Virus record (IMG/VR): IMGVR_UViG_3300009285_002889
Location: 1-35,822 of that record
Origin: a virus
Length of the DNA stretch: 35,822 nucleotides
Reading direction: 5' to 3' (one strand)
Positions 1-35,822 of the stretch are shown one piece after another. The first letter of the stretch is position 1, and each line of letters opens with the position of its first letter. A model generated the notes under the pieces. That model was not told the DNA's origin, did no database searches, and saw only the letters and a program-made list of their open reading frames with translations. A program made the position numbers and the translations under genes.

Positions 1-39
1 ATTTAATAATTTCTATAAACTCCTTCAGTTATTACCTAT

Positions 40-193
40 CCAAAAAGAAATAACCAATGCCCCGTTCAGTAGTCAACGAAAGCCCGAAGAAAAATGCCCG
101 CTCCTTTCTTTTTGGTTTGGAAAAATCCCGCCATTTTTTCCAAATCCCAATCCCTGCCAGAATACTCCCAATAAAGTACCCCTGCCGGAGTAC
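40..193. repeat. Cluster of three hairpins in a gene-free end
   Basis: Positions 1-226 hold no gene that I can support. Three inverted repeats stand side by side: 40-50 pairs with 105-115 (11 bp, long loop), 116-125 pairs with 135-144 (10 bp, 9-base loop), and 176-182 pairs with 187-193 (7 bp with one G-U pair, 4-base loop). They lie just downstream of the minus-strand RHH gene, so they may end or stabilise its transcript. An origin or packaging signal is another possibility. The pairing is seen directly; the role is inference. Confidence 0.5.
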
Positions 194-226
194 AGGAAAA
201 CCCGAATGAATACGTAATATACCTAT

Positions 227-355
227 CTATTCTGTCTTGTGTATTTCTATTAACTTGTTAAAAAGCTCGCTTATATTATTCATTCTATAGAACTTTTTCA
301 ATTCCTGTACTTTCTGGAAGTTCTCATCTGTTAATACGCAATGAATGTTTCTCAT
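227..355 (-). CDS. Mini ribbon-helix-helix (CopG/Arc-like) regulator
   Basis: This 42-residue protein fits the ribbon-helix-helix pattern: a short strand (RNIHCVLT), helix A (about residues 10-25, starting DENFQKVQEL) and helix B (SELFNKLIEI). Such proteins dimerise and bind DNA through the strand. An in-frame ATG at 370 gives 47 residues, but GGGGGTA lies about 8 bases before the ATG at 355 and favours the shorter form. A perfect palindrome overlaps its promoter, which fits autoregulation and control of the divergent gene at 479. It is the only minus-strand gene left of the pentamer tract. The fold is inferred from pattern and length. Confidence 0.6.
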   Translation of the reverse strand: MRNIHCVLTDENFQKVQELKKFYRMNNISELFNKLIEIHKTE

Positions 356-382
356 CTTTCTTACCCCCATAATTATATTTTA

Positions 383-402
383 ATAAGTAATGTATTACTT
401 AT
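383..402. promoter_or_regulatory. Perfect palindrome, probable operator
   Basis: Two 9-base arms (ATAAGTAAT and ATTACTTAT) flank a 2-base centre. The site lies between the minus-strand TATA element at 399-408 and the start of the RHH gene, where a bound repressor would block transcription. Binding by the RHH protein is inference. Confidence 0.55.
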
Positions 403-408
403 ATATAA
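399..408 (-). promoter_or_regulatory. TATA element for the RHH gene
   Basis: TTATATATAA lies about 25-30 bases before the expected start of a short-leader transcript reading leftward into the RHH gene. It overlaps the right arm of the palindrome at 383-402. Confidence 0.45.
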
Positions 409-435
409 GGATATATATACTACATAATAATAAAG

Positions 436-446
436 TTTATATATAA
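436..446 (+). promoter_or_regulatory. TATA box for the rightward gene pair
   Basis: TTTATATATAA matches the archaeal TATA consensus. With initiation about 25 bases downstream, the leader before the ATG at 479 would be roughly 13 bases and would include the weak ribosome site CTGAGGTAAA. Confidence 0.5.
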
Positions 447-478
447 GTATATACTACTAATTAACTGAGGTAAACAAA

Positions 479-934
479 ATGTATATTCAAAACATAAATT
501 GGGAAGAAACAGGACTCGAAGTCGGGAAAAGTTATTGGATGTATTTTATTAATGAGTTTGCTATGACGTTAAAAAAACAAATAATAATAACAACTTATAA
601 CATAATTTCCGAATTTGCACAATATCAAAATGTGATTCAGTTAACTTATAAGGAAACAGGGAAAAAAAAAATATCAACAATATTATTAAAATCAAGCATG
701 TTATTTCTAAATACTGAACTTAAGATAGATACTGATTACTCCTCATTTAAAGGAAATGCAAAACTGAATTTCGTATTGGAAACCGATGATTTCCCCGCAG
801 TTTTAAAGGAAAAAATACAAAACGAAAATAAATATAAACTTTTAGATTTGAATCAGGTTAATTATTGTTTTGAAAATAATTTACATGATTCTAACCCATT
901 ATTTAAAAATGAGGAAGCCATAACAACAAAATGA
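479..934 (+). CDS. Unknown 151-residue protein
   Basis: I do not recognise this protein. It is mostly polar, with no membrane segment or cysteine motif. Its middle alternates short hydrophobic stretches (residues about 33-75) that could form a small alpha/beta or beta domain. The start is supported by GAGGT about 7 bases upstream and by the TATA box at 436-446. The stop overlaps the next ATG in ATGA, so the two are probably translated together. It is one of only three plus-strand genes, is read away from the RHH gene, and is likely under that regulator. Confidence 0.65.
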   Translation: MYIQNINWEETGLEVGKSYWMYFINEFAMTLKKQIIITTYNIISEFAQYQNVIQLTYKETGKKKISTILLKSSMLFLNTELKIDTDYSSFKGNAKLNFVLETDDFPAVLKEKIQNENKYKLLDLNQVNYCFENNLHDSNPLFKNEEAITTK

Positions 935-1041
935 GAAAGAAACAATGCTCCCAGTGTAAATCAAAAGACACATATGTAAATCTCGATTATAGAACATCAA
1001 ACGAGTATTTATGTATGAACTGTTATTACAACTTAATTTAA
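931..1041 (+). CDS. Zinc-ribbon mini-protein
   Basis: This 36-residue protein has two CxxC pairs (C6-x2-C9 and C28-x2-C31) about 18 residues apart, the layout of a minimal zinc ribbon. The ATG overlaps the upstream stop by ATGA, which supports translational coupling. Its role is unknown; small zinc ribbons often bind nucleic acid or act as adaptors. The pentamer tract begins immediately after the stop codon. Confidence 0.55.
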   Translation: MRKKQCSQCKSKDTYVNLDYRTSNEYLCMNCYYNLI

Positions 1042-1111
1042 CAGGGCGCGGCACGGCTAGGCAGGGCGAGGCATGGCGCGGCATGGCGTGGCGTGGCATG
1101 GCATGGCATGG
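1042..1111 (+). repeat. Degenerate GGCNN pentamer tract (left)
   Basis: Thirteen consecutive GGCNN units (1045-1109) with varying NN make a sharp GC-rich island in AT-rich DNA. The first 36 bases (1042-1077) are identical to part of the tract at 35617-35771 on the opposite strand. A TATA-plus-GGTGA cassette nearly identical to that of the right tract follows at once. Frames read through it give only low-complexity peptides. Confidence 0.9.
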
Positions 1112-1115
1112 AAAT

Positions 1116-1130
1116 TATAAAATTGGGTGA
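1116..1130 (+). promoter_or_regulatory. TATAAAAT plus GGGTGA cassette
   Basis: TATAAAAT (1116-1123) is followed by GGGTGA (1125-1130), 9 bases before an ATG. The same block, with one or two changes, follows the right-hand pentamer tract on the other strand, so tract and cassette seem to travel as one unit. Confidence 0.5.
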
Positions 1131-1139
1131 TTCACATAC

Positions 1140-1220
1140 ATGAAAAATAAACAAAAGAAAAAACCCGTAAAAACCTATAATCTGGATAGATTGATAGATA
1201 TACGGTTGGGAAATGACTAA
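1140..1220 (+). CDS. Possible 26-residue basic peptide
   Basis: A short ORF begins 9 bases after GGGTGA and encodes a lysine-rich start followed by a short amphipathic stretch (LDRLIDIRLG). It converges on the minus-strand gene ending at 1217 and overlaps its stop by 4 bases. The translation signals are good, but the length makes it uncertain; the cassette upstream may serve another purpose. Confidence 0.3.
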   Translation: MKNKQKKKPVKTYNLDRLIDIRLGND

Positions 1221-1411
1221 GAATGCTTCAGATAGTCTACCAGCCCCTTCAGAAAGACCCCAAGCAACCCCCCCAGTGTAATATCTTTCCAGTCCCCTAA
1301 TAATCCCAGTCCAACAGTCAAAATCACAGGCGTACCATAAACCAATACATCTACCACGATCTTTTTAACCGTCTTCTCCCATTCATAACCAGTTTTAAAT
1401 GCTATTGTCAT
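1217..1411 (-). CDS. Small membrane protein, holin-like
   Basis: This 64-residue protein has an N-terminal amphipathic segment, a hydrophobic stretch (about residues 18-38) and a second weaker one (about 45-58), ending in a charged tail. Holins of tailed viruses are small membrane proteins of this kind, and the position downstream of the tail genes and beside an XhlA-like gene fits a lysis cassette. GGAGGGAT lies just before the ATG. No endolysin is visible, so the lysis role is inference. Confidence 0.5.
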   Translation of the reverse strand: MTIAFKTGYEWEKTVKKIVVDVLVYGTPVILTVGLGLLGDWKDITLGGLLGVFLKGLVDYLKHS

Positions 1412-1427
1412 ACTTATCCCTCCAATT

Positions 1428-1532
1428 TTAAATATCGTTTAAACGTTTTAATTTCTCTTCACGCCGTCTCTTTTCGCGGTACTCTATACGTTTCTTGTCT
1501 TTTTTTAAAAAATTCGATAAACGTTTCCCCAT
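1428..1532 (-). CDS. Short basic helical protein
   Basis: The 34-residue product is almost entirely charged (K, R, E) and would form one highly basic helix. It sits between the XhlA-like gene and the holin-like gene with short spacings and has GGGTTGAG before the ATG. No family is recognised; it could bind nucleic acid or membrane lipids. Confidence 0.4.
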   Translation of the reverse strand: MGKRLSNFLKKDKKRIEYREKRRREEKLKRLNDI

Positions 1533-1546
1533 ATTTCTCAACCCCG

Positions 1547-1798
1547 CTATAAAAAAGCCAGCTTTATTACCGTCCCAAGAAACGCAGTCATAATAAACAT
1601 AACTATCCAGTTTAAAACCTTTTGCTGGTTTATAAACGCTTCATGCTTTCCCACGTTGCCATTTATTTTCTCCAGATGTCTTTCTATTGCAATAATCCGT
1701 TCTTTAATAAATTCAAGACGTTCAAGTATAATCGCCTGATGTTTATTGTATGTGTATTCGTGTTTTGGATATTTTATTTTCAGATTGTTCTTTACCAT
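1547..1798 (-). CDS. XhlA-like coiled coil with C-terminal membrane anchor
   Basis: The 83-residue product has a heptad-rich helix (about residues 22-58) and a C-terminal hydrophobic segment (about 62-82). This is the architecture of XhlA/haemolysin-type proteins that accompany holins. I chose the ATG at 1798 because GGTGT precedes it by four bases; an in-frame start at 1876 would add 26 residues that run deep into the zinc-finger gene. Together with the gene at 1217 it makes a plausible lysis pair. The family call rests on architecture only. Confidence 0.5.
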   Translation of the reverse strand: MVKNNLKIKYPKHEYTYNKHQAIILERLEFIKERIIAIERHLEKINGNVGKHEAFINQQKVLNWIVMFIMTAFLGTVIKLAFL

Positions 1799-1922
1799 GT
1801 TTACACCATTGCCTGAATTTATTGCAGTTCTCACATATCTTTGAACCACGATGCAGGGAAAAATACCAGTTATCACATCGTTTACATATCCGTTTATATA
1901 TTCCGTATCCGGTCTTACTCAT
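1743..1922 (-). CDS. Zinc-finger mini-protein overlapping the XhlA-like gene
   Basis: This 59-residue frame has two CxxC pairs (CKRC and CENC, about 14 residues apart) and a basic tail. Its ATG overlaps the stop of the preceding small ORF in ATGA, and GGAAGCGAT stands before it. Its last 56 bases overlap the start of the XhlA-like gene in another frame. The cysteine spacing and start signals suggest it is real; its function is unknown. Confidence 0.45.
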   Translation of the reverse strand: MSKTGYGIYKRICKRCDNWYFSLHRGSKICENCNKFRQWCKHGKEQSENKISKTRIHIQ

Positions 1923-2041
1923 TTTATCGCTTCCTTTAATTTGGTTTTAATTTCTGCATCTTTAAGCAATTCTATCAGCATGTTCTTAAAATCTTTTTTT
2001 ACTACCTTTAAATGCCCTTCTGTGAAATAGTTCTTTTCTAT
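1919..2041 (-). CDS. Possible 40-residue protein with ATA start
   Basis: This frame links the tail hub stop to the zinc-finger start: its TGA overlaps the next ATG (ATGA), and its 5' end overlaps the hub stop. No ATG or GTG is available at the 5' end, but GGGGGTGAT lies 6 bases before an ATA codon. The product is lysine-rich and helical. An internal ATG would leave only about 20 residues. The non-canonical start is inference. Confidence 0.3.
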   Translation of the reverse strand: MEKNYFTEGHLKVVKKDFKNMLIELLKDAEIKTKLKEAIK

Positions 2042-3534
2042 TTTGTCATCACCCCCAATGTCCAGATCTTGGGCTCAGTATTCGCTGAATCCGATGACAA
2101 CGATATCCGAACCAAACGTTTTACTCCGGTATTAGTTATACTATTTTTTATGCCTGTTATAATAGTCCGATAATTAAACCCGTCTCCATTGAACTCTACA
2201 GTACTATCTCCTAAATCTTCACCGTGAACTTCTATCTGTACACTTGCAGCAGTATAACCAAGATCCGGTAAGGTTATAATAACCGTCCCATCCGTCTGGC
2301 CAGATGCAAGCTTTAACGTGCTATTGGTTTCCTGTGTGTTTGTATGTGTACATATAGATGGGTTCTCATCAAACCGGACAACGTAGGAATCCAGCATGTC
2401 ATTCTCATTTTTTATTTCCTGCTGTTCTGATTGAATCGTAAATAAACTGGTGAATATCTTCGGTATATCTTTTAATTCCGATGCAAATTCTACCGACGTA
2501 ATCCAACCATTAGTACTTATATCATCCCGAATAACTTTACTGACAAAATAATCATTGATCTTACATAATGGCACTGAACATTTAATGCTCTGCCCCGGGA
2601 AAACCGTAGGCAAACCACCTGTAGCACGCAACACACCTTTCGCAGGAGCCGTAGTTAAAACATTATATTCTGCATCTAACTTAGTTTGCAGTTCACCCAT
2701 AGTACTTATATCCGATTCTGTAACTATTTCATCTTTAATCCATAAAACACCTTGATTTATCGTGTCCTCTTTAGTCTGCAAAAATATCACGTTAGTAGAA
2801 TCCTCAGCAGTGCTGCCATAGACATGAACACGATTTGCACGCTCCGAGTTTCGGGAACCCCAATCAGATAACCCGTCAAAGTTAATACCATATGATATAG
2901 ACTCGCTATTATTTGTCTGTGATGTAAATGCATTTATATCGTGCTTGTTGTTGGAGTTATTATATTTCAAATATCCATCATACCCCCCGCGAAGCAATAA
3001 ATCAGATATAATCTGTATTGCAGGTTTATAGATATATGTCGCTGTAACAGAAGTGGGTATATTGCCCAATGAAACATATTCTAGTATCCCGGAGAAATAA
3101 CTATCAATAATCTCTTTGATACAATCTGATACTATTTTATTTGTAAATGAAACTGTAATCTTTCTGTCAGATAGTTCAGGGACTTCTTTTCCCTCAAGAG
3201 TTATTGTGAAACCGTTCGCAAACGTACAACTGTAAAGAACGTCTTCAACTTTACCTTTGAAAATCCTATTGGTACCACCAGTATAATCCGCAAACACCTC
3301 AAACTTCTCCCCACCAGTATAACTATTCGTGAACTGGCCGTTGACATTGTCAAGAATGCATGTAAATGAACCGACACGATTTTGTCTCAGGCTTACCCGT
3401 TCAGTGCTCACGGAAAGAACCTTTGCAGTCTGGTCAACATCAGCTATCTCAACTACAAACACAGGTGTAAAAATCGCCTGTGGGATATAAATCGCTCCAC
3501 GACGTTTTAATTCAGTTGTTCTTGGGTCTACCAT
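2038..3534 (-). CDS. Tail hub / baseplate protein (gpD, gp27-like)
   Basis: This 498-residue protein should form the central hub at the tail tip. The N-terminal third carries a beta-rich domain typical of late-control-D/gp27-type hubs: a stretch around residues 55-95 (FTCILDNVNGQF, then FEVFADYTGG and FKGKVEDV) resembles the entry strands that specify coordinate-like offsets. The C-terminal 110 residues look like a separate beta domain. It follows the tape measure, a small tail protein and the giant surface protein, the usual tail-tip order. The assignment rests on motif style and position. Confidence 0.65.
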   Translation of the reverse strand: MVDPRTTELKRRGAIYIPQAIFTPVFVVEIADVDQTAKVLSVSTERVSLRQNRVGSFTCILDNVNGQFTNSYTGGEKFEVFADYTGGTNRIFKGKVEDVLYSCTFANGFTITLEGKEVPELSDRKITVSFTNKIVSDCIKEIIDSYFSGILEYVSLGNIPTSVTATYIYKPAIQIISDLLLRGGYDGYLKYNNSNNKHDINAFTSQTNNSESISYGINFDGLSDWGSRNSERANRVHVYGSTAEDSTNVIFLQTKEDTINQGVLWIKDEIVTESDISTMGELQTKLDAEYNVLTTAPAKGVLRATGGLPTVFPGQSIKCSVPLCKINDYFVSKVIRDDISTNGWITSVEFASELKDIPKIFTSLFTIQSEQQEIKNENDMLDSYVVRFDENPSICTHTNTQETNSTLKLASGQTDGTVIITLPDLGYTAASVQIEVHGEDLGDSTVEFNGDGFNYRTIITGIKNSITNTGVKRLVRISLSSDSANTEPKIWTLGVMTK

Positions 3535-3541
3535 GTCTTAA

Positions 3542-6500
3542 TCAACTCCGTATACATCCGGTACAGTATGAGTTAAATGCCAAAACCGGATCAAGAAAAT
3601 TAAAATTAGTCTCATTACACGATGTCAGGTTAACACGCATCCATAACCCATAATTGGAATTTAAAGCTATATTTGTCGTAACGTTCTGGTTTGTCGTAGT
3701 GGAAAAATTCAGCCATGTAGGAGTTGTTATAAAATTTGAGGTATTATACAGTGACATGTCCATACAACTCCCGTTTACGGTTTCATTAAATTTAACTACA
3801 ACATCTATTGCTCTATCATAAGCAAGATTCGTTATATTAAATATCGGTACAGTTTCCGACTGTCCGAACGGCTCCAGATTCTTATCGTTCGGTGTTATCG
3901 GGTATATATTCCAGATATCTATTCCTGACGGAAGAGATACGTTAAATATTGAATATTTAACCAATAAATCCCAAAGCGTGCTGTTTATGTTGTAATCGGG
4001 TGTATGCGCCCGGATAGTCATGTTTTTAGAGCCACGATAATCAAACTTTAAATCATTTATAGTTATATTTCCATTACTAAAGTTAAATGCGTATCTTATT
4101 GTATTTGATAATAAATCAAGTATGGATGCATTGAACTCAATTGGGTTTATATTATAGGTATAATTAAAATTATAAATTGTAATTACTCCGGCTATAGCAG
4201 ACTGTATTTGTATCGGAACCATACACGAAATAGAATTTAAACAATTCTCAGAAATATATGAATTGATATCTATTGTTTGCAGTGTTACATTTTGTGGTGA
4301 ATTGGTTTTATTTAGAATATTATTATATTTCCAGTCCCCAACCGCATCTATACCAATTGAAATATTCTCAGTGGAACCTTCTATCACATCAACATAAATT
4401 TTACTGATATATGCTCTATTTGAAGTATTACTATTCGTAATTATAGTGCGCCATTTTAAATCTGTTCCCGGTACAGTTATAGTTTGATCTACTCCTAAGT
4501 TGTCTATATCTGTCCAGTTTACACCATTATTGGAACTTATCTGAAATATAACATTTGTATCTGTATCAATAAAATAATCTGCATTTAATACTGCTGAGGT
4601 AATGTTATTTGTAGTATTTTTTATGCGATTGGAAACGGCAGTTATGTTACTGGAATTATAATTCCCCGTAGTGTTAACATAAGGATAAATTCCGGTTGTA
4701 TTTAAATAAAACATTTCAACAGTTCCATTTCCTCTTACCATTGATGTGCTTTTTGGTGCATTTGTAGTTTCCCAGACAAATTCCCAACTTTGTGCCGGAT
4801 TTAATGCTGAAACAGACGTACTCCCTGAATTTGTCCCAACATCACCGGCAGCACAGGAGTGCGTCATATTAGCCCACCATACCCAATCTACATTAGTATC
4901 TGACGTTTTTGTAATATTAAATTTATATCTCATTTCCCATGGGGCATCTGTAAAATAATAGGTACTATCCAGCCATATACAATCATCTCCTGCGCGCCCA
5001 TTAGGAGAATATTTAATATAAAAATTAAAAATTTCAACAGATGCTGCATCACCTTTCAGGTATGCTTTTAATGTAAAAGTATTGGATGGACTTGTCCCAC
5101 CCGAACTGGCTCTTATAAAACTACCATTTCCATCAACAAATAATGTCCGTATTTTACTAAAGTTAAAATTAGATGTTGTAGTAGATACAACAGCAGATTC
5201 TCCTGCAGCACAACCTGTTGAACTTGTAAATAATTTCATACTATCCTCTGCATTATTTATAGTAGCATTAGCATAAGAAATAAAAGTCCCACAACTAATT
5301 ACACTATTTGTCCATAATTTATTCATGGATTTATCGGCATTTTCAAAGCTATCCCATGATCCTATAAAGTTATTATTAACCATAGAAACTGTTGATGCGG
5401 AAGTATTCAGGTTTGTATTATTACGGAAATCCTCTTCAAAATCCAGAGCACCACCACTGTTAATTGTTGATCCATTTATCTGAAAGGTTAAATTATTTAT
5501 CAGGAATGCATTAGAATTTTTATTTATTTGTTTTGTTGAAACATTCATATAAATCGTTTTAATATCTGCCGCTATATAAGTTAAATCTTCAGATTGTTTA
5601 TAATTGGCAGAACTATAAAACCATAAATTATAAATGTCCGTATTTAGTAATCTCCCCATGTAATAGTTGTTAAGTATGAATTGTGTTCCGTTATAATAAC
5701 TAATACTAATGTTTTCGGGCGTTCCTGCAGAATTGCTAATATTAAATGTAGCATTATATAATTCAGTTCTATTATCAAGAAATACTGCAACTTCTGTATT
5801 AGGCAGGTTTATTCGTGAGGTATTTGTATCATTCAGTCGTGTTTCACGCAATAAATCTATCGGATACTGGAACGTTGATTCCGGAGCTAAACAGGTATAG
5901 TTAATAGTCGGGTTTATATTAATATCAATGTCATAACAAACATAGTTGGAATCGTTATAATATCGAATATTATCAACTAAACTTTGCGGGGGATTTCCTA
6001 CCCCGCTATTATTCCATAATAACCACAGCATATTATTATCAGAAAAACTTCGTACATCAATTGATACATTATACTCAGTTCCGGTTGTACTTTTATTGTA
6101 AACATTAGTATTCCCAATGTTAAACCGAAATGAAACTACTCCTGTTGTAGTTAAGTTTGTATCAAATACAATAAAGGCAATCGGAGTCAGATTAACTGAT
6201 TTATTAGCCCTACAATTAGAACATCCAGCCATAGCTTCCTGAAGTCCTATCGCGGTTACATTCCTGCTTGCCCATCCGGTAAATCTCCCGATTACATTGG
6301 TTAAATCCCAGCCATCAGAATTGATATCGTTTCCTGTTTCGAAGTCATCATAATCATAATCCAAATCAAATACAACCCCGATAGTTGCATTGGTTTCATA
6401 TTCATATAATGTATGGTTTTGCACTCCATTCAAAGTCACATTTAAATATCTTGTAACTGCTGTCCATGTCGGGTCAAGATACCCGTCTTTTGCATTTAAA

Positions 6501-6937
6501 CTCCATTTTACAGTTTCTTCGGGATTAAGTTTTAAACCATACAAAATGAATTTTAGCTGCGTTTTAGAAGGGAAATCCAATGGGGTTTTTTTCGTAAGCT
6601 TCTGTAAATCAAGATAACTATAATCTTCAAAAGTAATATTATTATAACCAATTGTTTTATTTTCTGTATAAATAAACAAATAAAATTCCCTAACCTGTGG
6701 TGTGAATGTAAATTTGATTTCATTCGGATTGTAAATTTTTACATCATATAACTGTGGATTTGTAATGTTAATATAAGAAATACACGGGTCATCATATGTC
6801 CCGGCACAGATATCGTCAGTTCCCGTTATCTGAAAATTAAATGCCAAAATAAATAATGCAAGCAACCCTGTCAACGTTCCACCAATGCCAGCACCAATTT
6901 TTATCCATTTGGCATTTTTACGTTTACGTCTGGTCAT
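3542..6937 (-). CDS. Giant sequon-rich surface protein with N-terminal membrane segment
   Basis: About 1131 residues. A basic N-terminus (TRRKRKNAKW) is followed by one hydrophobic segment (about residues 15-35), then a long beta-rich, Asn/Thr-rich ectodomain with dozens of N-x-S/T sequons and few cysteines, ending in CTGCIRS. This style is common in archaeal surface proteins. Its place between a small tail protein and the hub suggests a tail-tip or receptor-binding role, but a signal/anchor helix is odd for a tail protein. It may instead be displayed on the host surface. I prefer the ATG at 6937 over a TTG two codons earlier. Confidence 0.7.
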   Translation of the reverse strand: MTRRKRKNAKWIKIGAGIGGTLTGLLALFILAFNFQITGTDDICAGTYDDPCISYINITNPQLYDVKIYNPNEIKFTFTPQVREFYLFIYTENKTIGYNNITFEDYSYLDLQKLTKKTPLDFPSKTQLKFILYGLKLNPEETVKWSLNAKDGYLDPTWTAVTRYLNVTLNGVQNHTLYEYETNATIGVVFDLDYDYDDFETGNDINSDGWDLTNVIGRFTGWASRNVTAIGLQEAMAGCSNCRANKSVNLTPIAFIVFDTNLTTTGVVSFRFNIGNTNVYNKSTTGTEYNVSIDVRSFSDNNMLWLLWNNSGVGNPPQSLVDNIRYYNDSNYVCYDIDININPTINYTCLAPESTFQYPIDLLRETRLNDTNTSRINLPNTEVAVFLDNRTELYNATFNISNSAGTPENISISYYNGTQFILNNYYMGRLLNTDIYNLWFYSSANYKQSEDLTYIAADIKTIYMNVSTKQINKNSNAFLINNLTFQINGSTINSGGALDFEEDFRNNTNLNTSASTVSMVNNNFIGSWDSFENADKSMNKLWTNSVISCGTFISYANATINNAEDSMKLFTSSTGCAAGESAVVSTTTSNFNFSKIRTLFVDGNGSFIRASSGGTSPSNTFTLKAYLKGDAASVEIFNFYIKYSPNGRAGDDCIWLDSTYYFTDAPWEMRYKFNITKTSDTNVDWVWWANMTHSCAAGDVGTNSGSTSVSALNPAQSWEFVWETTNAPKSTSMVRGNGTVEMFYLNTTGIYPYVNTTGNYNSSNITAVSNRIKNTTNNITSAVLNADYFIDTDTNVIFQISSNNGVNWTDIDNLGVDQTITVPGTDLKWRTIITNSNTSNRAYISKIYVDVIEGSTENISIGIDAVGDWKYNNILNKTNSPQNVTLQTIDINSYISENCLNSISCMVPIQIQSAIAGVITIYNFNYTYNINPIEFNASILDLLSNTIRYAFNFSNGNITINDLKFDYRGSKNMTIRAHTPDYNINSTLWDLLVKYSIFNVSLPSGIDIWNIYPITPNDKNLEPFGQSETVPIFNITNLAYDRAIDVVVKFNETVNGSCMDMSLYNTSNFITTPTWLNFSTTTNQNVTTNIALNSNYGLWMRVNLTSCNETNFNFLDPVLAFNSYCTGCIRS

Positions 6938-7280
6938 ATTCAATTAACTCCATGTTATATCGTGAAGGTTGGGCGCCTGCATCCGTCCATGTCAGTCTTG
7001 TGATTATATATGATCCGGAGTCTATGCCATCAGTATACTTCTTTTTGGTGCCATCTTCCAATGCTTCTACATCTGTCCGATGCTGGTCTATAGTTTTAGT
7101 CCCGGAACCAATTATAATCCCGTTTGCGGATATTCGTGTCTGATAACTGTTTTTCCCCAGAACAGGAAGTTCTACAACATGTTTCCCTATGACTTGCAGG
7201 TTTACAGATGGCTCTACGTTTTTCTCTATCTGCTCCCAGAATAAATCAACAGACCCCAAAGTTATAGTAGCATATCCCAT
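6924..7280 (-). CDS. Small tail-tip protein
   Basis: This 118-residue beta-rich protein lies directly after the tape measure gene, where distal-tail or baseplate adaptor proteins are usually found. Conserved-looking features are the N-terminal ATITLGSVDL and a C-terminal strand YIITRLTWTD. There is no membrane segment or cysteine. Its 3' end overlaps the giant surface protein gene by 14 bases. A distal-tail or LysM-free baseplate role is inferred from position only. Confidence 0.5.
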   Translation of the reverse strand: MGYATITLGSVDLFWEQIEKNVEPSVNLQVIGKHVVELPVLGKNSYQTRISANGIIIGSGTKTIDQHRTDVEALEDGTKKKYTDGIDSGSYIITRLTWTDAGAQPSRYNMELIEYDQT

Positions 7281-7285
7281 ATTAG

Positions 7286-8800
7286 TTATCCTGCCATTGC
7301 AAACCCGGCAGATTTTAATTCCTTAACCGTTGCACGAACAAATTCCTGTGCGAACTGGTTTGGATCGCCGGTATTTGCATTTATTGTAATATTTCCTATT
7401 GTAACATTACCTCCCATACGATGTAATGGCACTACCGCCTCGGGCCCAGCTTCACCAACCATCGCCATTGTGGGTCTTGTAAATACTCCGCCAGCCTGTG
7501 CCTTTGTTGCTGGAGATGTAACCCGAACTTTAGCATATGGACTTACATCCAATACACCTGCTGCACGTCCACGTTCAGTCGCAAACTGTGTTCTGTGTGC
7601 TATTGAACCTGCACCTTTAAGTTCTTTTCCAAACTGGAATACGGAAGCAGTAGCTTTATTTGTACCAAGTGCGAACTCTTTTAATTCTAGTGAAAGAAAA
7701 TTAAATTCTTTATTTACCTTTTCCAGATGTGCCTGATTTATTGCTTGTGCAATTACATATTCTTTGCTTCCTTTTGTTAATCCGTCCATAGAAACAGAAC
7801 CCTCTAATAATCGTTTTGTATATTGTCCCATCCCGTCGGATATTTCTCGCGGAGTCATTCTGGTTATATCATTCTCCAAACCATAGAAAGATTTTGTAAC
7901 CCTACTTGACTGTATTGCCAGATCTCTCAATTCCGAGGGAAGGAAACTGAATTCCTTATTTACCTTCCCTAAATGCGTATTGTTTATGGCAAGTTGAAGT
8001 GCATATTCCCGGCTTCCTTCCTGCATATCTTCCAATGACAATGATCCTTCCAGTAATCTTTGCCAATATTGATCCATCCATTCGGATAGTTGTTGTGCAC
8101 TCACTCCTGTTATATCAAATTTGTCTCTTATTTTCTGTAAGGCATCTACAGCTGAACCACGTGCTTCGTTTTCCTCATCAATAACCTTTTTAGTCTCTTT
8201 TTGCTGCGATGCTTTTAATTGAGATACGGCCGTAGGTTTATATTGCTGTGCATAACCCTGTACAGATGTAAATGATGCAGCTAAAACATCATTCATTGTC
8301 AAAGTTTCGTCTGTTACCGCCTTTATAGACATAACAGCTGTATTTTTGAATATAGTCCAGAACCGTTCAGAATCATTTTCCAGTAATACAAATACCGAAC
8401 TTAATGTCTCGAAACCTTCTGCGGCTTCATTCATTCGGCCTGTTAGGAAACTTATGACCTTCTCCCCCTGTAAAAATGTATAAAAGAACTTCCCTGCCGT
8501 GACATTCATCTCCGACCATGCAGTTGATAATTCTGTTGTTTCAGATTGCAACGTGGCATATTCTTTTATACTATGTGCAACCCATGCAGCAGATGCAATA
8601 GCAAGGCCCTGTATTCCGTATTTTAATGCTGTCGTTCCCTGAAGCATTAACTGCTGCTGCCGTGTAAATGTCGTGCCGAGTTTTTTTGATTCAAGTTCTA
8701 ATTTTTTGAATTCTTTAGAATACTCATTTCTGGCTTTAATAATAATCTGCATAACTGCCCCGCCTGCAGCCCCACCAATTAAAGAACCGATGTCTACCAT
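7286..8800 (-). CDS. Tape measure protein
   Basis: This 504-residue protein sets tail length and is ejected on infection. Evidence: Gly/Ala-rich N-terminus, long helical middle, hydrophobic segment about residues 60-78, and the tape-measure C-terminal signature GGVFTRPTMAMVGEAGPEAV. It is short for the family, predicting a tail of roughly 75 nm at the usual 0.15 nm per residue. Residues 229-296 and 311-378 are an ungapped tandem duplication. It follows the frameshifted assembly chaperone, as in most long-tailed viruses. Confidence 0.9.
   Translation of the reverse strand: MVDIGSLIGGAAGGAVMQIIIKARNEYSKEFKKLELESKKLGTTFTRQQQLMLQGTTALKYGIQGLAIASAAWVAHSIKEYATLQSETTELSTAWSEMNVTAGKFFYTFLQGEKVISFLTGRMNEAAEGFETLSSVFVLLENDSERFWTIFKNTAVMSIKAVTDETLTMNDVLAASFTSVQGYAQQYKPTAVSQLKASQQKETKKVIDEENEARGSAVDALQKIRDKFDITGVSAQQLSEWMDQYWQRLLEGSLSLEDMQEGSREYALQLAINNTHLGKVNKEFSFLPSELRDLAIQSSRVTKSFYGLENDITRMTPREISDGMGQYTKRLLEGSVSMDGLTKGSKEYVIAQAINQAHLEKVNKEFNFLSLELKEFALGTNKATASVFQFGKELKGAGSIAHRTQFATERGRAAGVLDVSPYAKVRVTSPATKAQAGGVFTRPTMAMVGEAGPEAVVPLHRMGGNVTIGNITINANTGDPNQFAQEFVRATVKELKSAGFAMAG
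7667..8116 (-). repeat. Tandem 68-residue repeat inside the tape measure
   Basis: Two blocks align without gaps: both begin DIT and contain RLLEGS, then EGS/KGS, KEY/REY, AIN, HL, KVNKEF and FL, 82 residues apart. A recent internal duplication that lengthened the tail is the simplest reading. Confidence 0.8.
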
Positions 8801-8810
8801 AGTTTAATCA

Positions 8811-9334
8811 TTATTTCCGTTTTGATTTTAATCGTTTATATTCTCTTTCTTTTTCCTTTTGTTCGGAATTATATGCTTCTATTAGTTCGTTTACTTCATA
8901 AGATGTCAGTCCGGGAATATCAAAATACGTATATCCCATACGATGCAAAAATAAAATTACCTGTCGGTATCTTTTTCGGTTTTCAAAGTCCCGGAGTTTT
9001 TTTTTTCGCTGCCTACTTCTTCTTTGGCTGTAATCTGCGAATTCATTAAAATCGTATTAAATAACCTGTTAACCCAGATAGGTGTTAATGTTTTAATTTC
9101 TATATCTGAATATAATGGATTGACTATATATTTTCTAATCATTTCCAGCTGTATTTCAGCTGGGACATTGTTTTTTTCATCCATCTTTTCGAATATATTT
9201 CTTACATCCAGATAAGATAATGGAATAATTTCGATACTACGTTTCTGTGGATCTCCGTCTATTTCAACTGTCAAAGGGAGAATGTTTCCATTTACTCCCC
9301 TTTGAAATAATGTTTTTTCTTTATCCAGCAACAT
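8811..9334 (-). CDS. Tail assembly chaperone, -1 frameshift fusion (gpGT-like)
   Basis: Slippage on A AAA AAC at 8996-9002 joins the first 113 residues of the short chaperone to a 61-residue extension in the -1 frame, ending TAA at 8811-8813, just before the tape measure ATG at 8800. The extension contains FLHRMGYTYFDIPGLTSYEV and a basic, coiled tail, and it has no start codon at its beginning, as expected for a frameshift product. The low-frequency fusion would bind the tape measure and recruit tube subunits. The open frame was followed base by base to its stop. Confidence 0.75.
8957..9334 (-). CDS. Tail assembly chaperone, short form (gpG-like)
   Basis: The 125-residue product fits the first of the paired chaperones that coat the tape measure during tail assembly. 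The ATG at 9334 overlaps the tube protein stop in TGATG and has GGGTG 7 bases upstream; an in-frame ATG at 9352 lacks such a site. Near its 3' end it carries A AAA AAC in the zero frame, where ribosomes can slip back one base into the gpT-like frame. The family is called from position, size and the slippery site rather than from a sequence motif. Confidence 0.75.
   Translation of the reverse strand: MLLDKEKTLFQRGVNGNILPLTVEIDGDPQKRSIEIIPLSYLDVRNIFEKMDEKNNVPAEIQLEMIRKYIVNPLYSDIEIKTLTPIWVNRLFNTILMNSQITAKEEVGSEKKNSGTLKTEKDTDR
8996..9002 (-). promoter_or_regulatory. -1 ribosomal slippery heptamer A AAA AAC
   Basis: The heptamer lies in the correct frame at the end of a run of ten A residues (minus strand), a classical -1 slippage sequence of tail assembly chaperone genes. 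I did not identify a convincing downstream pseudoknot by eye. Confidence 0.75.
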
Positions 9335-10332
9335 CAATATGCACCCGACCATGCAGTCCAGTATTGTGTCGTGTCTGCAGCTATAGCGTTAGCAGTTTGC
9401 GGATTAAATGTCAATGTAAACTCATGTATTCCTTCATTAGCGCTTGGCTCTGTCATTGAAGACATTTTACACCCGGACATTGCCAAAAATAATTCCCTTG
9501 AACCTGTTGATGCAACTGCTTCAAATAATGCATTAAATGTTGATCCACCGACAAAGTACTGGTCATAAAATACCTTACCCCATGTAGCTGTTGCGTTTGT
9601 TGTGACTGTAACTTCATAGTCTCTGTTTATCGGTATTGGTACTCCCGGTGCTCGTTTGGCATCTACATAATTCGGCTGAATTAGATTACGATTAATATTA
9701 AATTCAAACGACTTTAGTTCATTAACTGTTGTCCCCGAAGGTAAATGGAATTTGCAGTCAGACCATATAAAAGGTCTTGACGTGTCAGCTGTTACTGACG
9801 GTTGTGCACCACTTCCAAACGAAACAGAACCGGCAAGATATGTCATCTCTAGTTCAAGAGGGTTATTTTCAGTTGCGCTTAAACGTAATGTATCAATCAG
9901 GCACCCAAGAAAGAACCTGTTATGTGCACTACCTGTAGTTCCCATTGACTTCATATCCCACATCTGGAATGACGGCAAAGGCTGGTTGGCTATTTCCATT
10001 GATCTCTGGTTGGAATTATGTGCTGTAATGGTATGTGAATATGGTGAAGGCGACCCACCGTCAACTGCCCGACCGAATGCAAAATATAACCATTTCCAGT
10101 CCTGCGGAAACAATCTTAAAGTACCCGCTAATGTTATTGGGCCATCAATAAACTGCCCAACATCCTGTGATGCAGTTCCAAGATACCGAGAATTAATTAC
10201 ACCCATACTTTCATCTACTGAATGTTCCTGTACCATGCCCGGCCAATAGTTGTTTCCTGAACCTGATAAATAAGAACCTGATTCATATACCCATGAAAGT
10301 TGTGTTTGGTCTGCTACAAAATAATCTGGCAT
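9334..10332 (-). CDS. Major tail tube protein
   Basis: This 332-residue beta-rich protein lies between the tail terminator and the frameshifted chaperone, where the tube subunit sits in long-tailed viruses. Features such as GPITLAGTLRLFPQDW early and LKSFEFNINRN near residue 210 are typical of a tube barrel with an added domain. It is longer than common tube proteins (about 150-250 residues), so an outward-facing extra domain is likely. GAGGTGA precedes the ATG. The 3' end overlaps the chaperone start (TGATG). Confidence 0.75.
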   Translation of the reverse strand: MPDYFVADQTQLSWVYESGSYLSGSGNNYWPGMVQEHSVDESMGVINSRYLGTASQDVGQFIDGPITLAGTLRLFPQDWKWLYFAFGRAVDGGSPSPYSHTITAHNSNQRSMEIANQPLPSFQMWDMKSMGTTGSAHNRFFLGCLIDTLRLSATENNPLELEMTYLAGSVSFGSGAQPSVTADTSRPFIWSDCKFHLPSGTTVNELKSFEFNINRNLIQPNYVDAKRAPGVPIPINRDYEVTVTTNATATWGKVFYDQYFVGGSTFNALFEAVASTGSRELFLAMSGCKMSSMTEPSANEGIHEFTLTFNPQTANAIAADTTQYWTAWSGAY

Positions 10333-10365
10333 TTTAATTCACCTCGTTTTTATCTACTGTTTTAT

Positions 10366-10530
10366 TTATTTTTTTTCCTGGATTAATTCGAAATCATGCG
10401 AATAGTATTTTGTTAAATAATCTGTTATTTTCTTTGGCAGATTGTATGTCTTTCCCTTTTCGAAATCATAATGCGGGATTTTGTAAATCTTTGCTTTATA
10501 ATATCCCCCGATATATTGTATTTTTACCAT
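10366..10530 (-). CDS. Small conserved-type virion accessory protein
   Basis: This 54-residue protein (MVKIQYIGGYYKAKI at the start, a central FEKGKTYNLP) resembles small beta-rich proteins found among head and connector genes of tailed phages. The start is set by GGGGTG upstream and lies 4 bases after the terminator protein stop. It is probably co-translated with its neighbours. The exact role is unknown. Confidence 0.6.
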   Translation of the reverse strand: MVKIQYIGGYYKAKIYKIPHYDFEKGKTYNLPKKITDYLTKYYSHDFELIQEKK

Positions 10531-10533
10531 TCA

Positions 10534-10998
10534 TTATGCACCCCATATAAAAGAATATTGTACTTCTATGACTTTGGATTTTATTCCGGCTTCGCCTTCT
10601 TCATCTACATTAACTGCACTGTTAACTGAGAAATTGAAGAGATTCGCAAAAACTGTACCTGTAGCTGTGAACTGGATATTTCTTAATCTGTTAAGAGCAT
10701 CTTGTGACAACTCATCACGTTCTTTGACATTTCTTGCCCAAATGCGTATTTCTAATGGAAGTTCAATTAAATGATGTGGCGTTCTAAAACCCAATGAAGC
10801 TGTTTCAACTATGTTAATATTCTGGATAGTTATTAAAGGGTAATGAACAGGTCTGCGGGGATATGATGTCATTACGAAGTTTTCACCAGTGGGTCGGATA
10901 GAAGAAATTGGGTCTGTTACATTATTGAGGATATCATCACGTAAAAAGATAGTACAATCAGATAGAAATGTAGCTGTTGCAACTGTTGTAACTGTCAT
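10534..10998 (-). CDS. Tail terminator / tail-to-head joining protein
   Basis: At 154 residues, with an N-terminal helix (about 12-25), a central strand pair (HYPLITIQNINIVE) and a helix (NVKERDELSQDALNRL), it matches the layout of tail terminators that cap the tube and fix its length. It is the first gene after an ATTATATAAT promoter and directly precedes the small accessory and tube genes. The call rests on gene order and fold pattern. Confidence 0.65.
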   Translation of the reverse strand: MTVTTVATATFLSDCTIFLRDDILNNVTDPISSIRPTGENFVMTSYPRRPVHYPLITIQNINIVETASLGFRTPHHLIELPLEIRIWARNVKERDELSQDALNRLRNIQFTATGTVFANLFNFSVNSAVNVDEEGEAGIKSKVIEVQYSFIWGA

Positions 10999-11074
10999 TT
11001 AATTCCTCGCTTGGAAATCCTCAAAAAAATAAAAAAAGAGGTGGTTTGAAATGTGGCGAGGATATTTAAGAAAG

Positions 11075-11107
11075 GATTATAATTAAACCTTTCGGAAAAT
11101 TATATAA
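11075..11107 (-). promoter_or_regulatory. Late promoter of the tail unit
   Basis: TTATATAA (11100-11107) is followed by TTTTCCGAAAGGTTTAAT on the minus strand. The same block stands before the protease gene (15946-15955) and a shorter version before the portal gene (21185-21194). Initiation about 25 bases downstream gives a leader of roughly 75 bases to the terminator protein ATG. Confidence 0.6.
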
Positions 11108-11476
11108 TTATGCAACCCCAAACATTCTCATTACGGATTCTGCCCATTCCAAATTGGTTTCCATATATTTACTAATCTGCCCCGTCATCTCAGCAACTTC
11201 TCGATTAATCTCATTTTGAATTACTGCGAGATCGCTTAATTTATCTATGTCTTCAGAATGTTTTGATATGTTTTGTTCTAATTCCCATAGTTTATTATCT
11301 AATTCCAGTTGTTTATTAGCCAGCTTTGTATCAGCTAATATTAACTGTTCTATTTTTAGATTTATTTCTTCCTTATTGTTTTTTTCTTGATTTGAATTAA
11401 ATATATTTAAAACAATGTTAACCATTAACAAAATTATAACACCCATCAAAACCCATCTTAATGTTGTTTCTTTCAT
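11108..11476 (-). CDS. Membrane-anchored coiled-coil protein
   Basis: The 122-residue product has one N-terminal transmembrane helix (about residues 7-27) and then a long coiled coil (about 33-95). It interrupts the connector-to-tail gene series and has its own TATA-like element and AGGTGA before the ATG, so it may be expressed separately. No family is recognised. A role at the host membrane, such as entry, exclusion or lysis control, is possible but unproven. Confidence 0.6.
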   Translation of the reverse strand: MKETTLRWVLMGVIILLMVNIVLNIFNSNQEKNNKEEINLKIEQLILADTKLANKQLELDNKLWELEQNISKHSEDIDKLSDLAVIQNEINREVAEMTGQISKYMETNLEWAESVMRMFGVA

Positions 11477-11522
11477 TTTTTCACCTGTTTAATGTTGTTA
11501 CTACATGATAAAGACTACATTG

Positions 11523-11531
11523 TTTATAAAG
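11523..11531 (-). promoter_or_regulatory. TATA-like element for the coiled-coil membrane gene
   Basis: CTTTATAAA lies about 50 bases before the ATG at 11476, in the only intergenic space of that size among the connector genes. It does not share the AAAGGTTTAA downstream block of the late promoters. Confidence 0.35.
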
Positions 11532-11569
11532 ATTTATATTATTCAGAATATATATCGATAAAATCCTAA

Positions 11570-11953
11570 TTAGAACCGTTTAACCGCAGCACGTACACCA
11601 CCAATCACATATTTATTTATCTTTTTTCTATTCCTTGCAAGGCTGTTCCGGAAGTGTTTTCGTGGTCTTATTTGTGTAGTGCCATATTCCAGATGTTTTG
11701 AATAAGGTACTTTTGAATATATCTTTGCTGTATCTGAAGTATATGTGCCTTTAATACTATTAATAAACCTGCCAGTATCAACGCTTCGCCTTTCTACACT
11801 ACGTCCGGCTACACTTAGTTTAACTTTCTTTTCCATAAACAAACTAACATTACGCATAGTTTTGGTTGTTTCGTCTTTCATTTCTCTCGAAACTATTCCT
11901 ATTTTATTAACAATTTGTTTTATCCCAACTATATTAAATTTGACTCCAATCAT
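11570..11953 (-). CDS. HK97 gp10-like connector / tail completion protein
   Basis: This 127-residue basic protein shows the gp10 signature: an N-terminal helix region, the VDTGRFINSI motif (about residues 57-66), a strand, then LEYGTTQIRPRKHFRNSL (about 88-105). Family members join the head completion ring to the tail. The ATG overlaps the upstream stop in ATGA, and the neighbours are connector genes, which agrees with the call. Confidence 0.85.
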   Translation of the reverse strand: MIGVKFNIVGIKQIVNKIGIVSREMKDETTKTMRNVSLFMEKKVKLSVAGRSVERRSVDTGRFINSIKGTYTSDTAKIYSKVPYSKHLEYGTTQIRPRKHFRNSLARNRKKINKYVIGGVRAAVKRF

Positions 11954-12369
11954 ACTATGCTCCCCAAAGAAAGCTCACGAAGATATACCTTTTTAAAAAT
12001 AGTTGTACCCTGTGATTCCCATGCCGTTATCCCTTCAGGTAATACAGAATATTCCCGTGCAGGTGGGGAACCTATCCCAACCTGAAACGTACCACTGGTA
12101 CCTATAGAACCATTTATATATAATCTTGAATCATTTTGCCTGACTTTCCCCTGTTCTAATAATACCGCATCAAAACTCCCTTGTTTGCTATTTATCGGGA
12201 AAACTAAACCAGAAATCCATAAGTCTGAACCAGACTGAGTCAAAGTTACATTGTCATCATAATACGACCCTCCACCGGGAAAGGCTACATTAAAGTATTT
12301 GAATCTGACTAATGTCCCATAGCCAAACAATTCGTTTAAATCCCCGCCAAGTTCGTTATGAAAACTCAT
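11950..12369 (-). CDS. Putative head completion (stopper-type) protein
   Basis: The 139-residue protein begins with a short helix (ELGGDLNELFGYG) followed by a beta-rich core that contains VLPEGITAW. It lies between a gp6-like adaptor and a gp10-like protein, the slot of the stopper that seals the portal after packaging. GAGGTTA overlaps the upstream region before its ATG. The sequence itself gives no decisive motif. Confidence 0.55.
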   Translation of the reverse strand: MSFHNELGGDLNELFGYGTLVRFKYFNVAFPGGGSYYDDNVTLTQSGSDLWISGLVFPINSKQGSFDAVLLEQGKVRQNDSRLYINGSIGTSGTFQVGIGSPPAREYSVLPEGITAWESQGTTIFKKVYLRELSLGSIV

Positions 12370-12378
12370 GTCGTAACC

Positions 12379-12759
12379 TCACGAAAGAACCTGTTTGAAT
12401 CGTGAAACCCTGCCAAGAACTTTCAATTTCTCAATACCTTCTTGTCTTAATGCATCCGCAGATGCCATTGAGGCAGAACCTTGCCCCTTATTAATAGATA
12501 AGTCCCCAAGACTAATAGAACTAACATTGGCCCCCTGTACTTCCATGTATCTCAGAGTTTGAGCGGCTGCAAGATCAATTATAGCTGGCTGGTATTTATC
12601 TTCAATTGCAGTAGAACCTATCGTTAATCCCGTATAATTTTCTGCATATAACCTTGCCTCATCAACTATCTGAATCAACGCCCCACTAATACTTGTCGGG
12701 ATGTTATCTACTCTATCAAGTATTTTCGTTGCTAAACTCCCAAGATTTGCATTAACCAC
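12379..12759 (-). CDS. gp6-like head-tail adaptor
   Basis: This 126-residue, mainly helical protein resembles gp6/gp15-type adaptors that dock on the portal: helices around residues 6-16, 24-42 (IVDEARLYAENYTG) and 57-75 (AIIDLAAAQTLRYMEV), then a Gly/Ser loop and a final helix. It starts with GTG; AGGTGA stands 6 bases upstream and overlaps the preceding stop. Confidence 0.75.
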   Translation of the reverse strand: MVNANLGSLATKILDRVDNIPTSISGALIQIVDEARLYAENYTGLTIGSTAIEDKYQPAIIDLAAAQTLRYMEVQGANVSSISLGDLSINKGQGSASMASADALRQEGIEKLKVLGRVSRFKQVLS

Positions 12760-12765
12760 TACAAA

Positions 12766-13134
12766 TCACCTATATAATACCCATATATTCATTGGTTGCG
12801 TGCCAGATTCTACACTGCCAACATTTAGAAAAATAGGGCCGTTAACCACGTATGGCTCAATTGGACTGCCTGTACTTGGATTTCCACCAGCAGAAAGATA
12901 CCCATATGCACGAGGTCTGTTTACCCCGATATCCGTACCAGATAATGCAAGACGTTTCCAGAACTCTTCCTTTGTTCTACCGGATGTAAGCCATGCACTT
13001 CCTGCCCTGTCAAACTGAAAATGGACTTCGAGAACTTCACCATTTGCAGAATGTTGTGATGCATAACTCCCGGCATTAGTTTGAGCACTAAATCCCTGAG
13101 AAAATAAAAGTTCTTTTATTCTATCGTCTCTCAT
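12766..13134 (-). CDS. Unknown virion-module protein
   Basis: This 122-residue protein lies between an adhesin-like gene and the adaptor. It has a helix at the N-terminus (about 3-13), then a beta-rich, Gly/Ser-rich body ending in NIWVLYR. AAGGAGAT gives a strong start. I do not recognise a family. The neighbours suggest a capsid-surface or connector role. Confidence 0.5.
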   Translation of the reverse strand: MRDDRIKELLFSQGFSAQTNAGSYASQHSANGEVLEVHFQFDRAGSAWLTSGRTKEEFWKRLALSGTDIGVNRPRAYGYLSAGGNPSTGSPIEPYVVNGPIFLNVGSVESGTQPMNIWVLYR

Positions 13135-13178
13135 ATTTTTATCTCCTTACTATTTATTTTTAAAAAAATAAAAGATGG

Positions 13179-13646
13179 TTACAAATTCCCGCTGCCCACA
13201 GCCATGTATCCAAACTCAACGCTTGCACCGCCATGACTGATTGCAGTAAATCCTGTAGTCGTTAAACTACCTGCAACAATTGTAATTACTCTATCAACTG
13301 TCCCATGCGGTGTGCACATTACGAAAGGCGCTGCACCAAATGGCGTTCCGAACGCTACATCTGCCAAACTACCTGCAGTTGTAACACTACTTCCTGTTTG
13401 TAAACTTAAACCAAACCCAGTCGGAGAACCTGTACCCAATACCTTCATTTTTGAGGCATCCAATGTATTGGCAACAAGTTTGGCATTGGGTATGCTTGCA
13501 TTTGCTATAATCCCGCCTGATACAGAATTAGCAGCCATGTGTTGTACGCCAACACCACCGCTTGCTATGACAAGACCCGAAATAGACTGGTCACTAAATG
13601 ATGCTATACCTATATCAGACAATTCTGATGCTAATCCTTGAACCAT
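13179..13646 (-). CDS. Capsid-module adhesin-like protein
   Basis: This 155-residue protein has a hydrophobic, Gly/Ser/Ala-rich N-terminal half with repeat-like turns. Its C-terminal domain (about 90-153) follows the pattern of fibre-tip/H-type lectin domains: FGTPFGAAPFVMCTP, then VAGSLTTTGFTAI and a final FGYMAVGSG. Such domains bind carbohydrates or cap trimeric fibres. Directly after the major capsid gene, it may decorate the head. GGGTGAT precedes the ATG. Confidence 0.6.
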   Translation of the reverse strand: MVQGLASELSDIGIASFSDQSISGLVIASGGVGVQHMAANSVSGGIIANASIPNAKLVANTLDASKMKVLGTGSPTGFGLSLQTGSSVTTAGSLADVAFGTPFGAAPFVMCTPHGTVDRVITIVAGSLTTTGFTAISHGGASVEFGYMAVGSGNL

Positions 13647-13676
13647 TTAATATCACCCATTTTAAGATTGAAATAA

Positions 13677-13702
13677 ATAATACAATATATAGATTGTATT
13701 AT
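13677..13702 (-). terminator. AT-rich hairpin after the capsid gene
   Basis: A perfect 10-bp inverted repeat (ATAATACAAT / ATTGTATTAT, 6-base loop) starts 4 bases beyond the major capsid stop and is followed by a T-rich stretch. It could be a partial terminator, or an RNA-end stabiliser that raises capsid mRNA relative to downstream genes. Confidence 0.45.
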
Positions 13703-13705
13703 CCA

Positions 13706-14560
13706 TTACGAAGTAGTTATTTTAGCTATTGCACTGGAACGTAAATCGTCCACCTTGATTCTCTGTGTCACTACAACACCACTCATGTCGTGTGTTTGTA
13801 AATCAAAACCTTCAACGGTTACCGGTCTCTTCTCTGCAATTATATATGCGTGCGCCTTATCCGTCACATAAGCACTTGTATTTGTCATGCCCGCATTTGT
13901 CGATACTCGTATAACTTGTAATCCATAAATAGTCCCTAAAAATCCTGCATCAAGCATATCTGTATTCCCAATATTTTGGTATAATACAAATGTATCAATG
14001 TTTCTTAAATCATTTAATACTTCCATTCCAACAAATAATGTCGTAGGTGTATAATCACTATCTTCCAGATATTGCATAGCTCTTGTAAGGTTTGCAATAG
14101 TAATCGCAGCACCACCGCTTACAGTATTGCCTGCACTATCCAATGCATCTGAAACTATTAAAGAGTTCTCATTTTCCGCGAACCTTTTCCCGGCAGCACG
14201 AACATTATGGTCAAGTATATTCCATTTTGCATCTTCAAGCAATTCTTTAGTTACACGAACACTTACGCCGTATTTCTTAGGCTTTAAATTAAGATTTGTA
14301 TATTCTACTACATCCAATGGAACTTCGGCACCTTCTGCTACTTCCCTGACATTCATGGAATCCGGTGTAACCAGATCCAAATCAATTGAACTACCGGGGA
14401 TTTCACCGGGGCCAAAGACCAATGCCGCTTCAGTTCTTGGTATCAAAAACTTATCCGCCTCTTCTATTAATGTGTCGTAAATCTTTCTGGGGATTAAAAG
14501 CTGGCCTTCAGTGCCTTTCCATGTCCCCAAAAATTCTTTAACGTGTTTTAATTGTGTCAT
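13706..14560 (-). CDS. Major capsid protein, HK97 fold
   Basis: At 284 residues this is a compact HK97-type shell protein. Seen in order: an N-terminal arm and extended loop region (PGEIPGSSIDLDLVTP, then REVAEGAEVPL), a spine helix (DAKWNILDHNVRAAGKRFAENEN, about 111-133), a domain around TLFVGMEVLNDLRN and a C-terminal strand region with RPVTVEGFDL and VVVTQRIKVDDL. It follows a cement-type protein and a protease, the classical head order. A strong GAGGTGA start and a hairpin after the stop fit high expression. Confidence 0.9.
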   Translation of the reverse strand: MTQLKHVKEFLGTWKGTEGQLLIPRKIYDTLIEEADKFLIPRTEAALVFGPGEIPGSSIDLDLVTPDSMNVREVAEGAEVPLDVVEYTNLNLKPKKYGVSVRVTKELLEDAKWNILDHNVRAAGKRFAENENSLIVSDALDSAGNTVSGGAAITIANLTRAMQYLEDSDYTPTTLFVGMEVLNDLRNIDTFVLYQNIGNTDMLDAGFLGTIYGLQVIRVSTNAGMTNTSAYVTDKAHAYIIAEKRPVTVEGFDLQTHDMSGVVVTQRIKVDDLRSSAIAKITTS

Positions 14561-14572
14561 TTTTATTCACCT

Positions 14573-15028
14573 CTAAGCATTAACCCATAACAAACAATAT
14601 CCACCGGATGCGGCAGCTGTTAATGCCCTTCCACAAGGAGTCTCATCACCGGAACCCAATATAACTGCCGGCTGTGAGCCTGCCCTTGTCAGATTCGCTA
14701 CAGAATGCCCTCCATCTGTAACTACCGGTCTGCCTGCGGTTACAGCACCATAAGCCGTAGATATAACTACGCCCTCAACAAGTACTGCTACAGTAGAATT
14801 ACTACCTGCATTGTGCATTGCTACACCTAAAAAGTTCGCACCGGAAGCCGCCGTTGCTATTAATAAATCTGCGCTTACAAAACTATTCGCACCCGAACTT
14901 ACAACATTATCTGCCCCGGATGCAAACAAAAACTGGCCGCCGCTGACTGCTTCACGTGCCATTGCTGTTAATATCTTAGGAGCACCAAAATCAAATACTG
15001 GAACGAAACCTGCCGTATTTACTACCAT
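14573..15028 (-). CDS. Capsid cement protein (DUF2190-like)
   Basis: This 151-residue Ala/Gly/Val-rich beta protein matches the DUF2190 cement style: a repeated pattern of SGGQFLFASGADNVV, ANFLGVAMHNAGSN, VAVLVEGVVIS, VTAGRPVVTDGG and a final CGRALTAAASGGYCLLWV. Such proteins stud and stabilise the head. It lies between the protease and the capsid gene and has GAGGTGA before the ATG. Confidence 0.75.
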   Translation of the reverse strand: MVVNTAGFVPVFDFGAPKILTAMAREAVSGGQFLFASGADNVVSSGANSFVSADLLIATAASGANFLGVAMHNAGSNSTVAVLVEGVVISTAYGAVTAGRPVVTDGGHSVANLTRAGSQPAVILGSGDETPCGRALTAAASGGYCLLWVNA

Positions 15029-15035
15029 TTTTTAT

Positions 15036-15902
15036 TCACCTCGCATAGCGCTTTAAACCAAGCGCTTTGTAATTTCCTGTTAACGCATAACCTTTAATTT
15101 CACTTTTTTCAAGATTATATTTGGCATCTACAAAACTGCCGTTATTATTTAAGTCATTATTAATCTCTTCTGCATCGTCATCTTCATTTTCTTTGACTAT
15201 TCCTTTTGTTAAATCTTTTGATTCAGATTTTAATTGTAATAACTCTTCCTTTAATTTTTTAATCTGGAGCTCTTCTAATTCTAATTGAAGCTTTTCTCTT
15301 TCTACTTTAAGTTGTTCTAATGTTTTTAATTCTTCTACCATTTTATTATCACCTTTCAGATATTCTTCTTTATTATGATTACTCATCTTTTCCATTTCGG
15401 ATGTTAATCTGTTTTTCAGATTATAACTCTCAAATATTGCTTTGACAAATCCAGCATTCGGATCCGCAGGAACTGCAACTAATGATAATTCAAGAAAATT
15501 TATCCCCACGGCTTTTACACCGCCACCATCTTCTTCACTAATCGGTATTAAATCCCGAACAGCAGCACCAATTGAAACTGACTGAATACGCCCATCAGAA
15601 ATCATTTCTTTTATTTTGGGTTCTAAAATCTTAGCTTCAAATTCAATGCACTTTTTTTCACTGGAAAAAGTTATGTTTCCTGTCGTTCTGCCAACTATCG
15701 AGTCTACGCTATTATTATGGTCTTTCAATAACGGCTTGTTTTTTAATGTATGTGCACTCTTCTCAAGCTCTTCATAGGCATAAAGCACACCATTTCTTGT
15801 CATGGTGGAATTTATTGCAATACCTTTTATTAGAAAATCGTTATCCTGAAATAAATGCTCTTTAATAGGTACTGTATATGAAAACCTTTTCCAGTCTTGC
15901 AT
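15036..15902 (-). CDS. Prohead protease fused to scaffold
   Basis: Residues 1-160 form a herpesvirus/HK97-type serine protease domain with His62 in LLKDHNNSVDSIVG and Ser108 or Ser110 in SVSIGA, the catalytic motifs of head maturation proteases. Residues about 175-245 are a charged coiled coil that would act as internal scaffold; the C-terminal NYKALGLKRYAR could bind the capsid. After assembly the protease would degrade the scaffold. It is the first gene of its unit, downstream of a late promoter. Confidence 0.85.
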   Translation of the reverse strand: MQDWKRFSYTVPIKEHLFQDNDFLIKGIAINSTMTRNGVLYAYEELEKSAHTLKNKPLLKDHNNSVDSIVGRTTGNITFSSEKKCIEFEAKILEPKIKEMISDGRIQSVSIGAAVRDLIPISEEDGGGVKAVGINFLELSLVAVPADPNAGFVKAIFESYNLKNRLTSEMEKMSNHNKEEYLKGDNKMVEELKTLEQLKVEREKLQLELEELQIKKLKEELLQLKSESKDLTKGIVKENEDDDAEEINNDLNNNGSFVDAKYNLEKSEIKGYALTGNYKALGLKRYAR

Positions 15903-15925
15903 TAAAGACTATTTAAAAACTCTAT

Positions 15926-15955
15926 TCATTTAAACCTTTTGAAAAATTATATAAT
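15926..15955 (-). promoter_or_regulatory. Late promoter of the protease-capsid unit
   Basis: ATTATATAAT (15946-15955), then TTTTCAAAAGGTTTAAAT on the minus strand, sits about 45 bases before the protease ATG. It differs by only a few bases from the block at 11075-11107. Confidence 0.6.
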
Positions 15956-15987
15956 CCCAGTGTGATCTTTATAACACAAGAAGTCAT

Positions 15988-18114
15988 TTATTTTTCTAAT
16001 TTTAACAGTCTTTCGTGTAATTCTTTAATATATAGTGCCTGCTCTTCAACTGTTTGCCATAATTTATTAATAAAACCTCCAATGGATAATGAATTTTGTT
16101 TCCATTCCTTTCTTGTTGGCATTACAGGTAATCTCCGGTCTTTTTTAATTACGTCAACCATTTCGTTTAAATCCGTAAACATGTAATTCCCCCACTTGCT
16201 CTTATCTTCTTCTTTTACTTCCCCATCAAAATATTTATCAAATACATAATCAGTTAATAATGTCCCATCGTCATATACAGCAGAGGCATTAATCGTGCCA
16301 GATCCTTTATCGCCCCCCGTGGGCACCCCTACCACAAACCCTTGTGTAAAATATCCTTTTATTGAAGTCACCCCCGCGGTCACTGTTCCAAACCTAAGTG
16401 TTCCGTCTTCTGAAGTGCTTGTGGAATCGTCTGCCAACGTTTCAATAATAGCATATTGTTGAGCGTTGGCCGCGCTATCCTTTCCCCAAAAAGCCAGTGA
16501 TGAAACAATACTTGCAGTTTGATTTGAACCAATAATAACCGTTGGCGCGGCTGCGGAATAAATATGTAATAAAGAAAGAGGACTTGTCGTCCCAATGCCG
16601 ACGTTGCCATCGTCCGCGAATCGCACTCGTTCCGTCCACGTCGCAGAGTTTCGTCGGGACATAAAAATAAGGTCGTATCCAGTAGAAGCACCATTAAGCA
16701 TCGGCACATACCGCCAGCCGTACCCACTCCCATTCCCATCGGGCAAAAACTCGATTCCTCCCGCCGCTATTGTGGAGCCAGCAGCCCGATCTAAAATAAA
16801 ATCACCACGGTATGTCGGATATCCAGTAGTATACGCTGCCCCGATTTGCAATAACGCCTGTGGCACTGTCGTCCCGATGCCGATTTCGCCTGATATCTCT
16901 ATTACCATCTTTGTGCTTCCGCTAATATCCCAGGTATATTCCGAAGCATCAAAAGCCATCTTTCTATATACCGCGTCACTATAAGCATGTAAAAGAAACC
17001 GAGCATTAGTAGAACTTCCGCCACGCAAATAATCAACATTGGCTAAAATATAACTCGCAGCTCCAGATAAGTTAAGCAAGGCTGTTGCATCTGCCGCCGC
17101 ACCCAACCCTAATCTAGCAAACTGCGGCGTGGCAGAAGTATGAATGTCCTGTGGCGTAGCTAAAGTAGGGTTTCCTGATACGCCGTCACCATTTGTTACG
17201 GTTATCTGGTTAGCCGTGCCTGTTATCGTTCTGCCTGTAAACGTATCTGCTGCGGTCTGGGTTAAAAGCCCATTCGTATTATAAGAGGCAAGAGCTGTAA
17301 GTGTTGCATCTATTCCCTGAAATGCCGAAGCATGAGAACCATCTACTGTATCAGCATTTAAGTTAGTCACAACTGTTGTTGAAGATATAGTAAATGGCGC
17401 TGTGCCAGTTGTTTGACTCATCGTTGATCTTACAAACGTCGGAGAACTCCCTGTCGCTATATCCTGCGGCGTAGCCAACGTTATTGAACTCGATCCATTT
17501 GTCACTGTTATCTGGTTAGCTGTACCCGTTAATGTTGCCAATGCTGCCGTATTCCCTGTAGTATTTCCAATAAGAAGCTGTCCGTTAGTCCATGAACCAA
17601 CGCCAGTACCTCCATCAGCTATTGCCACATCCGTTCCCCCAACACGATAAATATATGCCGTTCCTATTGTTACAGCTGTTGGAATATCTGTGGCAATAGA
17701 AGGTATTCCCGTTGCTCCTGTAACCAATAACCCGCTATTTGCAGTAGTTAATCCTGCAATAGTATCCAAAGCCGAAGCATATAATAACTGATTAATAGCA
17801 ATTGTTGATAGACCCGTTCCCCCTCTTGTAACTGCTAAAGGATCAACTAACCCAATCTGAATCTGACCTGCTGTATGAGTTATGTCGATCTCGGACGCTG
17901 TACCAACTATGTTTTTATATTCCCATGCTGTTGCACCAGAATCAACACCTGTTATATAATTCCCGGTCCCAAGTGAAGATAACCCAGCCAACCCTAACGT
18001 TCTATCTGCTGATAAGTCTCCCCCACCGGTTAACGGAGAAGTCGTATTAATCAGGCGTGCAGAAGATACAGAATTCCCACGTATGCGGTTTCTATAAAAG
18101 TCTATTCCCTGCAT
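15988..18114 (-). CDS. Long tail-fibre-like protein
   Basis: The 708-residue product is Gly/Thr/Ala-rich and repetitive. Two blocks share [11 protein letters not shown] and LATPQDI (around residues 198-217 and 295-318), and [11 protein letters not shown] is a common fibre shaft motif. The C-terminal 45 residues are helical (ending [13 protein letters not shown]) and probably drive trimerisation. Base composition looks more GC-rich than its neighbours, a sign of transfer. It stands between the packaging and protease genes, away from the tail genes, so it may be a head fibre. Confidence 0.75.
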
Positions 18115-18115
18115 A

Positions 18116-18403
18116 TTATGACCTCAACCCTATAACCTGTACGGACGGACTACCGGTGGGAGCATATATGTTTATGCTTCCAACCCGGACCGCAAACGCT
18201 ATTGCGGAATCATCCGGCACAAACCCACTTGTACTTCCGGTATCCGTAGCTGTACCTTTAAAATTAAAATATACCCCCGGACTACCTGTATTGTCTATTG
18301 CTACCGCTTCCATAACAGAAGTAAAAACAGACCACGTCCCCGGACTACCGGCATTTTGTCTTATTATTTCATGCTCCTGATACCCTAAGGAATATTCACC
18401 CAT
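18116..18403 (-). CDS. Small fibre-associated protein
   Basis: This 95-residue beta-rich protein ends one base before the fibre gene. I prefer the ATG at 18403, with GGAG upstream, over a TTG at 18457 that has no ribosome site and overlaps the preceding gene by 50 bases. It contains [10 protein letters not shown] and a C-terminal SVQVIGLRS typical of small virion beta domains. The function is unknown; an attachment partner for the fibre is likely. Confidence 0.5.
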
Positions 18404-18407
18404 GTTT

Positions 18408-18749
18408 TCATTCGCTCCAGATAAGTTCGATTGTAATTGTATTTTTTGTTCCGGCAACAGATAATTTTAATTTATCATTCAATGGAAACTTATCACAATT
18501 ATAATTAAATATCTCCCCGATTGCATTAAATACCGGAACCCGTAATAAGAAATATTCGTCATCTTTAACCCACTTTTTGAAAAGCACAATATTCGGCATA
18601 TCTTCTAATACTATTTGAATTTGTGCAAACTTGGTTTCCTGTTCGTGACCAAAAGAAATACGAATAACTTCAAGATATCCTTCTATCTTCTGTGTAATAA
18701 CTGATGTAACTTCCGTGCTAGGTTTTAAAATATATTTCTTTGACTTCAT
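18408..18749 (-). CDS. Unknown 113-residue beta protein
   Basis: The product alternates strands with charged turns (YLEVIRISFGHE, FAQIQIVLED, LLRVPVF) and ends in TITIELIWSE. It overlaps the upstream zinc-finger gene by ATGA, so the two are coupled. No family is recognised. Between portal and fibre genes it is probably a virion component. Confidence 0.5.
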   Translation of the reverse strand: MKSKKYILKPSTEVTSVITQKIEGYLEVIRISFGHEQETKFAQIQIVLEDMPNIVLFKKWVKDDEYFLLRVPVFNAIGEIFNYNCDKFPLNDKLKLSVAGTKNTITIELIWSE

Positions 18750-19063
18750 TTTTTAATCTCGATATATTGTTCATGCTGGCGTTGTCTGTGCAATTGCTTC
18801 GTTTTACCGTGTTCTGTGACGCCCGTAAATTTAGCCTTAAGCAAAGCGGCATCAGTGCCTGTCAGTTCATTTACTGAAGAAGCTAACATAACTTCCTGTT
18901 TATTTGCTGTTCCTGAACCGGTATAATCCGACCAGTTCCCTATAACTAAAACATCTTCCCGGTCTAATGCCGTAACCCCGGAATTGCATGCATGTATATA
19001 ATCAGAAGATGTTTCTGCTGCCATATATCTCTGGTTGCATCTTGGGCATAAAGTTAGTGTCAT
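18746..19063 (-). CDS. Zinc-binding virion-module protein
   Basis: This 105-residue protein begins MTLTLCPRCNQRY and has a later HAC (about residue 26), a likely three- or four-ligand zinc knuckle. The rest is polar and ends in a basic His/Arg/Gln-rich tail. Comparable small Cys-rich proteins occur near portal genes of many phages. Its start overlaps the upstream stop and its stop overlaps the next start, both by ATGA. Confidence 0.55.
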   Translation of the reverse strand: MTLTLCPRCNQRYMAAETSSDYIHACNSGVTALDREDVLVIGNWSDYTGSGTANKQEVMLASSVNELTGTDAALLKAKFTGVTEHGKTKQLHRQRQHEQYIEIKK

Positions 19064-19230
19064 ATGTGTTGCATCTGCTCTAAAATATATTTTTTATGTG
19101 CTGCATTAAATTTAACTGTACATTGACCACAGATAAATATATCGTTGATATAAACTAAAGCCTGGTTGGTGCAATTATCAATCTGGCATTTGGTTCTGGT
19201 TTTGATTTGATTATCTCCTAATGGGTTCAT
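19060..19230 (-). CDS. Zinc-finger mini-protein
   Basis: This 56-residue protein has CQIDNC and CGQC, a likely treble-clef or zinc-ribbon site, followed by a basic helix (FNAAHKKYILEQMQ). The ATG lies 4 bases after the portal stop and the TGA overlaps the next ATG, so it is a link in a coupled series. Its function is unknown; DNA or protein binding at the portal is possible. Confidence 0.55.
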   Translation of the reverse strand: MNPLGDNQIKTRTKCQIDNCTNQALVYINDIFICGQCTVKFNAAHKKYILEQMQHI

Positions 19231-19234
19231 GTTT

Positions 19235-21142
19235 TTAATCCAGGTCGGTTACAGCACCAATAGTACATCTGCAAAAAGTATGTCTTGGGGGAAGTTCCAT
19301 TTCTTCCATTTCGAATACTTTACCATTCAAATCTTCACATAATGGACAAGTCCGCTTTGAATCCATTGCAGCAATCCACTTATATTGTTGAACATCAGAC
19401 CGTTTATAATGCTCAAATGTCCCACGATTTGCCGCCCGTGTAGCTTCAGTCCGTGCTATCATGATAGGCCTAAATTCCTGACTGATAGCTAAACGTGGAT
19501 TTCCTTTAGTATCCAATACTATTTTACCTTCAGAATCTAAATCATACAATTCTTTCGGCTTGACTCTCTTTCTGATATTTTCAGATATATCACTGATTGT
19601 TTTATGTTTTTCAAAACCGTCATGCATGACCTTTTTCAGTTTGCGTATCTGTGCATCAGACAATCTCCCTGCTTCCAGTTCTTCCATTGTATGTGCACGC
19701 AGTTGTTCAAACGTATCTGCATCTATGAAACCGAGAATTGCACGCATATAATCCTTATAAGAAAAACCAAGCCATTCGTGTAATGTATTAAACCTGTTTA
19801 AATCTTCAAAATTTTCATGTGTATGCAGTTTTTCGTTCTGACCGGGTACAATTGGCTGTTTTTCTGTTTCTTCCTCTTCTTCACGTTCTTCTTCCGGTTC
19901 TATCAATAACTCTTCATCGAACCCCATCAGTTCTGCAAGTTGTTTTTCCAGCAATACCCTTAAAGAACTACTTAGCATCGGGTTTGCCAATAAATTAGTA
20001 ATGTTCACAATTTTCTTATTTATCTCTTCCTGTGAAGGCATGCCCCATTCCAACTCAACATGCAAATCCAGACCATGAGCATTTAATATCCGTTTGAATA
20101 TCTTGGTTTCAATTACCTGCTCCATCTCAGACTGAAATGATTTAATTCTGCGTTCAAATGCATCCATCTGGACTACGGCTAACCCTTCTGGTATTGAACC
20201 ACGACCCATTAAAACCTCCGGGACTTGAAAGGTAAAAAATAACATGTCCAAGTCGTGATCAAGTATTCCTGAAAACTTATCGCTAATCTTCCCGAAATCT
20301 AACGTACTCAACTTGATATCGTCTCCGACTACCCATTCGGTTTTATTAGTCATATACGTTAATTTTGCTCCGAATGAATCTATAACTTCCTGTGTAGGGA
20401 TTATGTCTTTCTCACGGTCGCCAAGAGTAGCTACGATGGGCGTGTTTGCTTTTCTCCCTATAAGAACATGCATATCTTTCTGCGAACCTATAAGATTGTC
20501 AATCAAATCCAGAGCAGAATAAACCAAACCATATCCATAAGGACTGGTTGTAGTATCATTAATAGTTATGTGGGCGATTTGATTTGGTTCAAATGAAATG
20601 ACTTTACGGGTATTGAATTGTTTTATCCCACCAACCTGCTGATTGTAATTCAGAATATTCCCATAATTATCACGTTGGATAAACATTGTATCAGAATTCA
20701 AAACTTTTAATCCCTGTGGAGATTCCTTTCCGTTTCCACCAAGCTCTAAATAGGCTGTACCTTTTATTAAAGCCTCCTTTAACCATTTTCTACCAATAAC
20801 TACAAAGTTAACATCTTCCAGCCATTGCTCAATTATTTCCTGCGCTCTTTTGTCTTTACTTTGGATTCTGAACCCCGGCCCCCAGCAGAAATCCACTATC
20901 TTGTCTATAACACCTGTTATAAAACCATATTTAATATACAATTTCTCTGTAAGCGAGTAATCAAACGGATGCTGTTCTCCCAGTTCTTTCGGGAACTTGA
21001 TTTCCTGTCGTTCAATTTCGCCTTTAAACTGCTCCATAACCATTTTAGCAGGGACATACATCGAATATGTCCCTGTAAAGTGAGGTGAGTTATTATGGGA
21101 AAGTATATCTTTCTCTCGTTTTAGAAAACCAAAGAATGCCAT
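19235..21142 (-). CDS. Portal protein fused to a MuF-type head protein
   Basis: Residues about 30-410 form the portal that makes the DNA channel at one capsid vertex. An acidic linker (EEEREEEEETE) follows, and residues about 440-635 are an SPP1-gp7/MuF domain with ARTEATRAANRG and a zinc-type cluster (Cys599, Cys602, His621, Cys624, Cys626). In most viruses these are two genes; here they are one polypeptide of 635 residues. It is transcribed from an ATTATATAAT promoter just downstream of the terminase. Confidence 0.9.
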   Translation of the reverse strand: MAFFGFLKREKDILSHNNSPHFTGTYSMYVPAKMVMEQFKGEIERQEIKFPKELGEQHPFDYSLTEKLYIKYGFITGVIDKIVDFCWGPGFRIQSKDKRAQEIIEQWLEDVNFVVIGRKWLKEALIKGTAYLELGGNGKESPQGLKVLNSDTMFIQRDNYGNILNYNQQVGGIKQFNTRKVISFEPNQIAHITINDTTTSPYGYGLVYSALDLIDNLIGSQKDMHVLIGRKANTPIVATLGDREKDIIPTQEVIDSFGAKLTYMTNKTEWVVGDDIKLSTLDFGKISDKFSGILDHDLDMLFFTFQVPEVLMGRGSIPEGLAVVQMDAFERRIKSFQSEMEQVIETKIFKRILNAHGLDLHVELEWGMPSQEEINKKIVNITNLLANPMLSSSLRVLLEKQLAELMGFDEELLIEPEEEREEEEETEKQPIVPGQNEKLHTHENFEDLNRFNTLHEWLGFSYKDYMRAILGFIDADTFEQLRAHTMEELEAGRLSDAQIRKLKKVMHDGFEKHKTISDISENIRKRVKPKELYDLDSEGKIVLDTKGNPRLAISQEFRPIMIARTEATRAANRGTFEHYKRSDVQQYKWIAAMDSKRTCPLCEDLNGKVFEMEEMELPPRHTFCRCTIGAVTDLD

Positions 21143-21184
21143 TGTTTAATATTGAAAAACCCATTTAAATAAAAGTTACTAAAA

Positions 21185-21194
21185 ATTATATAAT
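21185..21194 (-). promoter_or_regulatory. Late promoter of the portal unit
   Basis: ATTATATAAT is followed by TTTTTAGTAACTTTTATTTAAAT about 45 bases before the portal ATG, in the gap after the terminase stop. It matches the other two late promoters in the TATA block but lacks AAAGGTTTAA. Confidence 0.55.
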
Positions 21195-21197
21195 TTT

Positions 21198-22547
21198 TCA
21201 ACTAATAGAATACGACCAGTTTGGTTGTCTCCAGCAAAAATAACATAAAGCATCTGCAAAATCCGGACTTTTATCTTCCGGGTCTATGATTCGGATCTTA
21301 CCATTACCTGTAAATTCCCATTTTATTTTCATTAATTCCTTAATAAGGTTTTTATTGTCCGGGATAGATATTCTTCTCTCTTCGAATAATGCTTTTAAAT
21401 AAAAATAATTCTCGGCTTTCTTGTTCAAAAATCTGGCAGAATCAACAGCAGATTCACCAAAATGGCACCCTATAACGTTTGTATGTCTCGTTTTCTGGCC
21501 TTCTTTTACCATAGACAAAACACCTATACCTACACCAATACAATCAATATTAATTATGTTTGCCTGTATTTCTTCCTGTTTTGCCAGAATTCTACCGGCT
21601 ATTGCCGTGTTTTCACTTTTCGCTTCCGAATATATATCTTCAATTGCATAATGATATTTGTTATGTTTCCCGGACATGATCACTGTAAAATCCATGCCTT
21701 TATCTGCCGGGTCTGAAGAGATCACAATTTCTCCTTTTTCGATTTTTAATAAGCGATTTACGGCAAACATGACATCTGAAAACTTAAATAATGAATCCTC
21801 TTCCTGATCCGGAAAGCGGGATTCATACAACACCTGAAACTCTGTCGGGGTTAATAATTGTTTTTGTTCTTGTATAAATGCCGGAGAAACTCTTCCTTCA
21901 TTAAGTGCGGTCTGATAACCAACATGGATTTTTTTAAATGCCGGATCAATCCAGTGCTCATAAAACTGATTATCACGTGCCCATGGATTGCCTATTTCGA
22001 TTAATAAGCTATCGGGGCTATCCCCTAACATTCTACTTATTTTTGATCTGAACACTTCATAAGAAATCAAGGCAGATTCATCTATAATCAAACAATCCGC
22101 ACCATAACCCATTAAACGTTCTGCCGTTCCTTCAGCAGACAATACTATCAATTCACAGCCATTTTTAAACGTTATACGCTTCCTGCTGATTTCTTTCTTT
22201 AGGTGTTCGGCTTTATTTTCATAATCTAAATCCAGCATGTTAATCATTAAAGAACAATTCATAATTCCTTCAGTTATATAATTCCTTAATATTGAAGTCT
22301 GATCAAATCTCGGTGCAAGCAATAAAATCCGTTTATTTTTATTTAAAAGAATATAAAGCAAAACCCCAATAGCCGTACAGCGTGTCTTACCATATCGGGT
22401 CATACAACTAATCACGACACGCTTATGTTCAGAGAAAGCTATTGTCCTGACTATCTCTTTCTGCGTTTCTGTAAGCTCAAAATCAAATAAAGCTTTTGCA
22501 AAGACATATACATTTTTTGCACGAAGGATTTCATAAAGCTCATTCAT
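21198..22547 (-). CDS. terL: Terminase large subunit
   Basis: This 449-residue packaging motor has an ATPase domain with Walker A around residues 47-56 (SCMTRYGKTR) and Walker B CLIIDE at 152-157. A C-terminal nuclease domain has candidate metal ligands Asp279 (ISSDPADKG), Asp335 (INIDCIGVG) and Asp429/Asp432 (SPDFADAL). It pumps DNA into the prohead through the portal and cuts concatemers. It follows the probable small subunit by 5 bases. Length and motif order are normal. Confidence 0.93.
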   Translation of the reverse strand: MNELYEILRAKNVYVFAKALFDFELTETQKEIVRTIAFSEHKRVVISCMTRYGKTRCTAIGVLLYILLNKNKRILLLAPRFDQTSILRNYITEGIMNCSLMINMLDLDYENKAEHLKKEISRKRITFKNGCELIVLSAEGTAERLMGYGADCLIIDESALISYEVFRSKISRMLGDSPDSLLIEIGNPWARDNQFYEHWIDPAFKKIHVGYQTALNEGRVSPAFIQEQKQLLTPTEFQVLYESRFPDQEEDSLFKFSDVMFAVNRLLKIEKGEIVISSDPADKGMDFTVIMSGKHNKYHYAIEDIYSEAKSENTAIAGRILAKQEEIQANIINIDCIGVGIGVLSMVKEGQKTRHTNVIGCHFGESAVDSARFLNKKAENYFYLKALFEERRISIPDNKNLIKELMKIKWEFTGNGKIRIIDPEDKSPDFADALCYFCWRQPNWSYSIS

Positions 22548-22552
22548 TTAAT

Positions 22553-23140
22553 TTAATCGGGATTTTCTTTATCTGGTAAGTTTTGATCATTTTCAGTTAT
22601 CTCCTCTTTTTTTATAAACGCCATAAGGGTTTTATCATTTTCGCCCGGTTTCTCCATGCGAACTTCTTCCCATATCTTCCGCAAAGTCTCAGACGTGAAA
22701 TTACCTTCTACTGCCAAACGATCAGGTACACGCTGTTTATATCCAGATTCAAACAACCATTTAGTCCAGCCTTCGACGATTTTCCATGCCTCGGTATATC
22801 TTCCTTTTGCCATTAATTCCTTGGTACATTTCTCAAAAATAATATAAGTATAAAGTTCGGCATCTGCGCCTAATAACCCTTTTATCTCTTCCCTTATTTC
22901 TTTAATATCCCTACACATTGTCACCTGATTTACATCATATCGTTCACATAACTTTGTCTGGTTAACTGCTCTCGGATGGCCAGCTTCAAGAATGATTTTT
23001 AATATTTCTGCCCGACGTTCTAGTGCATTATATTCTTTCGGATTTTTCCCTTCGGGAAGAACTATTGCACGATACCCCAGCCATAACGGATACTGCTTTT
23101 TTAGAAACCCTATCTGAGTTCTACCGGGTCTACCTGCCAT
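22553..23140 (-). CDS. terS: Terminase small subunit (probable)
   Basis: The 195-residue product has a basic N-terminus, a helix-turn-helix around residues 60-83 (KLCERYDVNQVTMCRDIKEI), a helical middle suited to oligomerisation and a polar acidic tail that could contact the large subunit. Gene order directly before terL supports the call. A separate regulator with a similar HTH is possible. Its start overlaps the zinc-ribbon gene by 11 bases. Confidence 0.7.
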   Translation of the reverse strand: MAGRPGRTQIGFLKKQYPLWLGYRAIVLPEGKNPKEYNALERRAEILKIILEAGHPRAVNQTKLCERYDVNQVTMCRDIKEIREEIKGLLGADAELYTYIIFEKCTKELMAKGRYTEAWKIVEGWTKWLFESGYKQRVPDRLAVEGNFTSETLRKIWEEVRMEKPGENDKTLMAFIKKEEITENDQNLPDKENPD

Positions 23141-23330
23141 CTTTTTCTTCTTCCAGTTTTTGGATTAATTTATTAAGTTTATCAGCAAAATAATATGCCT
23201 CCAAAGGTTCTATAATCCGCTCAAAACATACATTACATAAATGAGGCCCTATATTTTCAGAGCCACAATCAGGACAACATTTAAATTCCCGTGCAAGCTT
23301 CTCAACTTCCCGTAATGTATCTATATCCAT
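23130..23330 (-). CDS. Zinc-ribbon mini-protein
   Basis: This 66-residue protein has CCPDC (C18, C19, C22) and CNVC (C32, C35), a short zinc ribbon, flanked by two helices, the last a Lys/Glu-rich coil. It overlaps the small terminase gene and follows the coiled-coil gene by two bases. A packaging or transcription adaptor role is possible but not shown. Confidence 0.6.
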   Translation of the reverse strand: MDIDTLREVEKLAREFKCCPDCGSENIGPHLCNVCFERIIEPLEAYYFADKLNKLIQKLEEEKDGR

Positions 23331-23332
23331 TT

Positions 23333-23497
23333 CTATTTATCCTCTTCCTCTTTTTGTAATTTTTGCAATTCCTCAACTGCACCTTGCATTTTAATAAGTC
23401 TGGTCTGCAATTCCAATTGTACATTTTGCCCTGTCTGAAACTGCTGCAGTAATTGTTGATATTCTTTTTGCAATTGCTCAAGTTTTTCTTTAATCAT
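23333..23497 (-). CDS. Small coiled-coil protein
   Basis: The 54-residue product is Gln/Leu/Glu-rich with clear heptads over its whole length and would form a coiled coil. AAGGTGA gives a strong start, and the ATG overlaps the upstream stop in ATGA. No function is recognised; it is co-translated with two zinc-binding proteins ahead of the terminase genes. Confidence 0.6.
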   Translation of the reverse strand: MIKEKLEQLQKEYQQLLQQFQTGQNVQLELQTRLIKMQGAVEELQKLQKEEEDK

Positions 23498-23943
23498 TTT
23501 TTCTCACCTTTTATTTTTTCTATTGGAATCTGTATTGTCAGACCGCAATTCCTGCGTCTACATAAATAATTCCTGAATTCCCCGGTAGCTATCTGAACAC
23601 GAACACTATCGATTAATTTATTTTCTATGACATCAGTTCTTGATTTGAAATTAAATTTATCTACACCGGCATATTCCTCAAAATTAAAATCCGGTATCTT
23701 TACATTTTCCATTTGTGTTGCTCCCGTACGTACCCCTTTCTCTTTCCACATTCTCTCCTGCATCTCTTCAAAATCTAATTTACAGCACCTATGACAAAAC
23801 GGTTTATAATCCTGATTAACCTGTGTGCTACGTTCCGCAAGTCGTTTATAAAATTTCTGCCGTTCAGTCTTCTTGCCATATATTAAATCTTCCGCATGGT
23901 ACTCTGGTTTTATTTGCTCTAAAACCGTATCTACTCCAACCAT
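23494..23943 (-). CDS. Cys-rich protein ahead of the packaging genes
   Basis: This 149-residue protein has CHRCC (about residues 50-54) and a second pair CRRRNC near residues 128-133, suggesting one split zinc site with a long insert. The basic N-terminal helix region (KKTERQKFYKRLAERS) could bind DNA. GAGGTG precedes the ATG. No family is recognised. Confidence 0.55.
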   Translation of the reverse strand: MVGVDTVLEQIKPEYHAEDLIYGKKTERQKFYKRLAERSTQVNQDYKPFCHRCCKLDFEEMQERMWKEKGVRTGATQMENVKIPDFNFEEYAGVDKFNFKSRTDVIENKLIDSVRVQIATGEFRNYLCRRRNCGLTIQIPIEKIKGEKK

Positions 23944-24237
23944 TCATTCCACCTCGCTGGTTTTTTGTTTAAGTTCAACACCTTCTTCCAACTGGATTTT
24001 TAATGCCTGAATCTGCTGCATAAGTGCAGTTAAGTTCTGCGCAGCTTCACGTTTCTTTATTCGGTATTCAGATTGTTGCAACTGGTAATTCATTCGCAGT
24101 CCGGTTGTAAGCATTAATTCTGCATATTGCAATAGATATTTCTGATAGTCTGATTCTTCCTGCATCCTGTTTATAGATTTTTCTATAAAATGCTTTTCTT
24201 CCCCGGTTAGTTCACGTTTTGTCATTTTGAATGGCAT
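23944..24237 (-). CDS. Helical protein with coiled coil
   Basis: The 97-residue product is almost all helix, with a coiled coil over about residues 50-90 (REAAQNLTALMQQIQALKIQ). It overlaps the glycosyltransferase stop by 26 bases; a start at an ATG 12 bases further in (24225) is also possible. It marks the border between the modification island and the packaging genes. Function unknown. Confidence 0.5.
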   Translation of the reverse strand: MPFKMTKRELTGEEKHFIEKSINRMQEESDYQKYLLQYAELMLTTGLRMNYQLQQSEYRIKKREAAQNLTALMQQIQALKIQLEEGVELKQKTSEVE

Positions 24238-25345
24238 TTAATAATTTCTCAGCCGAATGTTTCCATTGCCAGTTATTTATAATTTCCTGCCGACCACGTA
24301 TCCCTTTTCGTTTGCATTCTTCCGGATGTTCATAAGCATAACGCATTAATGTTTTTAAATGATTTAAATTCGGCTTATTCCATGATATACCTTCATATAT
24401 CCAATCGTATTCGACTTCGATAGGTGTCGAATCTATCAACCATCCGTTTTGTTCATTAATAAATTCTGATTGGCCATTGAATTTAGTCGTTATAATAGGC
24501 AAACCACATGATAACGCCTGCGCACAACCTAAACCAAAGGCTTCACCCATTGTCGGACTAATAAAACAATCCCCATTATAAATCAGTGGTAAATCTTTAT
24601 ATAAGATATTATTTGTACTTATATACAACGGTGGACGTTCATTAGGCAGGTTTAATTTTCGTAACTCTGTATGTAAATCCCAACCGGGATGTAAATATGC
24701 TGGATTTATTTTAATGTTAAGTGCAACTTTTTCGTTTGACTTAAATTCTTCACAGTACGCTTTAATTAAGAATTGAACACCCCCCCTGTCATTCATACCG
24801 TGAGCCCAGCCTTTATCTGCTATAAATACAAAACTCTCATTTTGTTTTTCCTGTGGGAGAAATGCATCTATATTAACTCCATGCGGAATTATTATAATTT
24901 TTTTCGATATAAATTCAAAGAAAAGAGGAGGTTTAAACTGTTTACAAGTACTTAATATTGCATCTCTAACATGTTTACTTGGGACAAGAATATTTCTTAT
25001 GTCAAATTTATCCATATCACCTGTTTTAACCATACAATCTATAAAAAATAATGGAACCATATCACCTTCCCATACACAAAAACCATAAAACGCTTTTTGT
25101 GTTCTATGTGAATATAAATCCCAGAACTGAGGCATAGTAATGCATATTGTAATCCCATCATTAAACCATGAAGTACTAATTGCTTTTAATTCATTATCAT
25201 TTATAGCCAATTCCCAACCAAGTGATAAATGTGTTACTAAATGTATATGGGGATTTATCTTATAAAGTGCATTAAATAAACCTCGTGCATGGTTTTGATA
25301 TCCCGAACTTCCTAAAATATCCCCTATAAAATTAATTGGTATCAT
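24212..25345 (-). CDS. GT4-type glycosyltransferase
   Basis: This 377-residue GT-B enzyme resembles retaining GT4 transferases: a Gly-rich N-terminal loop (GDILGSSGYQNHARG), the linker IIPHGVNIDAF near residue 153, and the donor-binding stretch PTMGEAFGLGCAQALSCGLP near 265-283. The usual E-x7-E motif reads E268-x7-Q276, so the second glutamate is replaced. It is the last gene of the island and overlaps the E1-like gene by 14 bases. The sugar and acceptor are unknown. Confidence 0.8.
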   Translation of the reverse strand: MIPINFIGDILGSSGYQNHARGLFNALYKINPHIHLVTHLSLGWELAINDNELKAISTSWFNDGITICITMPQFWDLYSHRTQKAFYGFCVWEGDMVPLFFIDCMVKTGDMDKFDIRNILVPSKHVRDAILSTCKQFKPPLFFEFISKKIIIIPHGVNIDAFLPQEKQNESFVFIADKGWAHGMNDRGGVQFLIKAYCEEFKSNEKVALNIKINPAYLHPGWDLHTELRKLNLPNERPPLYISTNNILYKDLPLIYNGDCFISPTMGEAFGLGCAQALSCGLPIITTKFNGQSEFINEQNGWLIDSTPIEVEYDWIYEGISWNKPNLNHLKTLMRYAYEHPEECKRKGIRGRQEIINNWQWKHSAEKLLNAIQNDKT

Positions 25346-26003
25346 TCTTTATTTTACTTTTTATGAAATTATAATCATTAAAATCACAGGATATAATCTC
25401 TGAATATGGCTCGTTATTTAAAACTTTTTTAAATTGTTCAATCATTACAGCCGATACAGCATAAACATTTTGTATTATCCCTTTTTCTGAACATGCACCT
25501 ATATGTCCTTCACCTAACATGCTTTTTATATATTGTTTTACAAGTTTTATATTTCCCATGTTAATAGTATAAACTGAAAAAATCAAAGCATGCATTCTTC
25601 CATCTATGATTAATTTTGGATTTCCCGTTTTTTCATAACTTGATAATGCTGCATACATTATATGCCTTCTCGATTTTAAAGAATCAACACAAATAAATAA
25701 GACCTCAACATTCATTTCTGTCCGGGGATTAACTTTAGAATGTAAAATATTAATATTATTTGAAAATAAAAAATGCTGAATTGCATTAGTTTTATTATAA
25801 TCAATATGTTCTTGAAGATATAGTTGTGTATGGATATTGTGTTTTTCAATCTTATCAAAATCCGCAAGAACAAAATTATTAAAACCTATTTTATTTAAAC
25901 CAAAGGTAACAAAACTGCCAATACTACCTAAACCAACAATACCTATCTTTAAATAATTAAATAATTTAACATCCAAAATCCCGGTTTGATTGCGAAAATC
26001 CAT
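25332..26003 (-). CDS. ThiF/E1-type adenylating enzyme
   Basis: Residues 18-115 form a Rossmann domain with G24-x-G-x-x-G29, acidic ADFD (Asp48, Asp50), N56-x3-Q60, K71 and C-V-D107, the ATP/Mg signature of E1 and ThiF/MoeB proteins that adenylate the C-terminal glycine of a ubiquitin-like partner. The arginine normal in NxxRQ is Thr59. The MoeB-type zinc cysteines are absent. Cys171 (GACSEKG) is the main thiol candidate, although it aligns with a structural position in ThiF. At 223 residues it is minimal. Its ATG overlaps the JAB stop (TAATG). Confidence 0.85.
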   Translation of the reverse strand: MDFRNQTGILDVKLFNYLKIGIVGLGSIGSFVTFGLNKIGFNNFVLADFDKIEKHNIHTQLYLQEHIDYNKTNAIQHFLFSNNINILHSKVNPRTEMNVEVLFICVDSLKSRRHIMYAALSSYEKTGNPKLIIDGRMHALIFSVYTINMGNIKLVKQYIKSMLGEGHIGACSEKGIIQNVYAVSAVMIEQFKKVLNNEPYSEIISCDFNDYNFIKSKIKNDTN

Positions 26004-26419
26004 TATTTTACAAAATTATTTAAATCAATTTCAAAAGATTTTTTTATTTCAAATTGTCTCTTTTCATTTAATATTGTATATATATACAATAACTTCCTGT
26101 TTTGCTGCAATATTAAGGAATAACATTCCCCCCAAAAATTAGTTAGATCTATCATAGTGTTTTTATCCATTGAACTATATCCATTTATAGGATGTTTATG
26201 AAACCAACCTTTAATAAACCCAAATTTAGTTTCATGTTTTAATAATTTATTTATCCCTAATAAAACATATCCAAAATCACTAAATTTTACATCAATAATC
26301 AAATCAGATATAATATTATTTTCTATTATTAAATATCCCCCAAATTCTTTATTTTCAAAATCAGATTCATTTTCCAGTATTTTTTTTATAACATCTATTT
26401 TAATTAGCAATCTTTCCAT
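26003..26419 (-). CDS. JAB/JAMM metalloprotease
   Basis: This 138-residue protein carries the zinc-protease motif: Glu25 (KEFGGYL), then GWF-H74-K-H76-P, Ser82 and Asp85, near the E...HxH...SxxD consensus, with a 5-residue rather than the common 7-residue gap between His76 and Ser82. JAB enzymes remove or trim ubiquitin-like proteins at Gly-Gly. It overlaps the ubiquitin-like gene by 16 bases and the E1-like gene by one, so all three are tightly coupled. It probably cuts the fusion protein after Gly70 and may also reverse conjugation. Confidence 0.85.
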   Translation of the reverse strand: MERLLIKIDVIKKILENESDFENKEFGGYLIIENNIISDLIIDVKFSDFGYVLLGINKLLKHETKFGFIKGWFHKHPINGYSSMDKNTMIDLTNFWGECYSLILQQNRKLLYIYTILNEKRQFEIKKSFEIDLNNFVK

Positions 26420-27141
26420 TTTCTATACCCATTAGAATCGTCTTTTGATTGTAAAACTGCACAAACTAATTCAAGACATCCAAGAAAATTTTTCGATAAA
26501 AAAAAAGCATTATATCCTTCAAGATTTGCACCCATACAAAGATAATGCGGAGATTTGAATGCGATAAATGGATTATCCCATTCGTCTTTTAATATATTAA
26601 TTCGTCTTGCAATAGGGTTTTTATCTAACCGAATATAATATTTCCCTTTATCCCCTAAATTTACCTTAAATTCTCTTTTTTCAAAATCAATTATTTGTTT
26701 AACAATAGATAATGAAGCAATTAAATGTTTTTGATCGTTTAATGAATTTAAAGGTATATTAACTTTAAATAACCCCCCATTATCTACTAATGAAACAAAT
26801 CGCAAGTCCTCTGAACATACTAAATCTTTTTTTATGTTATTATTTCCAATTCTATTTCGAGGTGTGTAACTATTAATAACATCCGGTAGTATATCAGTTT
26901 CACTACTAATACTACCAATTGAATTAAAACTACCACCCTGTATTCGTGGAATAACTGTAACATTAGTTTTTACAACATGTGTATCTTCCAGTTTATTTCC
27001 ATCAGGATCTACAACATTTAACTCTAAATTAGACAAACCTAATAAATTTTTTAAATCATTTATTGTTTGCCCTTTTTCAAGAGTTACTTCTTCTCTTTGT
27101 TTTCCCATTTGATTTACCTGAATCTTTATTTTATCTGCCAT
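26404..27141 (-). CDS. Ubiquitin-like domain fused to probable E2-like domain
   Basis: Residues 3-70 form a beta-grasp, ubiquitin-like unit: strand KIKIQVNQ, strand EEVTLEKG, helix TINDLKNLLG, strand LELNVVDPDGNKL and final strand VTVIPRIQGG, with Gly69-Gly70 exactly at the domain end. After a polar linker, residues about 108-245 contain strands, then NPFIAFKSPHYLCMG (190-204) and two helices. This resembles E2 folds, with Cys202 as the candidate active cysteine. I chose the ATG at 27141, after GAGGTGG. The ubiquitin-like part is firm; the E2-like part is inference. Confidence 0.7.
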   Translation of the reverse strand: MADKIKIQVNQMGKQREEVTLEKGQTINDLKNLLGLSNLELNVVDPDGNKLEDTHVVKTNVTVIPRIQGGSFNSIGSISSETDILPDVINSYTPRNRIGNNNIKKDLVCSEDLRFVSLVDNGGLFKVNIPLNSLNDQKHLIASLSIVKQIIDFEKREFKVNLGDKGKYYIRLDKNPIARRINILKDEWDNPFIAFKSPHYLCMGANLEGYNAFFLSKNFLGCLELVCAVLQSKDDSNGYRKWKDC

Positions 27142-27159
27142 ATATTCCCACCTCATTAT

Positions 27160-28077
27160 TCATAATTCATTGCAATATATTAAATTTGTATTTTTATACA
27201 AACTCCTAAGTTTATCCTGTTCGGTTTCTTTTATGCCTAAACGTTCATGGTAGTCTTCAATAAAATCTCCGTGTTTTTGATACATTCGTTTTGTCCACCG
27301 GTTTAATAATATCTGGTTTTGTTTGTTTAACTCGTCTTTATTTGTACGCCTATCCCCACCAGAAGGCGTACATAAATGCCATGCTACTGCACCAGTATCC
27401 ACGCCTAATTTATATCCTTTTAATATGGCATGAAATGAAAAGAACTGCTCCTCACGAAACCCGGAAGGTGTTAAGGTCTCTTCATATTTTACAGTCTCAT
27501 GAACTTCTCTTTTTATTAATGCACAGCTCCGAAAATGGTCTGTCGGCAGAATGTCTGAACCAATATAAGTCTGTCCACAATCATCACAATTAATTAAAAA
27601 TGTCCCGTCTGCATTTAATACAACACGATTTATTATAGGCAATATGAATTTCATGTCACGCGGGGTTTCAGGATTTAATATTGGGGGAGTAACCCCAGAC
27701 ATCAAATCATATCCCCGTATAATTCCCTTATATAAAAAAGCCAAATAATTAGGATTGAGAATCACGTCATCATCCAGTCTGCAAAATAAGTCTCCAGTCC
27801 CGTTTTTAAGAACATAATCCACCAACATTTGTCTGTCCATTGCAACACCCCGGCTTTTATCTGCATGAATTATTTCTAAATTATGCTGTTCAAATTTCAT
27901 GCGCTGAATTAAACACTGCAAAAAATAATACGTTTCTGGCGGAGTTCCCGAACAACAATCTAAGATATATACATCAAAATCCTGATATGTCTGAGTACGT
28001 AAAGATTGCAGTAATAATCCCAATTCTGTCGGGCGATCTTTATAATTAATCAAAATATCAATTTTCATTTTTACCAT
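27160..28077 (-). CDS. GT2-type glycosyltransferase
   Basis: This 305-residue GT-A enzyme starts IDILINYKDRPTELG, with a DDD metal/nucleotide motif at 102-104 (CRLDDDVILN) and a C-terminal catalytic-base region (SGFREEQFFSFHAILKG, VAWHL). No membrane segments, so it is a soluble transferase. An ATG at 28068 is a possible alternative start. It follows the sugar dehydrogenase by a short overlap and precedes the ubiquitin-like gene. Donor and acceptor are unknown. Confidence 0.82.
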   Translation of the reverse strand: MVKMKIDILINYKDRPTELGLLLQSLRTQTYQDFDVYILDCCSGTPPETYYFLQCLIQRMKFEQHNLEIIHADKSRGVAMDRQMLVDYVLKNGTGDLFCRLDDDVILNPNYLAFLYKGIIRGYDLMSGVTPPILNPETPRDMKFILPIINRVVLNADGTFLINCDDCGQTYIGSDILPTDHFRSCALIKREVHETVKYEETLTPSGFREEQFFSFHAILKGYKLGVDTGAVAWHLCTPSGGDRRTNKDELNKQNQILLNRWTKRMYQKHGDFIEDYHERLGIKETEQDKLRSLYKNTNLIYCNEL

Positions 28078-29183
28078 ACATTTATAACAGTTATATCCTC
28101 AGGAAATAATTGATCCATTGGCATCATTATAACTACCAATTTTGCATCTTTTAATTCGTCAGAATATACAAAATATCCCATTGATTCGAGTTGTTCTTTT
28201 AACCGTATTGCCGGACTTTCAAAGGTATAAATTGTATGAGGAGAATATGATTTACCAAAGATTGCCACTTTATTTTTTAAAATGTTTTCCGGTTCTAAAT
28301 GTAATAACACCTTTTGTAAAATGCTCTGATAAACCGCTTCATTAATCTCATCTGTAAGCTTACAATAGTTTAAAACCCCATACGAATCCAAAACCAAACT
28401 AAATGCTTTATTATCTCTTGGGAAACACGGCCCGGCATACGGTGCCCCGGGCTTAAAATACCGGTTATTAATACGTGAATCTATACCGATAATATCTGCA
28501 ATTTGTTTTGCATCTGTATTATTTATTTTTTCACATAACAAATTAAGCATATTCGCAAAGCTTATCTTCATTGTAATATACGAATTAAGTGCAATCTTGG
28601 AAATTTCTGCATTTGCCCAGTTTGTACGTTTTATCTGTGCATTATTTTGCAATACCCGACAATATATAGTTTCAAGCAAATCCCCGGCAGATTTATCTTC
28701 TTCTCCTATCAGAACAAAATCAGGATTTTCTATGCCATAGATCACATTTCCAAGAGCAATAAATTCTGGATTATAACATAAAGAAATATTATCAGGCAGT
28801 TCACCTTTTAATTCCGGATAACTCCCCGGCATTACTGTACTATTAACAACAAATACTTTACAGTGTTTCATATAATAATATGCTGACCTTATAGCATCTA
28901 TAATATACTCATTCGAGAACATACCCGAATCCAGACTCGGTGTCGGCACAACACAAAATATAATTTCACAGTCCTGTAAATTGGAAAAAGAAGAACTAAT
29001 CATTAACTGGTTATCACCTTCCAAAAGTTCCTTTAAATACGGTTCAAGATAAGATATATTATAATTTAAAAGAGATTTTATTAATTTCTTATCTATGTCT
29101 ATTCCCTTGACGTTATAATGTTTAGATAAAACTGCAGCCAGACATAATCCTAATTTTCCCAAACCTATAACTCCAATTTCCAT
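28071..29183 (-). CDS. UDP-glucose/GDP-mannose 6-dehydrogenase
   Basis: This 370-residue enzyme oxidises the C6 of a nucleotide sugar to a uronic acid with NAD. It has the N-terminal GxGxxG (IGVIGLGKLGLCLA), E-ISKIALNSY (Lys196, Asn200) and catalytic Cys253 in GAPYAGPCFPRDNKAF, followed by a short C-terminal Rossmann half. UDP-glucose and GDP-mannose enzymes cannot be separated here by eye; the neighbouring GDP-mannose epimerase favours GDP-mannose. It lies 2 bases after the GT2 gene upstream. Confidence 0.85.
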   Translation of the reverse strand: MEIGVIGLGKLGLCLAAVLSKHYNVKGIDIDKKLIKSLLNYNISYLEPYLKELLEGDNQLMISSSFSNLQDCEIIFCVVPTPSLDSGMFSNEYIIDAIRSAYYYMKHCKVFVVNSTVMPGSYPELKGELPDNISLCYNPEFIALGNVIYGIENPDFVLIGEEDKSAGDLLETIYCRVLQNNAQIKRTNWANAEISKIALNSYITMKISFANMLNLLCEKINNTDAKQIADIIGIDSRINNRYFKPGAPYAGPCFPRDNKAFSLVLDSYGVLNYCKLTDEINEAVYQSILQKVLLHLEPENILKNKVAIFGKSYSPHTIYTFESPAIRLKEQLESMGYFVYSDELKDAKLVVIMMPMDQLFPEDITVINVW

Positions 29184-29185
29184 TT

Positions 29186-29884
29186 TTAGTCTTTTATAAA
29201 CCCGAATTTTTTCCTGAAATATAACGCATTTTTTTGTTTTATATCCTCCAAATCATTTTGGTGTTCAGTCAATCTATGGTGATCTACCCAGAATGGTGCA
29301 GCAAAAATATGTAATTTTGCCTGAATTACACGGTAAGTAAAATCAATATCGTCTCCGGGACCGGGAGAATATGCTTCATCAAATTTACCTATTTTATTAA
29401 TGGTTTCCCGTGGAATAAACATACTCCATGTTCCGCACCACGGAAAACCTTTTAGATATTCTTCACCTGCAATTCCACCAGCGCCAAACGTTGTAACTAA
29501 ACCACAATTATCATTTTCTGCTGTTCTTTTCAATAAATAAATCCAGTCGTAATTATATAACTTAAAATGAATCACGTCATCCTGTGTAAGATATACATCC
29601 ATATCCCCGGCTTTATCTATTCCAAAATTAATTGCCATAGTTATACCCTTTTTTGGAATATGGTATGTCTGGATTATATCCGGATACCGTTGTACATAAC
29701 CATCACAAACCAAATCCGTTCCATCAGTAGATTCAGATTCTATCAAAAAAAGCTTAATAGGATAACTTATACTTTCAAGAATGCTATCTATCGCATACCT
29801 AAGATGCCTTCCACTATTATAACAAGGCAAAATAATCGCTATTGGCTTTATTTTGTCTTCTGTACTATCTGTTGTTCGACCCAT
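29186..29884 (-). CDS. GT2-type glycosyltransferase
   Basis: This 232-residue GT-A enzyme has IIPLC-like start AIILPCYNSGRHL, a Q-D102-D103 motif (YLTQDDVIH), PGPGDDIDFTYRV as the likely base region and VDHHRLTE near the end. The first 12 residues overlap the epimerase gene in another frame, so the true start may be slightly later. Within the island it probably adds one sugar of a surface glycan. Confidence 0.8.
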   Translation of the reverse strand: MGRTTDSTEDKIKPIAIILPCYNSGRHLRYAIDSILESISYPIKLFLIESESTDGTDLVCDGYVQRYPDIIQTYHIPKKGITMAINFGIDKAGDMDVYLTQDDVIHFKLYNYDWIYLLKRTAENDNCGLVTTFGAGGIAGEEYLKGFPWCGTWSMFIPRETINKIGKFDEAYSPGPGDDIDFTYRVIQAKLHIFAAPFWVDHHRLTEHQNDLEDIKQKNALYFRKKFGFIKD

Positions 29885-30825
29885 TTATATGTTGATTTTA
29901 ACCCTTTTTCTAATGTGATTTTTGGTTCCCAGTTATATAATCCTCTAAATAATGAATTATCTGAATTTCTTGATAGTACACCAATCGGGCCCGCAATATA
30001 ATTATAATCCGGGCTTATTTTAGCAATACTACAAATTAAATCCGCTAACTGTCTTATACTAACCATTTCATCCCGGCCTAAATTAACCGGCCAGCTATAA
30101 AAACCCCTCATTATTAATTCCAGTCCCGTTACACAGTCATCAATATAGCAATAACTTCGGGTTTGTGTACCGTCACCCCATATCGAAATAAACGGTTCAT
30201 TATGTAATTTGGCAGCTGCAACTTTCCGGCATAATGCTGCAGGAGACTTTTCTTTCCCGCCGTCATACGTTCCTTCCGGGCCGTATATATTATGAAACCG
30301 CACAATCCTGCAATCAAGACCGGATTCCAATAATAACTCTTCTGAAAACAACTTTTCAGAACCATACGAATCCTGCGGCTGCGCCGGATATGCATCAGAC
30401 TCCATTAATGGAGAAATGTTATCTTTTCCCTGTTTATATTCCGGATAGATACATGCTGATGATGAAAATAAGAATTTCTTAACATTGCATTTACGCGCGG
30501 CTTCGATCATATTCAGATTAATTAAACTATTATTCCTGCGGATGGAATACTGATTTCCAGTTGGCGAAATATAACCTATCCCACCCATATCTGCCGCTAA
30601 ATGATAAACCTCATCAAGTGGTTGGCCTTTTACTGCATTACAAACCATTAATGCATCTAAAGAACGCCGTAAATCTACCAGACGAAACTCATTCAGGTTA
30701 GTACCATATTCCAATGGTTTTATATCTACGCCTTTCACATAATGTCCCTGTGCAGATAAATGATTAGCTAAATGATGCCCGATAAACCCGGATACTCCCG
30801 TTATAAGGATATTTTTCTTATCCAT
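29848..30825 (-). CDS. GDP-mannose 3,5-epimerase-like enzyme
   Basis: This short-chain dehydrogenase family enzyme (325 residues) has the NAD motif GVSGFIG and hallmarks of GDP-mannose 3,5-epimerases: HLAADMGGIGYIS, SSSACIYPE with the catalytic Cys, Tyr-x3-Lys in SYGSEK, RFHNIYGPEGT, EKSPAALCRK and WGDGTQTRS. The closest known activity converts GDP-mannose to GDP-L-galactose/gulose. GAGG before the ATG at 30825 decides the start over a TTG at 30840. It overlaps the FkbM gene by 8 bases. Confidence 0.85.
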   Translation of the reverse strand: MDKKNILITGVSGFIGHHLANHLSAQGHYVKGVDIKPLEYGTNLNEFRLVDLRRSLDALMVCNAVKGQPLDEVYHLAADMGGIGYISPTGNQYSIRRNNSLINLNMIEAARKCNVKKFLFSSSACIYPEYKQGKDNISPLMESDAYPAQPQDSYGSEKLFSEELLLESGLDCRIVRFHNIYGPEGTYDGGKEKSPAALCRKVAAAKLHNEPFISIWGDGTQTRSYCYIDDCVTGLELIMRGFYSWPVNLGRDEMVSIRQLADLICSIAKISPDYNYIAGPIGVLSRNSDNSLFRGLYNWEPKITLEKGLKSTYKWVEQQIVQKTK

Positions 30826-31372
30826 TCTTTGGCCTCGCAATAAGATTCAGGTTATCTATTATTTCAATCGAATAGCCCCAGTCTTCCAATATCTGTTTTA
30901 CATTAGGAGTATGATTATATTCAATTATAATAATGGGTTTATGTTCTATTATTGTTTCTTTTGCACCAAGCAAAACTTTATCAGAAGTCGTTTCAGCATC
31001 TATTTTAATTATTTTTATATTCAGAATTCCTTTAAAAAACTCATCAATGGTTGTCGTAGTTCTATCTGATTGTTCTACAATTTCGATATCGTCCATTCCT
31101 CTAATAGTTTCATGTTCTTTTATTTTATAAGGCAATGATTTATCGTATAACGCACGATGGATGGGAATAACACAAATAATCCCGTCAGATATAATTCTAT
31201 TATAAAGTATACTATAATTCCTGTCTGAAGGCTCAAATGCAAAACAAAACCCATCAAGAAACAATTCAACTGTATCCCCAATACATGCACCTACGTCTAT
31301 ATAAATATCTGGATCTTTTAACTTCTGTAATTCCCTACCTAATATTTCATAAGTTTTATCCTCTTCACCCAT
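30818..31372 (-). CDS. FkbM-type methyltransferase
   Basis: This 184-residue SAM-dependent methyltransferase has motif I IDVGACIGDTVELF, FEPSDRNYSIL and the family-typical TTTTIDEFF, IKIIKIDAET and KPIIIIEYNH. FkbM enzymes usually O-methylate sugars. GGTGA 5 bases before the ATG at 31372 favours that start over a GTG three codons earlier. It overlaps both neighbours, fitting sugar methylation within the same pathway. Confidence 0.85.
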   Translation of the reverse strand: MGEEDKTYEILGRELQKLKDPDIYIDVGACIGDTVELFLDGFCFAFEPSDRNYSILYNRIISDGIICVIPIHRALYDKSLPYKIKEHETIRGMDDIEIVEQSDRTTTTIDEFFKGILNIKIIKIDAETTSDKVLLGAKETIIEHKPIIIIEYNHTPNVKQILEDWGYSIEIIDNLNLIARPKNG

Positions 31373-32606
31373 TCTTTTCACCTATCAATAATTGATTAAC
31401 ATATAACCAGTTAGATGGTGCATCTGAAATTTTGAAACCGTATACTTCAAATATTTCAATCCATTCCGATTTAGTTTTATATAATTTATGTGATTTATCT
31501 GCCATGAGGTTAGGATCACCTATAAACGGGATAGAAAAAATAAACCTTTTCCCATATTTTAATATGTTCATTAAAGTCCTGTCTAATTGTTCTTCATCTA
31601 AATGTTCTAATATGTCTATTGCAGTAATTAAATCCCATTGCCCCCAATCTGCATTCATATCTGAAATATCTCCCTGTTCTATGTTTGGGCAAAATGCATT
31701 ATTTATTGCATATTGACTTAATTCTATTCCTTTTGTTTTATTTACAAACCATTGCCAGAAATAAAGGAATGGCCCTTTCCCGCACCCAAGATCAAGTACA
31801 CTTTCAGGCTTGAAAAAATCATGCCATTGTTTAACCATTATGGGATGTTTTAGTTCAATATTTCTATTCCTAAAATATATCTCATCTTTATTTATTAAAA
31901 ATTCATTTAATATTGACTTTGGCAATTCCATAATATCAAACTGTTTCCTGGGATAACTTCCTGTTAAATGCGCAAGATACCATTCTCTCAGATATTTAGG
32001 TGTATGCATATTACTTTTTTTTAAATGATTTTCATATCGTTTCTTAATATCCCATATAAAACTACAATATGCCAAATGCCAGATAACGGTACAATCAGTG
32101 TTACCCTTAACATTCCCCTGCAATACGGGATGTTCTACTTCCAAATACCCGGATGCCTCGCTTATCTTAAATAACCTATTCAGAACCCAATGTTTGTCAA
32201 CTGTTGTATCTTCGTGTGCCAAATCATTAATTAAATGCCGCATGTGAACTGAATATATTCCTTCTTCTTCAATCTGAATAAATGTCTTTATTTTAGATAA
32301 ATCATCAACTACTTCATCTGCATCAAGACATAACGCCCATTCCTCAGGATAGTTTTCTTTTAAATATGAAAGATAAAAATTCCTTTGTTTCCCATTCATT
32401 CCTAAATCATTTTGATTATAATTATGATAGATTAATTCAAATTTAGAACGATATTTATCGTTCCATTTATAGAACTTATTTAATGTATCCTGATCTTCCA
32501 TTCCCCAACAAAAGATAATCTTATCTGCTTCCAAAACTGATTCAAAACATATATCCAAAAACTTACTGCAATTATCACCCATTACACAAACTATTAATTT
32601 ATTCAT
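31365..32606 (-). CDS. GT2 glycosyltransferase fused to a methyltransferase
   Basis: Residues 1-230 form a GT2 domain with LDADEVV (Asp95, Asp97) and a probable acceptor region EHPVLQG. Residues about 250-413 form a class I methyltransferase with VLDLGCGKGPF (270-280), ITAIDILEHLD and a C-terminal sheet. The fusion suggests that one polypeptide adds a sugar and methylates it or a neighbour. No ribosome site is clear before its ATG. Confidence 0.85.
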   Translation of the reverse strand: MNKLIVCVMGDNCSKFLDICFESVLEADKIIFCWGMEDQDTLNKFYKWNDKYRSKFELIYHNYNQNDLGMNGKQRNFYLSYLKENYPEEWALCLDADEVVDDLSKIKTFIQIEEEGIYSVHMRHLINDLAHEDTTVDKHWVLNRLFKISEASGYLEVEHPVLQGNVKGNTDCTVIWHLAYCSFIWDIKKRYENHLKKSNMHTPKYLREWYLAHLTGSYPRKQFDIMELPKSILNEFLINKDEIYFRNRNIELKHPIMVKQWHDFFKPESVLDLGCGKGPFLYFWQWFVNKTKGIELSQYAINNAFCPNIEQGDISDMNADWGQWDLITAIDILEHLDEEQLDRTLMNILKYGKRFIFSIPFIGDPNLMADKSHKLYKTKSEWIEIFEVYGFKISDAPSNWLYVNQLLIGEKNG

Positions 32607-32632
32607 TTTTGTATTAATTTATTGATTATCGT

Positions 32633-32872
32633 TTAATTCTCTCCCTTTTTAAGACTCTCTATAATATTATTTAATATTAATTGAAATGCCTCTAATTTAT
32701 TCATACTATAATCTCCCGGATTTATTAAATAATACGCCCCTACATTTCCATACCCTTCTTTTTTACTTTCTTTAGATAATAATAAAAAAATGCCTTCTAT
32801 TTCGATATCATCTTCTACATATTTTTTTTTTATTAATTCAATATTCTCTTCAAATTGTTCTTTATTTTTCAC
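32633..32872 (-). CDS. Unknown 79-residue acidic protein
   Basis: The protein has an N-terminal helix (about 3-20), strands around IEIEGIFLLL and VGAYYLIN, and a C-terminal helix (about 60-75), suggesting a small alpha/beta domain. It starts with GTG, and GTGA overlaps the upstream stop by 4 bases. No family is recognised. It is probably co-translated with the gene at 32869. Confidence 0.5.
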   Translation of the reverse strand: MKNKEQFEENIELIKKKYVEDDIEIEGIFLLLSKESKKEGYGNVGAYYLINPGDYSMNKLEAFQLILNNIIESLKKGEN

Positions 32873-33015
32873 TTCTTTTTTTTACTATTTCTCCATTGCG
32901 ACATACAAATAACAACGGCCTGTTTCTGCGGCGTTCCTTCCTTCCTTAAAAATTTTATACATCTCTGTACAAATTCTCCCTGTTTTTCCTTATCTTCCGG
33001 TATTGGTACTGGCAT
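32869..33015 (-). CDS. Small phage-type protein
   Basis: This 48-residue protein, starting MPVPIPEDKEKQGEFVQRC and ending in a Lys run, resembles the short proteins with a conserved FVxRC and CxxxW pattern found near head genes of tailed phages. GAGGTGA gives a strong start. It overlaps the radical SAM gene by 26 bases. Finding it inside the modification island rather than beside the portal is a little unusual. Confidence 0.6.
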   Translation of the reverse strand: MPVPIPEDKEKQGEFVQRCIKFLRKEGTPQKQAVVICMSQWRNSKKKK

Positions 33016-34318
33016 TTTGTTCACCTCTGTTTTTTAATTTAATTAACATCTCCAGCCATAATGACTTTATCTGATTTCTATCCAACCCCCCGCTTTTTGA
33101 ATAATCAATATAACATGTCAACTTTTCATTGTCTGCACGGCATTGCGCTACGTCCCAGTTATTTGCAATGATTTCGTCTTCGAATATCTCGCATCCATAC
33201 TTATCCCTGTTAATCCATAATAACGTACTGGGGAATGGCGCCAACATATACCAGCTAACATTATCAACATAATGTTGTAACATAAACTGTAAACTTTGTT
33301 CTTCCGTTTCCCGTGAACAGCCTGGCAAACCCGTAATCATGTATGTCAATACTTTCATGCCTGCACTTTTGATTTTTCTGATGCCTTCGCTGTTTTGTTC
33401 AACCGTCATACCTTTATCACTTAGCTTTAAAATTTCGTTAGAACCGCTTTCAGTACCAATGCAAACTTCGATGCATCCGCTCTCTGCAAGCTTATCTGCC
33501 AGTTCAGGACACCGTTTAAAATCAGATGCCCTCGTAGTACATCTGTATGTAAAACCTTTACCTTTGAGTAATTCAGCGATTTTAACTACACGCTTCGTAT
33601 CTATAGTGAAAACGTCATCGTATATAATAAACGAATCTATCCCATAATTAAACCTTACTGCTTCCATCTCGATTAAAACTTTCTCAGGACTGTACGCACG
33701 AAAGCTCCCGTTTAAAATTGGTTCACTACAAAATACACAATGATATGGACATCCTTTACTCGTCATCAGACACGTAGCAGGTTTACCATTCATCTTTAAG
33801 GAATATTGCCCCATAGATACAAGTTCCCGTGCTGGCTGCGGTTGCCAGTCGAGGTTCTTAGCTCTGGATACCGGGACACTATAGATAATACGTTCCTGTG
33901 GAAACCCTTCTTTGCATATTGATTCCAGCGCCAGTTCTCCATCTCCAATAACAACATAATCAAATAACATGTATGGCATTACGTCTGATACAGATTTGAC
34001 ATGAACCATTGCAGTTGGATGCGCCCCGCCGGCTATAACCGGGATCTGCCGAAAATGATTTTTTATAAATCCTGCAGTCATAACAGCTTCATAATATTGG
34101 GGGGTAGTTAAACTTATCCCGATTATATCCGGTCTAAATTCTTCAATATAATTTTTTAATATAAAATCATTACAATGGTTCATGTCTATAACCCTTGGCT
34201 CTGCTGCATTTGTCTGCATCAACCATGATGCCAGATATAACGTCCCCAGAGACGGCCTGTCTCCTCCATTACGAAGCCATGGATCTGCAACGTTTATTAA
34301 AAGGATTTTCGGTTTCAT
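32990..34318 (-). CDS. B12-binding-type radical SAM enzyme
   Basis: The 442-residue protein has an N-terminal Rossmann-like domain of the B12-binding type (about 1-140; GGAHPTA, VIGDGE) and a radical SAM core with Cys190-x3-Cys194-x2-Cys197 (GCPYHCVFC) that binds a 4Fe-4S cluster. The usual B12 ligand motif DxHxxG is not obvious, so the cobalamin may be bound without it or lost. Such enzymes methylate or rearrange unreactive carbons, often in sugars or natural products. Its ATG overlaps the GT4 stop by ATGA. Confidence 0.88.
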   Translation of the reverse strand: MKPKILLINVADPWLRNGGDRPSLGTLYLASWLMQTNAAEPRVIDMNHCNDFILKNYIEEFRPDIIGISLTTPQYYEAVMTAGFIKNHFRQIPVIAGGAHPTAMVHVKSVSDVMPYMLFDYVVIGDGELALESICKEGFPQERIIYSVPVSRAKNLDWQPQPARELVSMGQYSLKMNGKPATCLMTSKGCPYHCVFCSEPILNGSFRAYSPEKVLIEMEAVRFNYGIDSFIIYDDVFTIDTKRVVKIAELLKGKGFTYRCTTRASDFKRCPELADKLAESGCIEVCIGTESGSNEILKLSDKGMTVEQNSEGIRKIKSAGMKVLTYMITGLPGCSRETEEQSLQFMLQHYVDNVSWYMLAPFPSTLLWINRDKYGCEIFEDEIIANNWDVAQCRADNEKLTCYIDYSKSGGLDRNQIKSLWLEMLIKLKNRGEQNASTNTGR

Positions 34319-35592
34319 GATTTAATTTTTTGCAATAACTCTTTCCATTGTGGGTGCACTACTAAATTTGAATAAAATTTTATAACTTTTTCCCTGCCGG
34401 TTTCACCAAAGTCCCGCCTTAATCCCGGATCGCAGTATAAAATATTTAACGCTTCTACACATTTAGGTATTGACATTATGCCACGTTCTACAGTCCATGA
34501 ACCTGTTATAGTTCCTTTATCAAAAACTTTATCAATTTCTAAAAAATTATGCATATTATCATATGAACTTTTCTCAACTTCTACAATCGGGACAGAAATC
34601 CCACATTGACCATTTTCCATGATAAGTTCCTGCGTTGTAGTAAAATCAGTAATTACAACCGGGATTTTACATGCCATTGCTTCAATGGTACATATCCCGA
34701 AACCTTCTCCAGAACTACTACTGAGATATATATCTTGTAGATTATATATCTCATTCATAATGTTCCGTTCTATATTTTCAAAGTATCGTATCGGAGAAAA
34801 TACAACACGATTTTCAATATTTAACCTTTTAATTAATTGTCGTATATCAAAAACCGCCGCAGAATCATAAATATCAAGATGTACATAAAGCAAAGCATCA
34901 GGTTTATCCTTGCAAAATAAAGAAAAGGATTTAATTGCCCTGTCGTGCATTTTCCTGCCCTGATTCCTGCCAACAATACCTACGATAAATCTATCTTTTA
35001 AAAGACCTTTAACAAATGTCCCGCTAACAGTCATAACAACTAAATTTTGTTTTAATTTGTTCTTTTCAAAATCAGATAACGGAAAGAACGCATTAATATC
35101 AATGGAATGTGGAATATACAGTAAATCCAGATTATAATAATCTTTAGCTTGTTTCTGTGCAAACTTCGACATTGCAACCACTGTATTAAAATGCTTCAGA
35201 ACCAATTCACATCCGTTCGGATATCCGCCGGTACCGTCACTTGGTACATATAAAATTGAATGCGCCGGACTAAAGTTCATATCAAGAATCCAAGGGTATA
35301 ACATGAAACTATCCAAGAGACATGTAAAGAAATCAGGCTGTAACCTCTGAATTCTCGGTAAAATCAAGTCACGACAATAATCTTCCCTCCCCCGGCCATG
35401 CAACCAAAACTTTAGTTCTGAGCCATCCTGAAACTTTATACCATGCGGAGGTAATATCTGGCCTAAATAATTTGAGCCCTGATAGTGTACTTCATAATCA
35501 TTACTAAGAAAGTTCATTAACTCCTTACTTATCGTACTATATCCTGTATTTGTTAAGGGGGAATCTGACAAATGCAAAATTTTTTGTTTAAT
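34315..35592 (-). CDS. GT4-type glycosyltransferase, first gene of the island
   Basis: This GT-B enzyme of about 425 residues begins KILHLSDSPLTNTGYST, a typical GT4 acceptor loop, has IVGRNQGRK in the second domain and a complete E-x7-E motif in SSSGEGFGICTIEAM. The canonical-looking start codons are poor: the frame offers TTG at 35577, but GGGGTGA is placed for an ATT at 35592, which also restores the expected lysine-isoleucine start. It is expressed from the cassette after the right pentamer tract and overlaps the radical SAM gene by ATGA. Confidence 0.82.
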   Translation of the reverse strand: MKQKILHLSDSPLTNTGYSTISKELMNFLSNDYEVHYQGSNYLGQILPPHGIKFQDGSELKFWLHGRGREDYCRDLILPRIQRLQPDFFTCLLDSFMLYPWILDMNFSPAHSILYVPSDGTGGYPNGCELVLKHFNTVVAMSKFAQKQAKDYYNLDLLYIPHSIDINAFFPLSDFEKNKLKQNLVVMTVSGTFVKGLLKDRFIVGIVGRNQGRKMHDRAIKSFSLFCKDKPDALLYVHLDIYDSAAVFDIRQLIKRLNIENRVVFSPIRYFENIERNIMNEIYNLQDIYLSSSSGEGFGICTIEAMACKIPVVITDFTTTQELIMENGQCGISVPIVEVEKSSYDNMHNFLEIDKVFDKGTITGSWTVERGIMSIPKCVEALNILYCDPGLRRDFGETGREKVIKFYSNLVVHPQWKELLQKIKS

Positions 35593-35596
35593 ATGG

Positions 35597-35612
35597 TCAC
35601 CCCGATTTTATA
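35597..35612 (-). promoter_or_regulatory. TATAAAAT plus GGGGTGA cassette
   Basis: On the minus strand TATAAAAT (35605-35612) is followed by GGGGTGA (35597-35603), 4 bases before the ATT start. It is almost the same block as at 1116-1130 and likewise directly follows a pentamer tract. It is the only promoter seen for the whole modification island. Confidence 0.55.
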
Positions 35613-35616
35613 ATTC

Positions 35617-35771
35617 CCATGCCTCGCCCTGCCAAGCCATGCCTCGCCCTGCCTAGCCGTGCCGCGCCCTGCCTAGCCCCACCCCGCCCAGCCATGCCTG
35701 GCCCTGCCATGCCGCGCCCCGCCTCGCCTCGCCATGCCGCGCCAAGCCATACCCTGCCACACCTTGCCATG
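35617..35771 (-). repeat. Degenerate GGCNN pentamer tract (right)
   Basis: Thirty-one pentamers (CCNNG on the plus strand, GGCNN on the minus) run without interruption apart from a few GGT units. A 36-base run is identical to the left tract at 1042-1077 in inverted orientation. The remaining bases to 35822 hold no gene; peptides read through the tract are low-complexity and not credible. Confidence 0.9.
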
Positions 35772-35822
35772 TCACTAAACTTTTTCACCATTGGGATTTT
35801 TCACATTCCAGTGAACGACTCG

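Follow-up and report, generated by a model that had tools for sequence, protein, structure and literature searches.

Two intergenic tracts of GGY-NN pentamers lie near the two ends of the IMG/VR virus record IMGVR_UViG_3300009285_002889 (35,822 bases, classed as linear; the whole record is hereafter called the window), and comparison of their letters with published loci makes it very likely that both are vrRNA genes of a VIPR-type system in a head-tailed and probably archaeal virus. VIPR (Viral Interference Programmable Repeat) was presented in a 2026 preprint as a CRISPR-like system directed by viruses against viruses, with two kinds of parts, the small RAMP protein Vipr and the vrRNAs (PMC13142463). 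A vrRNA is an RNA of ~100 nt, bound by Vipr, with 9–16 YNNGG units in which GGY is fixed and NN is hypervariable, followed by an invariable 3′ tail that in the SUSP1 clade forms a pseudoknot; its DNA target is read as NNxNNx, with one base skipped, mostly the codon wobble position (PMC13142463). VIPR serves to repress rival phages and satellites, and it has been proposed that CRISPR effectors may descend from it (PMC13142463). The literature searched contained no further paper with both VIPR and vrRNA, and GGCNN appeared there in unrelated papers only.

Architecture of the two tracts

The left tract, vrRNA-L (positions 1045–1111, plus strand), consists of 13 consecutive GGC-NN units and a closing GG, the count given in a preliminary description of this DNA, with the NN pairs in the order GC, AC, TA, AG, GA, AT, GC, AT, GT, GT, AT, AT, AT. 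The right tract, vrRNA-R (35617–35768, minus strand), has 30 units, 27 GGC and 3 GGT, and may hold a single long guide or overlapping guides. Elsewhere in the window GGY-NN units never form runs of four or more, and five-unit GGCNN matches number 26, against 0 in each of 100 dinucleotide-preserving shuffles. The third base, taken earlier to be strictly C, is instead a pyrimidine: all 43 units obey GGY (40 C, 3 T), GGA and GGG never occur, and the GGT units of the right tract are what such a rule leads one to expect. The NN positions, by comparison, vary, with 7 distinct pairs in the 13 left units, 12 in the 30 right units and 12 types overall. Rfam gave no matches in the window or in four GGCNN tract loci.

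The two tracts share a core of 36 bases, at 1042–1077 on the plus strand and, as an inverted copy, at 35636–35671, so that 7 NN pairs are common to both; this identity, which had also been reported before, ends at 36 bases (37 fails), and the NN order diverges beyond it. A seven-pair core followed by divergence looks as if recombination between tracts had rebuilt the guides. Between the right tract and the nearer contig end lie 54 bases, and the left tract starts 1,044 bases from the other end.

Both tracts close with GGCATGG and continue into a common AT-rich block, AATTATAAAAT, whose two occurrences in the window are both directly after the tracts. On the left, the tail AAATTATAAAATT (1112–1130, plus strand) leads into GGGTGA at 1125–1130, the cassette there reading AAATTATAAAATTGGGTGA; on the right, the tail GAATTATAAAATC (35597–35616, minus strand) leads into GGGGTGA, with the cassette GAATTATAAAATCGGGGTGA running from 35616 to 35597. 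The 16 bases 3′ of the two tracts are 88% identical, as opposed to 44% for the 16 bases 5′. The near-identity of the blocks after the tracts, claimed at the outset, holds, but their GGGTGA part is probably the Shine–Dalgarno sequence of the downstream gene, since GGTGA precedes 8 of 42 listed starts at a distance of no more than 25 nt, where ~0.6 would be expected. The constant tail is seen in two copies, and part of their likeness may stem from the ribosome site; we infer its role as a vrRNA tail from the VIPR paper and from the second copy. Read in this way, each tract resolves into a fixed GGY scaffold, a variable NN payload and a constant tail that follows.

The left tail is immediately followed by a 26-aa ORF (1140–1220, plus strand) and the right tail by a glycosyltransferase gene (34315–35577, minus strand) with an annotated TTG start, for which a start nearer the GGTGA is possible. 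In single-sequence folding, which leaves pseudoknots outside the model, the two tail copies share no common stable fold. A search of viral contigs for the tail pattern with GGGTGA, which fits the left copy (the right has an extra G), gave no match. A relaxed pattern gave 1 viral and 9 genome matches that we attribute to chance, as none follows a run of five or more GGY units. The promoter-like AAARGTTTA beside vrRNA-R occurs 5 times in the window against 2.6 expected, which is not above chance.

GGCNN tracts and the Vipr family

A search of host and related viral contigs for GGCNN tracts with the cassette had been proposed; a blind IMG/VR scan with seven GGCNN units alone returned at least 119 virus stretches, mostly with the tracts beside one gene family. 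The 119 stretches listed hold 269 tracts of at least six units. When the third base was allowed to vary and eight or more units were required, and after 10 runs with less than 80% pyrimidine had been dropped, 275 tracts in 112 of 120 sources (the 119 listed and the window) carry C at the third base 2,984 times, T 229 times, A 40 times and G 19 times. Tracts of 8 to 42 units are present in this sample.

The reference for the gene family was Escherichia phage SUSP1 (KT454805), which, similar to the window, has GGY-NN tracts next to small genes on a single strand; its tracts are mostly GGT, whereas those of the window are mostly GGC, and it encodes vipr and vap1 between the tracts, whereas the window shows no vipr. 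The SUSP1 Vipr gene, chosen by its position between GGY tracts, corresponds to PHROG 4652. A profile built from its homologues within the listed tract loci finds 84 ORFs in 83 of the 119 listed stretches, and a search of the whole records of the remaining 36 adds 5 more (one a 36-aa piece at a contig end), bringing the total to 88 of 119; 18 control loci fetched for other reasons (123 kb) contain none. In the listed vipr loci, 213 of 220 tracts lie on the vipr strand at a median distance of 221 nt, 157 of them downstream and 56 upstream of the gene. A second profile, from 45 of the 68 near-full-length Vipr proteins of the listed loci, recovers the SUSP1 Vipr chain of known structure, 36pp, at 4.2e-42. 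The AF2 model of the family has a pLDDT of 96.9, and all 50 of the Foldseek matches listed for it are CRISPR type III or VII effector chains; as modelled, the tract-associated protein family folds like Cas7 RAMPs. From the frequency of vipr in these stretches, its strand and distance bias and its RAMP fold, we conclude that GGCNN tracts of this kind mark VIPR loci.

The remaining 31 of the 119 listed stretches have no detectable vipr in the whole record. Diverse tracts are present in 23 of them and low-diversity pentamer repeats alone in 8, so the GGCNN scan also picks up simple repeats. The 23 with diverse tracts may represent orphan guides, fragments or other Vipr types missed by the SUSP1-derived profile. 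They include a 105-kb record (L019) and a tract that lies within a cassette for sugar biosynthesis resembling that next to vrRNA-R (L057); in the latter stretch (L057:3618–5024) the GGCNN tract lies 21 nt ahead of a radical SAM gene with 26% identity to that of the window. An alternative Vipr type was sought as a shared neighbour family in the vipr-less loci, with no convincing candidate, the two largest clusters being translations of the tracts themselves. In four listed stretches (L043, L109, L032 and L115), GGY-NN tracts follow each other head-to-tail with a short constant spacer (CACCGCA in L043), forming multi-guide arrays.

Set against published vrRNAs, the window tracts have the same GGY scaffold, free NN, constant 3′ tail, intergenic position and viral setting. 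The left tract, with 13 units, falls inside the range of 9–16, and the right tract, with 30, lies above it. The SUSP1 tail is a pseudoknot, whereas the window tail is short, AT-rich and runs into a ribosome site. Also unlike published VIPR, the window record has no detectable Vipr and its two guides share a core. By analogy, the tracts would resemble CRISPR class 1 crRNAs, guides in which a variable portion is joined to a constant handle, for use by Cas7-like RAMPs, but in the tracts scaffold and variable letters alternate with a period of 5 nt, and we noticed no repeat-spacer array.

Viral setting, partner protein and targets

The window encodes terminase, portal, protease, capsid and tail proteins, and no replication genes were recognised among the window proteins scanned, which together with the linear class indicates that the record is probably a genome fragment. 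The host is likely archaeal, on the basis of a SAMP2 match below threshold in one viral protein and of the terminase and portal matches, which include haloarchaeal viruses amid bacterial ones. Relatives of the terminase comprise one 4.4-kb contig, without a GGY-NN tract. vrRNA-R sits immediately ahead of a sugar-modification block (24212–35577, minus strand) with several glycosyltransferases, an epimerase, a UDP-glucose/GDP-mannose dehydrogenase, a B12-binding radical SAM protein and a methyltransferase. Within 25332–27156 on the minus strand there is a possible ubiquitin-like cassette, with a ThiF/E1-like protein (PF00899, 8e-15), a 138-aa protein that resembles a JAB peptidase by eye and matches nothing in Pfam, and a third protein whose N terminus is SAMP2-like (1.2e-4, below the cut-off) and which has no matches in phage records. 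Three AT-rich intergenic repeats, 65–76% alike (11063–11108, 15910–15955 and 21149–21194), lie 5′ of minus-strand genes and look by eye like archaeal BRE/TATA promoters. An N- and T-rich protein of 1,133 aa (3542–6943, minus strand) has no Pfam match.

Searches of the window for Vipr were negative at each level: the best profile E value over 684 ORFs is 4.6, PHROG 4652 has no match at E values up to 10, the 45-protein profile finds nothing in the record, and hhalign over 83 ORFs gives probabilities of at most 2.4%. The window thus has no detectable vipr near a tract, where a complete VIPR locus would have one; the profile descends from SUSP1 only, so divergent Vipr types could escape it. The usual vipr position, ~110 nt upstream of the left tract, is taken by a 151-aa ORF (479–934, plus strand) with no relatives and no detectable RAMP similarity. 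We regard it as a positional candidate only; its PDB sequence matches are at chance level and its alignment-free AF2 model (pLDDT 35) is uninformative. Between it and the tract, immediately 5′ of the latter, lies a 36-aa ORF (931–1041, plus strand) with two CxxC pairs, zinc-ribbon-like by eye; the small ORFs beside the left tract, considered as possible vap accessory genes, have no relatives among the listed tract loci.

Since the tracts lie near both contig ends, the partner Vipr is most likely encoded beyond them, in the missing part of the genome; or else it is too divergent to detect or supplied in trans. That the tracts are orphan guides, vrRNA genes of a virus with no Vipr of its own that are served by the Vipr of the host, a resident provirus or a co-infecting rival, strikes us as unlikely though credible; 23 of the 119 listed stretches likewise combine diverse tracts with no detectable Vipr in the whole record.

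Read as the first two letters of codons, the left guide spells A-T-Y-(S/R)-(D/E)-I-A-I-V-V-I-I-I (AT also stands for M). Three IMG/VR scans with 8-unit gapped patterns returned 9, 9 and 15 stretches and no convincing target: in units outside the scan pattern, agreement was at chance level, with 2–4 of 12 for the left guide and at most half of the letters for the right one. Against the window itself, with skips of 0–3 and the tracts set aside, no skip stands out, and ten-unit guide windows (220 of 284 tested, the 284 being 294 minus 10 of low diversity) show no clear excess at any skip in 1.1 Mb of tract loci. Codon positions 1–2 are the phase that suits the NN letters best in 76 of 99 usable sources, both strands counted, whereas 100 rounds of letter shuffling gave ~57 on average and never more than 72. 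In the window, the sense phase 1–2 comes first of six with a lead of 3.8 log units; a lead at least this large arose in 3 letter shuffles and 5 uniform shuffles out of 100 each. The codon-phase signal is indirect and suggestive, short of proof, and weak for the window alone.

Competing readings and implications

Of the three explanations first offered for the tracts, a structured regulatory element came nearest, although a pair of vrRNA genes explains them better. A promoter or 5′-UTR element, with TATAAAAT as TATA box, GGTGA as ribosome site and the tract as a binding array, accounts for the way in which both tails run directly into a Shine–Dalgarno-like GGTGA and a gene, and many other listed tracts precede a ribosome site and start codon. 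Archaeal transcription, however, starts ~25 nt downstream of the TATA box, so a TATA box this near to GGTGA would probably leave the GGTGA untranscribed, and the GGY rule, the free NN positions and the link to a RAMP gene would go unexplained; we consider this reading improbable. A spreading promoter-linked repeat, another of the initial suggestions, is not supported either, as the units carry different NN letters and, where the listed GGCNN stretches allow a comparison, each virus has a tail of its own. A second role of the tract as leader of the next gene is possible.

The inverted copies near both contig ends, with their 36 identical bases, had also suggested that an element of ~34.7 kb has its terminal repeats or recombination ends here, and tracts on both strands occur in just 2 of the 120 sampled sources, one of them the window (most of the others are shorter than 15 kb). 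The copies, however, are unequal (13 versus 30 units) and differ in NN order outside the core, their similarity stops at tract and tail with outer flanks 44% identical, the left copy has 1,041 bases with viral ORFs on its outer side, and in the listed loci such tracts mostly adjoin vipr on the vipr strand, which together make element ends a highly improbable reading. An origin by slippage growth of a simple pentamer repeat, or by an error of assembly, finds a parallel in the low-diversity repeats of some vipr-less loci, but slippage yields uniform units, whereas the window tracts hold 7 and 12 distinct NN pairs with the third base kept as C or T, and its probability is close to nil.

Under the preferred reading, as a pair of vrRNA genes, the tracts would be transcribed as guide RNA, as in the published system (PMC13142463). 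Vipr subunits, being RAMPs, would grip the GGY triplets of the transcript and leave the NN pairs exposed; the complex would then recognise DNA in the pattern NNxNNxNN, the skipped base falling mostly on the codon wobble position, and repress genes of a competing element.

A scan from sequence alone, begun from the RNA side, thus arrives independently at the VIPR link, with the tracts predicting a Cas7-like RAMP neighbour in most listed stretches. The window would be an unusual member of this class in that its two guides share a core and one counts 30 units, its tail is short and AT-rich, and no Vipr is visible. It makes it testable whether guides are used in trans by viruses and how new ones originate.

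Follow-up and report, generated by a model that had tools for sequence, protein, structure and literature searches.

Among prokaryotes, ubiquitin-like tagging is known above all as a weapon that hosts use against viruses, as in the Bil and CBASS systems. Archaeal SAMP systems, to our knowledge, need no dedicated E2. Operon type 6d of Iyer, Burroughs & Aravind 2006, which is PRTRC-like, reportedly comprises a ubiquitin-like modifier (Ubl), a JAB protease, an E1 and an E2-like protein. Bacterial operon types combining Ubl, E2-like, JAB and E1 components were described by Iyer et al. (2006; PMC1779556), with the type 6d E2-like protein having a Cys and a conserved downstream His (PMC1779556). The Bil system has a two-Ubl BilA, a BilD with inactive and active adenylation domains, and a BilB with a CEHH motif (PMC11354881).

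Here, we analyzed a viral record of 35,822 bases from IMG/VR (hereafter, the window), which is classed as linear and is possibly a fragment. Three minus-strand genes (26404-27156, 26003-26419 and 25332-26003), which overlap as the initial annotation had described, encode proteins of 250, 138 and 223 aa and sit within a co-directional run of genes whose ends touch or overlap. Our main reading, to which we assign a probability of roughly 0.6, is that these genes form a virus-encoded Ubl conjugation cassette, analogous to the Ubl-E2-JAB-E1 operons of phages and bacteria and compressed by the fusion of the Ubl to an E2-like domain. The cassette and its surroundings are as follows:

24212..25345, minus strand: GT4-type glycosyltransferase (Pfam Glycos_transf_1, 7e-9), sharing 14 bases with the end of the E1 gene
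25332..26003, minus strand: E1-like adenylating enzyme, 223 aa, single Rossmann domain (Pfam ThiF 8e-15, invariant residues, tree)
26003..26419, minus strand: JAB/JAMM metalloprotease, 138 aa (motif, weak PADLOC JAB match, relative in contig L049, hhalign)
26404..26931, minus strand: C-terminal extension, linker and putative E2-like domain (sequence motif and position 5' of JAB)
26932..27156, minus strand: Ubl domain, predicted beta-grasp, SAMP2-like (SAMP2 Pfam and NCBIfam matches stopping at Gly-Gly)
27160..28077, minus strand: GT2-type glycosyltransferase (Pfam Glycos_transf_2, 5e-8), stopping 3 bases before the start of the Ubl gene
28071..35577, minus strand: rest of the co-directional sugar/surface island (Pfam)

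The Ubl comprises residues 1-75 of the 250-aa protein and ends in Gly74-Gly75. A Ubl with a Gly-Gly end had been proposed earlier from the second ATG at 27141, which places the pair at Gly69-Gly70; the Ubl and its end stand, but counted from the first ATG the glycines are residues 74-75. In a profile search, the whole 250-aa protein matched SAMP2 at E 1.2e-4 (22.8 bits; cut-off 27), and the isolated Ubl domain did so at E 8e-6 and 26.6 bits, just below the Pfam cut-off of 27. The NCBIfam SAMP2 profile aligned to residues 11-75, with its last position on the Gly-Gly at residue 75, such that the match terminates exactly at the di-glycine. Because a 175-aa extension continues beyond this point, the Ubl is probably made as a precursor, and there is good evidence for residues 1-75 as a predicted beta-grasp modifier with a di-glycine end.

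The 223-aa protein matched Pfam ThiF (PF00899) at 8e-15 (55 bits; cut-off 28.1) and has the ATP-site residues of an E1, namely GxGxxG at 24-29 (G24, G26, G29), D48, N56, K71 and D107, in agreement with its earlier designation as an E1/ThiF enzyme. By alignment, it keeps all invariant residues of JAB-linked phage E1s, also including D50, R112, D134-G-R136, Y158 and Cys171, the last being a candidate catalytic cysteine. It has neither a rhodanese domain nor a CxxC motif. In a maximum-likelihood tree, the neighbors of the window E1 are 14 phage or phage-like E1s, nearly all of them linked to a JAB, whereas nine ThiF and two MoeB proteins lie apart from it; its branch is long and its placement weakly supported. 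The protein does not belong to the UbaA family, scoring 14.2 bits with the UbaA profile against a cut-off of 450. As a single query, the E1 sequence found no relatives in viral contigs, and an E1 alignment was therefore used as the query.

The 138-aa protein carries the complete JAMM ligand and catalytic set (E25, H74-x-H76, S82 and D85) in the short-loop form, H-x-H-x5-S-x2-D, a pattern seen in 0.05% of shuffles in a post hoc test. It had no Pfam profile match, and its match to the PADLOC JAB profile was weak (E 0.022). Two JAMM DNA-pattern scans of viral contigs yielded one real relative, in contig L049, and otherwise unrelated matches. The L049 JAB shares 38% identity with the window JAB over the motif region (E 2e-5, single-record search), is also of the short-loop form and has an E1 gene in its own run of genes; the contig stops just upstream of the JAB gene. 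The window JAB protein alone as a query found no relatives in viral contigs or phages, and by hhalign it aligned over the motif with a set of phage JABs (set A4; E 8e-5 for the pair). The complete E-HxH-S-D set and the E1-linked viral relative support the JAB assignment.

The order E2-like, JAB, E1 recurs in crAss-like phages (Steigviridae), Flavobacterium phages (Fipvunavirus) and other phages. The products gp78-gp76 of crAss001 are annotated as hypothetical, metalloprotease and ThiF, and in crAss-like cassettes the E2-like protein is annotated as hypothetical and the E1 as thiamine biosynthesis. No paper describing the phage sets as conjugation cassettes was found in the open literature, of which our coverage was incomplete. 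Three crAss-like loci (L013, 6480-10657; L027, 6259-10636; L001, 2977-6648) each form one run near primase and uracil-DNA glycosylase genes, and in L013 and L027 a Ubl-like candidate lies upstream of the E2-like, JAB and E1 genes. Uracil-DNA glycosylase genes are found near the cassettes of both crAss-like and Flavobacterium phages, with primase, exonuclease and ribonucleotide reductase genes additionally near the former. The gene immediately 5' of JAB encodes a conserved Cys-x-Gly protein in crAss-like, Flavobacterium and several uncultured phages. In contig L025, from an uncultured phage, the E2-like, JAB and E1 genes are preceded by a gene for a small protein that terminates in ...GGDQ and matches ThiS weakly (E 0.004). 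Two small proteins in this cassette (1703-1963 and 3409-3693) end in ...SGGDQ and ...YGGPK, as JAB-trimmed Ubl precursors would.

The crAss-like E2-like protein was modeled with AlphaFold from an alignment of five sequences from viral-contig loci. The model had a pLDDT of 68 and comprised a helix, a meander of three strands, an active-site loop carrying the invariant Cys, and two helices. The best VIA-align rows for this model were mostly UBC/RWD/E2 structures (Z 3.0-5.7), including RWD domains, Ubc12, E2-25K, Ubc3, UFC1 and a bacterial E1-E2-Ubl complex. Given that these Z values are below 8, hence modest, and that a Foldseek search against the PDB returned nothing significant, we regard the modeled resemblance to UBC/RWD folds as supportive, not proof.

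The window cassette resembles those of the phages in its gene order, in its overlapping or near-touching gene ends, in the residues invariant among the E1s, DGR and the candidate catalytic Cys among them, and, for L013 and L027, in having a Ubl-like candidate upstream. The phage cassettes differ in that they belong to bacterial phages, that the Ubl (where identified) and the E2-like protein are separate, larger genes where the window has a fusion, and that their JABs have the canonical longer loop, unlike the short-loop JAB of the window. Their surroundings also include uracil-DNA glycosylase genes, joined in crAss-like phages by genes for primase and ribonucleotide reductase, whereas the window trio is set among sugar genes. 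The trio is thus an unusually compact variant, with Ubl and putative E2 fused, and not a wholly new kind of system. Protein scans of viral contigs, genome contigs, phages and plasmids returned no relatives of the Ubl-E2 protein and no close relatives of the whole trio, and its occurrence in one record only counts against reading it as a conjugation cassette.

The extension consists of a polar linker, at about residues 76-105, followed by the putative E2-like domain. The latter was assigned from its position directly 5' of JAB and from the motif P-H-x2-L-C207-x-G, which reads S-P-H-Y-L-Cys207-M-G in full (Cys207 codon at 26536-26538). The PH...C.G pattern arose in 0.25% of shuffles in a post hoc test, compared with 26% for a bare Cys-x-Gly motif. 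There is no His downstream of Cys207. Residues 76-250 had no family match in the profile libraries searched, and a single-sequence structure model of the Ubl-E2 protein was not interpretable (pLDDT 35). HMM and hhalign comparisons of the extension with phage E2-like profiles were not convincingly better than those of shuffles; in the best local alignment to the widest such profile, the Cys-x-Gly motifs were paired, and 7 of 150 shuffles did as well. These results did not confirm the probable E2-like domain proposed by the initial annotation. By analogy, the extension would be the positional counterpart of the phage E2-like proteins, with S-P-H-Y-L-Cys207-M-G as its presumed, not proven, active site.

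The same observations bear on a different explanation, in which the locus performs SAMP-like conjugation with no E2 at all. The extension would then be a domain of some other kind, such as a tail for targeting or maturation, with E1 and JAB sufficing as do UbaA and HvJAMM1 in haloarchaea. Such a scheme fits a Ubl that is closest to SAMP2, an extension with no E2 profile match and a bare Cys-x-Gly motif that shuffling produces so readily. We nevertheless consider it rather unlikely, as the gene directly 5' of the phage JAB repeatedly encodes a Cys-containing E2-like protein, the longer P-H-x2-L-C-x-G motif is rarer than bare Cys-x-Gly, and the E1 reaches only about 14 bits of the 450-bit UbaA cut-off. 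The archaeal SAMP2/UbaA/HvJAMM1 system is like the window in having a JAB protease, and the window Ubl domain is closest to SAMP2; the two differ in that the window E1 is not UbaA-like, the Ubl is a fusion precursor and an E2-like candidate is present.

Compared with bacterial operons, the locus is like type 6d in having a Ubl with a C-terminal glycine, a JAB adjoining a rhodanese-free E1 and a Cys-containing E2-like candidate. It differs from type 6d in the fusion of the Ubl to the E2-like part and in lacking an alpha-helical partner, a His after Cys207 and the N-terminal alpha+beta JAB-N domain, for which a 138-aa protein with E25 near its start has no room. Type 6e resembles the window in that a Ubl is fused ahead of an E2-superfamily domain, a putative one in the window, but there a polyUbl, usually of several Ubl domains, is fused to an inactive E2/RWD-like domain lacking the Cys, and JAB (or domain X) is fused to E1; the window has a single Ubl, keeps Cys207 in its E2-like candidate and encodes JAB and E1 separately. 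The Bil (BilABCD) and Bub anti-phage operons also unite Ubl, E2, JAB and E1 functions. The window set, however, is on the virus side, with one Ubl, no CEHH motif, no His after Cys207 and a 223-aa E1 that lacks the inactive adenylation half and the Cys domain. The likeness to Bil drawn previously is loose, holding for the shared functions and failing for the single Ubl and single-domain E1.

In the preferred reading, that of a conjugation cassette, JAB would cut the precursor after Gly75, freeing both the Ubl C-terminus and the E2-like domain. The E1, whose residues for this chemistry are present, would adenylate the Ubl with ATP and then hold it as a thioester on Cys171. From there, the Ubl would pass to Cys207 of the E2-like domain and on to target lysines, with no E3 involved, and JAB could also remove it from targets in an editing role. 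Host proteins or defense factors are at least as likely to be such targets as virion glycoproteins; because the cassettes of bacterial phages lie near DNA-metabolism genes, a surface target is only one option. A virion or surface protein had been put forward initially, and this gains no support from the comparable phage cassettes, which adjoin uracil-DNA glycosylase genes. Given that E2-like/JAB/E1 cassettes exist in cultured phages, i.e., crAss001 and relatives and Flavobacterium phages such as Fpv3, with the E1 labeled as thiamine biosynthesis and the E2-like gene as hypothetical, their function can be tested at the bench now.

Beyond the sugar genes, the window encodes tailed-virus packaging and structural proteins, i.e., terminase, a portal fused to a head protein, protease, capsid and tail tube. 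Distant matches of the capsid, portal and terminase to phage records include haloarchaeal tailed viruses and some bacterial phages. A 1133-aa protein (3542-6943, minus strand) with an N-terminal hydrophobic segment contains 60 N-x-S/T sequons, compared with 28.4 +/- 4.7 in shuffles and 32 occurrences of the reversed motif; it had no match in phages and is probably a heavily N-glycosylated surface protein. Its sequon excess, which is the best hint at an archaeal host, together with the capsid, portal and terminase matches, indicates that the host is probably archaeal, in keeping with the archaeal tailed-virus setting first suggested. Shine-Dalgarno-like motifs precede many of the structural genes, and the sugar and cassette genes lack them. 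For a virus, apparently one of archaea, to bring along a Ubl, a protease and an activating enzyme would imply that the attacker exploits the same chemistry. We tentatively put forward, as a possibility on the doubtful side, that this is the first archaeal virus with its own complete precursor-encoded Ubl pathway, in which a JAB-cut, E1-charged Ubl-E2 fusion would tag host or virion proteins during infection.

Archaeal Borg elements carry numerous predicted de-SAMPylases, for which a role in countering host tagging was proposed (PMC12660748); theirs is a related but opposite strategy to that of the window cassette. The viral Ubl, E1 and JAB might act as a counter-defense by interference, competing with or reversing SAMP-type tagging of viral proteins by the host. 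The Borg precedent, the SAMP2-like nature of the window Ubl and the interference of bacterial ubiquitin-like tags with phage assembly (Hor et al., 2024, as cited in PMC12660748) speak for this, but a pure antagonist would not need its own E1 with intact active-site residues, and we think it distinctly unlikely.

The surroundings of the cassette are those of glycosylation, as recognized from the outset: glycosyltransferases, a nucleotide-sugar dehydrogenase, an epimerase and methyltransferases flank it. By Pfam, the island contains UDP-glucose/GDP-mannose dehydrogenase, GT2, epimerase, FkbM methyltransferase, methyltransferase, B12-binding radical SAM (32990-34318, minus strand) and GT4 proteins. 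The third-position GC of the trio is 0.15-0.17, however, versus 0.22-0.36 in the other genes examined in the window. As the trio is AT-richer than the neighboring sugar genes, this suggests that it was acquired separately from them. A functional link to glycosylation thus gains no support, either from base composition or from the phage cassettes, which lie near DNA-metabolism genes.

A thiocarboxylated Ubl could instead serve as a sulfur carrier, donating sulfur to a thiosugar made by the island, with JAB trimming or recycling the carrier. Sugar genes do adjoin the cassette on either side, overlapping it or almost touching it, and ThiS/MoaD-type carriers share the E1 chemistry. This earlier-raised alternative found no positive support, however, as a Pfam scan of window proteins in this possibly fragmentary record revealed no ThiG/BexX-like thiosugar synthase, rhodanese, cysteine synthase or sulfurtransferase. 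The E1 has neither CxxC nor rhodanese and does not group with ThiF/MoeB in the tree, and JAB genes were absent from the thiamine and molybdenum cofactor operons in Iyer et al. (2006; PMC1779556); we judge the sulfur-carrier reading very improbable. A plain thiamine or molybdenum cofactor pair was dropped because a JAB is present and the E1 lies outside ThiF/MoeB, and chance resemblance because profile and motif evidence falls in three adjacent genes.

Two further features were observed. In the Xanthomonas phage PhiXhv-12 (L004, 2310-5684), the gene immediately preceding an E1 that is annotated as thiamine biosynthesis encodes a hypothetical protein of 892 aa with an E2-like motif, HPH...LCLG; this may be a fused version of the cassette in jumbo phages. 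Finally, GC-rich pentamer-like arrays (GGCRT repeats) lie near both ends of the otherwise AT-rich window record, at 1042-1111 and 35617-35748, and are in inverted orientation, with 91% complementarity over 55 nt.
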